Positions 1-64,000 of a stretch of 64,000 nt of DNA are shown one piece after another. Every line of letters begins with the position of its first letter. Positions within the stretch are counted from its first letter, which is position 1. The position numbers and the translations under genes were made by a program. The stretch comes from Aurantiochytrium sp. KH105. Taxonomy: Eukaryota > Sar > Bigyra > Thraustochytrida > Thraustochytriidae. The notes below the pieces were generated by a model that was not told where the DNA came from, made no database searches, and worked only from the letters and a program-made list of their open reading frames with translations. Location: the NCBI GenBank assembly GCA_003116975.1, contig BGKB01000144.1, positions 1 to 64,000 on the forward strand. Reading direction: 5' to 3'.

Positions 1-1
1 G

Positions 2-2737
2 GGCCAGGTCAGCTTTTCGTGGAGCCAGATCCTGCAGAGCGGTCGGTCGATCGAAGGCGAGTTCCCGCTCTCGCGCAGCAAAAATGAAATCTACGACCTT
101 GAAGAAGCCGCTGAAGGCTCAAACTGGGCCGGCGAAGACTCGGCCGCGAAGCGCAGACGCCGCAAGAAGGGCAGCAAGTATGGCTGGCTCTCGATCAAGA
201 TGCGCTACACGCCCGTCAAGACGCTCGTGGCGAAGCGCGAAAAGGCCTTTCAAGCGCGCCTGCAAAACCCCAAAATCAAACCGCAGCGTCTCACCAACAT
301 CCACCCGCTGACGGTGCCCAACACATACTTTCCCCCGCGCCGTGGTGATCACTTTGTCATGTACCAAAGCGCACATCAGCCGGGCATTGGCAACGTGATT
401 CCACAGATCGAGCTCGGCAACGAGGGCGAGGAGCTCGACCCCTTTCGTGCGCGCAGTTGCTGGAAGGACCTGTACAACGCCATCGACAGCGCCGAGCATT
501 TCATTTGCATCTGCGGATGGTCCGTGAACCCCTTTATCCGTCTGGTGCGCACTGGCCCGAACCACGAAAGCAAGCTCACGCTGGGCAACCTGCTGAAAAA
601 GAAGGCGAGGGAGGGCCTCATTGTCATGGTCATGGTGTGGGACGATATTTCCAGTACCTCGGTCACCACTGGCGTCATGGGGACTCTTGACGAGGAATGC
701 GTCAAGTTCTTTGAAGGATCCGGCGTCATGGCCGTCAAGACCCCGCGCGAGGACCCGAGCGGACTCTTTAGCAGCCTTGCCAAAATGTCCTATGCGTACA
801 CGCATCACCAAAAGACCATCATCATGGATGTCAAGCCTTCGGACGCTGCCCAGCTGCGCGTCAAGCACCGCCGCCACCGCAATGCCAAGGTCCAGGCGCT
901 CGCTGCCTTTCTTGGCGGCATCGACGTGACCTCGGGGCGCTACGATGACTCGGACAAGCCGCTCTTTGCTTCGCTGAATCGCGCTCACAAGGATGACTAC
1001 TACCAGAACTGCCTGCCGGCTGACGTCGCTGACCCGGAGCAGGGCCCCCGCCAGCCCTGGCAGGACATTCACACGCGAATCACCGGCCGCGCGGCCGCCG
1101 ACGTCCTCAAGAACTATATCGAGCGATGGCACAGACAGGTCGGCAACCACCGCCAGCCCTTTGGCGGCTGCTTGGGCAGCAAGTCCAAGTGGCTGGCCCG
1201 CGGCATGCGCATGAAGAACCTCATGGACCTCCTCAAGGACAGTCCTGGCGAGGCCGCGCTGCCTTCTTCTTTTCTCAACGAGAAGCGCGAGCAGATTGTT
1301 GGCCGCACCGAATCTCTCCTGCACGTCGGCTCGCACACCGACGAGGCCGCCTTTGGCCGCGCCGGTGACGACACGGACCGTCTGGAAGAGTACGACGACG
1401 ATGATCTCTCGGATATCTCCGACGAGGACATTGAAGAGCTGCAAAAGGAGGCGGATCAGCTCGTCTCGGAGACGCGCGAGCGAGCCGAGTCCTGGAACGA
1501 GGAGGTCTTTTCCACGGCGAACGGCGACAAGGTCGTGCAAATCGTGCGTTCGATTAACGAGGACTCGGCACGCCTCGAAAAGGGCATCAAGGCACCCAAT
1601 GCCTTCTTTGACAAGGGCATCAAGGTTGACAACAGCGTGCATCGCGCCTATGTGCACCACATTCGCTCGGCAAAGCACTTTATCTACATTGAGTCCCAGT
1701 ACTTTATTGGTGGCTGTCATCTGTGGGATAAGGCCAAGCGCAGCGGCGCGAGCAACCTCATTCCCATTGAGTTGGCCTCCAAAGTCTGCAACAAGATCGC
1801 CGCCAACGAAGCCTTCCACGTCTACCTCGTTATTCCGCTGTTTTGCGAAGGCCTCCCGAGCGACAAGGCCGTCATGCAGATCTTGCGCTACCAGTACTTT
1901 ACGATCTCCATGGTCTACCGCCGCATCTCGGAGGCGCTGAAAAAGCACAATGTCAAGGATCGCGCGGTCACGGACTACTTTTCCGTGTACTTTTTGGGTA
2001 ACCGTGAGGCTGCCGAGTCGAAGCGCGAAAAGGCCATGGAGAACCACGACACCGAAGACGAGGACAAGATGCCCACGGAAACGGTGCCGCAGTCTGATCC
2101 GGCAGGTTCTGTCAAGCAACAGGGTAAGCCAACGCCCAAGCCTCTTTCGGCCCAGCAGTCCATGCGTAATAACGAGGACCGTGACTACTGCGAAGAGGAT
2201 TACAAGGAGGTGGCGCACAGCGCGCAAGCCCGCCGTCGCTTTCAGATTTATGTACATTCGAAGCTCCTCATTGTTGATGATGCCGTGGCCGTCATTGGCA
2301 GCGCAAACATCAACCAGCGCTCCTTTGACGGCTCGCGCGATTCCGAAATCGGTGCTTCCATGTACGAAATGTCGCGTATCGCTACAGAGTCTGCGACGCC
2401 GCGCGGGCTCGTCTATGGTTTCCGCATGTCCCTCTGGGCCGAGCATCTTGGTGGCTCCATTGCCGAGGACGAGGACTTTGATCCCTCCATTCTTCAGCGT
2501 CCCTCGTCGATCGATTGCATCCGTCTCATTCAAGAGCGCGCCTTCAAGAACTGGAAATACTACATTGATGACGAACACAACGAAAACGTTCCTGGTCACC
2601 TCATGACGTACCCTTACCACATTGACTCCGAGGACGGCCGCGTGACCACGGTCGATGGACTGTACCACTTTCCTGACTTTCCTCACTCGCGCATTCTCGG
2701 CGCTAAGACCAAGCTCCCTGACGAGCTCACTACCTAA
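2..2737 (+). CDS. C2-type phospholipase D (5' end outside window)
   Basis: Hydrolyses phosphatidylcholine and related lipids to phosphatidic acid at membranes. The frame is open from base 2 through the TAA at 2735-2737, so the true start lies upstream; 911 residues are visible. The first ~65 residues (ending GWLSIKMRYTPV) look like the end of a C2 domain. Next comes a plant-PLD-like block (LTVPNTYFPPRRGDHFVMYQ, then CWKDLYNAIDSAEHFI..GWSV). Two HKD catalytic motifs are present: HHQKTIIMD near 803-829 and VHSKLLIVDD near 2252-2281, with YIESQYF between them. The C-terminus (NWKYY..GHL.TYP, then FPDFPHSRILGAK) matches the PLD C-terminal domain. An acidic Asp/Glu stretch at about 1387-1460 is an insertion in the linker. 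Family and activity are strongly supported; subtype and lipid preference are not. Confidence 0.93.
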   Translation, partial: GQVSFSWSQILQSGRSIEGEFPLSRSKNEIYDLEEAAEGSNWAGEDSAAKRRRRKKGSKYGWLSIKMRYTPVKTLVAKREKAFQARLQNPKIKPQRLTNIHPLTVPNTYFPPRRGDHFVMYQSAHQPGIGNVIPQIELGNEGEELDPFRARSCWKDLYNAIDSAEHFICICGWSVNPFIRLVRTGPNHESKLTLGNLLKKKAREGLIVMVMVWDDISSTSVTTGVMGTLDEECVKFFEGSGVMAVKTPREDPSGLFSSLAKMSYAYTHHQKTIIMDVKPSDAAQLRVKHRRHRNAKVQALAAFLGGIDVTSGRYDDSDKPLFASLNRAHKDDYYQNCLPADVADPEQGPRQPWQDIHTRITGRAAADVLKNYIERWHRQVGNHRQPFGGCLGSKSKWLARGMRMKNLMDLLKDSPGEAALPSSFLNEKREQIVGRTESLLHVGSHTDEAAFGRAGDDTDRLEEYDDDDLSDISDEDIEELQKEADQLVSETRERAESWNEEVFSTANGDKVVQIVRSINEDSARLEKGIKAPNAFFDKGIKVDNSVHRAYVHHIRSAKHFIYIESQYFIGGCHLWDKAKRSGASNLIPIELASKVCNKIAANEAFHVYLVIPLFCEGLPSDKAVMQILRYQYFTISMVYRRISEALKKHNVKDRAVTDYFSVYFLGNREAAESKREKAMENHDTEDEDKMPTETVPQSDPAGSVKQQGKPTPKPLSAQQSMRNNEDRDYCEEDYKEVAHSAQARRRFQIYVHSKLLIVDDAVAVIGSANINQRSFDGSRDSEIGASMYEMSRIATESATPRGLVYGFRMSLWAEHLGGSIAEDEDFDPSILQRPSSIDCIRLIQERAFKNWKYYIDDEHNENVPGHLMTYPYHIDSEDGRVTTVDGLYHFPDFPHSRILGAKTKLPDELTT

Positions 2738-3161
2738 ATACTGGAGTTAAACCGTTTATACTCACCATCAGATATTTTACAAATCTTTTCTTCGATGCAA
2801 GATGTTACGTCTCAAATGCTGTGCTCGCCATGATTCTTACGCGACAGAGACAAACGCGTGCGCGCTCTCTTGATGACTAAAGACTATGGCAACCATTTGT
2901 ACATCTGTTTTGTTGTCATATGGAAAAAATTGCTCACCAAGAGTCTTACGCGTCAGAGACAAACGCGTGCGCGCTCTCTTGATGACTATAGACTATGGCA
3001 ACCATTTGTACATCTGTCTTGTAGTCCTATGGAAAATCATCGTCTTTCGAAGCAGGCTTCTGGCTTCGTTGTTCTGATTGGAGCATGACCCTTTCACACA
3101 AGACGAGACCCTGCATTTTTTCCTTTTCTTTTTTCCTTGGTCACTGGGCTGCGGCAAGTAT
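2738..3161. other. intergenic, convergent 3' ends
   Basis: This gap lies between the PLD stop and the YJU2 stop, so it should hold both 3' UTRs. It is AT-richer than its flanks and contains the 109-bp tandem repeat listed separately. No coding signal was seen. Confidence 0.6.
2832..3045. repeat. two-copy direct tandem repeat, 109-bp unit
   Basis: The block starting GATTCTTACGCG at 2832 recurs at 2941 as GAGTCTTACGCG. About 100 bases then match with few changes, including CAAACGCGTGCGCGCTCTCT and ACTATGGCAACCATTTGTAC. It is a local tandem duplication in the region downstream of the PLD gene; no ORF explains it. Confidence 0.9.
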
Positions 3162-4106
3162 CTACTCGTCGTCGTCATCATCATCGGAAGATGAGGCGTA
3201 GGCGAGAAGCCCTGTCGCTGGTGATGCTTTTTCTGCCTTTTTCATCTTTTTCTTGTTGGCCTTCTTTTTACGGCCCTTGACACCGAGAGCGGCAGGCGCA
3301 AGCAAGAGTCCACCGGTCGAGGCAGAGTTATTTTCGCCTTTTCGCGCGTTTGTTGGCTGACTCGACTTGGTCATTTGCGCATGTAAAGGCGTAATCTTAG
3401 CGCCGTTATCATCGTCGTCAACGTCATCATTGTTATCGTTGATCCGATGCACTTTTGCTCGTTTTGCCGCGAATGCCTCGCGCGCAGCGGCTTCATCTTC
3501 CGCGGCCTCTGCTGCAAGTTCCTCAGGAGTTGGCTCTGCGGCACGATCCTTGTTACGTTGCAGCGCAGAAATGGGGTCACTTACTCGCTCGCGTTTACGG
3601 TTCTGCGCACGCAAGTCTTCGAGCGCCTCCATGGTTTCCATTTCAACCTTGGAATTGAGCGTGCGGTCCTCAAGCTTGCGCATTGATGCCTCTGCTGATT
3701 CGCCCCCTTCCTCGGCTTCTTCGAGAGCTTTTTGGCGCTGCGCGGCCATTTCTTCGCGCTTGCGCTCCAGCGTAAAGTCATACGAGCGCTTTCCACCGGA
3801 CTCTATTTCATAGTCAGCGTTTTCAGGATCTGTCAAGAATGTCACTGGCGCCTTGCACCTGGGACATTTGAATCTGAACCGGAAGCGCCGCATGCCGAGA
3901 TAGTCCATACCCTTGGCGGTCTCCTTGGTGGCGTTCACTTTGAGCTGCTTCGCCATCGTGTTATCGCACGAAATGCACCTGAGCCCAAAGGGCAGCATCA
4001 GTCGGATCGGCTGCGCCGCATCGCGGTCAATCTTGACGCCAGGCACCTTTTTCCGCGGATCAAAGTCCGGGCTAAAGTACTTGTTGATCTCCTTGCGGTC
4101 ACCCAT
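3162..4106 (-). CDS. YJU2: YJU2/CWC16-type pre-mRNA splicing factor
   Basis: Acts in the nucleus as a step-one factor of the spliceosome (NineTeen-complex associated). The 314-residue product begins MGDRKEINKYFSPDFDP, as the family does (NKYYPPDFDP). Two CxxC pairs (Cys44/47 in RCISC and Cys81/84 in KCPRC) form the family zinc site, followed by FLTDPENADYEIESG. The C-terminal half is charged, helical and low complexity, ending in an Asp/Glu run after a Lys-rich stretch. The start at 4106 was chosen because it is an ATG beginning exactly at the conserved N-terminus; the open frame further upstream is low-complexity. Human CCDC94 is of similar length. Divergent from the acyltransferase at 5085. 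Confidence 0.92.
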   Translation of the reverse strand: MGDRKEINKYFSPDFDPRKKVPGVKIDRDAAQPIRLMLPFGLRCISCDNTMAKQLKVNATKETAKGMDYLGMRRFRFRFKCPRCKAPVTFLTDPENADYEIESGGKRSYDFTLERKREEMAAQRQKALEEAEEGGESAEASMRKLEDRTLNSKVEMETMEALEDLRAQNRKRERVSDPISALQRNKDRAAEPTPEELAAEAAEDEAAAREAFAAKRAKVHRINDNNDDVDDDDNGAKITPLHAQMTKSSQPTNARKGENNSASTGGLLLAPAALGVKGRKKKANKKKMKKAEKASPATGLLAYASSSDDDDDDE

Positions 4107-4682
4107 GGTGTCTTTTTCTCCTTTTCTCCTTCTTCTTCTTCTTCTTCTTCTTCTTCTTCTCTTTCTTGGCGGACAACACTGCAGGCAAACAAAACAGGCA
4201 GGCACTCGGGCAGGACCTAGCGCGCGGTCAATTCCACAAGGTCCTCCTCCTCTGTGCGAGCGCAAGGCCCCTCCTCCCGTCCCTCCCCAACGCCGCCGCG
4301 AGCGGCCGCGCACTCGCCCACTCGCTCGCACGCTCGCTCCTCGTTGCCCGCCTTTCAGCTTTGCTGCGCGGCGCAACCCCAACTGTGCGCAACCCTTTTT
4401 CCCCCTCTCTCCGAAAATGGGTTGCGCAGCCAAAACGGGTTGCGCATACTTCCCCTTTACGTACTGCTGGCAGGCGGGCCGTGCCAGGCAGCCTGGCAGC
4501 TGCGGCTGCTGCGCGCGCGCAAGTGGAGAAAGCATGTGCCGCAGGAGCCATTGTTCACTTGCGGCGCGCTTTGTTGCACTTGCGGCCGCGACCGGACCCG
4601 CCTCGGAGGCACGTGTTCGTGAGGCCAGCCAGGTGAGTGTGTGTGCGAGTGCGTGTGCGAGTGTGTGTGTCTGTCATTTGAC

Positions 4683-4719
<37 letters not shown>

Positions 4720-5084
4720 TTAGTAGTCAAAAGGCCGGCGGCACGGCATGCGCACGTGCAAAACACGAACGAGGAGCGCAGCGCAGGTCGCAGCGCGCTG
4801 CTGGAGTCCTCGGCGCCGCGGCGTTCGGGCGACGCAGGTGGAGAGCGCGGCTCTCGCTCGCACGTTCACTCGCTTGTCTCGGCTCGAGCTTCTCCATCTC
4901 CTTCTTCTTCTTCTTTTTCTTCTTTCCCACGAAGGATTTTGAACGCTTTGCTGCTGACGGGGCGGAGTCGTCGGACGAGCGAGGAAGTCCGCGTGCAAAG
5001 CTGTTCGAGAAGTAGAGCTCAAACTGATCAAGAGAAAGAGGTAGAGGAGGTCAAGCAAGGCCTTGTGGTCGCAAGCAAGCCACC
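4107..5084. promoter_or_regulatory. shared divergent 5' region of YJU2 and acyltransferase
   Basis: 978 bp between two divergent start codons. It holds a TTC microsatellite (about 4128-4162) just upstream of YJU2, a GT-rich stretch (4636-4672), a GA dinucleotide run (4685-4714), a TTC-rich run (4900-4925), and CAAGCAAG motifs at 5052-5080 next to the downstream ATG. Open frames here are low-complexity and look non-coding. Confidence 0.55.
4685..4714. repeat. GA dinucleotide microsatellite
   Basis: About 15 uninterrupted GA units inside the shared 5' region of the YJU2 and acyltransferase genes. Confidence 0.9.
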
Positions 5085-6035
5085 ATGGCGGGTCGTGTCG
5101 TCTCCGTGTTGGCAACGACGTACTTTTTCATGTCTGCTGTGACTGCGTTCGTGCTGGCGTTTTTGCTGCAAATTATTTGCTGGATCACATTTGCGTGGAT
5201 GATGCCCAAGTACAAGCGCTTGAGACTCATGGGTAGAATTTTTCGCTCAGCGGCACTCATCTTTTGCGTCAAGCTCAACCCCTTTTGGACTGTCAAGGTC
5301 CGCCGGCGGCATCAGTGGAAGGGCAAGCTGCCTCAGCGTGCCATCTATATGTCGAACCATCTCACCTTTGCAGACGCCTTTATGTTGTGCGCCGTCTTTA
5401 TGCCGCGCACAGCCGTGAACTTTATCGCCAAGGCCGGCGTCTTTCAAATCCCAATCGCTGGCTGGAGTCTCAAGATCCAAGGTGATCTGCCGGTGTACTT
5501 TAAGAAAAAGCCCGACGGCAAGTGGGGCATCAAGCCTGGTACCGTGGGCCCAATGATGGACACCGTGGGCCGGTACTTGCAGAATAATATTGGCATTTGT
5601 GTATTTCCCGAAGGCACGCTTTCGCCCACGGGTGTTCTCAAGGAGTTCAAGCCCGGCTTCTTTGACGCAGCCGTCAAGAACAAGGTACCCATCGTCCCAC
5701 TCGCCATGTGGGGCAATCACACGGCGTGGCCCAGTAATTCGTGGTACATGCAGCCTGCCACCATTGAAATCGGCATTGGCGAGCCTCTCTATCCTGGTGA
5801 GAACGAGACCAAAGAGGCCCTCATGGCGCGTGTGCGAGGCGCAATTCTCGACCTCCGCGACAACCTCCCGCTCTACAAGAGGACGCCGATTACTCCTGAA
5901 GTCGCGGCGAAGGCCTCTGCGATGGTGGCACCTAGCGGAGAGGCCGATGTTGAGCAAGGCTCGGCGCTCGATTCCGCGAATGCCGCAAAGGCAGACGACT
6001 CGGACGACGAATTCGATCAAGTGCCCGAGCTCTAA
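5085..6035 (+). CDS. 1-acyl-glycerol-3-phosphate acyltransferase (PlsC family)
   Basis: Transfers an acyl chain to lysophosphatidic acid or a related lysophospholipid, probably at the ER. Product is 316 residues. There are hydrophobic membrane segments near residues 8-40 and 52-64, the catalytic NHLTFAD (NHx4D, residues 91-97), and FPEGT (174-178) in the phosphate-binding motif. IVPLAMWGNH is the later family block. The tail is acidic (DDSDDEFDQ) and may be cytosolic. The ATG sits in an ideal ACCATGG context. It follows the PLD gene by two genes, so both handle phosphatidic acid, but nothing shows co-regulation. Exact acyl acceptor cannot be read from sequence. Confidence 0.9.
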   Translation: MAGRVVSVLATTYFFMSAVTAFVLAFLLQIICWITFAWMMPKYKRLRLMGRIFRSAALIFCVKLNPFWTVKVRRRHQWKGKLPQRAIYMSNHLTFADAFMLCAVFMPRTAVNFIAKAGVFQIPIAGWSLKIQGDLPVYFKKKPDGKWGIKPGTVGPMMDTVGRYLQNNIGICVFPEGTLSPTGVLKEFKPGFFDAAVKNKVPIVPLAMWGNHTAWPSNSWYMQPATIEIGIGEPLYPGENETKEALMARVRGAILDLRDNLPLYKRTPITPEVAAKASAMVAPSGEADVEQGSALDSANAAKADDSDDEFDQVPEL

Positions 6036-7972
6036 GAGGAACGTCTCTCACGTTACGTGAAGAAAACGAAGGAAACGGGAATGCGTTGTCCGCAATGCGG
6101 CGTAAAGGCCTGGGTCTTTACGCCTGCCCGCGGTTGAAACTCTTCCAGTGGAATATCTTGTCGAGTATCTGCTGCGAAAGCGGGCAAACTGGTTCCTTGG
6201 TCACCGTTCTTCCTGCTTCGTTGTCGTCGTCACCGCCATCGTCACCTCGGAATCTTCGTGGTCAGCCCCTCTCAGGCTTGCTGTTCGCGGCCGTTCTGTT
6301 TAAGATTTGATCAATCTTGCGTGTTTGTGACCGATTGCTTATACCTTGACCGCTCTTGACCAGTTTCGAGACCACCCGGTACTGCCCGCTGGTGAGAGTG
6401 TTGTTGCAGGCCGTTGATTTCTTCTTCTCCGTGCTTGTCCACCCACGTTGATGTGAATAGCCTCGCCCCCTTTTCGTCATACCCTCCGAAGTAAAGCCAT
6501 GCCAGAAATATGTCCAGGACCCGAGATACTGCTTCCTTGTCCTCTTCCTCTGCCAATCATTGACGGCGGTGTCGCAGTCAGTCCAGTCGTCCCGGTTCCT
6601 TCTCCGCGTGCCTGCCTTGCGCACCAATCTTTGCACACGGCCTCCTCCTCCTCCACCTCCTCCCCGCCCCGTTCTGGGCGTGGCTGTTGAAGCGCGAGCG
6701 AGGCTTGTTTTGCATGGCTGACGGCTGGCTGGCCGACTGGTCGAGGAAAGCGATGCACCGATCGCCGCGTCGAGTTGTCATCACTCGTCCTGCTGCCGCA
6801 ATTCCAGGCGGGATCGTCGACGTTTTAGCTCCCGCTGGCTCATCATGACACACGCTGACTGCCATGTAGAGTTTTCTCCCAGCGCCCGAAGCCGGGTCCA
6901 GGCTCGCGCGGACGATTCACGGCCGAGGCATGCAACGTCAAAGCCCCTCTTCGTGACGTCGGCCGCGCGGCCGACGTCCCTCTTCGTCATTTTTCTCCAC
7001 GTTGCTCATCTTCTCTCCCTTCCCGTCGCTCCCCTTCCGCGCCGCAGCGCCGGGCCAGCCAGCGGCGCCGCGGCATCGCTGCCTGGGCTCCCTCTCCCCT
7101 TCCGCGCCCCGCCATGGCGGCGCCGCGCGCGTCGGCGTACGCGAGGAGCGGCGCGTCTTGGCGGGCCCTCTTGCGCGCCTTTTCTGGTTGAAATCCGGTT
7201 CTGCCTGGCACGCCTCACCGCGACTGCAGTGACCCTCCCTCCCCAGGTTACTGTTACTTAGCAGGCGGCGCACACGGGTCGCGCGCGACCCGTGTGCACC
7301 GCGTCGATGCGCCGGGCGATGAAGTAAACTGCTGTAAAAGCCACGGGCCGCGAAGGAAAGACCGGCGGCGGCACGCGGGCTTCCCGTTTGGGCGGGAGAC
7401 GGAGGGAGGCAGGTGAAGTCGGGCGCGGCGAGCGCAGCCACGGCGACGCGTCCCGGCGCGCGAGACGCGGCGGCGACAACGAACGGCCTCTCCGAAGACC
7501 GTCTGCACGTCAGCCTGCCTGCCCGTGTCTCGACCGTGAACAGACGGGTTCGCGCCCGGAAAAGGGGCGGCGGGGAGGCGCGCGAACCCGGGCATCGCCC
7601 TAGCCGCTGCGTTATGCTGCTCAGCGGCGCGACGGCGTCGATGGCGAAGGGGAGCGAGCGAGCGCGCAGTCCCGCATCGGAGCCGCCGAGGAGGGCCAGC
7701 TGCGAAGCCGCAGGCGCCGGGGGAGCGAGCAGAACCGGTTGGCTGCGAAGCCAGGGGACGACGACGACGACAACTTCCTGCGGCGAGCAGCTGCTGCACG
7801 GGACTGACTGAGCAGGCACGCGGCTTGGCGAGAAAGCAATCCTGCATCTTGGAGAAGAAGAAGCACAGGCACAAGCACAAGCACAAGGAGAAGAGGGAGC
7901 CTCGCGGCGACGAGAGCTTCTCCGTGGAGCAGAGCAAGGGAGGGAATTCAAGGAGTCACAGACAGCACGAGA
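6036..7972. other. 1.9-kb intergenic, no supported gene
   Basis: Between two plus-strand genes. GC-rich with many short CpG-type open frames on both strands, none with a recognisable domain. A minus-strand stretch at 6262-6556 is open in two frames and less biased than its surroundings, so a short or spliced gene cannot be excluded. A perfect 28-bp palindrome lies at 7270-7297. The last 150 bp is A/G-rich and probably the 5' UTR of the next gene. Confidence 0.5.
7270..7297. repeat. perfect 28-bp palindrome
   Basis: The arm GCACACGGGTCGCG is followed without spacer by its exact reverse complement. It lies 676 bp before the transporter ATG. It may be a protein-binding site or a cruciform; function unknown. 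Confidence 0.85.
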
Positions 7973-9262
7973 ATGACCGTGGGCATGTTCTTCCTCGCGC
8001 AGGCTGGCCGTCGCGGCGCAGTATATGGTCATAAACCTCTTGCTGCGGCTTCGGTGTCTGCGCGCATCACGCCTGCGAGCAGGCAGTGGCGCCAGGCCCT
8101 CGCGCCCATCTCCTCCACGACGACCTCTTCGTACGTGGTGGATGCGACAGTCACGGGCTCATCTGCCCATGGTAACGAGGACGACCCGACCGCTGCCCGA
8201 GTCGCGGGCCTCGACGGCGCCTTGAATGGCATCAACTTCTCGAGCGAAGTTCACGCGAACCTCGCGCACTTTGGCGCGCGCAACCTCGGAGACCTCACCA
8301 TGCTGTCGCAGAGCGAACTTCAGGCGGCTGGCCTCAACATCGTTGATTCCCGCAAGCTCCTCGAGGCGGCAGCCGCCGCTGTGACGCCGGCGGCTGCGGT
8401 CCCGAGCAAAGAAATCGCGGACAGCGCCAAGGCTGCAGCGCCACTGTCACTAGGACAGAGCACCATGGCCTACATCAACGACATGGGGTTGACCCGCGCC
8501 GAGCGCCCTGACTCGCAGATCTTCCTTTCGAGCCTCATGGCTGGTGGTTTTCTCTCCTGGGGAGCAGCTTTGTATGTGCTCCTCGGAGGCGGCAGCGCAG
8601 AAATGCTGGCCTCGGCCCCAGGTCTTCACAAGGTCTTGGCTGCCTCCATTTTCCCCATGGGCCTCACTGCGATTACGCTTACGGGAAGTGACCTTCTCAC
8701 CTCGAACATGCTCTACGGCGCCATGCCCTTTATTTCTGGGGACCAGCGCCGCACCGAGGAGGAAAAGAGCAAGAACCTCACCCGACTGTGGGGCATCAGC
8801 TTGGCTGGCAACTTTGTGAGCTGCGCCGCCATGGCGGCCTTTGTGGCGCCCGTCATTCTCGCCACGCCTGCGGCGGCCGCTTTTGCCAAGGGCGTCGCCA
8901 TTAAGAAGACCTCGGGCGCTTTTGTGGCGACCTTTGGCAAGGCTGTCGGCGCGAACTGGCTCGTCAACCTTGCCATTTTCCAGGCAGCCACCGCCCAGAC
9001 CTCCACGGCCAAGATGGCTGCTCTGTGGGTTCCGGTCACTGCCTTTGTTGCGCTCGGCCTCGAACACAGCGTCGCCAATATGTTTCTTGTCCCCCTCGGC
9101 GTTCTCTGCGGCGCGGAGATCCCGCTTCAGACCTTCTTCCTTGACAATCTTTTGCCTGTTCTCGCGGGCAACGCTGTCGGAGCCAGCATTTGCGTCGGCT
9201 GGCTTCAGTGGCATGCCCTCATGCCCCCCAAGTATGTTCCTGGTTCGCGCCAAGACAAGTGA
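7973..9262 (+). CDS. formate/nitrite transporter (FNT) family protein with N-terminal SAM-like domain
   Basis: Predicted membrane channel/transporter for small monovalent anions (formate, nitrite, lactate type). Product is 429 residues. Residues ~160-425 form the six-helix FNT domain: LTGSDLLTSNM matches the re-entrant GxELxTxN motif, GANWLVNLAIF follows, then KMAALWVPVTAFVALGLEHSVANMF, whose His is the central pore histidine of the family. Residues ~78-135 (INFSSEVHANL..FGARNLGDLTMLSQSELQAAGL) resemble a SAM-type helical bundle, not usual in FNT proteins. The first ~40 residues are Arg/Ala/Ser-rich without acids and could be an organelle-targeting peptide. Start is the first ATG of the frame. 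Confidence 0.85.
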   Translation: MTVGMFFLAQAGRRGAVYGHKPLAAASVSARITPASRQWRQALAPISSTTTSSYVVDATVTGSSAHGNEDDPTAARVAGLDGALNGINFSSEVHANLAHFGARNLGDLTMLSQSELQAAGLNIVDSRKLLEAAAAAVTPAAAVPSKEIADSAKAAAPLSLGQSTMAYINDMGLTRAERPDSQIFLSSLMAGGFLSWGAALYVLLGGGSAEMLASAPGLHKVLAASIFPMGLTAITLTGSDLLTSNMLYGAMPFISGDQRRTEEEKSKNLTRLWGISLAGNFVSCAAMAAFVAPVILATPAAAAFAKGVAIKKTSGAFVATFGKAVGANWLVNLAIFQAATAQTSTAKMAALWVPVTAFVALGLEHSVANMFLVPLGVLCGAEIPLQTFFLDNLLPVLAGNAVGASICVGWLQWHALMPPKYVPGSRQDK

Positions 9263-9896
9263 GACTGAACAATTTGCTCACGATCAACCTGAGCGTCCGT
9301 CCTTTGTAAAAGTATAGATTAGAATCTGATCAATCGCATCGTTGTCATCATTGTATATCCACAAACCGCACGTTGGTCCTTTTTTTTATAGCCCCAAAGT
9401 ACAAGATCGTAAGAAAAAACGCAGAATCTCTTCAGTTCCGAGGGCAGGGCACATCAGTTGAAGCTGGCCTCCGTTTTTTCCATCACTCAAGAACCCTTTG
9501 GCCCTGAGGTCTGTCTCTCTTCTAACATCTCCAAGCCAAGTGCAATTCGCTTCTGATTGATCGAAGTCACTCAACCTAGCCAACGAGCTGAACGAGACTT
9601 GCAATGTTTCCATCCTCTTCACGGTCAAGTTGATATTTCCCATCGTTTCTGATTGTGGTGCGCACTGTGCTTTTACATTTACCGAAACAAATTTTCGAGA
9701 TTCGAACTGGTCATCCGTACAAAGACGTGGTGCTTTTTTTTACCATCTCTACCAACAGCGTTTCCTGGATTGAACAAGTTCGCCATTTGAAAACGAGAGT
9801 TCGTCAACTCAAGCAGCAGGGAATATTTGAAGCAGGTGCTTCTTTGAAGCAAAGCTTTGCTGGTCTATTTCTTCATCAACGACGTAGTCCCACTTG
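9263..9896. other. intergenic, convergent 3' ends
   Basis: 634 bp of lower GC between the FNT stop and the zinc-repeat gene stop. No domain-bearing frame or obvious repeat was seen; likely two 3' UTRs. Confidence 0.55.
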
Positions 9897-12434
9897 TTAA
9901 GCCTCTCCTAGGTTTGCACTCGAAGAAGCAGCTGCTGTTTGCCATCGCAAACTGCGATTGTGAGATTTGCAAAACTTTGTGCTTCCCGCCGCCGAGTTTG
10001 GACACGCTCTTGCCTCGCAGCGTCTCCCGCCTCCATGATAGACACAAAAATCGGTCGCCCCTTGAGCCGAGCTCGTGCACGCATCAGCTTGGCACCGTCG
10101 TCCTCCTCCATGAAGAATGCAAAATTGTGTGCTCCCTGCGGCGGCTTTTCTACACGTGGGTTTTCGGCAACGCCTACCCCCTCCGTGCGCGACGCAAAAT
10201 CTGGTCTTGCTTCGAGCCGAGCTCGAGCATCCTGGAGCTTGGCAGCGGTCGCCGCCTCCGTGGGCAATGCATAACATCATTTTTCCCTGGGCCGAACTCG
10301 AGCATCCTGGTTCTTTGCAGCGCCGACCGCCCCCATGTGATTTGCATTTCCCCCCAAAACTAGCTTGCTTGGGGCAACCTTCCTCCTCGCAACGGCGTTG
10401 CCCACCATGCTTGGCGCAGCGATTCTTGGTCCCAGCTTTGCGTTTGCACTCTGGAACGCAGCATACTTGTAAGAGCACCAAGGGTTGCTCCTTGTCTCGA
10501 GTCTCTCGTCTGCCCCGTTTCGCACGTTGCTCAGGCCGGTATTCTCCTTCCTCATCGCTGCTGTCAAGTGCTTCGCTGGTTGCTCGTTGCCTATTAGGTT
10601 TTGCGCGCCGTGTCGGTTGAAAGAGCTCGTCTTCGTCGCTACTGTCCAGCATTTCGCTCGCGGCACTTTGTCTATCAAATTCGGCGGGTGGCTCGGGCTG
10701 AAAGGTCTCGTCATCTCCGCTGCTGTCCAAGGGTTCACTCCCCGAATCGCTGCCTGCTGACGCGGCTATCATCTTGCTCGTGCTTTGACGAGGACGCAGA
10801 ACGCGAGTACTAGCGCGTCGGTCGACGATGTCATCCGAGTGGAGATCCTCTGCAACTGGGCGCCTCTTGGAGGCGCGTGTAGGCCGCGATGATTGGGTTG
10901 TGATAGTCTTACGCCTTTTTCTGTTCGGGCTTGGTTTGCGCCCTTGATCTATGGATTTTCCAACGATTGTGGACGAGGTCGAGGACGAGGACGAGGTCGA
11001 GGAAGTTGACAAAACGCCTGCAGGGGTGGAGTGACGGGAACGTACATGGGTGTTACGAATGTGCTTTGGCGCGAACTTTCCTTTCACTCTCGGTCTCTCA
11101 TCATCTTCGGAGTCACAATCATCTCGTAGAGTCCTTGTTTTCTGTGTCTTGGCTTTAATGTTGACGTGTTTGTTTCGATTTTCCCCCGTCCTCTTGCTGA
11201 CTGGATTATCTTCTCGTTTGACGGCCTCAGGCTTCACAAGAACTTGTGCTCCGTCAACATTGCCTATGACCTTGACGTCTACCTTGGTCTCTTTTGTCTC
11301 GGATTTAATGTTGACCTGAACGACTTGTTGACTCCCTGCACATTTTTCAGCGAAGGACTTTGTCAGTCTCTTGGTGTCGTCTTTTTCTGCATCGTCGCCT
11401 TCGACCCTTGCATTGGTCCCGGTGTCATCCGTGTCGTTGTTTTTGGCGTCCAGATTGGTCTCTGAGTCATTTGTTTCGGTCTTTACATGTACTTTTCTTT
11501 CGTTGGTCTCGGACTTCACAGAAAGTTGTGCTTCTTCATCAACTTTGGCGTCTGTATCGTCTGCGAAGCCTTCGGGCAAGTCTGACGCAGCCTTACTGGT
11601 AGCTGTACTATCCTCGTTGACTTGAGTCCTTTGCTCCACTTCCGCGTCAAAGACTCCTGGGTCATTTGCTTCGGTCTTGACAGCATTCTTTGCTTCGCTG
11701 TCTTCGGTGTTCATCGATATCTCGGTCGCGTTGTCGTCATTCATCGTTTTAGTTTCGATCTTGTTGTCCTCGAGTTTCACCCTCGCTTGAGTCATTTGCT
11801 TGTCCTTGGCATTTTTTCTGGCTGGGGAGCTATCAGTTTTGTCATTGTTCTGAGCGTTTTTTACGTCTTTGGCATCCGCGTGAGTTACCGTCTCGTTCAT
11901 TTCGGTTTTCGTCTTGTCCTCCTTGTCAGTATCGTTGGGCCCTGATTTGGCTGCAGGGGCCTCAGCCATGTTTGCTTCCGCCTTCACGTTGATGTTTATT
12001 TTGTGTTTCTCATTCGTCTCTCCGGAGGCCTCGTGCCTTTCATTTGTCTCGGTGTTGATGGCTCCCTTTTCGATCTTCTCACCTTGGGTTTCAAGATGCG
12101 TGTTTTCTTCGCCACATTCTTTTGTGTCTTCGCGCTCGATGCTGTCGTTTTCAACGTTGTCGTTGTGTTGGCCAAGGTCCCCTCTCGATTCTTTGGGTGA
12201 CGTCGGGTTCGATGGTGTCTCATCGTTGGTTTCTGGGGATGATGGCGGTGACAAGGATGAGGGAGGTGAGTCTCCAAGACCGGGAGTCGCCACGTCCCCA
12301 CTAGCGCTCTGCGCGCGCTCCGAGACATTCTTCTGAAGAAAGCTCCCAAAGAAGGACGCTGCTCCGGCATTTTCAACTCCATCTTTTGCTTGCGCATGCT
12401 TGGCCGCGCGACGCGCACCGGGCGCAGGCGGCAT
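9897..12434 (-). CDS. large protein with seven C-terminal WRKY19-like Cys/His repeats
   Basis: Product is 845 residues from the ATG at 12434 (MPPAPGARRAAKHAQ); the frame remains open further upstream but without a better start. Residues ~60-520 are charged and low complexity with degenerate repeats of the form VK(S/T)ETN, rich in Asn, Thr, Glu, Lys. A Lys/Arg-rich SPNRKRRKT stretch could be a nuclear localisation signal. Three tandem ~25-residue acidic repeats (LDSSDEDE...) follow. The C-terminus holds seven tandem units of pattern C-x4-C-x9/10-C-x2-H linked by HGGGRRC, as in plant WRKY19-like and stramenopile proteins; probably zinc-binding, possibly DNA- or protein-binding. A sister gene is at 44783. 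Function unproven. Confidence 0.85.
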   Translation of the reverse strand: MPPAPGARRAAKHAQAKDGVENAGAASFFGSFLQKNVSERAQSASGDVATPGLGDSPPSSLSPPSSPETNDETPSNPTSPKESRGDLGQHNDNVENDSIEREDTKECGEENTHLETQGEKIEKGAINTETNERHEASGETNEKHKININVKAEANMAEAPAAKSGPNDTDKEDKTKTEMNETVTHADAKDVKNAQNNDKTDSSPARKNAKDKQMTQARVKLEDNKIETKTMNDDNATEISMNTEDSEAKNAVKTEANDPGVFDAEVEQRTQVNEDSTATSKAASDLPEGFADDTDAKVDEEAQLSVKSETNERKVHVKTETNDSETNLDAKNNDTDDTGTNARVEGDDAEKDDTKRLTKSFAEKCAGSQQVVQVNIKSETKETKVDVKVIGNVDGAQVLVKPEAVKREDNPVSKRTGENRNKHVNIKAKTQKTRTLRDDCDSEDDERPRVKGKFAPKHIRNTHVRSRHSTPAGVLSTSSTSSSSSTSSTIVGKSIDQGRKPSPNRKRRKTITTQSSRPTRASKRRPVAEDLHSDDIVDRRASTRVLRPRQSTSKMIAASAGSDSGSEPLDSSGDDETFQPEPPAEFDRQSAASEMLDSSDEDELFQPTRRAKPNRQRATSEALDSSDEEGEYRPEQRAKRGRRETRDKEQPLVLLQVCCVPECKRKAGTKNRCAKHGGQRRCEEEGCPKQASFGGKCKSHGGGRRCKEPGCSSSAQGKMMLCIAHGGGDRCQAPGCSSSARSKTRFCVAHGGGRRCRKPTCRKAAAGSTQFCILHGGGRRCQADACTSSAQGATDFCVYHGGGRRCEARACPNSAAGSTKFCKSHNRSLRWQTAAASSSANLGEA
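9940..10475 (-). repeat. seven tandem Cys/His (HGGGRRC) coding repeats
   Basis: Within the gene at 9897-12434. Each unit of about 72-75 bp encodes C-x4-C-x9/10-C-x2-H-GGGRR. The last unit diverges after HNRS. The repeats are similar at the DNA level too, which suggests expansion by tandem duplication. Confidence 0.85.
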
Positions 12435-13197
12435 CGTCCAGAAGGGGCGTGATGAGTGCCCACTATCTGGCAGCCTCGTTTGCGCTCCGCACCAGCCGGT
12501 GTGGCGGTGCAAGAGCAGAGAGAATAATGTTTCTGTGTGCATGTGCATGAATTGGGAAAAAACAAAACAAAAACAAAAGAGTCAAAAAGAGCAACGAAAA
12601 TGTGGTGGCAGGTGACCCGTAGATCTTGCTGCCAAGTTCCGCGAGCGGTAGGTTGAGATATCTATCGAATCGAAATTCCTTGTTGCAAGTCAAAGCTTTA
12701 CAAAAGTCATGTTTATTTTGCGGCAGAAAAACGACGCCTGCCCGCATTCGATTATACATGGCATGTGCGCGTGTGGACATGGCAGCAAGCAAACAAGCAA
12801 GCAAGCCAGAAAGCAAAAACAAAAGTTAGTATGGAGGCCGATTTTAGAATCAAGCACAAAGATGTGAACAAAGAAGAAGTATAGCGAGATGACGCGGACT
12901 ATTTCAATATGCAGCTCCCTTCGTTCATCCCTCTTTGTTTCATAGGCACGAGTATTCTCTTGGTACATGTGTGTTGTGGCCAGGTCGTCAATGGCTCGTC
13001 GTTCGTCTCTGATGCTCGCTGTCCTGGAAGCCTTTGAACGCCAGTTCTTTTGGACCCTCGTCGCCCATTCTTCCTCCATCCTTGCCTTATAGTAGTCACA
13101 AGAGGAGAGAGAGTCGCCAACTTTTTTGACCGAGACCTACCAGCGGCGCGACCCGACCGGTCCCGACCCAGCGGAAATCAATCCCTGATCGCTCAGT
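12435..13197. promoter_or_regulatory. shared divergent 5' region (zinc-repeat gene / DnaJ gene)
   Basis: 763 bp between divergent start codons. AT-richer than the genes. It contains an A-rich stretch at 12556-12600 and CAAGCAAG motifs at 12786-12804. No coding frame was supported. Confidence 0.5.
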
Positions 13198-13944
13198 ATG
13201 TTGCACTGCGCGGCGCAAAGACGGACTCGACTGGGCGCCGACGGCCCGCACGATTGCCTATGGCCGCGCCGCGGACTGGCGTCGTCGTCTTCTTCGTGGT
13301 GGTCACGAGATCGCGACGACGACGACGATGAAGAGGACGACCTCAACCGAGACTGGTATCGCGTCCTCGACGTGGAGCCTAACGCTGATGTGGCGGCCAT
13401 CAAAGCGGCATATCGTGCAAGAAGTAAGGAATGCCACCCCGACGTGAATCAAAGTCCCATGGCAGCGCGGAGTTTTCGCCGCGTACGTAAAGCGTACGAG
13501 GTGCTCTCATCACCCGTAAAGCGCAGAGAGTTCGATGCTCACTATCATTATCGTCAAGCTACGGGGATGGCAGGCGTCGAAGCGTCAATTCGCAAGCGGC
13601 GGCCTCGGACAGGAGTTGACCGCTTTGTCAACCATGCCGAGGCGTTTTTCAGCAAAAATTTGCGCTGGGCTTTTGTTGGGCTCTTGCCCTTGTGGATGGT
13701 CGTCTACGTGGGTGTCTCTACCTTGCAGACAAAGGACCCCAAACGATTTGATGGGACGGATGCTGCAACAAGTCGTACGCAGTCAAGTTCCTCGGGGGCT
13801 TTGCAACCCAAGGAGCGCATGGTTCGTGCTGGGCGAAGCACAAGAACGGGTGAGTGGCTTGAGCCAAATTCGTATGAGAATCTCCGCAAGCTCGGACCAA
13901 ACAAGCAGCTTCGCATGGTTCCAGAATCATGGGTCACCAAGTAA
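13198..13944 (+). CDS. DnaJ (Hsp40) domain protein with one membrane helix, probable mitochondrial
   Basis: Hsp70 co-chaperone that stimulates ATP hydrolysis through its J domain. Product is 248 residues. The J domain is at ~51-116 with the HPD motif at 80-82 (CHPDVNQ) and a basic helix after it. The N-terminus (MLHCAAQRRTRLG, few acids) resembles a mitochondrial presequence. A strongly acidic Asp/Glu run (39-48) separates it from the J domain. A hydrophobic segment at ~157-176 (WAFVGLLPLWMVVYVGVSTL) should anchor the protein, leaving a ~70-residue C-terminal tail. No Gly/Phe or zinc region, so it is a type III J protein. Start is the first ATG. Confidence 0.85.
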   Translation: MLHCAAQRRTRLGADGPHDCLWPRRGLASSSSSWWSRDRDDDDDEEDDLNRDWYRVLDVEPNADVAAIKAAYRARSKECHPDVNQSPMAARSFRRVRKAYEVLSSPVKRREFDAHYHYRQATGMAGVEASIRKRRPRTGVDRFVNHAEAFFSKNLRWAFVGLLPLWMVVYVGVSTLQTKDPKRFDGTDAATSRTQSSSSGALQPKERMVRAGRSTRTGEWLEPNSYENLRKLGPNKQLRMVPESWVTK

Positions 13945-16326
13945 GTAGACTAGGTTCTTGTCTTGCAAGGCCACGAATGTACGTGATCGCGTGAAGTCAT
14001 GGGTCTCTGTGCTCGGGGTATAGCCAAGCAATACTCGCGCTGCGTGCTGTGCTTTCATTTTATTGTAATAATTGCTGCGCTTTTTGTTTCCCCCTACATT
14101 TCCCTTCTTTTCCCCCTCGCGAGCATTATTACAAGCTACTCTGTTGCTTTCGCATTCGTATCAAGCTTTTTCGTGGTTGCGGCGGTGCTGCTCAAGCAGT
14201 GTTCCTTTTCCAATCCTTTCCTTTCGATCCATCGATGCATACATCACACTCCATAAAATGGCTGGTCACGGGCTGAAGCCTTTGTCTCAATGCCCCTCTT
14301 CGCCTGAGCAGGAGAATGGTGTTGTGTGAGAGAAAGTGCCGACCAGGTCTACTCGTACGCTCACTGAAATGAAGCGAAAATTCGAGACCAAAACTTGTAG
14401 AGGATGACGGAGAGGAGGGGGGGGGGGGGAGCGAGCAAGCTCAATTCCGTCAGAGCTTGCAATCGGATTTCTCGTGCCACCAACGCCATCTCTGCGCTTG
14501 CGCGGGAGACACTTTTGCGCCACTGTGTCCATGAACTCACAGTGTTGGTGCACACGAACGTGTCTCAACGGATGAATTTCCTCAATCCGCGCCTCGGGAG
14601 TCCTCGTGAGCTTGGCGTCTTCCACGGCTGCGGCATTCCTGCACGTTCCACTGTGGGCGAGCGATTCGCACCTCCCTCCCATCCGGGCCGCCAATGAACG
14701 AATGTATAGATGGATGCTGTTCCCGCTTCTCGGCCGGTCTCGGTGAGCATCCGTCCATCCTTTCGTTCGCCGGCCTCCGCTTCGCAGCTCTTGCTTCCCA
14801 ATTTTCTCTCTCTCCGGCGCTCCTCGGTCGGCCGGCGAGCAAGTTAGCTCCCTCGCTCGCTCGCGAGCCAAGGTAGTTTCTTTCTTTCATCCTTTGTCTC
14901 TGCGTCGATGTGCCTGCCTGCCTGATTGCCGCGGCCTAAAAAGCGGCAATGAACTTGGCGTTACTCGGCGCTGCGCTCGGCTCGCTGGCCCCGCTCTCGG
15001 CGAGGCCTCGTCGCTCGACTTCTCCCTTTTCTCCCCTTCTTTCGCCCGCTCTCGCTCCCTGCCGCTCGCCGCTGCGCATTTTCGCGGCGGATGCGGGCGA
15101 GCGGCGGGTCGATGGACCGACCGACCGCGCGGTGGAGGCAGAGCTCGCCTCGGAATGGCGTGGACGCGCCGCGAGCAAGCAAGCTGCTGCTGCAGCTGCA
15201 ACTGAGCGCCGAAAAGTTAACGCCGCGTAACAGCCAAATCGCGGTGCGCGGCGCGGCGACTACAAGTTTAAGCAGCGCGGAGACAGCGCAGCGCGGGCGC
15301 CGCCGGCAGAGCCGCAACCCGAGCGAGCGAGCGAGCGACGAGCGAGATCGCGCGCGGCACGCAGGCAGGCAGGCAGGCAGGCACGCAGGCAGGCGCGCGG
15401 CGCGGCGGGGCGCAGCGCCCAGGTACGTACGCGCGCGCGGGGGCGCTTGGCTTGGCTTGGCTTGGCTTGGCTTAGCTTGGCTTGGCCTGGTTGGCGCGTG
15501 AGCGAGCGGGCAGGGGACCAGGCCCGCGGGTCACTTCGCAGAATCGCCTGCGCGGCGCGGCGCGAGCCTGGCCGAACTCCACTCGCCGCCCGGATCCGGA
15601 CGCCGGCGGACTGGCAGACTGACAGCGCATCGCGTCGCAGCGCAGCGCATCGCAGCGCATCGCAGCGCGAGAGAGAGACTGGAGCGCGCTCGATCCTTCG
15701 TTCGTTCGTGCGTGCGTGCGTGCGTGCGTGCATTTTTGAATTTCTTCGTTCTCGCATTCGTTCGATCGTTCTTTCCGTTCCATTCCAGACGTTCCCCCTC
15801 CTCCTCCTCCTCCTCCTCCCTCTCAAGCGCGCACACTCGCACACACATACGCATCTGGGAGAAAGCAGGGGCGGGGCGCCAGAGGGGACCGAGCGCGCGC
15901 GTCGCGCGGGGCGTTTCGCCTGGAGAGGCCGCGGCAGACCCGCCGTTTCTTTCTTTCTTTCTTGTTTTCTTTCGCGCGCTCCACGCCGCGAGTCCGGCGC
16001 CCACCAGAGCAAGCCGGCTGCGCGCGGCGAGCGGGGGAAGGAAAGGCGGAGCGCTTTGACCGGCAGGTTGGCCTTCGGCCGCGGCGCGGGCAGTCGTCGA
16101 AGAGGAGGCCGCGAGCGAGACGCGGGGACTCTTTTTCGTTCCTCTTTCTTCATTGGCTTGCGGGACACAGCACAGAGCAGAGGCCCGACCCACCCACCCA
16201 CGACGCGAGTCCTGCTGAGCAAGCGGGCGAGCGAGCGAGCAAGCAAACACCCAGTGCACCCAGCCGGTCACGCAGGGCAGGCAGCGAGACAGCGAGGCAG
16301 CGAGGCAGCGCTAGAGATTGGCGAGG
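13945..16326. other. 2.4-kb intergenic, low-complexity, no supported gene
   Basis: First ~400 bp is T-rich (3' UTR of the DnaJ gene). The rest is very GC-rich with simple repeats: a G run at 14418-14429, GCAG/GCAGGCAG near 15361-15394, GGCTT units at 15448-15486, GCATCGCA units at 15625-15668, TGCG at 15706-15730, TCC at 15798-15819, and CTTT near 15948-15973. Open frames on both strands reflect base composition. The final part, including GAGCAAGCAAAC at 16236-16250, probably is promoter and 5' UTR of the phosphatase gene. Confidence 0.5.
15448..15486. repeat. GGCTT pentanucleotide tandem repeat
   Basis: About eight GCTTG/GGCTT units, one changed to TTAGC, inside the GC-rich gap before the phosphatase gene. 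Confidence 0.8.
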
Positions 16327-18276
16327 ATGGCGTCCTTCGTCCCGCGCGTAGGCGAGGTCGTGTATGTGCAGCAGCAGGAGGAGAAGGAGCCCGCCGTGCG
16401 GGGTGTTGTCCGGTTCTTTGGCGCGACCTCGTTCAAGGCAGGCAACTGGGTCGGCGTCGAGCTGGAAAGGGCCGACGGTAAGAACGACGGCTCCGTCAAT
16501 GGCGTCAAGTACTTTAAGTGCAAGCTCGGTCATGGGTTGTTTGTGCGTCCTTGCATGCTGCTCACCGAGACCGAGGCCCTACAAAAGCACACGGAGAAAC
16601 TATCCATGAGTGATATCGCCTCGGGCGCCGAGGACGAGGAACACAAGTCCGGCGATGGCAGCTCCTCCTCCTCCAACACCACCGCCAACAAGACCACGAT
16701 CGCTGGCTCCACGTCGTCAGCGTCCTCCAGAGGGGGACAGCAGAGCGTGGAGGTTTGGTTCGAAGTTGAGGCGCGCGCCTTCATCTTCAACAAGAGCAAC
16801 AATCAATGGATTGAACTCGGCGCTGGCATGGCCAAGTTCGCCTGGGACAAGGCCGCGCGCAAGATCGCTCTCGGACTTACCGACGAGGATCACTCGCGAA
16901 AGTGCATTAGCCATCTTGTCGACCCGCACACGAAGATCGACATGCCCAACATTGTGTCGCAGCAGAGCTGGGTCTTTCGCGCAAGTCGGCAGTTGGACCC
17001 TCACACGAAGGATGTGCTCTGTCTCCAGTTCTCCACCGTCACCATCGCCTCCGACTTTGTCGAGACACTCGAAGAAAAGCGCGCCAATTTTGCGGCCGTC
17101 ATTGGAAAGGTGGCCTCCGCGCGGAAGAAGCAGCGCGCCGACAAGAACGGCGACGACGCAGACGCTACCCGCGTGATGCGCAGGAGACTCACAGTTTCGG
17201 GCAGCAACCCGAATCTTGACGGCCATCAGCCCGGAGCTCACAAGGACAAGAATTCTCCTTCGCCCTCGACGACCAGGACATTGCGCGCAGGCGAAATCGG
17301 TACGTGGAATCTCTCTTCCGAGGACGACGACGAAGCCAGCGCGGCTGCGGGAGCAACGTCCAAGAATGGTGTCGAAGTTGTCGCCTTCTCGGGCGTTTCG
17401 CGCAAGGGACTGGCGCCTTACAACCCCGACAAGCAGAACCAGGACTCGGTCGTGATGCAGCAGCTTCCTGTAAATGGCTATTGCAATGGGGAACTCCTTC
17501 TCTGCGTGTTTGACGGCCACGGTGAGAACGGCCACCATGTGTCCCGGCGCTTTGCGGCAAGACTGTCCACCGTGCTTTCCTCGGCGCCCAAGTTTGCGCA
17601 GGACGAATTTACTGGCAGTGTTCTAGCAGACGCCCTCATCACCATTGAGAACGAGCTTATTCAGGACCGCACAATCGACACGACGCTTTCCGGCACGACC
17701 GCAGTCGTGACGATTTTGCGCGGCAGCACGCTTTTCGTGGCTAACATCGGCGACTCGCGCATTGCCAAGGGCGTCTACAAGAAGGACAAGAATGGAGTTT
17801 ATCCTCAGCCTGGTCGTGGCCGCATCTATGCCGAAAATCTTTCCGAGGACCACAAGCCTGATCTCGAGCGCGAGCGTAACCGTATTGTCAAGGCCGGCGG
17901 TCGCGTGTTTGCCATGAAATATGACGACGGCATTGACGGTCCGGCTCGTGTTTGGCTCTCCTATGCTGATATGCCCGGTCTCGCCATGTCTCGCTCACTA
18001 TGCGACACCATTGGCAAGGAGGCTGGTGTGGTGTCTCACGCTGAGCTTTTTGCGCACGAGCTGCAACCTGGTCGCGACAAGTTCATTGTTCTTGCCACCG
18101 ACGGTCTCTGGGAGTTTATGAGTTCGCAGGAAGTCTGCGATATCATTGCGCGGCACGTGGTGGACGCTGACCCGCGCACAGCCATCTCGGAGCTTGTGCG
18201 CGAGTCAAACAAGCGCTGGCAAAACGAAGAGCCTGTCATTGACGACACCACCATTGTTGTCGCCTTCTTCAAGTAG
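16327..18276 (+). CDS. CAP-Gly / PH-like / PP2C phosphatase fusion protein
   Basis: Product is 649 residues. Residues ~25-78 are a CAP-Gly domain ([31 protein letters not shown]), a fold that binds microtubule plus-end or EEY/F tails. Residues ~140-250 ([27 protein letters not shown]) resemble a RanBD1/EVH1 PH-fold. Residues ~355-649 are a metal-dependent Ser/Thr phosphatase of the PP2C family: [36 protein letters not shown] and DDTTIVV carry the metal-binding Asp residues. All signature residues are present, so it should be active. Ser-rich and acidic linkers separate the domains. Start is the ATG at 16327, at the beginning of the CAP-Gly homology; the open frame just upstream offers only a TTG. 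I know of no described protein with this order. Confidence 0.9.
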
Positions 18277-18714
18277 AGGGTTTCTCGGCCCACAGGCATG
18301 CAGCAAGCACACGAGGCTGCCTGACTGTGCCTCACCTTTCGACAGGTTCGCGTGCCGCGAGTGTGTCTCGTATCGTGTCTCATCCCCTTTTGTCCATTTT
18401 TTGGGGAGCGCGAATCTCTCGGGCACTGCCAAGCAATTTAGCAAAGCTTTCATTGTGAGAACAAATAAGACAAGCGAAGAGCTCTAGAGAGCGGCTACTT
18501 TGCGTCGGCGCAGACCAAATGTTGTCGGAAACAAAAGCAAAGAAAATGGCGCGCAAACTACGTTCGTCTTCATTCAATTACGTCAAATCTCCCAGGGCGG
18601 ATGCTAGCTAGCTAGGCCTAGATAGATATATAACAAAAACCTGGATATAATCCCCTGGACCTCGACCAGCAAACACTTTTGCATCTTGCCGTCATTTTGC
18701 AAAGCAAATATTCG
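18277..18714. other. intergenic, convergent 3' ends
   Basis: 438 bp between the phosphatase stop and the stop of the minus-strand gene. AT-rich around 18590-18650 (CTAGCTAGC and TAGATAGATATA). Nothing coding was seen. Confidence 0.55.
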
Positions 18715-19410
18715 TTACGAGGATGTGGACGAAGAAGTTTCCCTTGCGTCTTTGGCAATGACGCTGTCAACCTCTTGGGTGTCAAAAAATCGATTGCGAA
18801 ATGCGTATCTTGTCACGAGATCCGGAAGCGGGTATGTGCGCTTGACAATCTTGTGATTCTGGTAGACAAAGCCGACTGCCTGGCGGTGCACAATAAGCGC
18901 CGTGCGCGCATTCTCGGCAGCCTGCAACTTGCCGTTAAAGTCACGTGCAGCCATTAATAGACGGTGCTTGTCCTCAAAAGTTGGCTGCCGACCTGTACTC
19001 TTGAGGCGAAGAAAGGCAGCGGCTTGGGTTTCGTAGGCATCTTGCGCCTTTTGCATCTCCTTCATCGCAGACAAGAGCTTTGAACCGGTTCTGCCCAGCG
19101 CCGCGGCGATTTCCTCTTGAACCTCCTGCTGCAGGCTAAGCAGCGATTCGGCTGGGTCTACCGAGGCAGCTCGCTCGGTCAAGTACACCTCTTCTTTGCC
19201 CTCGAGATCCTTTTGATGCAAGCTCATCGTCACGCGACCCCACGTGTTCGTCTTGCTGACAGGCTCGCCATCCTTTTTTGTCGCAAGACCTCGACCGTGC
19301 AGCACATTTATGCTCGGGAGAGTGCGGACCCAGGCACGACTCGGAAGCGACGCGCCGGTGTGACCTGTAGCTCCTCTAACGAGGCCACGCGCGCCGCGCA
19401 CGAGTACCAT
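18715..19410 (-). CDS. unrecognised protein with probable mitochondrial presequence
   Basis: 231 residues. I do not recognise the family. The N-terminus (MVLVRGARGLVRGATGHTGASLPSRAWVR) is Arg-rich and acid-free for about 45 residues, typical of a mitochondrial matrix presequence. The middle (residues ~85-175) is strongly helical and likely coiled coil (LLSLQQEVQEEIAAALG, then MKEMQKAQDAYETQAAAF). It ends in a Ser/Thr run. No membrane segment or catalytic motif was seen. The start codon lies inside the first copy of a duplicated block (19404-19740), so the 5' flank has been rearranged recently. Codon use fits neighbouring genes, which supports it as real. Confidence 0.75.
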   Translation of the reverse strand: MVLVRGARGLVRGATGHTGASLPSRAWVRTLPSINVLHGRGLATKKDGEPVSKTNTWGRVTMSLHQKDLEGKEEVYLTERAASVDPAESLLSLQQEVQEEIAAALGRTGSKLLSAMKEMQKAQDAYETQAAAFLRLKSTGRQPTFEDKHRLLMAARDFNGKLQAAENARTALIVHRQAVGFVYQNHKIVKRTYPLPDLVTRYAFRNRFFDTQEVDSVIAKDARETSSSTSS

Positions 19411-19740
19411 GCTCTATCGCGATCTGCACCAACCGACTGCAGCGCCCGCCCACCGAGATGATTGATTGATTTTCTGCCCAAGGCGAGTTGAAGGATTGAT
19501 TGAAGATTGATGACGACGGACTTTGCAACATTGCTCCGGTCTCGCTCCGGACTGCAAATGATGGTGGTACTACTACATACGCACTATGCTCGCTCGCGAT
19601 CTGCACCAGCTGGCCGACTGCAGCGCCCGCCCACCGAGATAATTGATTAATGTCCTGCTCAAAACGAGTTGAAGGATTGATTGATGATTGATGACGACGG
19701 ACTTTGCAACATTTCTCCGAACTGCAAAATGATGATGCAG
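19404..19740. repeat. two-copy direct repeat, ~177-bp spacing, over a gene 5' end
   Basis: Copy 1 (19404-~19565) and copy 2 (19581-~19740) share GCGATCTGCACCA, CCGACTGCAGCGCCCGCC, GAGTTGAAGGATTGATTGA and GATGACGACGGACTTTGCAA with small indels. Copy 1 includes the start codon of the minus-strand gene; the matching CAT is TAT in copy 2. It duplicates the 5' UTR or promoter of that gene. Confidence 0.88.
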
Positions 19741-19993
19741 GACACCCGGTCGACCGACCTGGGCACGACAAGCATTGCTTTTTCTAAATTGAAATATCTC
19801 TTTTGTTTTTCTTTGTTCAAGAGCGAACTAGAGGTGCCGGCCCCTCAGAGCTGTCCCCAAGAGAAACTTGACGAGCCATCACGGTTTTCATCCACCCCGT
19901 GCCCCAGCATCCCAACCACAGTCTTTCAAGGACGCTGTTCATTGTATTCAAAAGAAATGCGAATGGGACCCACCGGTATACAAAGCTCGACTC

Positions 19994-20100
19994 GACCACC
20001 ACTTTTCACCGTGAATGATAGAGCTGCAGGCTGGAGCTCAGCTTTTCGGTCAGAAGCGGATGTCGGCGGGGCAATGCAGAAAAAGGGAAAGCGTAGTAAG
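19994..20100 (-). pseudogene. degenerate partial duplicate of the reductase 3' end
   Basis: CCACCACTTTTCACC..GAATG, GAGCTGCAGG, GGTCAGAAGC, GGCGGGGC, GCAGA and GAAAGC match, in order, the last ~110 bp of the adjacent reductase gene (20120-20230) with substitutions and a short gap. On the minus strand it encodes a relic of IHGEKWW without the stop. It carries no other part of the gene, so it is a truncated tandem copy. Confidence 0.75.
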
Positions 20101-20122
20101 GAAGGCAGCTGAGCTCGCGACC

Positions 20123-21040
20123 TCACCACCATTTTTCACCATGAATGTTGGAGCTGGATACACCGAGCTCCTGGAGCACAGTCTTCAGGTCAGAAGCAAA
20201 GCCCGGCGGGCCGCAGAGAAAGCACGTTGCGTTCGCGAGGTCATCCGAGCCAAGCATGGACTTCAAAGCGTCTTGTGAGAGCCGTCCGTGTTCCTTGGTA
20301 TTGTGAGAAGTGTAGGAAAAGCTTGCGTTTTCCTTGTCAAACTTGGACAGCTCGTTGTCAAAGATGAATTCCTCCTTGTTCCCAGCCGAGTGAACGAAGT
20401 GGGTTTGCGAAGGAAACGCGCTTGTCAGGTAAAGGTGGCGTGCCATGGCGTAAAGGGGAGTGATTCCAATGCCCCCAGCAAGGAAAATCAGCTTGGAGTC
20501 TGCGTCAAGGTCTTCGGGAAGACACAGACTTCCGCCCACGCGGAAGAGCCACTCGTCGCCCGCTTTGGCCTTGTTGACGGCCACGTCTGTGGGCTCGTGA
20601 TCGCTTTCCTTGATGGCTAGTTCGAGGTACGGCATTTCCGTCGGAGATGTGGTCATGGAGAAGCCGCCGATTTCTTCGCAGCCGGGAATGACGCAGTCGA
20701 CCCATTGCCCAGGACGAAAGGCAAAGCCCCCTACTTTGGGCGCTTTGAGTTGGTCGTCGCCCATCTGGGCAATTACACGTTCCGGCTCGCTCTCGACGAG
20801 GAATCGCAGCGACCGTGTGGTGGGAGACAGCATCTTGGCATCGACCAGGTATCCTCTGGCCACGCTCCCCGTCTCGGGAAGCTCGTGTTTGACGCCGCCT
20901 TCCACCACCTTGCGACCCACGTCTTGGCGAGGCGCCGAGGCGCCGATTCCCCGCGCCTGCGTCCCGCAAACATGCCCGCCTCGGCCTCCCGCGCCGGCGC
21001 GCTGCGCCGCCCTCCGCATCGCCATCGTCGCCGCCCTCAT
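20123..21040 (-). CDS. OXNAD1: OXNAD1-like FAD/NAD-binding oxidoreductase, probable mitochondrial
   Basis: Ferredoxin-reductase-fold flavoprotein that transfers electrons between NAD(P)H and a partner through FAD; the partner is unknown. Product is 305 residues. RPGQWVDCVIPG and GGFSMTTSP form the FAD-binding part, LIFLAGGIGITPL the NAD-binding loop, and CFLCGPPGF the C-terminal CGPP-type motif. MRAATMAMRRAAQRAGAGGRGG at the N-terminus looks like a mitochondrial presequence and fixes the start at 21040. The frame is open for 200 codons further upstream but that part is Arg/Ala composition shadow overlapping the neighbouring gene. No 2Fe-2S domain is attached. Divergent from the DUF924 gene. 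Confidence 0.88.
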   Translation of the reverse strand: MRAATMAMRRAAQRAGAGGRGGHVCGTQARGIGASAPRQDVGRKVVEGGVKHELPETGSVARGYLVDAKMLSPTTRSLRFLVESEPERVIAQMGDDQLKAPKVGGFAFRPGQWVDCVIPGCEEIGGFSMTTSPTEMPYLELAIKESDHEPTDVAVNKAKAGDEWLFRVGGSLCLPEDLDADSKLIFLAGGIGITPLYAMARHLYLTSAFPSQTHFVHSAGNKEEFIFDNELSKFDKENASFSYTSHNTKEHGRLSQDALKSMLGSDDLANATCFLCGPPGFASDLKTVLQELGVSSSNIHGEKWW

Positions 21041-21533
21041 GGTCTCCCTCTCGGCGTCCTCCTCCAAGTCCCTCTCCCCGGCGCTCCTGCGCTCTTCGGG
21101 CGCGTCCCAAAGGTCAACGCTGACGATGATGATATCGCTCTGCCTGCGACCGCGACCTCGGCGCGTCTCTGCTCTGCTCCGCTCTGCTCTGCTCCGCTCT
21201 GCGCTGCTCTGCCGGCCCCGCGCAGGCGCGGTCTGCAGCGGGCGGGCGCGGCCCGGTCTCGCGGGCGCGGCGCGGGCGCGGCGACGATGATGAAGATGAG
21301 GATGAAGAATGAAGATGTCGAGTCGATGAGGCGGAGCCCTGCGGAAAAAGCAGATCCCAAACACGCGCAGCCTCTCCAGGAGACCTCCCTCCCTCGCGCG
21401 CAGACGCAGACGCTCACGCCGCGGCGCTCTCCGCGCGCAGAGACTCGCGAGGCAGGAGCCTCGGCGCGGCGCGGGCGACCGCGAGTGCGGCTGCGAGGGC
21501 GAGCGGGCGATCTCCGGGCGCGCGGCGCGGCGC
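21041..21533. promoter_or_regulatory. shared divergent 5' region (reductase / DUF924 gene)
   Basis: 493 bp between two start codons. It contains a run of GCTCT/GCTCC pentamers (21165-21214) and a GCGCGGGC-rich stretch (21240-21285). A similar pentamer run lies upstream of the RING-CH gene at 62551-62609. Confidence 0.55.
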
Positions 21534-22346
21534 ATGCTCTCCTGCGCCTCGGCGCGGATCGTTGCGGCGGGACTCGCGAGTCGGGCCGGCGCGGCGCAGC
21601 GGCTGCAGCGGCTGCAGCGGCTGCAGACGCAGCAGCGGTGGGCGCGGGCCTCGAGCGGCGGCAGCATGGGCCAGAATCAGAGCAAGGGGGCCCAGGGCGA
21701 GAGCCTGGCGCGGCAGCTGGCCGTGTACGAGTACTGGTTCAAGGCGTTCTCGGAGCATGATCCCCAGGAGGCGCTCGCCAAGTCCGGTCGGCTGTGGTTT
21801 GGCATGGAAGACGGCAAGCCCGTGTCCGCCGAGGAGAAGAAGGCCATCGACAAGGACATCAAGGATAAATTTGGCGAAGATCTGCAAAAGTTCAAGCGCG
21901 GCGAGTACGACGAGTGGCCCGAGACCGCCAAAGGCGTCACCTCGTGCTGCATCCTTGGCGACCAAATGTCGCGCAATATGTTCCGTGGCGAAGCCGAAGC
22001 CTTTACGCAGGATGAAAAGGTCCGCGGCATCGTCAAGGACGCTCTGCAGCACGGAATGGACGTCGATCAGCCCTTTTATGTGCGCACCTTTTGGTACATG
22101 CCGTTTATGCACTCGGAAGATCTCGAGGACCAAAAGCGCGTGCTCGAATTTTACGAAACTCAAGCTGGCTGTCTTCCGGACGGATGGCAAAAGACACAAG
22201 CGACGAACGGTCTGCAGTTTGCCAAGTCTCATCACGATGTGATCGAGCGTTTTGGTCGCTTCCCCCACCGCAACGAAGTCCTCGGTCGCGAATCCACGCC
22301 CGAGGAAATCGAATACCTCAAAACCGCCGACCGCTGGGGACAGTAA
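21534..22346 (+). CDS. DUF924 family protein, probable mitochondrial
   Basis: 270 residues. The first ~45 (MLSCASARIVAAGLASRAGAAQRLQRLQRLQ) form an Arg-rich amphipathic leader. The rest is the bacterial-type DUF924 all-helical (TPR-like) domain: FWF-type start (YEYWFKAF), LGDQMSRNMFRG (bacterial LDQFPRNIFRG), FWYMPFMHSEDLEDQ, FGRFPHRNEVLGRESTPEE, and the terminal ..WGQ. Biochemical role of the family is unknown. A GTAAGT overlaps the stop codon and an AG follows at 22386, but translation past it is low-complexity, so the stop is taken as real. Bacterial homologues suggest an organelle-derived gene. Confidence 0.85.
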   Translation: MLSCASARIVAAGLASRAGAAQRLQRLQRLQTQQRWARASSGGSMGQNQSKGAQGESLARQLAVYEYWFKAFSEHDPQEALAKSGRLWFGMEDGKPVSAEEKKAIDKDIKDKFGEDLQKFKRGEYDEWPETAKGVTSCCILGDQMSRNMFRGEAEAFTQDEKVRGIVKDALQHGMDVDQPFYVRTFWYMPFMHSEDLEDQKRVLEFYETQAGCLPDGWQKTQATNGLQFAKSHHDVIERFGRFPHRNEVLGRESTPEEIEYLKTADRWGQ

Positions 22347-22628
22347 GTTGACCCATGAAATCAAATTTTCCCTTTTGTTTTACCAGAGCCACTATTCTTA
22401 TCTTTAGTGTGGGCCGTGGTCCTTCCCATGAGCCCAATGGACCCAATTTAAAGTTCGATGCGGCTTTCTTTCTTTCTTTCTTTCTTTCCAATTTCTCTTC
22501 CAATTTCTTTCTTCCTAAATAAATTTTAAGCGGTGTCCCAGACATTTATACGAAGAATACGCTCGGTCCCACACATTCCCTCCCCGTCAAGCTTCAAATC
22601 CAGTGACAGCTTGGACGAGCCCAGCATC
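22347..22628. other. 3' flank of DUF924 gene
   Basis: AT-rich with a TTTC microsatellite (22463-22488). No domain; probably 3' UTR. Confidence 0.5.
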
Positions 22629-22817
22629 ATGGAGACAGACAGCGACCAAGAGCAACATGGGCACAGTGCTGAAGGAGATGAGAATCCCCTGCTGCATCAG
22701 GAGAACCACTTTGGCTTCATGGAGTCTGACGCTGCCTCGCCGATGGCTCCGCCGCACATTGAGCAGCACGCGACTGAAAGTGGCCATTACGATACCTTTG
22801 GCACTCACGGCGAGTAA
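22629..22817 (+). CDS. possible small acidic protein (62 aa)
   Basis: An ATG-started frame of 62 residues (METDSDQEQHGHSAEG...). It is rich in Asp, Glu, His and Gln with repeated ME(T/S)D. The frame is open for 32 codons further upstream without an ATG. Composition is unlike the GC-driven shadow frames elsewhere, so it may be real, but there is no family and it sits where two 3' UTRs should meet. It could also be a last exon of an unseen gene. Confidence 0.3.
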   Translation: METDSDQEQHGHSAEGDENPLLHQENHFGFMESDAASPMAPPHIEQHATESGHYDTFGTHGE

Positions 22818-23001
22818 GGGAGCCCAGCAAGCCCCTGAGGAGCAGGTCTTCCCCATGGACCAAACAAACAACGATGAATGACTTGTAAAGAAATAGAATT
22901 TTCAGTCAGTGTTTGGGTGTCTTCTAGTACCTAGTCCACGTTTTCCCAGTTCAACCAGTGCCACGCGGAGGCTTGAGAAAAGAAAAAAAGCTAGCGAGGT
23001 T

Positions 23002-25110
23002 TTAGAATGGAGATTCGCCACTGTACTGCCAGGACTGGTCCCGATCCTGATCCTGGTCAAAGTCGCTGTAGCCGTCAGTGGTCCAGCCAGCTTCCTCCTC
23101 AATTTCGCGCTCCTCTTCGGCAGATGCCAAGCGCGCATACTCGACCGCGACGAAACGGTCCCAGTCGGTGAAGTCAGGATTTTCGTGCTGAGCGCGGATC
23201 CAGTGCGGGTCCCGCTGCTCAAACGCAATAAATTTGGTCATATTGAAGAGGATGTTAAACATCATACCACTGATCTTAATCACGTCGGGCTTGCAAAAGT
23301 CAGCAAGGACAAAAGCGCCCTCGGTGCGTGGGTGCACAAAGTCGTGCGCTTGACACAAAACGTCTGCAAACGAAATGGCCTCGTGCCCGTACGACTGCAA
23401 CCTCGTGAGCTGTTCGTTGTAGAACGCCTTCATTTCCCATGGTCGAATGACACCGTCCCCGTCGAGATCGACGCAGTCAAACCAATATCGAATGCTCGCC
23501 TCGTTACTCTTGTCTTCCTCGGCGAGGAAAAAGTAGACGAAATCCTCGTAGCCCATCCGTCCCTGCGCGTCTCCGCTCATGAATGGATACACGGGCTGCT
23601 CAAAGATGCGGTCCACAATCTTGGGTACAAGCGCGTGACCTCCGTGTCGCATCAGGTCCTCCTTGGACAGCAAAAAGTCATGATCAGTGTCAAGTTCCCA
23701 GAACTTTACGTAGCATACGTAAAAGCCCTCGTAGTTAAAATATTTGAAGACAAGGTTGATGTCTTCTTCTTCGTCTACCTGATGGCAGACATCGAGTAAA
23801 TCGGAATGCCGAAACTCTCGCCTCGAGATGCGTCCGCTGCGCGAGGTGTTGACGCGAAACATGATGCGCGCGGCCACCGTGCGCGCGTACTTTTCTTGAA
23901 ATTCAGGCGTGCTCTCCAAAAATTCAAGACCGGGGTGGTACGCCAAGAGTTCCTCGAGGTGCGGCAAGAGATCTTCGCTGACAATATAGTCCCTGTGCAT
24001 CGGCTTGAGGAGCCGAAAGAAGCGATCATGCTCATCAAAAGGTTCCATTTCCCGAGCCCAGAATTCGAGAAACTGAGACTTGCTAATCACAGCATCATCG
24101 TCGCAACAGTCAACGTTTCCCCCCTGAGGCTCGCGCTTTGTCTCGTCTTCGTTTCCGTCACGTTTGCTCTCGGATGCGTCTTTGCCTTCGTTGTCAGTTT
24201 CAAATCTTTCCTGCTGCGGCTGTGCGGAGCTCACTTCGAGAATTCGTCTGCAGAGGCTCTCATTGAGAAATGTTGGAAAATTGCAAAGTCCTTTGCAAAT
24301 AGAGACAAAGTCGTTCTTGGCAATAGACTCATTCTCTGCGCAGTCGAAATAACGGTCTGCTTCGCTCAGGAGCTCGGCAGAAAGGTCCTTAGGCGACACA
24401 ACAGGACGTGACTGGAGAAGACGCAGTGGCGGAATGTGCTGCGCGTTTGGGGGAAGAGAACTTGATGATGTTTGTTGTTCTGGACTCGCGTCGCTCGTCT
24501 TCGTTTCGCTAGCCGAGGCGTTCGTAAGCGGCGCAAACGCAGAACCGTTGCTCTCCGGAGAAGCTGCGGGCGCTTTGCCAGAGATTACGCGAGGCGCTAG
24601 CTGTGCAAAGCCCGCGCGTGGCGATCGTGCTCTTGGAGAGGCTCGCGGAGAAGACATGGGTGACGACCGTGGAGACGCCGGGGAACGGGGGCTTCTAGGA
24701 GGGGAGAAGGCGCCTGCGCGCGGCCCACCTGCTGCTCCTGCGCGAGGCGAGAGAACTGGAGACGCAAGCGAGCGTACAGCGCTCGCTGGTAGCTCCAGGC
24801 CAGCTTCAAAGTCGTCAACTAATCGCGAAAGGACCCCATGGTGGCCCTCGTGCGAGAGGAACTTGAACATGAGCTCGTCCAGCTTGAGCTGCGTCCCCGG
24901 CACCGTGGATCCGCTCGCAAGACCGGTCGCCAGAGGCGCAAGACCTGCAATCGCATCGTTCTCACGAGCCAAGCCGGCAGCGCTCGGGACACCGGGCTCG
25001 TCGCGCCGTCTGCGACCGGGTTCGGCACCAAGCTTTTTCTGCGCCTGCGCGCCTGTGAAGTGGCGCGTCTCGCTGGTCTCCCGGCGCGGGTCCTCGGACG
25101 AGACCGTCAT
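23002..25110 (-). CDS. PP2A regulatory subunit B'' (PR72/PPP2R3-like)
   Basis: Targets and regulates the PP2A Ser/Thr phosphatase. Product is 702 residues from the ATG at 25110; the open frame continues 28 codons upstream with only a GTG. The N-terminal ~240 residues are a disordered Ser/Pro/Arg region with repeated SPRA/SPRS motifs, likely phosphorylated. The conserved core covers ~270-650: a first EF-hand-like region, SKSQFLEFW, then FFRLLKPMHRDYIVSEDLLPHLEELL, FVYFFLAEEDKSNEASIRYWFDCVDLDGDGVIRPWEMKAFY with a canonical calcium loop (DLDGDGVIRPWE), and FCKPDVIKISGMMFNILFN. These are hallmark B'' blocks. The tail is acidic. Confidence 0.92.
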   Translation of the reverse strand: MTVSSEDPRRETSETRHFTGAQAQKKLGAEPGRRRRDEPGVPSAAGLARENDAIAGLAPLATGLASGSTVPGTQLKLDELMFKFLSHEGHHGVLSRLVDDFEAGLELPASAVRSLASPVLSPRAGAAGGPRAGAFSPPRSPRSPASPRSSPMSSPRASPRARSPRAGFAQLAPRVISGKAPAASPESNGSAFAPLTNASASETKTSDASPEQQTSSSSLPPNAQHIPPLRLLQSRPVVSPKDLSAELLSEADRYFDCAENESIAKNDFVSICKGLCNFPTFLNESLCRRILEVSSAQPQQERFETDNEGKDASESKRDGNEDETKREPQGGNVDCCDDDAVISKSQFLEFWAREMEPFDEHDRFFRLLKPMHRDYIVSEDLLPHLEELLAYHPGLEFLESTPEFQEKYARTVAARIMFRVNTSRSGRISRREFRHSDLLDVCHQVDEEEDINLVFKYFNYEGFYVCYVKFWELDTDHDFLLSKEDLMRHGGHALVPKIVDRIFEQPVYPFMSGDAQGRMGYEDFVYFFLAEEDKSNEASIRYWFDCVDLDGDGVIRPWEMKAFYNEQLTRLQSYGHEAISFADVLCQAHDFVHPRTEGAFVLADFCKPDVIKISGMMFNILFNMTKFIAFEQRDPHWIRAQHENPDFTDWDRFVAVEYARLASAEEEREIEEEAGWTTDGYSDFDQDQDRDQSWQYSGESPF

Positions 25111-26754
25111 CCTCCCCCGCAAAGTCGCTTCTCCGGTCGTGGCGGGCGGCGCAGCGGCGAGAGTAAACGTGTTAGCCTTTACGCGCGCGGGCACGCGCGC
25201 CCCGGTCGCGGCGCCCTGAGGGATGGACGGATGAAATTTGGGCTCTCCTCGTCGGCGTCAAACGGGCTCGTTGGCGATGGATGTCGCTGACCCAGAGACC
25301 GCGCGGACGACGTCGCGCCTCGCCGCGCGCGGCGCGCCGGTAGCGGAGGCCGGCCGGGCGGGGGAGGGTGAGCGCGAGCGCGAGAGCGAGCGCGAGAGCG
25401 AGACCGGGCCTGCTGCGTGGAGGCGGACGGCGCGCGGGCCCGTTCTCGGTTTGAAATCACGCAAAGTGGGACTTTCCACTTGCGAGGCGCGAATTTCGAC
25501 TTGCAGCGCCGCGGTTGGCCCTCTTGCACGCGCCGATAACGCACTTGCGGCCCCGCCCAGCGACCACTGAGGAGCGGCGGAGAGGTAACCGTTGCGAAAC
25601 GCAAATTCAACAGTGAGAGGATCTGGGTGTGCGCGCGGCTGCGTGTGCGCGTGGGGACACCTCGCCAGTGGGCTAGCAGGCCGGCAAGGCACGCCCGCCC
25701 GCCCGCCCGCTCGGATTGGTGGTGCGAGGGGCTGGAATGATAAAGATGGGTCTGGGCGTTGCTGCGTAGGGTTCGGGTTTGGCTGTAGATGATGAATGTG
25801 AGCATCAAGCACCTCTGTGGAAGTCTTGACTACAACCGACGTGGAGTATCGGATTGCTCTAGATGCCAACTTTTGTATGTCTTTGACTTCAAGAATACCT
25901 TTCCTGTCCGAGATGAGCACTCGGTTTTGCAATTCTCTTTTCTTTCTACGAGCTGCAGTCGACGAGACAGGTTATAAAGTGCACCCCACAAGAAAATGTG
26001 CTCGCTGCAAGCGTGACAATCGGAAAAGAACATCGCAATACAATAAATTGTGGATGTCAGATGACGAGCAAATTATCGAGAAAGTGTTGTGCACCAAGAC
26101 TCATGATCAGATCTTAAGCCACCATTAGGGAACTGTGTCTTCGGTTTGATCCACCTACAACCTGCGGCATCCTCATGTCACATGGAGCTTGACGCGCCAC
26201 ATGGAGCTTGACGCGCTACATGAAGCTTGACGCCACACGGTGCTTGACGCGCCACATGAGATAGCCTTATTTCCCACAACTGAGGCCTACTCTCGCAGTC
26301 TTGAAGCAGGTGCTACTGATCATCCTACGAGTAAATTTCCATGGGAGAACGCGGTGGGGTCGGCGAACAAGTCGGGACTGCAGTCTTTCTCGGCGAACTC
26401 TGCGAATGCATGAGCCTTGCAAACATTGCAAATGCGAAAGTCTAGGCCTTCACGCTCGAGGACTTACAAGTCTACTACACCTCTACGTAGGCCCACAGAC
26501 AGTCTAGCAAGCAGCCACACTCTCTGTGAAGAATCGCTGGGCTGGCAGCAGGAAATCAAATCACCTTTACCATTGCCGCCTGTTGGCAAAGGAGGAGGCA
26601 TATCCGTCGCGTTGCGCTGTGTTGCGCCGCGTCGCGTCACGGAAGACGTCTCTCCTCGCGCGTGGCCGGCCCCTCTTCCCTCGCAAACGCACAGAGCCCA
26701 AGCAACGAGCGGGCTACGTAGCTCTTGCCGACGTGCGACAAGTCTCGCGTCATC
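25111..26754. other. 1.6-kb divergent intergenic region
   Basis: Shared 5' side of the PP2A B'' gene and the WD-repeat gene. The left part is GC-rich with GAGCGCGAGAGC repeats (25368-25403); the middle (25790-26150) is AT-richer, with an unsupported 100-codon frame lacking an ATG; a 19-bp tandem repeat lies at 26179-26258. No gene could be supported. Confidence 0.5.
26179..26258. repeat. 19-bp tandem repeat, about four copies
   Basis: Units of CACATGGAGCTTGACGCGC: two exact or nearly so, one TACATGAAGCTTGACGC, one CACACGGTGCTTGACGCGC, then a partial CACATGAG. It lies about 500 bp before the WD-repeat gene. Confidence 0.88.
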
Positions 26755-28317
26755 ATGCCGGGCGACGGCGCTGGTACGAAGCGTGGGCGCGACAAGGACG
26801 GGCAGAGCAAAGACAAGGAGGGCGGAGCCCGACGCAAGGTCACCATCGATCCTGTACTGCGTGGCTATGGCCTTGCACGCACCGAGACGAGCAGCTCAAG
26901 AGACCACTTTTTAGCGTGGAAACGCAACGTCCCGCTCTTGTACGACTCGATCGTGCATCACAGCCTGACGTGGGCAAGCCTCACCTGCGCCTTTGGGGTA
27001 CACGAGATTACCGTCGATGCCGAGGCGCCTATCACTCACATGCCCATGTACTTTTCGAGCCGCACGGACGCCACATATTCGCCAACCACGAACCTGTGGA
27101 GCTCCGGTCAGCCGGGTCTGCTCTTTGTCGGCAACGTCGATCTCAACATTGTCAATACCTCGCGCAGGAAATATCTCGCACGATTCTCGGAGTCAAATCA
27201 GTCGTCGCGAATATCCATCAACAAGCGCATCATTCATCCTGGCGAAGTCAATCGCGTCAGACCTTCGGTGCGCCGCCCGGGCTTCATCGGCACGCACAGC
27301 GACTCCCCCTTTGTTTTCATCTGGGACACAGCAAATCAGCCTGATCGCTCCGGAAAAATGGGTGCAAACGCCGTTGCGGCATCTGCAGCGGCGGCTGTGG
27401 AGGCTGCGCGTGAAGCAGGGGATCGTCCCGTGTCGGATGCCGTCACAGCCGTGTCCAAGACGTCCAAGCTCACGCCTCAGCATGCGAGCATCCCTGAACT
27501 TACGCTTGTGGGCCACAAAGGCAAAGCCGAGTACGCTCTTGACTTTTCTGCTTCCTCGGACCATGTTCTCAGCGGCGGCGCGCAAGCTGATATCTGTCTT
27601 TGGGACCTTGGTGATGCCGAGTCTGCGCTCACGCGTCATGGCAAAGCCAAGCCGCGAAACACCTTTCTGGGACACAAGGGGCCGATCGAGGGCTGCGCTT
27701 TCCAGCCCACCAGTCAAGGTAACGAGTTCGTTTCTGTTGGTGACGATCATCTCGTGGCCTTTTGGGATGCACGAGGTGGAACCACTCCTACGCACCTACT
27801 GCAGGCCCACGCAAACGACGTAAACTGCTGTGCCTGGAACCCACACGACTCAAACTATGTACTCACGGGTAGCACTGATCGTCACATTTGCCTTTTCGAC
27901 ACGCGCAAGCTCGGCGAGGCCAGCGCAGCTCCGGGATCGCCGGGCAACACACCTGGCTGCGTGCGCCGCTTCGAGGCGCATGATAATGCTGTGCTCAACG
28001 TCCGGTGGTCTCCCCATGATCGTCGTTACTTTGCGAGCACCGACGAAAAGAGTTCCTTCGTCATTTGGGACATGGGTGAAGGAGACAAAGTCGCAGAGCA
28101 AGACCCTGAGCCGCTTTTTCGCCATGCCGGACATCGCGCACCTGTTTCGGACTTTGATTGGAGCGCACACGACCCGTGGGCCTTCATGTCTGTTTCTGAC
28201 GACAGCCTCATGGACGTCCCTCAAGGGGGTGGCACGATGCAATTTTGGCGCATTCACGAATTTGTGACACATGGTCGCGATCTTGCATTTCAGACCAAGT
28301 TGCAAGACTTGCTTTGA
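26755..28317 (+). CDS. RBBP4/MSI1-like WD40 histone-binding protein
   Basis: Chromatin chaperone of the RBAP46/48-MSI1 family, a shared subunit of CAF-1, HDAC and Polycomb-type complexes. Product is 520 residues, longer than the usual ~425. The N-terminal helix motif is present (FLAWKRNVPLLYDSIVHHSLTWASLTCAF, family [23 protein letters not shown]). HPGEVNRVRPSVRRPGFIGTHS matches the family HxGEVNRAR block. WD-type blades follow, e.g. LVGHKGKAEYALDFS, FLGHKGPIEGCAFQP, AHANDVNCCAWNP and FEAHDNAVLNVRWSPHD. An Ala-rich insertion of ~60 residues interrupts an early blade. The ATG at 26755 is the first in frame. It is clearly diverged, so a related WD protein of another complex is possible. Confidence 0.85.
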   Translation: MPGDGAGTKRGRDKDGQSKDKEGGARRKVTIDPVLRGYGLARTETSSSRDHFLAWKRNVPLLYDSIVHHSLTWASLTCAFGVHEITVDAEAPITHMPMYFSSRTDATYSPTTNLWSSGQPGLLFVGNVDLNIVNTSRRKYLARFSESNQSSRISINKRIIHPGEVNRVRPSVRRPGFIGTHSDSPFVFIWDTANQPDRSGKMGANAVAASAAAAVEAAREAGDRPVSDAVTAVSKTSKLTPQHASIPELTLVGHKGKAEYALDFSASSDHVLSGGAQADICLWDLGDAESALTRHGKAKPRNTFLGHKGPIEGCAFQPTSQGNEFVSVGDDHLVAFWDARGGTTPTHLLQAHANDVNCCAWNPHDSNYVLTGSTDRHICLFDTRKLGEASAAPGSPGNTPGCVRRFEAHDNAVLNVRWSPHDRRYFASTDEKSSFVIWDMGEGDKVAEQDPEPLFRHAGHRAPVSDFDWSAHDPWAFMSVSDDSLMDVPQGGGTMQFWRIHEFVTHGRDLAFQTKLQDLL

Positions 28318-28633
28318 AATTTTCGCAAATGCACCATTTCCTCTCCTCCAAGATCAAACTGAGAAACAAACAACAATCAGATAGACAACAAAGACAAAGA
28401 GATTTATCAGCTTGGTGCAGTGGTGTTCTGGATAGATGGGTGAATGGATGTCATTCCTTCCCGTTTCAATTTGCTTGACCATTTTTTTTACATCGTATAT
28501 TACACGGGCATTCCTGTCGATCCCTTTGCCCATTCAACATGCAACACTTCAGCCTCTTGGACCCAATAGAATAGAAGTTGTGCAGACTTGAAAGTCAGGT
28601 CTTCAGTTCACGTGCTTTCTTGTTTTGTTTGTT
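28318..28633. other. intergenic, convergent 3' ends
   Basis: 316 bp of AT-rich sequence with no frame of interest; likely 3' UTRs of the WD-repeat and REV1-like genes. Confidence 0.55.
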
Positions 28634-31063
28634 TTACAAAAGTCGCAATGGTGCCCCGTACGTCGAGACACAAGCCCGCTGCGTCTCCTCAATGACCGGC
28701 TGCCATAATGTCTTGGCGAGGTGTGGCATGTGTTTCATGACTTCGTGTCGAACAAGGCGGAGCGTATTCTGGGTTTTTGCAAGTTGCCGGTGAGAAGCGA
28801 GACCCGCAGCAAACTCTGCAAGAGCACTTGCTGCGGAGGCTACAGTCCCATTCGTAATCGCCTCCTCTTCTCCGCACCGTGCTGCTGTGCTACGCACATC
28901 TTCGAGGTATTCAAGAATCACCGGGCGAATCTCCACCCAGGTTTCGTTTACTCCAGGCGCGCCACTCGCAGTGCTTTCATCGTCATCAATCGATATTCCA
29001 ACATTCTGCACCACACCATGCCTACGGTCTCGTATGTGCTTCGCGCCACCATCCACGAGATCGATGCTCGCCGCAAATTGGCGGTCTGCGTGCGCGCGAG
29101 CCTTGGCTTCCTTGCTTCCCCTTTTCTTGTTCCTTTTACCAACGACACGCGCAAAGCCGAGCATTGACTGCTGGCCACGTTGTGTACCAACTGCCGTTGG
29201 CACCAACGCAGCTTTCGAGGCGGTCGAGAGCTCTTTTGCTTCCTTGGAAATCTTTGCTCGTGAGGCCGCCACTTCCGCGTCCCGGCGCAGCTCCTCCTGA
29301 ACATCCGGCGGCAAACAGTTCCAGACAGCCATGTCCACATGGGGACTACCGCTCGAGGGCTGTGACATTGGCAGTCTTCGTCGTCGTTTTTCTGGAGTCA
29401 CAAGACTGATAATGTCCATTGGCGAACCGCCCTTGTCGCGAAGTCTCTTTTGGGGAGAAGCGAAACGTGATGGATGTTGCAGTACTTCAGCGCGCAAGTC
29501 TGCAGGAAGCGCAGCAAGAGCTGCTGCATCAAAACCCTTTCCGCAAGGCGAAGGAGGCGTTGCCTCGAACGTTGGGGTATCGACTTCAATTGCCTCCTTT
29601 CTCCTTTCTTTCTTTTCTTTCGACCGCTGCCCCCCCTCGACAAGATCCTCGAATCCACCCTTGACAGCTTCGAGACGAGGCAGACTGCTTTTGAGCGTCA
29701 GAGCAGTGACGACATCATAGGGAATGCCTCGAGAAAGAGCGCCAGCTACGGCCTCAACGGAGTCCGTTGCAAAATTTGCCGTCACCTTTTCTCCACCAAC
29801 CCAGGCGCGAGAAGATGACGTCGTGTAGTAGCACAATTGCACGATGCGCTGGCAAGGGGGTAACGTCGTGTCGCTCGTGACATCGGCCGAGGCGACCTCC
29901 GTGAGAAGCGCTTGAGTCGCGCGTTTCAGGTCTGCCGCATCTTGAAAATCGCAACCGAATCTTCGCGTGACGCGTATTGATTTCGCAGTTCCTGCCTTCG
30001 TTCTCTCCATCAAAGCACGGTCCTCCAAGAGACTATCGTGCTCATTCTCATTAAATACAGTTGCGTCGACCCGCAAGGGCGGGTCCTCGACCACGACGCG
30101 ACTTCCGGGTACGAGCTTTTTCTCCAACAGGATTTCAACATCCTTTGCCGAAAGGTTGGCAGGCATGAGACAGGCGATCTCAGTCAAGCCAATACTGCGC
30201 ACGTGAGAATCGGACATGGCAAGAGCGCGGACGGCCATTTGGAATTTGTTCACGACGCGGTCCAGTACACCCCGGTCCACTTTGCGTACGACGCAGCCAT
30301 ACCTTTGGGCGTCTGCAGCTGGCATGCCTAAAAACACCTGGTTGGGGGCGTCTCCGCCAACCCACTGAATAAAGTCGTCGAATGCAACGGCTTCGGTCAC
30401 ATTTGCATCAGCCGCGACCTGTACGAGGTTCTCGTATCGTAGATACCGTACCACCGATGACCTTCCTTTGCTACTGACAGCATTTGCGCCTGCTATTCCT
30501 CTGGCGAACAGAGGCCGTTGGTTCTCAGGCCGCAGTTCGTCGATAACATAGTCTTGCTTTGGCAGTGCGCGCGAGGCCGCGACGCTGTCAACAACCCACG
30601 ATGGAAGCAAAAAGTGCTTGCGCTTGACACGCTTGATTTCCTTTTCCTTGCGAGCTTTCTCATGGTTCAGGTTGCGGCAAATGGCAATGGTCACGGCGGG
30701 CGTCTCAACGTCAAGGTAACGGCCCCCATGGCGTAAAATGAGGTCGCGCATGCCCTTTTGCGACATGCCGCTCGGCTCGAGGGCCGTGACGCCATTGATC
30801 CAAAAGACCTCGCCTGCAAAGATCTGCGGCGCCCCCTCGTCGCGCAGACTCGCGTACTGCTTGCCCAGCTTTTGGCGCTTGTGTTTCATGTACACGCGAA
30901 AGCTCCCTTCATGGTGCTTGCCCAGAGCCGGGTCCTCGTCCGCGTCTCCCACGGCACCGCTGCGCAGCGCCGCAAAGGCCGACGGGCCGCTGCGCTCCTT
31001 CGTCGCTGCCGCCGCCGCCGCCGCCGCCGGGCCCTCCCCGTCCTCCGCGCCGCCATTCGCCAT
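28634..31063 (-). CDS. REV1: REV1-like translesion-synthesis protein lacking a recognisable polymerase active site
   Basis: 809 residues. The N-terminus matches REV1: YMKHKRQKLGKQY, then a BRCT domain (~78-175) with IFAGEVFWINGVT, HGGRY and LPSWVVDS. Residues ~395-500 fit a Y-family little finger (RRFGCDFQDAADLKRATQALL...). Two ubiquitin-binding motifs follow (FDAAALAALPADLRAEVL and VDMAVWNCLPPDVQEELRRD). The C-terminal domain ends WQPVIEETQRACVSTYGAPLRL like the REV1 CTD that recruits other TLS polymerases. Between BRCT and little finger there are only ~210 residues; I find neither the DxDxFF motif nor SxDE, and only a weak palm-like piece (VNKFQMAVRAL..VRSIGLTEIACLM). So it looks like a scaffold without deoxycytidyl transferase. 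The ATG at 31063 is the best start; upstream only TTG. Confidence 0.85.
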   Translation of the reverse strand: MANGGAEDGEGPAAAAAAAATKERSGPSAFAALRSGAVGDADEDPALGKHHEGSFRVYMKHKRQKLGKQYASLRDEGAPQIFAGEVFWINGVTALEPSGMSQKGMRDLILRHGGRYLDVETPAVTIAICRNLNHEKARKEKEIKRVKRKHFLLPSWVVDSVAASRALPKQDYVIDELRPENQRPLFARGIAGANAVSSKGRSSVVRYLRYENLVQVAADANVTEAVAFDDFIQWVGGDAPNQVFLGMPAADAQRYGCVVRKVDRGVLDRVVNKFQMAVRALAMSDSHVRSIGLTEIACLMPANLSAKDVEILLEKKLVPGSRVVVEDPPLRVDATVFNENEHDSLLEDRALMERTKAGTAKSIRVTRRFGCDFQDAADLKRATQALLTEVASADVTSDTTLPPCQRIVQLCYYTTSSSRAWVGGEKVTANFATDSVEAVAGALSRGIPYDVVTALTLKSSLPRLEAVKGGFEDLVEGGQRSKEKKERRKEAIEVDTPTFEATPPSPCGKGFDAAALAALPADLRAEVLQHPSRFASPQKRLRDKGGSPMDIISLVTPEKRRRRLPMSQPSSGSPHVDMAVWNCLPPDVQEELRRDAEVAASRAKISKEAKELSTASKAALVPTAVGTQRGQQSMLGFARVVGKRNKKRGSKEAKARAHADRQFAASIDLVDGGAKHIRDRRHGVVQNVGISIDDDESTASGAPGVNETWVEIRPVILEYLEDVRSTAARCGEEEAITNGTVASAASALAEFAAGLASHRQLAKTQNTLRLVRHEVMKHMPHLAKTLWQPVIEETQRACVSTYGAPLRLL

Positions 31064-31295
31064 GCTTCTGGCAGGCGCGCGCCTCGCTCGACGTGGCGTC
31101 GAGGTGGTTGAGGATCTGCCGCGGTTCAATCGATCAAAAATCGATCGTCAAAAATCGTCAAAAATTCAAAAACAAACGCGTTGCACGTCTCGTCGCCCGG
31201 GCCACCACCACCACCACCACCACGGAGGAGTCACTTCTCCTTAACTCAACGCGACGCGACGCGACGCAAGCAGACCACAGCGGCCGTTACAGGAG
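31064..31295. promoter_or_regulatory. short bidirectional promoter (REV1-like / SET gene)
   Basis: 232 bp separates two divergent start codons. It contains CGATCAAAAATCGATCGTCAAAAATCG repeats (31130-31162) and a CCA run (31201-31222), a compact shared promoter. No TATA box was evident. Confidence 0.55.
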
Positions 31296-32840
31296 ATGGC
31301 ACCGGCGGCGGCGACGGCCTCTTTTGTTGTCAGAGAAGATGGCCGCGACCGGGGGCTCAAGGTCCTCAGCCCGGTTTCCACGGGTGGTCTCGTGGGCGAG
31401 GCCGAGGAGGTCGTGGCTCTGGCGGTGCTGCCTGAACGTATAACCTCAGTGTGCCACTGGTCGCTCTTGCCCGCAGAGAAACTACTCAAATGCTCGCGGT
31501 CCAAAGTGGCACGATATAGGAGTCGTGCGGAGCAAGTCGCGGATTGGAAAGCTGGCTTCAAGCAAGAATGCGCCGCGCTCGAGCGCTGGCGCGCAAAGAT
31601 GGGCAACCGTCTCCCACCCTCGCTCGTTAGACTCCTCTGCAAAGTCTTGTGGAAAGCAGAGACTGACTCGACACTTCGAGAACAAATGGGTCAGCTAAAG
31701 TGCCACTTCGAGTCCTACAGTGCCGACGCTCGCGCAGAGCTCATGCTGCTTGCGCAAGGCGCAAATTCATACATGGCATGCGCCAAGTCCAATAATGCGG
31801 ACGATCCTTGGGCACCTGCTGATCCGTCGCGGACTTTGCTTTTGGCTCGACAGCTGTCCCAGCTGCAAATTTACGCTCACACAATCATGAACTCTGACCA
31901 GCAGGCACTTGCTGTAGGGCTATTTGCAGGTAAATGCAGGCTTGTTAATCACGCGGACGAGGCCAATGCAGTGCCAGTATATCGTCTTTCCAAGGGATCC
32001 CGGCCACAAATGCAGCTCGTGGCGACGCGACCTCTTGCCGCAAATGAGGAAGTGACCATTTCTTACGTGGACTCGCTAGCAAGCTGGCTATCCAGACAAA
32101 CGCAGCTCGAGACGCAATATCTTCTTCCACAAAGTCCGCGTGAGGTTCTCGCGAGCGATGCAATGCAAGTTGAGCTGCTGCCATCAAGCGCGACCAGGGA
32201 CGAACCTGTACAATTTGCGCTGCACCGAGGTCGCTTCATCGTAGGCGTGGCTCATGATCGCTGGGGCGACTCTCCTCGCGCAGCCACGATTCTCGATGCC
32301 TTGCGCGCAGATGCAGCAGAGTCCGCGCTTAAACGCGGTAAAAAAAGCCTACAGCTTGACCACGACGACGACGACGACGACGACGACGCGCACGGAGTTT
32401 CCTCTCGTGGCAATACATTCGACAAACTGGTCACCGCCTTGCGCGATCCGGCAGTCACGCCCTCGTGGCGGACCCTGTGTGTAGCCGCCGGCCTCGGTGC
32501 GCGGTCCGCACTTGGTATCCTCGCGCAAAGGCGGATGCACGCGGATATTGCCAAGGGCAACTTTGAAGACGCATTACAGTGTGCCAACATTGTGACGCCA
32601 CAACTTGAACGGGTGCATACACTGGCTTCTCCTGAACTCGCCACGCACTATGCAGCGTTAGCAAAACTTAACAACTACTTTGCAACAGATGAGAAGAGGG
32701 TTCGGGAATGCGCGCAAAAAGCAGTCGAAAGCTTCTCACTCGTGTATGGGGGCACGACCGTGCCTCGGCTTGGGGATCAGGTCGAGGCCAAGGCAACAAT
32801 GACCTTTTTACAGGACCTTTTGCGCGTCATGGACGCATGA
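31296..32840 (+). CDS. SMYD-like SET-domain protein with decayed MYND finger
   Basis: 514 residues. The layout follows SMYD lysine methyltransferases: SET N-part, MYND position, SET C-part, helical C-terminal (TPR-like) region. The SET core shows GLFAGKCRLVNHADEANAV (family NHSCxPNA) and LAANEEVTISYVD (EELxxSYxD). At the MYND position SVCHWSL..LLKCSRSKVARYRSRAEQVADWKAGFKQEC, most zinc ligands are replaced (CxxC reduced to C, YCS to YRS). The post-SET Cys cluster is not seen. An Asp run (~350-360) is an insertion. Either a pseudo-finger enzyme acting on a non-histone protein or a SETD6/RuBisCO-methyltransferase-like relative. Confidence 0.72.
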   Translation: MAPAAATASFVVREDGRDRGLKVLSPVSTGGLVGEAEEVVALAVLPERITSVCHWSLLPAEKLLKCSRSKVARYRSRAEQVADWKAGFKQECAALERWRAKMGNRLPPSLVRLLCKVLWKAETDSTLREQMGQLKCHFESYSADARAELMLLAQGANSYMACAKSNNADDPWAPADPSRTLLLARQLSQLQIYAHTIMNSDQQALAVGLFAGKCRLVNHADEANAVPVYRLSKGSRPQMQLVATRPLAANEEVTISYVDSLASWLSRQTQLETQYLLPQSPREVLASDAMQVELLPSSATRDEPVQFALHRGRFIVGVAHDRWGDSPRAATILDALRADAAESALKRGKKSLQLDHDDDDDDDDAHGVSSRGNTFDKLVTALRDPAVTPSWRTLCVAAGLGARSALGILAQRRMHADIAKGNFEDALQCANIVTPQLERVHTLASPELATHYAALAKLNNYFATDEKRVRECAQKAVESFSLVYGGTTVPRLGDQVEAKATMTFLQDLLRVMDA

Positions 32841-32935
32841 TGGGAGATTTTCTTTTTATGATAAGGACATTGATTTTGATTTGCACACAAAAAAAGGAAA
32901 AAGAGTAGAGAGTGAGGAACAGAGAGCAAGCGCGC

Positions 32936-33499
32936 CTATTGCGCCTTTTTCACGGATTCGTCCGCCTTCGTCGCGGCATCGACAGCCGTCGAGCCAAAGA
33001 GCTTAAGGTATGCAGATCCAGAAACAGCGAGCTGGGCCATAACCAAGTACTTGATCGTACGCCCAACAAAAATGGCACCAATGAGCATTGCAGGGTCCAC
33101 CTTGAGGGCGAGCGCAAAGAAGATGAGTGGATGCAGGATAATGGGCAAGCAAGAGTAAAGCGCGCAGCCAAAGGCGCCATATTCTTCGACAAGCTTTTTC
33201 GTTCGTTCAAAATCTTCGAGAGCAAACGTAGGAAAGACCTCTGAAGCGGACCCGAGGTACACGAGCACGGCTGCGCCCGCAGTGACCCCCGCCGCGTTGG
33301 CTATCGCCGTCAGCGCCCTGCGTTCAGGTCGCGCGAGCACCGCGGACATGAAGAGGACAACAAGAGGAGCGCTGAGAACCACGACAAAGTTGTTGACCGC
33401 GCTGAGGGCCCCCACCACCCACGGAAACCACCATCGGCCCACAAAGGGCAGCAGCAGGCTCTGCAGCCGCGCCCTCGGGTCGCTCGCCGCCTCGGCCAT
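32936..33499 (-). CDS. VTT/DedA-like (YqaA-type) membrane protein
   Basis: 187 residues from the ATG at 33499. At least four hydrophobic stretches: WWFPWVVGALSAVNNFVVVLSAPLVVLFMSAVL, ALTAIANAAGVTAGAAVLVYLG, GCALYSCLPIILHPLIFFALALKV and PAMLIGAIFVGRTIKYLVMAQLAV. The GRTIKY motif with preceding small residues resembles the end of SNARE-associated/DedA (VTT) domains, especially bacterial YqaA. Such proteins are lipid scramblase or transporter-like; here the role is unknown. Ends in a charged tail. The open frame upstream is a CAAGCAAG repeat and starts with TTG, so it was excluded. Confidence 0.72.
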   Translation of the reverse strand: MAEAASDPRARLQSLLLPFVGRWWFPWVVGALSAVNNFVVVLSAPLVVLFMSAVLARPERRALTAIANAAGVTAGAAVLVYLGSASEVFPTFALEDFERTKKLVEEYGAFGCALYSCLPIILHPLIFFALALKVDPAMLIGAIFVGRTIKYLVMAQLAVSGSAYLKLFGSTAVDAATKADESVKKAQ

Positions 33500-33883
33500 C
33501 GTGCGAAACGTGTTCTTCGTTTGCTTGCTTGCTTGCTTGCTTGCCAATGCTCTCGGCTGGGATTTTCAATGTCGTCCAAAATCAAACAGCCCGCCAAATG
33601 GGGGTCTGGACAACCCATTTCGAGGTCTTTCGGCAGAGAGGCGCATGGACCCGCGGGTCCCACTCGGGCAAAGGCGCCTTCGATCCCGAGCGCGCCGGCC
33701 GGCTCCGCGAGCAGAAACCGATCGAGACGGCGCGGAAGCAAGGCCAGACTGCCCGGACGTGCGGCGCACGCAGCGGAGTCAGCAAGGATTCGTTCTCCGT
33801 CGCTAGGTAGACTGGGCTCGTCGAGGCCAGCGACGAAAAGATACTCGTCAAGCTGACTGCGAGGACAGGACGAGTCGAGCACC
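33500..33883. promoter_or_regulatory. shared divergent 5' region (VTT protein / J1-like protein)
   Basis: 384 bp between two start codons. A run of GCTTGCTT units (33523-33546) lies 24 bp from the minus-strand ATG. The remainder is GC-rich without a supported gene. Confidence 0.55.
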
Positions 33884-34984
33884 ATGGGAAGCGTGGGCAG
33901 CACGAAGACGACCAAGGCGCAACGCAGACTGGCGGAGGCCGTGCGCGGAAGCTTGGTTGCAGATGCTGCGTGTATGGGGTTGCACTGGATCTATGATCAC
34001 AAAAAGCTCGAGGAACTGGTCAAGGACCACGTGGCCGCCCCCGAGTTCCACGAGCCTCCGAGCTGCCCGTTCTACAATAGCAATGACTTTCCGGGCCACT
34101 ACGCAAGTGGCATGCCCTCCCCGTACGGCGAGGAGGGTCTGGCACTCATTGACTACATGAGCGAAAAGAATGGCAACTTTGAAAGCGGTGAAGATTTTGC
34201 CAAGTCGCTCTTCAAGTGGGCGCAAAATTACAAAGGACGGAAAAACCACGCCACCAAGGCGTTCGAGGAAAACGTGCAACAACTTGAAAAAGATGGCGCA
34301 GATGCTTGGTACCCGGCATGCGGTGCCGATGATGCGGAGGCCAACGCGTTTTGGAAGTCTGTGATTGTGACAGCGCGCTACGCGGATTCTCCAGAGTGCA
34401 AGGAAAAGGTTGAGCAAGCCATTCGCACGCATCAGAACCACGAGCAGTCTGTCGAGTACGGTCTTGCGCTTTCCAAAATGCTTCTTGCAGCTGCGAACGG
34501 CAAGGATGTTCGCGCAGCAATCAAAGAGGGTGCTCTTGGCGATCTTTCTCAGCAAGTCATCGACAAGGCGGAGGCTTCTGCGATCGAAAGCGCCGCCGAT
34601 GACGGCATCGAAAAGGTCGTCAGCTTTATCACGGCTTACTCAAACGAGCTCTTTGCCGACGGCGAACCTGACATGTTCAGAAACGTCAAGGCTAATTCAT
34701 GCGGTTTCCCGCAGTCCTTCGTCGTGGGTCTCAAGCTCTGTCTCGACACCGAGGTTGTTGCCGCTGAACGTGAAGAAGGTTTTGACAAGTTCGCTTACGC
34801 CTTGCGACGCAACATGCTCACAGGCGGCGACACTTGTGGACGTATTCCGATCATCGCAGGCCTTATGGCCGCTGCTGGAGCGTCTGTCCCCACGGAGTGG
34901 ATGGGCAAGACTGAGTGCATCAAGACCGTCGATACGTACCTTGAAAAGGTGGCGAAGGCCGTGTCCAAGTCTTCAAAGGTCTAA
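33884..34984 (+). CDS. ADP-ribosylglycohydrolase-fold protein, J1-crystallin-like
   Basis: 366 residues in one ADP-ribosylglycohydrolase (DraG) domain. RRLAEAVRGSLVADAACMGLHWIYD is the family N-terminus. The C-terminal metal-binding loop reads MLTGGDTCGRIPIIAGLMAAA. Active DraG enzymes carry GGDTDT here; the second Asp is Cys, as in cnidarian J1 crystallins (GGDNCSR). It therefore probably lacks normal hydrolase activity or uses another chemistry. The ATG at 33884 lies in a good ACCATGG context. Related proteins with this loop occur in bacteria and protists, so it is more likely an ancient branch than a lens protein. Confidence 0.85.
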   Translation: MGSVGSTKTTKAQRRLAEAVRGSLVADAACMGLHWIYDHKKLEELVKDHVAAPEFHEPPSCPFYNSNDFPGHYASGMPSPYGEEGLALIDYMSEKNGNFESGEDFAKSLFKWAQNYKGRKNHATKAFEENVQQLEKDGADAWYPACGADDAEANAFWKSVIVTARYADSPECKEKVEQAIRTHQNHEQSVEYGLALSKMLLAAANGKDVRAAIKEGALGDLSQQVIDKAEASAIESAADDGIEKVVSFITAYSNELFADGEPDMFRNVKANSCGFPQSFVVGLKLCLDTEVVAAEREEGFDKFAYALRRNMLTGGDTCGRIPIIAGLMAAAGASVPTEWMGKTECIKTVDTYLEKVAKAVSKSSKV

Positions 34985-35278
34985 TTCTGCTTTCCATCTC
35001 CTTTGAAATGGGACCGCGATATAACGCAGAACAAAAACCGATTGCGGGAGATAAAAACAGAAACACAAATTATAATGAGCATGTGAGAAGAAAGGGTGGA
35101 AGCATTCGTGCGGGGCACGGATTGAAAGAGAGAACGAAAAAGTGAACGAGTGAGAGAGAGAGAGAGAGAGATTGCGGCGCTTGTGCTCGGGTAAGCAGGC
35201 GAGCCACGTAGGAAAAGAAAAAGTGTTCACTTTTTCTTGTTCTCTCCATGTTGTGGGTGCGCCCATGGGGCACAATAC
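34985..35278. other. intergenic, convergent 3' ends
   Basis: 294 bp with a GA microsatellite at 35152-35172. No gene was seen. Confidence 0.6.
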
Positions 35279-38200
35279 TCAAAAGAGGTTCACCCTTTTC
35301 TTGTTGAGAATTCGCTGCCATTTGGGCAGCGTCTCAAAGGTTGCTCGTGGCATGCCAAAGATGAGCGCAAAGTCCTCGTCGCTAAGATAGGTTTCGAGAC
35401 GGGTTTGATCGACGTCCAAGCTGAAACGTCGCGAGACAAGGTCCTCATAAGAAAACTTAGCCGGGAGCGAGCCCTCCTTGTCAACGCCGCGTTCGCCACT
35501 CTTGTTGGTGGCAGACAAGTCTCCCTCTTCGGCAGATGCAACAGAAGATCTTTTCGATCGCTGAAGCCTTCGCGAGAGCCAAGAAGATCGCGAGACGCTG
35601 CCCTCCGCCAAGGGCTTTTTAGGAGGAGATGAACCCGAGCTTCCCATGGACAAACTGCTCGCGGCGCGCTGCAGGGCACGGACGCTCGCTGGTGATCCAG
35701 AGGATCGCCAAGAGAGACGCTTGCTTGACGCCTTGGTCTCCTCCATCTCGTCCGCTTCGTTCTCCTTGAGATCGACATCCTTATCCGACTTCGATGACGT
35801 ATGCTCTGTTTCATCGCTCTCAAAGTCATCGTGCGAAGAGTCCCTGGGCTCATCGACTTCTTCGTCGTCCTCGACTTTCTCCTGTTCGTCCTCATCTTGC
35901 TCGTGAGACGCAGTCGAGAGGATGTCGCTGAGTTCCTCAGGAGTGCGCGCATCGGTGTCCTCGTGCACGTGCTGATCCCGGTGAAGCTCGTTTCCACTCT
36001 GGAGCGAAAAAGAGTCTCGGCCTTCAGAAAAGCCCCGAGCAGACTCTTCATCGCTCGCATCGTCTTCGTATCCTTCACTAATCGCGTCGACATCGAGGTC
36101 GTCGTGGTCGAGGTCCGCTGCAAAGAAATCGTCTTGACTGCCGCGGATCGATCGAATGCTGCTTGGCAGAAGATCCTGTGAAGCGCGTCGAGATTGCGTC
36201 GTATCGAGACTGGTAAAGCCTCGATGGCACACAACGGTTTCTGCCATGACCTCGGCCGCCGTATTGTAAAAGTTCCCGCGAAGAATGCCTGCCGGAAGTC
36301 CATTCAAGAGCACTGGGACTGCGAACCAGGACTCGGCATTTTCGACGACAGAGCGAAGAGGAATTTGAGCTTGGCCAAGAAGTTCTTGCTTGAAGTTGCT
36401 TGAACGATAGAGCGTGACAACGATTTGCTGATCAATGAGGACGTTGGGGTCACGAACGAAGGGCACCAGGCCAGCAAACATGGTGTCGGCCCAATTGAAG
36501 CGCACAAAGTCGCGCTCCGGGAATCCCAAGACGGGCACAGACGTTGGCTCCGATTCCAGAATTGCTGAGTGAAAGCGCATGAAAACACGCGTGTAGTTGG
36601 AGTTCACCCCGATATCCGACTGACTCACGTAGCGCGCGAATTCGGAGGAACGCGTCCCACAGTGCTCGGCACCCTCTTGCTCGAGCTTGCCCGGCCCACC
36701 TGCAAAGCCGTATCCACGAAAGCTCGTCCTTGCGGTGTCTGTCTGGCCCCGACGCAAAGGACGGTAGTAGCTATTTTGCCTCGAGCGAACGGGATGGCGG
36801 CGGCCTGCGGGCTGCGGAAGAAACGGTGGCGATGACGCATCAGAGTGGCGCAGGCTATCCAAGCCTTGACCATTGTGTTTTGATGTGTCCGAGGCACACT
36901 CCGCGTCAACCTCGTCGCCATCATCTTCCTCTGCATCGCTTAGATCTTCCGGGTTGGAGAGCGCTGCTGATCGCGTCTTTTCGAGAAATGCAGGGTCATT
37001 GAGTACCTGAAGCGCGGCAGCCTGTTGGGCGTCAACGAGTTTGCAGCAAAATTCGACGGAACGCAATTGGAAGTGCGGCGCTGCCTCGTCCTGGTGCAAA
37101 GCGTCGGCGGTGGCAAACGAGATCGCGTCCGTGCCAGTAAGAACCTCACTCGAGGCTAAAGAGTTACGCGCCGGCCACGCACTGGGATCGAAAGGGTCAC
37201 CAGAAGCAAGAGTATCGAGCTGGGCGGACTCTGTAAGGACAGAGAAGCGCGCCACTACTGGACGATGATCCGAAATCGTCGTCCTTTCCACGCAAGTGTA
37301 ATCGAAGAGCTCCACTTTTGCGGAAATGCCCGGTCGGGATCGCCAGAGCACGCGGTCCGTCCACGACGGATTCTGGTTCCGCTTGTTGTTGTACTCGCCG
37401 ATGCGGCCCACCTCAAGCCGATAGGTTGGCGGAAAAGCAAGCTCACCCTCGCGAAATCCAACAAAGACATTGTGCTCGGCGCGTTCCTGGGCAAGCTGGT
37501 CGTGCTCGCGGAGTTGAGCAAAGGATTCCTCATCAGCGGAATCAATGCGCGCAACGACCGAGGCGTACTCGTTTTCGGTGCCATGCTCGCCGAGATCAAG
37601 CCGATAGTTGAGATCGCCGGCCCAAAAGATATGGTCGTAGGCATGAAGGAGCTGAAGACCTGCAGCAGGGGCTTTCTTTCGCGTGAGAAGCGAATGGCAG
37701 ATTTCCTGATAGTCGCTCGCACGCTGACCCATTCGCTCCGCCCGCGCAGCAAGGTGAGCATTGACAAAGGCGAACGAGGTGCTTGCGGCGCTGACGCCAT
37801 CCCCGTAGCAAACTGCAATGCCTACGGCGCCTTTGTTACCCATGACTCCTCCAAGGCCGCACGCTCTAGTATCTGTGCGGATTCGTGAAAAGTAGCGCGC
37901 CAAAGAGGTGCGGATAAAGAGGAGGCCGTGAATGCCCCACATGCTGACGGTGGAAAGGGTGGTGAACTGGTCCTGGCCGAGAGTGTTGAGGAAGAGCTGC
38001 TGCCACTCTGCCAAATTCTTGGACTTGCACTCTTGCAGAGCGACAAAACAAACGTCACAATCGTCGGGAGGCAGCCAGGCGTCCAAGATCTGAGCTTGTA
38101 TGACTGGATTCTCTTGCGCGAGAGGAGCCTGGGTGTGTTCCATGTCCTCATCATCGGAGACGAGCGCCGGCGCAGGGTGCTTGGAGCAGTTAAAGGTAGT

Positions 38201-38848
38201 GCAGGTGATGTTGAGACGCGGGAGCGCCGCGGCTTGGTCCTGACTGGCACCGTCACCACTTGCTTCCTGGGCCTGGGCGGACAGCGCTCGCACGTGGCGA
38301 AGAAGTTGGCAAAAGCGCTCGCGCCTTGACGCGTTGTCAAAGACGACGTCCAAGGGTCTTGACTGCGGATCTGCGTAGAGCTTGAGCTTGCGTTTATCTG
38401 CCTCGGCGGGGAGGAGGAGCAAAAGAGGGGTAATTGGAATGGTTTTGCGCAAAGGGGTGCTCGCGGACCAGAGGCTCCCTTGCGACCCTGCTGACATGGG
38501 TTCTGTACTTTCGTCCCTGTTGCTTCTGCTCAGCGTCCTGTTGCTAATATCGACAACGAGAAATCTCTTTTTGCGCGCGCGGTAGCGATTGACAAGGTGG
38601 ACCTCAAAGCTCTCGAGGTGCGACGAGGGCTCGGTGTCAGTTTCGGCTCCATCATGTTTGTCACCCTCCTCATCATGGTCCTCCTCGTCGTGGTCCTCGT
38701 TGGGCTCTTCCTCCTCTTCTGCTACGAGTTCTTCGTCCTCGAAGGTCTCCCCGGCGTTGCGCGCGCTGCTGCCGTTTCGGTCTTCGCTGTCCGGGTCCTC
38801 CTCCAACTCGAGCTTGGACGCCGAGTCTCTTTTGCGCAGCGCTGCCAT
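35279..38848 (-). CDS. inositol polyphosphate 5-phosphatase with C2 domain and villin headpiece
   Basis: 1189 residues. After an acidic N-terminus, residues ~80-190 (FEVHLVNRYRARKKRFLVVDI...) may form a PH-like domain. Residues ~205-545 are the catalytic 5-phosphatase domain: FVALQECKS, GGVMGNKGAVGI, FVNAHLAARAER, WAGDLNYRLDL, FPPTYRLEVG, NPSWTDRVLWRS and SDHRPVVARF, with all catalytic residues present. Residues ~690-850 (FMRFHSAILESE...LGQAQIPLRSV) look like a C2 domain. A ~270-residue acidic Ser-rich linker leads to a complete villin headpiece at ~1126-1189: FSYEDLVSRRF, D.TRLETYLSDEDFALIFGM, FETLPKW, ending NLF. The headpiece is an F-actin binder, so the enzyme may remove 5-phosphates of PI(4,5)P2/PIP3 on actin. 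The ATG at 38848 starts the protein; the extension above uses TTG. Confidence 0.9.
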   Translation of the reverse strand: MAALRKRDSASKLELEEDPDSEDRNGSSARNAGETFEDEELVAEEEEEPNEDHDEEDHDEEGDKHDGAETDTEPSSHLESFEVHLVNRYRARKKRFLVVDISNRTLSRSNRDESTEPMSAGSQGSLWSASTPLRKTIPITPLLLLLPAEADKRKLKLYADPQSRPLDVVFDNASRRERFCQLLRHVRALSAQAQEASGDGASQDQAAALPRLNITCTTFNCSKHPAPALVSDDEDMEHTQAPLAQENPVIQAQILDAWLPPDDCDVCFVALQECKSKNLAEWQQLFLNTLGQDQFTTLSTVSMWGIHGLLFIRTSLARYFSRIRTDTRACGLGGVMGNKGAVGIAVCYGDGVSAASTSFAFVNAHLAARAERMGQRASDYQEICHSLLTRKKAPAAGLQLLHAYDHIFWAGDLNYRLDLGEHGTENEYASVVARIDSADEESFAQLREHDQLAQERAEHNVFVGFREGELAFPPTYRLEVGRIGEYNNKRNQNPSWTDRVLWRSRPGISAKVELFDYTCVERTTISDHRPVVARFSVLTESAQLDTLASGDPFDPSAWPARNSLASSEVLTGTDAISFATADALHQDEAAPHFQLRSVEFCCKLVDAQQAAALQVLNDPAFLEKTRSAALSNPEDLSDAEEDDGDEVDAECASDTSKHNGQGLDSLRHSDASSPPFLPQPAGRRHPVRSRQNSYYRPLRRGQTDTARTSFRGYGFAGGPGKLEQEGAEHCGTRSSEFARYVSQSDIGVNSNYTRVFMRFHSAILESEPTSVPVLGFPERDFVRFNWADTMFAGLVPFVRDPNVLIDQQIVVTLYRSSNFKQELLGQAQIPLRSVVENAESWFAVPVLLNGLPAGILRGNFYNTAAEVMAETVVCHRGFTSLDTTQSRRASQDLLPSSIRSIRGSQDDFFAADLDHDDLDVDAISEGYEDDASDEESARGFSEGRDSFSLQSGNELHRDQHVHEDTDARTPEELSDILSTASHEQDEDEQEKVEDDEEVDEPRDSSHDDFESDETEHTSSKSDKDVDLKENEADEMEETKASSKRLSWRSSGSPASVRALQRAASSLSMGSSGSSPPKKPLAEGSVSRSSWLSRRLQRSKRSSVASAEEGDLSATNKSGERGVDKEGSLPAKFSYEDLVSRRFSLDVDQTRLETYLSDEDFALIFGMPRATFETLPKWQRILNKKRVNLF

Positions 38849-39005
38849 CTTCCGGGGGCAAAAGTTGCACGAGCAAGGCAAAAGGGGGGGTTGAGAAGGG
38901 GGGGAAGGGAGGGGGGAAGCGTGAGCGGTTGAGCCGCGGGCGACGTCGCGACGTGCGTCCGCGCCCTGGTCGAAAAGGTCTGCAGCTCGGTCAGTCTAAG
39001 CGTAA

Positions 39006-39049
<44 letters not shown>

Positions 39050-39369
39050 ACACTACGAGCGAGCACCGCACGGCGCGCGCCGCACAAGTGGAAACTGTCC
39101 AGTTCGGCAAGTGAAGAATCGTGGGCTGCTCAATTTGGGCGGCGGCCACAGCCCACTTGCGTCTGCCTCTGGCCTCTTGCCGCCTGGGTGGCCAGGTGGG
39201 TGGAAATAGCACCAATGGTTGTTGATTGATTGCTTGAATGCTCGATTGATTGATTTGATTGATTGATTGCTTGGTTCGGCCAACCGATCGACTTATTGAT
39301 TGATCGTTTGTTCAACCCATGGCAAGTTGGGGATGCTGGCGGTGAGCATCTGGCAGAACTCTGTCGCGG
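38849..39369. promoter_or_regulatory. shared divergent 5' region (5-phosphatase / F-box-like gene)
   Basis: 521 bp between start codons. It contains G-rich runs (38885-38920), an AAGC microsatellite of about 11 units (39007-39051), and interrupted GATT repeats (39222-39303) just before the downstream gene. Confidence 0.6.
39007..39051. repeat. AAGC tetranucleotide microsatellite
   Basis: About eleven CAAG units in succession, in the promoter region between two divergent genes. Confidence 0.95.
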
Positions 39370-40377
39370 ATGACGCGCGAGGCGGCGTGCGCGCGCGCGC
39401 GGTGGACGCGGTGGCGCGGCGCGCGGCTGGCCAGGCTAGCAGACCCGCGGCTGCAAGCTGCTGCGCGCGCCGACCGGCCCTTCGTGGAGGTTCGGGGCGA
39501 TGCCAGCGGCGCGAGCGGGCCGCTCGGGGCACCCCGACGCAGGCTCGAGCAGCTTGCGACGCGCGAGCTGGCGGCTCTCGCAGGCGCAGAAGGCCGTGGC
39601 GCGGTGGAGCGACGCGAGCTAGAGTCCTTGGCTCGCAAGAAACTGTCGACGCGTGCAGCGCTCGAGAAAGTGCTGGGATCGAGGGATCTCTACGGCGGGG
39701 TGCTCGTGTTCGTGGACACTGCCGACATGAACGCACTGGCAGCAACCTCGCGGGAGTGCCGCGAGGCTGCGTGCGAGGATTTATTGTGGCGATCGCGTGC
39801 GCTGCGCATGCTTGGCAAGCAGTTCATTCCCCGTGTGACCTTGGAGGTGACCCGGGACCGAGTGCTCGTAGCCTTGCAAAAGGCACATGCATTGGGATTC
39901 TTTCGAGGGGCCTCGCGCAATGCGATCGGCGAGCCATCTTCGGTTCCTTGCTCGCACGCGTGGAGGTCCTTATTGTCGGACTGCCGGAGACTCAAGTCTC
40001 AACGTGCAGACGGCTTTGGGGGCGCTGTGGTCGTTCCGCGTGCGGAGATTTGTCCGCATCACGTGCTTGGCGTTGTACATTTATTGAGCATCCGAAAAGA
40101 CCCTGTATGTGCAGCAGACATCTTTGAGCGTTTTCTGACTCTTTACGCAAGTCTCGATGGTGATCTCCGACTGCGCGACAATGTTGGTTTCTGTTTTCGC
40201 GCGCCACTGGACCCTGGAAGTGTGCGAGCTGGGAGCGGCACGCTCGAGTCGGTTTCCCACAAGGACTTTATGGATGTGGTGCTCGAGGCAAATTTGCAGC
40301 TCAAGGATCTCATATTATATCACCGAGCAACGCAGCCTGCTTCAAAGACGGTGCCTGCCGCCGCGCAATACATGTAA
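39370..40377 (+). CDS. F-box-like protein
   Basis: 335 residues. Residues ~110-150 (VLVFVDTADMNALAATSRECREAACEDLLWRSRALRMLG) fit the F-box pattern (L..aD..aLa.tsr.wr.a..d.lWr), which would link a substrate to SCF ubiquitin ligase through Skp1. The N-terminal ~90 residues are Arg/Ala-rich and low complexity. No WD, LRR or Kelch repeats follow; the C-terminal half is unrecognised. Start is the first ATG of the frame. Only the F-box gives a role, and it is a short, weak motif. Confidence 0.68.
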   Translation: MTREAACARARWTRWRGARLARLADPRLQAAARADRPFVEVRGDASGASGPLGAPRRRLEQLATRELAALAGAEGRGAVERRELESLARKKLSTRAALEKVLGSRDLYGGVLVFVDTADMNALAATSRECREAACEDLLWRSRALRMLGKQFIPRVTLEVTRDRVLVALQKAHALGFFRGASRNAIGEPSSVPCSHAWRSLLSDCRRLKSQRADGFGGAVVVPRAEICPHHVLGVVHLLSIRKDPVCAADIFERFLTLYASLDGDLRLRDNVGFCFRAPLDPGSVRAGSGTLESVSHKDFMDVVLEANLQLKDLILYHRATQPASKTVPAAAQYM

Positions 40378-40973
40378 AGTTGATCTTTGAGAAACGTTGG
40401 CGCCTCGCTTTGTGTAGGTAGTATAAAATTGGAATGGATTTGTCAATGTGTGGAGTCTGAATTAGCCGTATTCTAGGAGAGAGGGCAGGAGAGCTTAGGG
40501 AGAAGGCGTGTGTTCAAGAGTGACCTAACAGAAACAGAAACATGAAATATGCACAGAGGGAGACCTTTTCATAAAAATCGCTGAGCAAGGCTTTTCCCCT
40601 CCCCTCCCCTCCCCTCCAAGCTATTTTTTTTTCTCTGTAAAGAGGAAAGCATGCGCGAAAGCGAGGAGGCGTAGATGTATAAGCTCGGAGCAAGCATGTA
40701 CGTAAGCAAACAAGCAAAGAAACAAGCAAATTATACTGTTTTTGCACTTCACAAGTCTTCACTCGAGTTGAAGCGTTTCAAGAGAGAGAAATCCGCGCGC
40801 GTGATGCGGAACGTCAAGCAAAGCTAAAGCTACCTATCAATCGCTAGCTCGCTCGCTCGCTCGCCCGATCGATTGATCGATCGCGAGAAAAAAGGTGAAG
40901 AGTATATTGCTGTCACTTCAGGTTTTTAAAATGGAAAGTAGGATGAGTGCGCATGCGCGAATGGATCTTTCTT
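40378..40973. other. intergenic, convergent 3' ends
   Basis: 596 bp. It holds CCCCT pentamers (40598-40617), CAAGCAAA motifs (40707-40730) and GCTCGCTCGCTCGC / CGATCGATTGATCG runs (40848-40880). No gene was supported. Confidence 0.55.
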
Positions 40974-41366
40974 CTACTGCTTGGCCCACTCCTCCATCGA
41001 CTTCTCCCACTTCTCGAGATTGCCCGGGACCTTGGACCACTCCTCGAAGCTATCGTCCATGATGGAGGGGACCTCGGTGTCGGAGCCCGAGGCGGCGGCG
41101 GGGGCCTCCGCCTTGGCCTCCTCCTTGCTGCCGCCGGCCACGAGCTTGTAGAGGCCGTAGAGCACGACCCAGGAGGCCATGTTAGCGAGCACGATCTGGT
41201 GGTCCTCCGGCAGGTACTGGCGCACGATCTTCTCGGCGCCCTCGTACTCGACCTTGGCGTGGCCGCCGGCCATGCCGCGCCGCGCGCCGATGCGGCTCGC
41301 GGCGGGGCCGGCGACGACGCGCGCGCGGGCGGCGCCGCGCGCAGCTGCTCCCAGAGCGCCGAGCAT
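40974..41366 (-). CDS. small mitochondrial membrane protein, unrecognised
   Basis: 130 residues. The leader MLGALGAAARGAARARVVAGPAASRIGARRG is a classic Arg/Ala mitochondrial presequence. The mature part has a short polar region (VEYEGAEKIVRQYLPED), one hydrophobic helix (IVLANMASWVVLYGLYKLVAGG), and an acidic tail with repeated Trp (SFEEWSKVPGNLEKWEKSMEEWAKQ). Size and layout resemble accessory subunits of respiratory or ATP-synthase complexes, but no family is recognised. The open frame above 41366 is a GC-repeat extension without ATG. Confidence 0.72.
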   Translation of the reverse strand: MLGALGAAARGAARARVVAGPAASRIGARRGMAGGHAKVEYEGAEKIVRQYLPEDHQIVLANMASWVVLYGLYKLVAGGSKEEAKAEAPAAASGSDTEVPSIMDDSFEEWSKVPGNLEKWEKSMEEWAKQ

Positions 41367-42724
41367 CTTCTCTCTCTCTTCCTCTCCCTGACTCCGCTGC
41401 GCGCTCGCTCCTGCCTGCGGTGCTTGCTGCCTGCCTGCACTGCCGCGTCGCGAATGGGTCTGTCTGCGCTCCTCTCCTCGGCCTCTCCTCCCCTCCTCTC
41501 CTCTCCTCTCTCCTCCCTCCTTTCCTTCTCCTCGCGCCCTTCTGCCCGCCTGTCTCCGCTCCTCCTTGCCCTGCTTTCTTGCCCCCGCGCTCTCTGCTTG
41601 CCCGCCTTTCCCGCGCCCCTCTGCTTGGCCTCCCTTTCCCGCCTGCGCCTGCCTGCCTGCCTTTCCCGCTGCAGGGTGACCGACCCTAACCAAACCTAAC
41701 CGCGCCCCCTCTGCCGCCCCTCTCTGCAGCCCGCAGAGGCGCCCGTGCAGGTGGGGGGGTCCTCTGCGCAGCGGAGCCATGCAGTGAACCTGCGTCTGCC
41801 CTCCGTGCTGTGACAGTAGCAAGCAGATGCCAGCGAGCAGGGGGGGGTGCCAAGGTCTAGCCCCACCCAGCAGTGGGCAGTACGCCGGACTACCTGCAGA
41901 ACGTTTGCGGAACGCACGCCGCGGCGAGGGCGCAGGTCCGCATTGCAGCTAGGCGGTCGCGCCTAAGAGTAGCGGTAGGAAGACGGCCTGACCTGGCATG
42001 GTGAGGGAGATGTGGGCTCGAGTGCGGGATAGCGAAAAGAGCAGGGGCTTGGGCGTGCTGTGGTACCCCTCTGCGCGAAGCAACGGCCAACACAGCATGA
42101 TGCAGCGCCAAGCGACATGATGCAGCTTGAAGCAGTAAAAAGCAGCTCGAAGCAGCGTAGAGTCGCTCGAAGCGTGAGCGGGTGCGGGGCGTGCTGTGGG
42201 CGCCGCGCACGAGGGAAAACAAGGGAGGGCAGGCGGCCGCCGCGCGAGGCAAGGGCCAGACCTCTCTGTAGAATCAAACAGGCGGAGAGGCCGCGGCGCG
42301 CAGGCGGCCAGGGGCGGGCGGCCAGGGGCGGCGCGCAGGCGGGCGCGCAGGCGGGCGCGCAGGCGGGCGCGCGGGCGGCGGCGCAGGCGCCCGCGGCGGC
42401 GCTGCGGCGCGCGGGGCGCTGCGGCGCGCGGGATGGAGGCGAAATCGCGCGATCATTGGCATGGGCGCAGATCATGATCATCATCCGGGCGCAGAGACAT
42501 GGCAACAACGGCGCAGCGCGCGAGACGCCCGGGCGCGCGGGCAGAGCGCGCAGCGTGGGCGGGCGCACGGGCCCACGGCGGGCGCGGCGCGGCGCGGCGC
42601 GGCGCAGAGAGACTACCCCCTGCTCTGCGCCGCCTTGCCCTGCCCTGGCCCGCCCGGCATCGAGCTTGCTTCGCGCCGCGACGACAATGATCATCATGCC
42701 CTCGGATGATGGTGCCCAGGGCTA

Positions 42725-42785
42725 GCCACGCCACGCCACGCCACGCCACGCCACGCCACGCCACGCCGCGCCACGCCACGCCGCG
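42725..42785. repeat. CCACG pentanucleotide tandem repeat
   Basis: About twelve CCACG units, two with CCGCG, in the GC-rich gap. Confidence 0.9.
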
Positions 42786-44321
42786 CGGGGGCGAGGCGGC
42801 GAGCGAGACGAGGCGAGACGAGGCCGGACGAGGCAAACCAAGCCCATCCACCGCCCGTAGCAGGAGATTGGAAGCCCAGTCAGGATCGATGCAGTTGCTT
42901 ACTGATAGAAAACACAAGGACGTGGGGGGGAAATAGACTCCAGACGGCGGGATGGGGCGTCGGCAAGTCTCGCAAACCTTCTTGACGCATTCGTCGCCTG
43001 AAAGCGCCTTCAGCAATTTCCTGCAAGGAGCTAGCTTTCTTATTCCGCTTCAGGGCAAGAAGTTGCCTTAAAAATCCTCGACGACAAGAGCCCCAAGAAT
43101 TTACTATTAGATCCTCACGCTGCGAGAACTCCATGCAGGAAAGTCTTCCGTGTGCCATCCATCTCCAAGTCCTGCTCCTAAAGCTTGGTCACCGCTCTCT
43201 GTGTCTTTTCATCGGCGACAGATTCTTGCATTTCCTGTTTGCACTGCCTGTTGGCACCCCATCCCACCGCCCTCGTCATTTTGCCACAACAAAAATCTCT
43301 TTCTTCTCCCTGACTGGCCCCGTGTGGAAAAAACCATCTCGACTCTTCTCCTCGTCCTCCTCGCACGCCTCGCGGTCCCCAAGCACCTTTTCGAGCTCGC
43401 GCGAGGCAGGATGCCAGCCAGCGCCCACGTAACGGCAAACTCCAGCCAGACTCGCTTGCTTTTGCAGCGCAAAGCAGGGCAAGCAAGACCGTTGCGCGCC
43501 TCGCCTCACTGGCATCTCACTTGGTCTCCTGTTCATTTTCCCCCGCCCTCCTTCCCTCCCTCCCTCCCTCCTCCGGTGCAGAACGGATGTCGCGGCAAGT
43601 GCTCTTCGCTCCGCGAGCAAGAGCGACGCCCGTCCGTCCAGCCATGCATGCATGCACATGCATACCTGGTATTCATGCACCCACCCATCCACAGCGAAGG
43701 CCAGCGAAGGCCAGCGAAGGCCAGCGAATCTGAGACAAAATGAGACGCAGGCCCCGCGCAGCCCCGCCGCGTGCGGGCCTTGCGCGGCCTCGCCTCGCGC
43801 GCGGCTGCGGCCGCGGCGTGCTCGCCCGCTCGCCGCGCATGCGTGCGTGCGTGCTTGCTTCCGGGCGGCCCCGCACGCGCAGGGCGGCGGTGCGCAACGG
43901 TGGAGACGGCGGTAGGCGGCGGTAGGCGGCGGCAGGCCGGGCGCGCCGCAAGTGGAGTATCCCCCGCCCACACAGTGGGGCCCAAGCGCGCGGCAGTGCG
44001 GAAAGACGCCGGTGCGCAGTGCGCAGAAAGGGCCCCTACAGGGCCCAGAAAGGGCGCGAAATCGCGGCGCAGAGACGCAGCGGCGGCCGGCGCTCGCGGG
44101 GCGTAGGGCGCGCGCGGAGCGGGCGGCGGCGGGCGGCGGCGGCGCGCTATACGCTGCGGGCGCGGCGCGGGCGGGAGCGCGCGCGNCGGCGCGCGCGAGG
44201 CGGCGCCAGGCTGGCGCGCGCGCGGGCGGTCTGTCCTCTCGGCCGTCCCGGCGAGGCGCGGCGCGGGCGCGGGCGCGGGCGGGGGCATCATCGGCGCGGG
44301 AATTCGATCCATCGCATCGCG

Positions 44322-44360
44322 CGATCAATCAATCGATCAATCAATCGATCAATCAATCGG
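44322..44360. repeat. 12-bp CGATCAATCAAT tandem repeat, three copies
   Basis: Three almost exact units next to each other, about 420 bp before the second zinc-repeat gene. Confidence 0.88.
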
Positions 44361-44782
44361 TGAGCCGATTGATTCCGCACGCAGGCAGGCAGACAGGCGG
44401 GCAGGGGGGCAGGGGCCCCGCCGCGCCCAGGCGCCCGCAAGGCAAGGCCCTTGGGGCGGCGGCGGCGGCGGCGCGGCTCGCGGCGCCGCCCCGGGGCCGC
44501 TCGCTTATCCAGGGCAAGGCGCTCGCGAGGAAGAAAGAGGACGATCCCCATCGGAGCGGCGTGCCGTTCGCGCGCGAAAAGATCAAGCAATCTGCGCGCG
44601 GGATCATCATCGTTGTTGATCCATCGCGCATCGCATCGCGCATCCATCATCATCATCCATCGGCGCGTCCCACCCGTGAACTGGGACGCCCCTCGGGCCC
44701 CCTCGCCTGTCCTGGTCGCCGCGCTGGCGCACGGCGAAGAGGATAGGTAGGGGCGCCCCGACAGGGTTCTTTCTTGTCGTGC

Positions 44783-45181
44783 ATGTACTCAAGGAATCCA
44801 CCATCGCCGCCGGGCGGTGGCCATGGTGCCATCAACGATGATCACCATCATGGGCGCTCGCCGGCGGCTGCCGAAATGTCCTCGAGTAGCTCCAGCAGCA
44901 GCACCACCAGCCGCCGTCGAACCAACACTGCCGCGCAGGCACCTGCTGCCGCCGCCGGCGCTGCTGCTGCTGCTGCCGCTTCTGGCCGAAGGGCCCCACC
45001 TGGCCGCGACCATGGCTTTATGCTTCGGGGACCTGCCCTGAATGAGGCCACAGGCGCGGCTGCTTCTTTGAGACAAAATTCGGAAAAACAAAGTCACGAT
45101 TCTTCCCATTCGAGGCGTCGTGCCGAAGGCGAACATCAGCAACAAACAGGACGAGCACGCCCCCCCAACAATGATGACCGC

Positions 45182-45213
<32 letters not shown>

Positions 45214-46804
45214 CGAACATGACCCCCCCTGTCCCGTAGAAGGCTGCTCAAATATTTGCATCGAAGGCTGCGACAGATGCCGTCTTCATGGCGGGCGACG
45301 ACGATGCGGTGCGCCTCACTGCAAGAAATTTGCGCAGGCCCCATCTCAATTTTGCAAATCCCACGGCGGAGGTTACCGCTGCAATTTTCCTGGATGTAGC
45401 AAGTCTGCAGCTGGTAGCATCCACCGCTGCGGCATGCACGTCCAAGATCTCACCGGAATCCATGCTGCACCTACAACCGTGTCCCGGCGATGCGCCGTTC
45501 CAGACTGCGTCATGCGTGCGGTCATAGTTGTGTACTTGTGCAAGGCTCATGGTGGAGGCCGCCGCTGCACATTTTCCGGCTGTTTCAAGTCCGCTTGCGC
45601 TCGATCCAAGCTTTGTGCGGCGCACGGTGGTGGTCGCCGCTGCTCGCACAAAGGTTGCACAAAAAGCGCTGTGGGATCAACACTGGCCTGCGTATCTCAT
45701 GGCGGCGGCCGACGCTGCGTTCACGCCGACTGCAATAAATCTGCTCGCAGCGGCTCTGACTTTTGTCAGGCGCATCGAACAAAATATGAGCAACGGCAAA
45801 CCCAACAAACGGGTGTCAAGGACAGCTCTGCGGACGGCATTCCGACGTCACCTGCTCAGGCTTATGCGCGTAGCACATACGCACATGGGGTCGGTACCCC
45901 GCAGCCAACTACAGATTGGTCCCAAGAAAACGTTTCCGGTGCATCATCGGCTCTCGGAAATGACTTGTCCTTGTATAATTCGAACACTACGTCGAGTAGT
46001 GTCTCTCATCAGGCTTCACAAGATAATGAGTTCAGCCGAGCTGAATCACAGGGCTCCTCCTCTGAAGAACGACGAGGTGAAGGTGGAGGCCCAGACAGGC
46101 AAGCCGCAGATGTTACATCAACATCTTTGTCGCCAACATTAAAGCGAAAGCGTCACTCCGAATCGGATGACGCTATTTCCTCTGCTGTGAGCGACGATAA
46201 TTCTACAAAGCGAGATCGTGATCGATACTCGAGAGGCATCCGCAAGCGTCGCCAAGATGCGGACAGCAAACTCCTACAGGATGCTATTATTTCCTCTATG
46301 CAGGTGGTTCCTTTCGCCGGTCCTGTGCATGGTAACACCTCCCACATGATTGCTCCCGTGCAAAGAGCAATTCGGCAGGGCTACATTGCACCCCCTGGCA
46401 CGGCCTCGCCATTTCCTCATCAAAGTATGGCTTTCACTCAAGGTTCTCACCAATTCGCTGCGAATGCTTTCCCCCCTCCAGGGATCTTTCCTTCGCAGTT
46501 TTCCTACGGCATGCCCATGCCTTTTCATCCCTACAACCAATCGTCGCCACCCTCGGCTTTTGTGGGCGGGCAACCTTTTGGTGGCATTATCCAACCTCTC
46601 CCGTATTTGCAACAGCAGCAACAACAACAACCGCAGGCCGCAGTGGATTCTTCATTCCAACCTCAGTCTCAGCTGCCAGGCTACGCTCCATTAGGCCAAC
46701 AACAGATTCGGGATCCAAACTTTCTTACGTCAGCGATGCCTTCGGCTGCAGTGGGGACTGCTCCGAACGTCGCAGGAAAGGGTGAAGACGACATAGACTC
46801 TTAG
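44783..46804 (+). CDS. second protein with seven WRKY19-like Cys/His repeats
   Basis: 673 residues from the ATG at 44783. The N-terminal ~145 residues are low complexity (Ser, Ala, His, then an Asp/Asn run). Seven Cys/His units follow at ~148-340, pattern C-x4-C-x9/10-C-x2-H with HGGGRRC linkers; unit 1 is shortened and an insertion (VQDLTGIHAAPTTVSRR) separates units 3 and 4. The C-terminal half is Ser-rich with a basic LKRKRHSESDD and KRDRDRYSRGIRKRRQD (nuclear signal-like), then a Pro/Gln-rich tail with a poly-Gln run, as in transcription co-activators. Same module as the gene at 9897-12434, here placed N-terminally. Probably nuclear; target unknown. Confidence 0.85.
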
Positions 46805-47340
46805 TCCGATTTAGACTTCCATCTTTAATGTCCCCTTCTTGCTATTGCATCATGGTCTCTGTCTTCCCCTCTATTCTTTCTCCCTTTTTATGAACAGTAA
46901 AACGTGAAAGAATATGTTTCTGCTCTCTCCTGAATCAATGGTCTTATTTCGTACGCACCTTCACCGTTAATTACTTTCAGGCTTTTGGATGAAGTGCTCG
47001 TTCGTTCAAATTGAGTATTTTCGCATTATCGTGAACAATCAGAGGAGTCGAACACACGAAGCAAGATTAGGCCTAGGTATTACCATGCAAAGAAACAAAA
47101 GAAGAAGAGCCTGTCCCGCGTTCCATTTTTGAGGCCACGTACCCTCCTCCATTCAACGCCCAACGACGCTGCAGAATTTCACCATAACTTGCACCGTGGG
47201 AAAAAAAAAAAAAAAAAAAAAGGACAGCTTGAGATTGAGGCAGCTTCTAAAGCTTGATTGATCGAGCGGTCGATCGATCGTTCAATCACAACCTGCTCCC
47301 GCTCTCGCACGTGAGCGCGCGATCGCGAGGGCGAGACGCG
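46805..47340. other. intergenic between two plus-strand genes
   Basis: 536 bp: AT-rich 3' UTR of the zinc-repeat gene, an A homopolymer of ~21 bases (47201-47221), then GATTGATCGAGCGGTCGATC motifs (47255-47280) just upstream of the TAF12 gene. No frame of interest. Confidence 0.6.
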
Positions 47341-48366
47341 ATGCAGCACCAACAAGGCGGTGGCGGATATCCGCCGCGGGGTATGCCTCAGCAGCAGCAG
47401 CAAGCGCAGCAGCAAGCGCAGCAGCAAGCGCAGCAGCAAGCGCAGCAGCAAGCGCAGCAGCAGCAGGGATATCGCGGCCATCCAACTGCAGGCGCCGCGC
47501 CACCGCGCCCATATGGGCGGCCGCCGCAGCAAGCCCCGCACGCCCAAGCATATGCACAGGCCAGACCACCGTACGCCGCGAGCGCTGGCCAAGGCCGGCC
47601 GCCTATGATGCAAGGTGGCAACTCTGCGTCGACCCAGGGACCAACTGCAGCCCACCTCGCCGCCTCAGGGTCCGTGGGCGCCCCAAGGGGTCCTTCCGGC
47701 GTGTCACCCATTCGGTCCTCATACCCGAACGCCGCATCGATGCAGCAGCAGCAGCAGCAGCAGCAGAAGCCGTCGCAGCAGCTGCAGCAGCGCCAAAGGC
47801 CCGCTCCGCGTCCCGGTGCAATGGCCCAGCACTCTCCAACTGGATCAGGCACTACGGCTAGACCCATGCATCCAGGCGCCAAGGATATGGCTGCAACAAG
47901 CCCAGCTTACACAGGCCGTATGCCACAACTCACCCCAGGTGCCTTTCCCAAATTGCGTGCGCGAGGCTTTGGTGATCAGGAAGTGCTTGCGTCTGTGCGT
48001 AAGCTCAACGAGCTGGTGCAGAGCATCGACCCGAATGCAGATCTGGAGCCAGAAGTCCAAGAGGTCCTTTTGGATCTTTCCGTAGCCTTTGTGCAGGAAG
48101 CTGCTGAACAGGGCATCAAGCTTGCGCGCCATCGTGGCTCCTCGGAGCTCCAGCTTGAGGACCTTCGAATGTTTGTCGAAGGCCGACTCGGCCTTCACGT
48201 CCCTGGCTTCGGCTCCACTCTTACGGGCGGGGTGCCTGCCTCGCAATTTGACAATCAGCGCAGAAATGGCCCCGACTATGTTCCAGACGCTCATGCTGCT
48301 CGCCTCGAGGTGAAACGCAAAGCCCATGTACTACTTCAAGACAACCTGTTTGCGGACAATAAGTGA
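47341..48366 (+). CDS. TAF12: TAF12-like subunit of TFIID
   Basis: General transcription factor subunit (TFIID, possibly also SAGA) that pairs with TAF4 through a histone fold. Product is 341 residues. The N-terminal two thirds are Gln/Pro/Ala-rich, including a poly-Gln stretch with a 15-bp coding repeat (QQQQA, 47390-47465) and another Gln run near residue 135. The histone fold spans ~215-290: LNELVQSIDPNADLEPEVQEVLLDLSVAFVQEAAEQGIKLARHRGSSELQLEDLRMFVE, then LHVPGFG, all conserved in TAF12. The ATG at 47341 is the first in the frame. Confidence 0.92.
   Translation: MQHQQGGGGYPPRGMPQQQQQAQQQAQQQAQQQAQQQAQQQQGYRGHPTAGAAPPRPYGRPPQQAPHAQAYAQARPPYAASAGQGRPPMMQGGNSASTQGPTAAHLAASGSVGAPRGPSGVSPIRSSYPNAASMQQQQQQQQKPSQQLQQRQRPAPRPGAMAQHSPTGSGTTARPMHPGAKDMAATSPAYTGRMPQLTPGAFPKLRARGFGDQEVLASVRKLNELVQSIDPNADLEPEVQEVLLDLSVAFVQEAAEQGIKLARHRGSSELQLEDLRMFVEGRLGLHVPGFGSTLTGGVPASQFDNQRRNGPDYVPDAHAARLEVKRKAHVLLQDNLFADNK
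47390..47465 (+). repeat. 15-bp coding repeat for Gln-Gln-Gln-Ala (polyQ)
   Basis: Five near-identical CAGCAGCAAGCG-type units inside the TAF12 coding region, a likely site of length variation. Confidence 0.85.
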
Positions 48367-48591
48367 CAACCTTTCTCTTCCAGTTGTAGCAAGCTTCTTT
48401 CTATTACTTTTCTATTCTTTTTCAAAGAACAAATATACCCCAAGAGCGCAAGGACTATTTAGAAAGTTTTTTACCTGGCGACTCGAATCCTCTTGTGTCT
48501 TTCCACCGTATAATCCCAATGAAGGCGAAACTTGATTGCAAACACCTTCCTCGATGTAAACATGGAAACTTATTGCATCAAAGAAGGCATT

Positions 48592-49107
48592 TTACTCTTT
48601 TTTCGTGGACAGCGCAGTCGGCGAGAGAAAAAAGTACAGCGCACAAGGGTCAACCGTGCAAGCAACGTCATCTTGCAAAGGCGCCTCGAAGACGACCCCT
48701 TCGCGTTCCAAAATAGCGCGCTTCTCGCGCAACTTTGGCGCTCCGTGACCCTTTTGGCCAGAAAACCCTCCCAAAGCACGTGTGCTCGCCACCACGCGAT
48801 GACAAGGGACGACGGGTGCAAAGGGATTGTTACGTAGCGCGTTTCCCACCGCGCGAGGGCTCGAGCCCAGTTCTCGGGCAACCTCGCCGTATGTAGAGAC
48901 CTTGCCCGCAGGAATCGTGGAAATCAAATCGTAAACCCGCTGCTGAAAGACTGTAGGCTTGTCGCGCTTCTTCTCGACCGAAGTGGGCCATGACGCCTTG
49001 ACGGACTTGGGCTTGCTCGACTCCTTCTTTTCAGCAAGCTTTACTACTCGCTTCGCGCGCAAACCCGGTTGCGACGCCGTTAAGCTGCGCCGCGCTCGGG
49101 CGCCCAT
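48592..49107 (-). CDS. MGMT: O6-methylguanine-DNA methyltransferase (Ogt/MGMT)
   Basis: Repairs O6-alkylguanine by irreversible transfer of the alkyl group to its own cysteine, in the nucleus. Product is 171 residues. FQQRVYDLISTIPAGKVSTYGEVARELGSSPRAVGNALRNNP is the DNA-binding helix-turn-helix with the finger Arg; VPCHRVV holds the acceptor Cys102; GGFSGQ follows. The N-terminal ~45 residues are Lys/Arg-rich (possible nuclear signal). It lacks the full N-terminal domain, like the short alkyltransferase-like forms, but keeps the active Cys. The ATG at 49107 was chosen; upstream only a GTG. Confidence 0.9.
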   Translation of the reverse strand: MGARARRSLTASQPGLRAKRVVKLAEKKESSKPKSVKASWPTSVEKKRDKPTVFQQRVYDLISTIPAGKVSTYGEVARELGSSPRAVGNALRNNPFAPVVPCHRVVASTRALGGFSGQKGHGAPKLREKRAILEREGVVFEAPLQDDVACTVDPCALYFFLSPTALSTKKE

Positions 49108-49660
49108 TGCACTGATGGTGGAGAAGGCGCTGGTCTTCGTCCTGCCCCACCTCTCTTCGTGCTGCTCTGCAAACACCCACCAACGACAGACGTGCCTCGC
49201 CTCTGCCTTACCCCACGCACGCTGGCGTCTCGCGCACCTGACTCGGATATTCTTTCTTGATTTGCCCTGCCGCGCGAGCGGACTTGCCTTGACTCCCGGT
49301 CGACCTCGCTCTTGCAGTGCATTCTACAAACGTTCCTCCAACAAGCTTCGTTGTTCGGAAAAGGAAAATGGCTGAGGCTGGAAAAGGAAAATGGCTGAGT
49401 GGAAAAGGAAAGGCATCATTGGCTGACCTCAACCTGCCTAGAGAGGATCATGAGCGGGAAACCCTCGATGACCTATCCTAGCAGGCAGGTAAGGCCGTCT
49501 AAAAATTTGGCTCGTCATGCTCACACATGGAAAATACAAAGAGTGAACTGCAAAGATACTTGCCGTATCGATTCACAGTCAGTCATGCGCAGAGCCAGCA
49601 AGTCACACTGTGAGGCGCTCTTCGTTTCAGCACATAGGCGACAACAATCGCTTGAACAAG
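49108..49660. other. intergenic between two minus-strand genes
   Basis: 553 bp. A ~24-bp tandem motif (GGAAAAGGAAAATGGCTGAG) occurs two and a half times at 49358-49412. Nothing coding is supported. Confidence 0.55.
49358..49412. repeat. short tandem repeat, GGAAAAGGAAAATGGCTGAG units
   Basis: Two nearly identical units and a partial third in the 5' flank of the MGMT gene. Confidence 0.8.
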
Positions 49661-51409
49661 TTAGACGCTTTCGAAGACAGCCTCTGCGATTTCATCACAC
49701 GTTCCAAGTACTTCGAGAGCAATCTCTTGCAGAGACCCTTCAAACATCAGGTCCGCGATGCTTTCAATGATCTGGTGCTGCGACATTCCTGTGCCGTGCA
49801 ATGGGGCCTCTACGAGTCCACGATGCTTAAGAAAAGACCGCCTTCCCTGCATGATTTCTTCCGCAACTCTGCTACTGAGTTCCGTCCTCTCCTCCCTGCT
49901 GCCATTGTTGGTGCTGGTACTCGGGCGTGTTGACCCTTCGGCCGGGCGAGTGCGCTCTTTTGCATGTCGCTCTTCATATTTGTCGCGCGCCTTGTGCAAG
50001 CTTTCACTGAAGTCTGAAGTGCCCGTAAGGCCCTTGGCGCCAGCAGATGCTGTCGGAGAGGCGAGCTCCTGCTGCCACTTTTTTCGAATCGCTTCCTCGC
50101 GAGCCATCAGCTTTTCAAGCTCGCGAACAAGCTCGCCATTGGCCTGTACATCTCTTTTTGCTTTTCTGGCCTGCTCGATGCCCGCTCTGGATCCACCACG
50201 ATGGCTCAAACGCTCATGCTGGAAGGCGGCACGATTGACTCGTGGGCGAGCCTTGAATTGAGACTGAGATTTTACAAGCTTTTCCACGAGTTGGTCGAGT
50301 CGACGCCTCTCCGCGGCAAGTGCCCGTGCGATCGCCTCGTCAAGGTCACGCGATCGGTATTCGTTTGCCTGTCCATGCGCTCCGCTTTGCCTTTGTGAAG
50401 ATGCAAATTTACTCGGTATGCGCTCGTTCAGGTCTTCCCGCACAATTTGAAATGCAGGCGAGTCCATCGCGCTCTGGGGTAGTGGAGGTGCAGCAGGCAA
50501 AGGCGTAGTTTCCGTCGACATATCCTGAGTACGGTTTCGTATGCCCCGCTGATGCTTGTGGTTCGAATGGCCTCCTCCTCCTCCTCCTTCTCCTCCTCCT
50601 CCTCCTCCTCGAGTCTGTGCTCCGGGCTTGAGCAGCGAGCTTGACTTCCGCTGCTGCTCTCGCGATCTCGCGACACTGTTTGACCTAGGTTGCGTAGCCC
50701 CTTCTCTCCGTTGAATGTTAGACTTTGATCTGGGCTTGGGTTTAGGCCTGGCTGCTCGTCGTATTGCGGGTCGTTTGGCTGAAGGTTTCGTTTGTTTAAC
50801 GGGACTCTTTCGGACGGGAGGTGGGTTGCCAAACAAGCCTTTGGCGCTCGTTGTCACGTCGTCATTCCATTCTTTGCGAGGCTGAGCGCGATTACCTTTC
50901 TGCTTTTGGGCCAGGACTTTTGCTCGCTCGTTGCGGCGTTTGTCGATCAGAAATTCCCTGCGAAGCTCGTCTGAACGTAGGTTTGCGTCAAAGAGACCTT
51001 CATCACGCCTCTTGGTGACCTCAGTTTGTCCCTGCCTCTCGCTGGGCATGCCTCGACGTGGTGCCAGGGTAGGAGGTAGAGGAGGCTGCTCGGCCTTGAG
51101 TTTGGTGTCTTCCCGTTCACTCTGCTGCATCATTGCGGCCTTGGCTCGCGTCGGATGCGGGTTTTGACTGTCAGGATTGTGCAAAACAATCACATCCCCA
51201 TCCAATGGTTCTTCCCAGGACGTGGGTTGCGCCGTCGATGTCTGATGTCTGCGCTTGGGCTCTGCTTGCTCATGCGTAGCTAGTCTCTTTTGCAGCATCA
51301 GCATAGACCCGTAGCCCCGGCGCGTTGCACCTATATTACAGAAACTTTTGCCAGTACCGAAACCAAGTTGCGAGCCAAATGAGAGTCCAAGAATAGAATC
51401 CTCCATCAT
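49661..51409 (-). CDS. unrecognised basic, partly coiled-coil protein
   Basis: 582 residues from the ATG at 51409. No catalytic domain is recognised. The N-terminal part has a Gly/Phe-rich start (LGLSFGSQLGFGTGKSF). The middle is Lys/Arg-rich and low complexity, with a poly-Gly run (encoded near 50575-50610). The region ~360-450 (ARALAAERRRLDQLVEKLVKSQ; ELVRELEKLMAREEAIRKKWQQEL) is strongly helical, probably coiled coil. The C-terminal ~60 residues (HQIIESIADLMFEGSLQEIALEVLGTCDEIAEAVFESV) look like a folded helical module resembling ends of centriole/cilium proteins, but that is speculative. A short basic FDANLRSDELRREFLIDKRRNERAKVLAQKQK segment may be a second helix. Confidence 0.7.
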   Translation of the reverse strand: MMEDSILGLSFGSQLGFGTGKSFCNIGATRRGYGSMLMLQKRLATHEQAEPKRRHQTSTAQPTSWEEPLDGDVIVLHNPDSQNPHPTRAKAAMMQQSEREDTKLKAEQPPLPPTLAPRRGMPSERQGQTEVTKRRDEGLFDANLRSDELRREFLIDKRRNERAKVLAQKQKGNRAQPRKEWNDDVTTSAKGLFGNPPPVRKSPVKQTKPSAKRPAIRRAARPKPKPRSKSNIQRREGATQPRSNSVARSREQQRKSSSLLKPGAQTRGGGGGGEGGGGGGHSNHKHQRGIRNRTQDMSTETTPLPAAPPLPQSAMDSPAFQIVREDLNERIPSKFASSQRQSGAHGQANEYRSRDLDEAIARALAAERRRLDQLVEKLVKSQSQFKARPRVNRAAFQHERLSHRGGSRAGIEQARKAKRDVQANGELVRELEKLMAREEAIRKKWQQELASPTASAGAKGLTGTSDFSESLHKARDKYEERHAKERTRPAEGSTRPSTSTNNGSREERTELSSRVAEEIMQGRRSFLKHRGLVEAPLHGTGMSQHQIIESIADLMFEGSLQEIALEVLGTCDEIAEAVFESV

Positions 51410-52522
51410 TGTCAACTCGATTCTCGAGTTCGATCAAACGCTTGTTCAGGACTCCCACCCTTCACCGAGACGTATTTCCTTTTTCGCCCTCTCCCCAAAG
51501 AAACGTCCTTCTTCTGGCCGGTCGTGCGAGATGAGGCAAGGCGTTTGAAGAGTCTGAAGTCTGCGCTCCGAGGCCTTCGCGCTGGCAGAACAGCGTCAGT
51601 ACTGCACCGTCCAAACGACGCAGCAATCCTCGCTTCGTCCTTTGCTGATCTCGGCTCTGCGCTTCGCGACCACCAGCGCGGCCGCCTCTGCGCTCCAGCG
51701 CGCCCGCTCGGCGGTTTTGGTCCAAGAGCCCTCCAATTTTTTTTTCCCTCTTTTTCTTCTTCTTTTTCATTTTCTCCAAATGGAAAAAATGCCGAATTCT
51801 GCCGCTTCTCGGATGCATAGTTGGCTAATTCCAACAAACTGCTCAACGGCTATTTCAGCCTTGCTGCTTGCAACAGCTTGCTGGCTGGTGACCGATGAGC
51901 GGAAGTTGTTATTTCGTGCGCATGGCGGGAACTCGTATACACGATGCTGCATGTACCTATACAAGTCAAAAGGCACGTATTCAGCCAGCGACACGCGCAA
52001 GGGAGGTGGGTCGACCTGTCATCGCCGTGCCTTCCGAGACGGTTCGAGTCCGAACAGACAGCTTGACAGAAAAAATTGTTGATGTCATTTGCAGCGAAGA
52101 CTATACCTGTACATCACTTTACCGGCTAGCGGGATCAATCGTTGCATGAGAGCCAGCGCTGCTTCGGGAGGCTACAATTGCTGGACTTTTCGACTCTGGT
52201 CATCCTGGCGGCACCAACCGGAGTCCTGTAGAGAGCCTAGATAGGGAAAGCGGCTCGCAGGCGCGAGGGCGCTGCGCTTCGCGCGACGCTCGCGCGATCA
52301 AGACAAGCTGTTGTCTCATCGTTGCGCGTCTGGCGACGTACGTGCGTACGCCAGACATAGCACGGGTCGCAGCGAACAAAACATCTCAAGGACTCTTGCT
52401 TTTCGAGAACGCGAAGCGTGACGCGGCGTGCGCTCTTAGGCCGCTGACTTGGCTTTGTGGCAAAGCTAAGCAAAGCAAAGCAAAGACGTGCAGAGCGGGG
52501 CAGAATAAATTAACAGTAAACC
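51410..52522. promoter_or_regulatory. 1.1-kb divergent 5' region (coiled-coil gene / K+ channel)
   Basis: Holds TTC-rich runs (51739-51775), an 8-bp inverted repeat GTCTGGCG/CGCCAGAC with 13-bp loop at about 52329-52357, and AAGCAAAG repeats (52465-52485) shortly before the channel ATG. Minus-strand open frames near 51412-51846 are GC-composition shadows. Confidence 0.5.
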
Positions 52523-55500
52523 ATGTGGTCACCGCAAGGGCAAAGCCGACCCGTCGGGACTTCGTATCGACACAAGGCACTGTCAAGCTTTGCAAGCGAA
52601 ACAGACCGCTGGGATTCTACAGTTCTCCCAACCTTGCGTTCAGGCAAACGAAAGGCGAATGCCCCAGGTTCGTATGGCGTGGGTAATACCACGGCCGCAA
52701 AATCCGATGCACCTACACCTGTCTCTCGCTTCAAGTATCTTCGCGAACGTACGATGGCAAGGTTCCGGGGCCGAGTGGACAGCAAATTCCATGAATCGGT
52801 GGTGCCCAACTCAGTTCTCCGTGGAAGCGGTGATCGCCACGGAGATGATGACGATGAGGAAGACGAAGAGCAAAAATTTTTTGTGCATGAAGATGTCCAT
52901 GTGCCTTTTCGACTCCAATTGCGTCACATTTTAACGTCTTCCAGTGTTGGCGTCGCAATTGACCTCATCAGCTGCGCGTTGTCGGTCATTGCATGCGTCT
53001 TTTACGTCTGGTCAACGTATGATGAGTCGCTCGAGACGCTTTTCCTATTCATCGAGGCAGGAATTTCTGCGTTCTTCCTCCTCGAGTACATGCTTCGATT
53101 CTATGTGACCAACCATCGGGTCCGTTTCTTCTTTTCATGGTTTTCCATCGTCGATATCTTGACCATCGTACCGGTGGTCTTCGATCTTTTGCTGCACGAA
53201 AGTATCACAGGAACGTCTCTTGCGCTTCGCATCATTCAAATTTTGCGCGTCTTACGAATCGCTCGATTACTCCGCATTCATCGTGTCTTTACATATCTGA
53301 AGACGGAACTGCAGCGCGAAACCGCGCGCTTTATTTTGAACATGATCTCCATCACGTTCATCACTGCTGCCTTCATTTTTGCGATCGAAAATAGCTTGCG
53401 CGAAGAGCTCTTCGTAGAGCCTCTACTCTTTCACGATGCCTACTATTTCACCATTGTCACGGTGTCCACAGTCGGTTTCGGCGACATCAAGGTGTACACG
53501 CAGCTTTCACGTGCGTTCATCGTTCTGGTGATCATTGGCTCTCTTGTCTACATTCCCATGTCAACGAATGCTTTGCTTCGTTTGCTTTCAGAGGATTCCA
53601 TGTACAGATTACGTCGATATCGCCCTCGGCGAGCCCGTCACGTTCTTGTGCTCGGCGAGATCCATGCCGACGGAGCGCTCAAATTCTTGCAAGAGTTCTT
53701 TCATCCGGATCATGGCACACAAGACGACGTTCATGTCGTCTTTCTCATGAGCAACCTGCCTTCTGCAGAGCTGAAAATGGTGCTTGAGTCTCAGCGCTAC
53801 GAAATGTCCGTCACATATCTGCAAGGGTCAGTGCACTCGATCGAAGATCTCGATCGCGCGCGCGCCTGGGATGTCGCTGCTGTGTTCGTGCTTGCGCGCA
53901 AGTTCACTATCGAAGAGGCAGAGGTGGATCGAAGTACGATGATGATCGCTTTGGCCATTAAGCAATATCATTATCGCGTTCTTGGGTCCCCAGTACAAAT
54001 CTGTCTTCAATTGATTCGTCCTGAGAGCCAAAAGCAGTATGCCCTCGCTTTCAAAAAAAATGGGAGAAAGAACGAAAGCTACGGAGAAATCAACTCGCAG
54101 CAGCGTCCGTCCAATGCATCAATCGCATCTTCAATTGGGGCGCTGACGCCGGTCGGCACTTGCCCTCCCAATAGATATTGGCAGCAAAGCGCAAGTGTGG
54201 AAGATTTCGTCCGATCAGAGATCAAGGTCGTGCCTTCACCGATGTCTTCAAATCAAAATGGACGTCGTGTCTCGGACAGCAAAAGGCGACACATTGGTAG
54301 CGCTGTGAATCAGAATCGTCGAGAGAGCGAAGGGGCTCAATCAGAGCCTCTGTCGGACGCCGCTGACATTCTTGCGTTGATGCAAAAACATCAAGCACTT
54401 CCGCGTCAGCAGTCATCGTTATCGGTCGCATCCAAAACGCCTCTTCAAGGGCCGCAAAAGACTAGTTTCGGCCCCCAGGACATTGTAATCTGTACGAATC
54501 AGTTGAAAATGGAGCTCATGGCGAAACATTGTTTGTGTCCAGGCATCACAACGTTCATCACAAATCTGGTCATCTCACTCGATGATGATGCGCAACGGGA
54601 CCGCGGCGTTGACTCTCTTGCGCCGTGGGAAAAGGAATATCGAGCTGGCTGCGACTTTGAACTCTACCGAACGAAACTGACGCAGGGATTCAGTGGGATC
54701 CACTTTGAAGACATCGCGCTCGCTCTGTACATGGAAACGGGCACGCTGGTGATTGGCGTCGAGGTGAGCGCTGCCATGCATATGACCGACGGTTCGACAC
54801 ATGTAAAATCACGGCTCCTTTTGAATCCGGTCGGCTTCGTCATTCCGGACACGACGGAATTCTCGGTCCACGCTATCGTGATTGCGCAAGATCGGGCAAG
54901 CGCAAACTTGTCGACATGGAGATCGAATCCGCAAGAGCCAGGCAAGGGTGGAGGCGGTCTCACGGCTTCTTTTTATGGGCTCACGGCACCTGCGCAGAAA
55001 ATGAGCAGCATGAAGTTTAACAATCAAAATTCAGGCAAGCCAGAGACAGAGGCGAGCAGGATTGAAGCGAAGGTGCGCATGTACAATCCAACAGAAGCTC
55101 GACCCGGCATCGAAATATCCCGGAAAATGGCCGAATTTGATTCTGCTTCGCTGCAGCATCAAGTCAGCAGTGGTTCTGGAGACAAGAGAGCGTATAGCGT
55201 AGCCTCTGAGCGCCTTCAACGGGCAAAGATTCATTCGCAGTTGTGCGAAGAGCACCCGAATGTGAAGAATCACGTAGTTTTTATTGGTTCGACGACAGAT
55301 TTAGCCGCCTTTGTGAGAATCTTGCGCCACAAGACCAAAGGCGCGACCAAGAACCTGCCCGTTGTTGTGCTCTCTACCACGATGCCGAGTGTCCAAACTT
55401 GGGCCGCGCTTCCAGGTGAAGGGGAACACGTGTACATTGTAGAGGGCTCACCGCTAGACATCTTTGACCTTAAGCGCGCCGGAGTTCATTATGCTTCTTG

Positions 55501-56692
55501 TGCCGTGGTGAGCACGACACAAGGGCAAATGAAACAAGCTGGACGTGCGCTGTCGGTCGACAGTCAACGCGATGACTCCGAGGCACTTGCTGTAGCAGAT
55601 GCGGACGCCATCTTTGCGCACCAGGGCATTTTGAGATTGAACCCTGATATCGAAATCATCACAGAGGTCGTCAACACAGAAAACATTGTCTTTTTGGAGA
55701 CCAAATCGCGGCTCTTGCACAAGGCTGAGCGACACCTGTCCTTTCATGTGGCCCCCAAAGAAACAGCAGATGGTGCGCACAAGCGTCCCTCGCAGGTGCG
55801 AGGGGTGGCACCGACGCTTCCCGATGCAGGCGACGAAGAATTTGACGGAACAGTAGACATTGGCAAAAACGATCGCCACACGCGGGGCCTTATCGCTTCG
55901 GGGACAATCTTTACAATCTCGCTTCTCGATGCGCTTCTCGCGCAAAGCTTTTACAATCCCAAAGTGTTGGCTGTCCTCGAGCAGCTTCTCGCTGGCGAAT
56001 CTCAGACCAACGCGGACGCGGCTATGTGGACAGAGGTTCTCGGCGAGGCTTCGTCAAGCCTCATGTACGTGGCGTCCGTCCCGGAGGAATTCGAAGAGGC
56101 TACCTACGGGGATGTCTTTCGTTATTTCTGTCTCGAAAAGGGGATGCTCTCTGTCGGCATATCCCGCGGTGTCACGCTGCGCCGTGCAGGTATCAGTACG
56201 CTCGGCAATCGCCATCGCTATGTGCTCACGAACCCACCTGCTGAGACAGTGCTTCAACGTCAAGACAAGATTTTTGTTTTGGCACTCATGGAACCTGAAG
56301 AGGAGACGCGAGGGGGCGGGATGCTCGACGTTCTCTCTGCGTTTCAGCAAAAACGTCCAGGTCTTTTTGCTGCTGGAGAAAACGCTGCGCCCGCAGCAAT
56401 TACGTCTCTTTTGCCGACAACGAAGCCAGGCACGGGTGATGACGATAAAAAGACGACGCTGCCTTCTTCCAAAGCATTGCACCCTGAATCTGAATTGCAT
56501 GAGACGTCGGCGCCAGCCACGTCTAAATCCGAAGCGCCCACTTTTAAGCTGGGCGGAAACTCGTTTCCCTCGTCGCAGAGAACGCGGCAGTCAAAACGTT
56601 CGAGCACCTTGGATTCGGGAGGCATGATCGATCTGGCTGAAGAGATCCGAGAAGACGAACTTTTGGAGATTGACAAAGATGAAGAAGACTAG
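52523..56692 (+). CDS. BK-type (Slo1-like) voltage- and ion-gated potassium channel
   Basis: 1389 residues. Six membrane segments span ~140-350: S1 (VAIDLISCALSVIACVFYVW), S2, S3 (FSIVDILTIVPVVFDL), S4 with Arg every third residue (LALRIIQILRVLRIARLLRIHRVF, ~233-256), pore loop with K+ selectivity filter TVGFGD (316-321), and S6. Two cytoplasmic RCK domains follow: RHVLVLGEIHADGALKFLQEFF starts RCK1 (~378), and NHVVFIGSTTDLAAFVRIL starts RCK2 (~920), as in calcium/pH/Na+-gated Slo channels. A ~150-residue Ser-rich insertion lies within RCK1. No clear calcium bowl (Asp run) was found, so the gating ion is open. The C-terminus is Ser/Lys-rich and acidic. The ATG is the first in frame. Intronless. 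Plasma membrane is likely. Confidence 0.9.
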   Translation: MWSPQGQSRPVGTSYRHKALSSFASETDRWDSTVLPTLRSGKRKANAPGSYGVGNTTAAKSDAPTPVSRFKYLRERTMARFRGRVDSKFHESVVPNSVLRGSGDRHGDDDDEEDEEQKFFVHEDVHVPFRLQLRHILTSSSVGVAIDLISCALSVIACVFYVWSTYDESLETLFLFIEAGISAFFLLEYMLRFYVTNHRVRFFFSWFSIVDILTIVPVVFDLLLHESITGTSLALRIIQILRVLRIARLLRIHRVFTYLKTELQRETARFILNMISITFITAAFIFAIENSLREELFVEPLLFHDAYYFTIVTVSTVGFGDIKVYTQLSRAFIVLVIIGSLVYIPMSTNALLRLLSEDSMYRLRRYRPRRARHVLVLGEIHADGALKFLQEFFHPDHGTQDDVHVVFLMSNLPSAELKMVLESQRYEMSVTYLQGSVHSIEDLDRARAWDVAAVFVLARKFTIEEAEVDRSTMMIALAIKQYHYRVLGSPVQICLQLIRPESQKQYALAFKKNGRKNESYGEINSQQRPSNASIASSIGALTPVGTCPPNRYWQQSASVEDFVRSEIKVVPSPMSSNQNGRRVSDSKRRHIGSAVNQNRRESEGAQSEPLSDAADILALMQKHQALPRQQSSLSVASKTPLQGPQKTSFGPQDIVICTNQLKMELMAKHCLCPGITTFITNLVISLDDDAQRDRGVDSLAPWEKEYRAGCDFELYRTKLTQGFSGIHFEDIALALYMETGTLVIGVEVSAAMHMTDGSTHVKSRLLLNPVGFVIPDTTEFSVHAIVIAQDRASANLSTWRSNPQEPGKGGGGLTASFYGLTAPAQKMSSMKFNNQNSGKPETEASRIEAKVRMYNPTEARPGIEISRKMAEFDSASLQHQVSSGSGDKRAYSVASERLQRAKIHSQLCEEHPNVKNHVVFIGSTTDLAAFVRILRHKTKGATKNLPVVVLSTTMPSVQTWAALPGEGEHVYIVEGSPLDIFDLKRAGVHYASCAVVSTTQGQMKQAGRALSVDSQRDDSEALAVADADAIFAHQGILRLNPDIEIITEVVNTENIVFLETKSRLLHKAERHLSFHVAPKETADGAHKRPSQVRGVAPTLPDAGDEEFDGTVDIGKNDRHTRGLIASGTIFTISLLDALLAQSFYNPKVLAVLEQLLAGESQTNADAAMWTEVLGEASSSLMYVASVPEEFEEATYGDVFRYFCLEKGMLSVGISRGVTLRRAGISTLGNRHRYVLTNPPAETVLQRQDKIFVLALMEPEEETRGGGMLDVLSAFQQKRPGLFAAGENAAPAAITSLLPTTKPGTGDDDKKTTLPSSKALHPESELHETSAPATSKSEAPTFKLGGNSFPSSQRTRQSKRSSTLDSGGMIDLAEEIREDELLEIDKDEED

Positions 56693-57302
56693 TTAGAATG
56701 TATACGTATTAGAAATAGATTGCCCGAAGCGGCAGATTTCACTTTTCTTTTGACGCATTCATTGATGGCGAAACTTTACCTCACGTAACGCATGGTATAC
56801 CACGCATCTGCTCCTCTGGTGTGCATGCATGGATCCCACCCAATACATTGCTGCCATCTATGTCTGCGTCTCGTCATGCTTCGTCACGGCTCGTCTCCTC
56901 TTCGGACACCTGGCCATTTTGAGTACTAGCCCCCTACCTACACTCAGACTGTATAGTCGTACTTCGAATACTTGTCAAACGTAGCATTCGCCGTGCGTAT
57001 ACATCCGAGCCCGGAGCTCGCTCGCGCTGGTCACTTCACTTCACCTCGCTCACCTCTCCGTCTCCGAGGCAGGTTGGTAGGTACTGCTCGCGCTCCTTTG
57101 CCCTCGAGCTCCAACTCTGCCAGCTAGCCAGCTCTACCCAGCTAGCTGTAGCTGGCTGTGTCCCGCGGGTCGTTCGCAAGCAAAAGCAGCGGCAGCTCCT
57201 CCCTCCCTCGCTCTCCCACTCCGAGTCGCAAAACCTGAACTCGAGCGTGGCGAGGCGAGGCGAGGCGACTGCAGGCCCGAGCAGGACAGGAGCGCGGCGA
57301 CC
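56693..57302. promoter_or_regulatory. 5' region of the C2-REEP gene
   Basis: 610 bp: 3' UTR of the channel gene, then a GC/CT-rich stretch. AGCTAGC/CAGCTAGC repeats lie at 57120-57160 and GGCGA repeats at 57247-57268. No separate gene was seen. Confidence 0.5.
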
Positions 57303-59255
57303 ATGGTGTCGCCGACCGCGTGCGTCACGCTGCGCATCACAGGTACGTGCCCGCGAAGGGCGCGCGGCCGCGCCGCGCTGCGCCGGGCTGCGCGCAGGAA
57401 TGGCGGGCAGGGCGGGGAGTGGAATGGGATGGTAATGGAATGGACCAGAGCACGTGCATGCCAAGCGGAGCGCGAGAGCAGGGCGCGTGCGCGCGCGCGA
57501 GGGAGAGGGGGAGGCGGGCGAGCGGCAGTGGCAACGGCAGCAGCAGGCAGCGGCACGGCGAGGCGCGGCGAGGCGGAGGCCAATTGGGGGAGAAGAGAGA
57601 GCGCGGCAGTGCCTCCGCCGCCGGAGGGACGGCGAGGCCATCGTCATCTCTGTGCTTAGGGCCGCGAGTCAGTCGCACAGAAAAGGAAAGGGGAACTAAC
57701 TTATATGGTACACACGTGCGTGGTGTGCACAAACTCGCTGTCGAACTGGATTTGCTGGTGCTGGCCGGCTGACTCACCATGCGACCCGAATCTCGCAGCC
57801 AAGAGCGCGCAGAACCTGAAGAATTTGCAGACGCTGCTACCGCAAGACCCGTACGTACGCGTGGAGACCCTTCCGTGGAACGATGAGGCCGAAACCAAGG
57901 CCGCGCACGGCACCGACCCGGTGTGGAAGCCGAAACACCGCCCAGTGATGGAGCTCCCTTACTACGGTCGTCCCGTCCCGCCCGATCAAGCGTTGCTTCT
58001 GGTGGAGGTGCTTGACTGGGAGGCAACCCGCAAGAACCGCATCATCGGCGGCAACACCCTCGATCTCGCCCAGATCTTGCGGAAGACGCCACTCGGCGAG
58101 ACGCGGGAGCTCGTCGTGCCGCTCAAAGACCCAGATGGCAAGAGCGCCGGAACCGTCTTTCTGGAGTTCGAGGTCGTCATGCGCGGCACGTTCGAAGTGA
58201 CCGTGCTTTCGGGTCGCCAGCTGCGCAACATCCAGTCGAGCTTTGAAGACCTGATCAAAGAGCAGGACCCTTATGCGCGTGTGTCCTTTCTTCCCGCTCC
58301 GGATAATGGAACCAAACAGGTAGCCTCGACCAAGGCTGCGCGTGGCGTGAATCCTGTCTGGGACAGAAAGCGCCACAAGAGCAAGCTTACGTTTGACTTT
58401 GACGGCGAGGACAAGCCCCGTCTTCTCGTTGAGGTTCTCGACGAGGAAGTCTTGCGCAAAGATCGTCTCATTGGAACAGGCGCGCTGGATCTGATCAAGC
58501 GCGTGCTCTCGGAAGGTGCGGGTGCTCGCGAAGTTCACAAGACTGTGACTGTGGAACTTGTGGACGAGGAATTCGTGCCCGCAGGTAGTGTTGAGCTCGA
58601 TATTCACTTTATCAACGAGGCCTACGATGAATCGAAGCCCGTCATCACCGGTCTTTCGTCGCGCGATCTTAATGTGGACATTCACAAGATGTCCGGATCC
58701 GATCTTCTTCGTGAACTGGGCCGTCTTTTCATTCAGGTGGAAGGCGAGCTTGAGAGCGCGGCACCTGGCTTTCTCCACGAGGTTACTGACCGCGTTCCGA
58801 TTTCGGCTCTCTTCCTGGCCATGTGGGGTCTCTTGGGCGCTCTGGGAGTGGTTATCCTTCTCACGCGCGGCGCCAAGCTCTTGAGTCTGTGTGTAGGCGT
58901 CTTGTTCCCGTGCTACTGGTCTTTCAAGGCAATCGAGACCGAGGGCAAAGATGACGACACGCAGTGGCTCATGTACTGGATGATCTTTGGCACGAGCATG
59001 GTGCTGGAGGAGACTCTTTTCAAGGTGCCCGCGATGCTCCAGCCGGGCCTTTTTTTTGCGTCCAAGATGATCTTTCTTGTGTGGCTCTCGCATCCGAAAT
59101 TCCAAGGCGCTACAGTGGCCTACAGGCGACTCGTGGCGCCTATCTTGCGCAGGTATGAGGACCGCATTGACGAGCGCCTCAGAGCTGCTCGCAAAGCCGT
59201 AAAGGACCTTGATGATCGTGTTCGTCTCGAGCCTGAGTCGGAGGACGAGAGCTAA
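57303..59255 (+). CDS. two-C2-domain protein with REEP/TB2/HVA22 membrane domain (two exons)
   Basis: Joined CDS 57303-57342 and 57799-59255, 498 residues. Exon 1 encodes MVSPTACVTLRIT; splicing adds AKSAQNLKNLQTLLPQDPYVRVE, completing the first strand of C2 domain 1. That is strong evidence, because the downstream frame alone lacks this strand and a proper start. C2-1 covers ~5-155 and C2-2 ~160-300 (GTFEVTVLSGRQLRNI..DPYARVSF..NPVWDRK). Calcium-ligand Asp residues are only partly kept. A helix pair (~355-395) leads into the REEP domain (LCVGVLFPCYWSFKAIETEGKDDDTQWLMYWMIFGT..LEETLF), which inserts as hairpins and bends ER membrane. The protein probably tethers or shapes ER next to acidic lipids. 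The tail is charged. Confidence 0.88.
57343..57798 (+). other. intron (456 bp) of the C2-REEP gene
   Basis: Donor GTACGT follows AATCACAG-type context (ATCACAG|GTACGT); the acceptor is CTCGCAG|CCAAG. Removal keeps frame and restores the C2 first strand. The intron is GC-rich in its first two thirds and has in-frame stops. It is the only well-supported intron in the window. Confidence 0.82.
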
Positions 59256-59650
59256 GAATAAAAGGTGTGCCTCCCACGGTTCGTAGTACCACGTAGTTAT
59301 TTGAAAAAAAAAAAAAGGAATATATCCGAATCGTTGGATGATCTCTCACCGTGACTGATTGACCAAATGGTAGCACTTGTCCTTGTCCCTGCAAGTACCT
59401 CGGCCTGCGGTGACTTGTCTTTTTTCTGAAGATGTAGTATTGGTATGTATAGTGAGCACCAAACCCCTAACCCTCCTCGCCCCCCCCCCCCCCCCCCAAA
59501 AAAAAAATAAATAAAATTGGGCCTAGGCTAACGTGCGCGAAGCTGTCAGGGATCTTCCGCCGGCGTATGACGGGCACCAATCCAAGCCAAGCCAAGAAAC
59601 AGACGGGTGCGCCGTGCGTCCCGCCGCTGCTGCGTAGAAGCGTGTTTACA

Positions 59651-59681
<31 letters not shown>

Positions 59682-59690
59682 GCAAGGTGC
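59256..59690. other. intergenic between two plus-strand genes
   Basis: 435 bp with an A run (59304-59315), a C homopolymer of ~19 (59481-59499) followed directly by A-rich sequence, and GTGC repeats (59651-59682) just before the next gene. No gene supported. Confidence 0.6.
59481..59509. repeat. C homopolymer adjoining A-rich tract
   Basis: Roughly nineteen C followed by about ten A. Length may be assembly-dependent. Confidence 0.85.
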
Positions 59691-60812
59691 ATGCAAGCGA
59701 GCGCCTCGGAGAGAATGCACGTGTTCGGGAGTACAAAGAAGCCAGAGGACCAGGAAACCCCTGCGTCCAGACCGCCGCACTCGTGGCTCACCGCAGCGGG
59801 CGTAGACTACGCATTACGCTCAAGCTCCTCATCTTCTTTAATGTCGGCAGCTTCATCATCATCTTCGTCTTCGTCGCTAGAAGGTTTGGCTCATCGAGAA
59901 GGCGACTCTTCAATGCCAGAAGGCGCCGACGGCGTGATTAAAGGCTGGATGCTCGCTGCTGTACGTCCTTGCGCTGGTTCCTCTGTTGACGATTTGCAAG
60001 CGCAAGTCCCTGTAGCAGACGATGCGTGGCGTCTATGCCTCGCACGATTGGACGCACTAAATCTTAACCTGTACGACGGGCAAACGCACTTATGGCTCCG
60101 TTGCGACGTGTACGATGCCGGCCGCTCTGTGGCCAGCATACACTCGCGCGTACTCTCGTTTACCTTTGCCGACGGACTCGGTAGGCGGCATCGGGTATTT
60201 TGCAAGCTAAAAAACGAAGAGGCTTGCCACCGCTGGATTGAGGCTATTTACCAGGCACGTGCGTACCGTGCGACATGGACAATGACTTCGTGTCGCACGG
60301 CCGAGACAACGCTATGCTGCTGTGCATTCGGACGCAACGTTCTCTCCCAGATCTTTTGGTTTACGGTGGGCAACTTTCTCGCCGTTCTCCTCGATCTTAG
60401 CAATATCGCGTGGGACTTGCTGGCGCGCGGGGGCGCTCAAGCGAACAAAAACGAGTCTCGTCGATTGGAACTCGAAGCGAACATGGTATGCAACGGAATC
60501 ACGGTGCTTGGTTTGTTAGGCCTTTTGAGCGTACTCTACGGGACGAAGCACCCGATGGAGACTGTTTTGCGCCGCGCGCGACTCTTGTGCTTGCTGCTTG
60601 CGGGAGTTTCTGGAGCCATGATCCTCGCTAGTCTTGTTTGTTTTGTCGAGGATAAAGACGCAGACATCATCGTCCACGTACTGCGCAAAAGGCTCTTGTC
60701 CGTCGTAGATGTAGTCATCATGGTGACATGGATCAATGGGGCTTATTTGTGTACACGTGCTCTCATGGTGCTCAAGCAAGACATCACCAAGCTTTCTCTG
60801 CATTTTGTCTAG
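59691..60812 (+). CDS. PH-domain protein with four membrane segments
   Basis: 373 residues from the ATG at 59691 (a second ATG at 59715 is equally possible). The first ~70 residues are Ser-rich. Residues ~80-200 (GVIKGWMLAAVRP..ARLDALNLNLYDGQTHLWLRCDVYDAGRSVASI..FCKLKNEEACHRWIEAIYQARA) fit a PH domain, including the final Trp of the C-terminal helix. Four hydrophobic segments follow: LSQIFWFTVGNFLAVLLDLSNIAWDLL, GITVLGLLGLLSVLYG, LLCLLLAGVSGAMILASLVCFV and VVDVVIMVTWINGAYLCTRALMVL. PH domains read phosphoinositides; the membrane part is unrecognised. GTGC repeats upstream give extra codons without ATG, so they were excluded. Confidence 0.7.
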   Translation: MQASASERMHVFGSTKKPEDQETPASRPPHSWLTAAGVDYALRSSSSSSLMSAASSSSSSSSLEGLAHREGDSSMPEGADGVIKGWMLAAVRPCAGSSVDDLQAQVPVADDAWRLCLARLDALNLNLYDGQTHLWLRCDVYDAGRSVASIHSRVLSFTFADGLGRRHRVFCKLKNEEACHRWIEAIYQARAYRATWTMTSCRTAETTLCCCAFGRNVLSQIFWFTVGNFLAVLLDLSNIAWDLLARGGAQANKNESRRLELEANMVCNGITVLGLLGLLSVLYGTKHPMETVLRRARLLCLLLAGVSGAMILASLVCFVEDKDADIIVHVLRKRLLSVVDVVIMVTWINGAYLCTRALMVLKQDITKLSLHFV

Positions 60813-60982
60813 ATTTTGCTCACATATTTATCTCATTTGCATACCGTGCATACATTCTAGTTCGCTGTCTCTTCTTTCCTTCTTCTTCCTCTGATTGACT
60901 GACTGACCAGCTGAGAAGCGGGAAAAAAAAAATATCAAAGTAAGTTTTTACATTCGCGTGCGGGTGTGCCAAGTTGTGAGAT
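60813..60982. other. short convergent intergenic
   Basis: 170 bp between opposed stop codons; T/A-rich, shared 3' UTR space. Confidence 0.6.
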
Positions 60983-62362
60983 CTACACAGACATCGCACG
61001 GACCCGCGGTACAGAGGTTGTGCGTCGCCAGCGGATGAAAAGACGACGAGCGGCCACGGAAACGAGACCGACTGTCCAGACAGCCACAAAGATGAGCAAC
61101 ACAGAGTCGCTTTGGTCTGGATGACCCTCATGCATGGCCGGAATATCGACGATGATGGTTGAAATAAGACACGCCGCTGATACAAGGAGAGCAAAGGCCT
61201 CGAGAAGATCCGAAAGGGTCACAAAGGAGCACAGGGACTTGAAGTCAAGCTTGAGGCGGTGATGAAGGGTGACGGAGTACCTCGTGTGGCAAATCTCACA
61301 GTCAAGATTGTCGCCTGCTGCGCGATTGCCAGGCCGATTCAAGATCCACTTCTCAAGGCAGGCAACGTGGACCTTGGAGATGGACCCCGTGCAGGCGCAC
61401 GGAGCAATGAGTGGGTTGTCTTTTGTACATTCGTCGTCGCCGCAAATGCGGCACTCTTCGACGCTGCCAGTGCTTCCACCAGGCGATCCTCTCGCTCGCC
61501 CCGCATCGTTCTCAGCAGTCAACAGGGGCTGCAACAGACTGCTCTCGTGCAGGCGAGCAGGATCGTTAGGATCTGCGCCTGCTTCAAGGTCATCGACCAG
61601 CAGACGACTGTCTCGGTGAGAGGGCAACGCATTCGTGTCTGAGGCCTCGAAGACCTCAATGGTCTCCTGATGACCTGCGTTTGTCTTTGCAGCACTGTCG
61701 TCAGCGTCGAGGCTATCGCTCTCGTCGCTACAGCATTCAGACTCGAGGTCATGTCCCAGCTCAAGATCGTCTGGAGTGCGAAGATATTCGCCTTCCTCAA
61801 GCCCTCTCTCAGTAGTGCACGGCGGATGCGGACGCTCGTATCTTGTCCACTGCGCGGCGGCTACATTAATATCACGCGATGAAGAGGTGGTCGAGGAGGA
61901 GGAGGCGCGAGCACCTGTAGCCCCCCCTGCAGCTGCGGGTGCAGACGAGGAGAGCGCCACGTTGGCGCTGGCACCAAGACCCAAGCGGATGAGTTTGTCA
62001 AAGTCGACATCATGCCCAAGACTCTCCTCCTTGTCCGCATCTCTTTCATGTGCAGCGGAAGCAGCAGCAGCAGCAGCAGCAGCAGCATCGTCCTCCCCGG
62101 GTGCAGCGGGGTCGGCATGCGCGCGCATCTGCGACACTCTTGTCGTTGCTGGAGATTGCGCCTCCTCGTCTTCCACCTTGAGCTGGTGGTGCTTTTGCTC
62201 TTGCTCTCGCTCTCGCTTTTGCTGCTCGAGGCGCTGGTCTTCCTGTTCCTCCTGCTGCCGATGGCGCCCTGCGCTCCGGAACAGCTCCACCTCGTCTCGC
62301 TTGGCCTCCTCCTTGGCCTCCGCCGCCCCCGTCGCGCTGCCGTCCGCCTCGCCCGGGCGCAT
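60983..62362 (-). CDS. RING-CH (MARCH-type) membrane E3 ubiquitin ligase
   Basis: 459 residues from the ATG at 62362. The N-terminal ~270 residues are charged low complexity (Glu/Gln-rich coil, poly-Ala run, then Ser/acidic). The RING-CH domain at ~310-370 reads EECRICGDDECTKDNPLIAPCACTGSISKVHVACLEKWI..NLDCEICHTRYS, the C4HC3 order of MARCH proteins that bind E2 and ubiquitinate membrane proteins. Two hydrophobic helices follow (SDLLEAFALLVSAACLISTIIVDI; SVLLIFVAVWTVGLVSVAARRL), typical for the family. The tail is short and basic. The same frame stays open ~440 codons upstream across the neighbouring gene, but there it is Arg-rich shadow. Confidence 0.9.
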   Translation of the reverse strand: MRPGEADGSATGAAEAKEEAKRDEVELFRSAGRHRQQEEQEDQRLEQQKREREQEQKHHQLKVEDEEAQSPATTRVSQMRAHADPAAPGEDDAAAAAAAAASAAHERDADKEESLGHDVDFDKLIRLGLGASANVALSSSAPAAAGGATGARASSSSTTSSSRDINVAAAQWTRYERPHPPCTTERGLEEGEYLRTPDDLELGHDLESECCSDESDSLDADDSAAKTNAGHQETIEVFEASDTNALPSHRDSRLLVDDLEAGADPNDPARLHESSLLQPLLTAENDAGRARGSPGGSTGSVEECRICGDDECTKDNPLIAPCACTGSISKVHVACLEKWILNRPGNRAAGDNLDCEICHTRYSVTLHHRLKLDFKSLCSFVTLSDLLEAFALLVSAACLISTIIVDIPAMHEGHPDQSDSVLLIFVAVWTVGLVSVAARRLFIRWRRTTSVPRVRAMSV

Positions 62363-62762
62363 GCTCGCGGCGTCCGTCGTGCCGAATTGCTCGCTTTCGA
62401 TCTCCCTCGAGCCCTCCCTCCCTGCCTCCGCCTGCGGCCGGGCCGGCGCCGCGGCCGCGCGAGCGCGCGCGCGGCCGCGAGGGGAGACGGGAAGAGCGGA
62501 GAAGAGGCGAGAGCGCCGCGCCGCGGAGCGAGAGAGACGCCGCGCGCGGACTGCTCTGCTCTGCTCTGCTCTGCTTCGGTCTGGTCTGCTCTGGTCTGCT
62601 CTGCTCCGGGCGCAGTTCCGAGCGTCCCAAGTTGAGACTCGGAGCTCCCGGGCCCGACGCGGAAGAGACGCGGAATCGGCGACGGGCATAGAAATCATCT
62701 TTGGCTTTAAGGGGACCGACCACACAGCACTTGGCTTCGGGGTTCTTTTTCTAGATGGCGGG
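62363..62762. promoter_or_regulatory. 5' region of RING-CH gene
   Basis: 400 bp between two minus-strand genes. GCTCT pentamers run from 62551 to 62609. They are similar to those upstream of the reductase gene at 21165-21214. Confidence 0.5.
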
Positions 62763-63998
62763 CTATTCTTCGCCGGTGCCAATGTGCGTCCGGGTCGCGG
62801 GAGGTGGAGGATATGTAGCCGTGGAGACCGTGGACAGCTTGAAAAGGTTTGCGAGCGCGTTTCTTGCGCGGATGGATAGCGGACGGTCCGGCCTTCGCGA
62901 ACGCTGGTCATTGGAATCTCTTGTGGCAACTTCAATCGAGACATCTTGGACTCCTCCTTCTTCTTGGTAATGCATCGCGACGTTCTCGCTCTCGGAAGTG
63001 GATAGAGGGCTGACTCTGGTCGCTGGTTCTTCGCTCGTGTCCGCATGCGTCCTGTCGGCAGCGGCGTGAACTGGAGGATACGTGGCCGCGAATAAGGCAG
63101 ACAGGCTGAAGCGGTCCGCGAGCGACCTTCGTGTGCCCGAGGAAAGGGGACGATCTGGCTGTCGTTGACTCTGCTGTGGACCGCTCGAAGTCTCGCTCTG
63201 CATTGAAATGTGCCCAAGAGGAGGCACGGTGAACATAACTGCGCCATCTTCATCAATCGGCGCCGCATCCGAATCCTTCCTCGGCAACGTTTCCGTAAAG
63301 GATCTCTCAGCAGTTTCGTCATCTTCAATCGAACAACTGCCGTCCGATTCTCGATCACCTGTAGAATCCGTGTCCGAGCCCGAATCAGCTCCAAGGTTTG
63401 TGTCGTGTGCAGTGGAACTATCGTCACTGGCGACCTCGAGATCCCTTTGATTAGCATGATTCTTGTCAAGACGAAGGCCAGAAGATCTTGCATTCGATGA
63501 AAGTCGGTTTGAGGATGACCTCTTTGTGGAATCCGATCGTCGTCGGTCTGATCTTTGTTGACCCTGCTGTGAAGCACTGAGAAACGCTGTTGACATCGTA
63601 CCGCGCCGAAGAGGCACTGAATGCGTGACCGCGGGATCTTTGGTTGCCGCTTCAGAGTCCACATCGAGGTCTGCATCTCCTACGGAGGCTTCTGGGGAAG
63701 AGTGATTGCTGGTCTTGTGAGTCGAGACAGGATGGCGGTTCGCGTCAGAATTTGCTCGAAAGCTCGTACGTTGGGCGGTTCGAGAGCCTTTGCTATTGAA
63801 TCTCTCATCCAACGCCGTCCTTTCGTGCGATTGATTGCGAGACACTCTGGCTGTCAATGTTGATGGCGGTGAATCCTTCTTGCATGGCTTACAGCACATA
63901 AAATATATGGCCAATACAACGAACGCAACACCGCAAGCAGTAACAGCTGCTACTACTGGATTATACCATGGTTGTGCCGTTAGAGCAACCGTTGGAGC
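62763..63998 (-). CDS. single-pass Ser-rich membrane protein with internal repeats (5' end outside window)
   Basis: 411 residues visible; the frame is open to the window edge, so the N-terminus is missing. The visible start carries one hydrophobic helix (NPVVAAVTACGVAFVVLAIYFMCCKPCKK) ending in Cys/Lys, typical of a stop-transfer segment, with any extracellular domain upstream. The ~380-residue tail is Ser/Thr/Arg/Asp-rich and disordered. It holds two clear and one weak repeat of ~75 residues: QPDRPLSSGTRRSLADRFSLSALFAATYPP near 63060-63160 and RPDRPLSIRARNALANLFKLSTVSTATYPP near 62800-62890. No family recognised. Many SR, SD and SE sites suggest phosphorylation. Confidence 0.68.
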   Translation of the reverse strand, partial: APTVALTAQPWYNPVVAAVTACGVAFVVLAIYFMCCKPCKKDSPPSTLTARVSRNQSHERTALDERFNSKGSRTAQRTSFRANSDANRHPVSTHKTSNHSSPEASVGDADLDVDSEAATKDPAVTHSVPLRRGTMSTAFLSASQQGQQRSDRRRSDSTKRSSSNRLSSNARSSGLRLDKNHANQRDLEVASDDSSTAHDTNLGADSGSDTDSTGDRESDGSCSIEDDETAERSFTETLPRKDSDAAPIDEDGAVMFTVPPLGHISMQSETSSGPQQSQRQPDRPLSSGTRRSLADRFSLSALFAATYPPVHAAADRTHADTSEEPATRVSPLSTSESENVAMHYQEEGGVQDVSIEVATRDSNDQRSRRPDRPLSIRARNALANLFKLSTVSTATYPPPPATRTHIGTGEE

Positions 63999-64000
63999 TT

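Follow-up and report, generated by a model that had tools for sequence, protein, structure and literature searches.

Among the genes of the 64-kb window, by which we mean the whole stretch of DNA analysed here, is one whose predicted 1189-residue product carries a 5-phosphatase domain, a putative SHIP-type C2 region, and, at its C-terminus, a villin-type headpiece (Table 1). This domain content and order, claimed in the initial annotation, are borne out by Pfam and PDB matches; in a profile search of the product for IPPc, C2, and VHP, the 5-phosphatase and VHP lie above the Pfam cut-off and the C2 below it. The protein matches four Pfam families at E up to 1, namely Exo_endo_phos2, VHP, C2_SHIP1-2_2nd, and Exo_endo_phos, and on this sequence evidence the domain fusion is real and well supported. 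The enzyme is a predicted inositol polyphosphate 5-phosphatase, with a SHIP-like core but without SH2 or NPxY.

Table 1. Features of the fusion gene and its predicted product, with positions in the window
Feature	Residues	Positions	Strand	Basis
Whole gene		35279..38848	(-)	ORF: 1189 codons + TGA stop
Acidic N-terminus	1-79	38612..38848	(-)	Charge counts
Possible PH-like domain	80-195	38264..38611	(-)	Weak AF2 single-sequence model
Predicted 5-phosphatase catalytic domain	212-533	37250..38215	(-)	Pfam 249-533, start extended
Putative SHIP-type C2 domain	753-858	36275..36592	(-)	PF24147, weak match
Acidic linker	900-1037	35738..36151	(-)	Charge counts
Basic serine-rich segment	1038-1115	35504..35737	(-)	KRLS 1043, KRSS 1099
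Predicted full villin-type headpiece	1126-1189	35282..35473	(-)	Pfam VHP, PDB villin match, Foldseek
Predicted headpiece core, ends protein	1154-1189	35282-35389	(-)	Pfam VHP

The catalytic domain is matched by Exo_endo_phos2 with an E of 4.1e-56 (191 bits, cut-off 27), and the related family Exo_endo_phos is found at E 0.014 in the search with the whole protein. It contains the motifs TFN (218), LQE (271), GNKG (337), HL (365), GDLNYR (411), W.DR (496), and SDH (526), which are catalytic signatures of 5-phosphatases and all of which except HL we take to define the family; the start of the domain was moved by hand upstream of the Pfam boundary at residue 249 to include TFN. A catalytic domain with the signature motifs, as membership of the family calls for, is thus present. 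In the PDB, the top sequence matches of the enzyme are SHIP1 (6dlg, 137 bits) and SHIP2 (130 bits), followed, among others, by the type II 5-phosphatase (110 bits), OCRL (103 bits), and synaptojanin (97 bits), with the 72-kDa 5-phosphatase (94 bits) and INPP5K (75 bits) lower still.

The C2 assignment is weaker than those of the 5-phosphatase and the headpiece, as judged by the profile scores. C2_SHIP1-2_2nd (PF24147) is matched at E 0.0012 on the whole protein and at E 3e-5 on a 142-aa fragment, where the 24.6 bits fall under the cut-off of 27.5. When the region is compared with the PDB at E up to 5, all five matches are SHIP1 or SHIP2 chains (E 0.0012 to 0.055). No SH2 domain is matched by Pfam at E up to 1 in the 1189-aa protein, and the NPxY motif is absent from all 1189 residues, as is any PPPP run from the protein. 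Given that both the SH2 match and NPxY are absent, the protein resembles the SHIP core but is not a SHIP by definition.

The headpiece core is matched across the entire VHP profile, positions 1-36 of 36, as the family requires (E 7.1e-13, 48.7 bits, cut-off 27), and the longer segment from residue 1126 matches PDB villin 9jvt at E 0.0046. A profile built from three PDB headpieces gives the real protein 48.9 bits, compared with 12.3 for the best of 5000 shuffles of the last 72 residues. The motifs singled out in the initial annotation, YLSDEDF, FGM, LPKW, and the terminal NLF, are all found. Over the last 46 residues, 22 are identical to villin 1qqv, 23 to 2rjv, and 22 to 1ujs, a chain of an abLIM homologue. 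For the three-helix headpiece fold, a model made from the single sequence without an alignment has a mean pLDDT of 54.8; all 27 of its Foldseek matches are headpieces, with a best E of 0.0038 and none at or below 0.001, in a search that also uses sequence, and superposition on the top full headpieces gives a TM of about 0.5 and an rmsd of 4.7 to 7.7. The identification of the tail as a villin-type headpiece is therefore supported, chiefly by its sequence matches.

Residues 80-195 are modelled by AF2 from the single sequence as strands followed by a long helix, at a mean pLDDT of 52.0; searched to an E of 10, neither Pfam nor the PDB sequences match them. The best Foldseek E for this model, 0.34, is uninformative, and the few PH folds (E 1.6 to 3.8) among the best 50 of 323 matches at E up to 10 are no better than noise; a PH domain here, suggested by eye and by the weak model, is possible but unproven. 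For the acidic linker, Pfam gives nothing better than E 0.81, and the segment of biased composition before the headpiece is probably disordered.

A long linker of such composition might also mean that the apparent fusion is two genes, or the result of an assembly or frame error. The open reading frame, however, runs from an ATG to its TGA with no internal stops and no need for an intron, so that there is no break in frame. Codon statistics, trained on nine other genes of the window and applied to 12 blocks (each 100 codons long except the last, which has 90), place the annotated frame at the top in all 12, although in codons 1001-1100 it is barely preferred (0.20, against 0.19 for a rival frame with five stops). 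When linker codons 871-1130 (260 codons) are shuffled by mononucleotide, just one of 5000 shuffles leaves the frame open, and the headpiece finishes exactly where the frame does; headpieces commonly stand at the end of proteins. Given the codon statistics and the shuffle result for the linker, the two-gene reading is very improbable and was rejected on these coding statistics.

The neighbouring genes are eukaryotic in kind, including a BK channel, WRKY19 zinc fingers, Saf4/Yju2, and a TFIID subunit, and several long genes of the window each occupy a single open frame, with a GC content of 0.52-0.67 across the window in 2-kb steps; a thraustochytrid source might fit such features. The BK-type calcium-activated potassium channel (52523-56692, +) spans 1389 aa in one open frame, whereas WRKY19-type zinc finger repeats occur in five stretches in one protein (9897-12548, -) and three in another (44783-46804, +). 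A 649-aa frame at 16327-18276 (+) combines CAP-Gly (20-75), RanBP1 (140-252), and PP2C phosphatase (391-627) domains, a trio of which we know no other example, and another at 57660-59255 (+) holds two C2 stretches and a TB2/DP1/HVA22 domain. Between the frames ending at 2737 and beginning at 3162, a 109-bp unit is present in two tandem copies (2822-3036, 92% matches). A single tblastn match for a possible second headpiece at 47325-47387 (E 0.059) was taken as chance. Rfam has no match within the window and so gives no RNA that could serve as a taxonomic marker, and a scan for bacterial-type signals returned 1 promoter (0.8 expected) and 4 terminators (4.5 expected), from models that are not applicable to a eukaryote.

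The initial annotation had also stated that headpieces bind F-actin, a step that needs qualification here. In a recent structure paper (PMC12674126), the actin contacts common to the villin and dematin headpieces are the Trp, the next Lys, and the C-terminal Phe. Two of these three are retained, Trp1177 and Phe1189, with the spacing of 12 seen in villin, whereas the Lys after the Trp is replaced by Gln1178; chain 1ujs, unlike the protein here, retains this Lys. Moreover, villin Lys38 corresponds to Leu1151 (the same in 1ujs) and villin Lys73 to Val1186, so that three of the five villin lysines compared are replaced, while Glu1152 and Lys1183 preserve villin Glu39 and Lys70, and Lys71 is likewise kept. 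According to PMC6056535, the abLIM1 headpiece alone has no detectable F-actin binding but binds F-actin when joined to its unfolded neighbour region; it should be noted that our own sequence comparison was with 1ujs, from an abLIM homologue. In Trypanosoma brucei, residues 1-300 of RAP1, which contain a headpiece, are described as binding PI(3,4,5)P3 (PMC10686619). Given the Gln in place of Lys, the abLIM1 headpiece that by itself showed no F-actin binding, and the trypanosome segment that binds PI(3,4,5)P3, F-actin binding by the headpiece is plausible but not automatic.

Relatives were sought in viral contigs, using as queries the full-length protein, an alignment of two 5-phosphatase rows, and one of three headpiece rows; the 1, 29, and 147 pattern matches, respectively, yielded no confirmed relatives; likewise, none was confirmed among 50 pattern matches of the 5-phosphatase alignment in prokaryote genome contigs. 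This null result in viral and prokaryote collections says little about eukaryotes. The remark that no 5-phosphatase with such an ending has been described agrees with the open-licence papers found to name villin headpiece and 5-phosphatase together, on T. brucei and in a plant review, in the passages and listings of which no such fusion is described. Nor does a fusion appear among the titles and abstract beginnings listed for headpiece literature with stramenopile terms and for protist 5-phosphatase architectures, and neither ‘headpiece’ nor ‘villin’ occurs in the main text of the Entamoeba and oomycete reviews. Thus, the fusion is new within the open-licence literature searched, although it may already be annotated in domain databases such as InterPro.

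As for function, the reading we find most likely, at about an even chance, is that of a phosphoinositide 5-phosphatase of SHIP-like type whose own tail targets it to cortical actin. The catalytic domain would remove the 5-phosphate from PI(3,4,5)P3 and/or PI(4,5)P2 and the C2 would anchor the enzyme at the membrane, while a long charged linker would carry the headpiece, which would keep a weak grip on cortical actin. Because this grip would place the enzyme at filaments, lipid signals would be ended where filaments have formed, which amounts to a negative feedback. The Pfam and PDB matches, the 5-phosphatase motifs, and the retention of Trp1177, Phe1189, Glu1152, and Lys1183 in the headpiece speak for this reading. 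In Dictyostelium, GFP on the proline-rich segment plus headpiece of talin B concentrates at the leading edge, as reported in PMC6449030, so a headpiece in the tail is able to direct a protein in a protist. In addition, animal SHIP2 has a link to actin in trans: the title of a reference in PMC7730566 has it binding filamin and regulating submembranous actin, and the abstract of PMC3237483 places SHIP2 and filamin in one complex. Against this reading stand the replacement of three of the five villin lysines (Gln1178, Leu1151, Val1186), the abLIM1 headpiece that alone is without detectable F-actin binding, the poor headpiece model, and the failure to find a relative with a conserved fusion in the viral and prokaryote collections. 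A stronger version, that headpiece binding to new cortical actin would not only position the SHIP-like enzyme but also switch it, giving a one-protein negative feedback from actin assembly to PI(3,4,5)P3/PI(4,5)P2, is unlikely.

The main rival is that the headpiece serves as a phosphoinositide- or protein-binding module, recruiting a partner or substrate for the phosphatase, and is no actin anchor; we regard this as rather unlikely. In T. brucei, a nuclear 5-phosphatase controls the binding of PI(3,4,5)P3 by RAP1 1-300, and the authors of PMC10686619 cite the binding of phosphoinositides by villin headpieces; that binding, however, is mapped there to the 300-residue segment and not to the headpiece alone. 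The tail here has basic residues (R1179, K1183, K1184, R1185) and is preceded by a basic segment, and a module of this kind would fit with abLIM1, whose headpiece does not by itself bind F-actin, but two actin-contact residues, the Trp and the C-terminal Phe, are retained. It is also conceivable, though quite improbable, that the headpiece was gained by fusion and still folds but has little function left, with no strong binding to any partner. The F-actin affinity of headpieces differs widely, to go by the title of Vardar 2002 in a reference list, and the loss of villin lysines points the same way. Nevertheless, the headpiece is well kept, with 22 of 46 positions identical to villin 1qqv, which suggests that selection may have maintained it.

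If the headpiece does couple the enzyme to filaments, as the targeting reading has it, lipid turnover would be wired directly to actin without a partner protein, and an enzyme carrying its own actin-type domain would be a compact system for testing actin-lipid feedback. The ectoplasmic net of labyrinthulomycetes has an actin cytoskeleton, as stated in PMC12221091; if the DNA comes from a labyrinthulomycete, the enzyme could act in this net, where one would naturally expect it. Alongside the T. brucei circuit, the fusion raises the question of whether a role of headpieces in phosphoinositide signalling is commoner than has been supposed, for which two cases are too few.

Compared with known systems, the protein is closest to SHIP1 and SHIP2, its best PDB sequence matches, with which it shares a 5-phosphatase followed by what is putatively a SHIP-type C2, but it has no SH2 match, NPxY, or PPPP run and ends in an acidic linker and headpiece. 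Whereas SHIP2 is linked to actin in trans through filamin, in the sources cited above, any such link here would be in cis. With villin, dematin, abLIM, supervillin, and Dictyostelium talin B, it has in common a complete 36-residue C-terminal headpiece whose last residue is Phe, and the segment of biased composition before it is somewhat like the unfolded region described for dematin and abLIM. Unlike in villin-type proteins, the headpiece is joined to an enzyme and one of the three actin contacts is changed; Pfam, searched to an E of 1, places no gelsolin, LIM, or I/LWEQ domain in the protein. The PIP5Pase and RAP1 of T. brucei likewise bring a 5-phosphatase and a headpiece into one phosphoinositide circuit, but there, as described in PMC10686619, they are two separate nuclear proteins with the headpiece on the DNA-binding partner, whereas here both would reside in one polypeptide.
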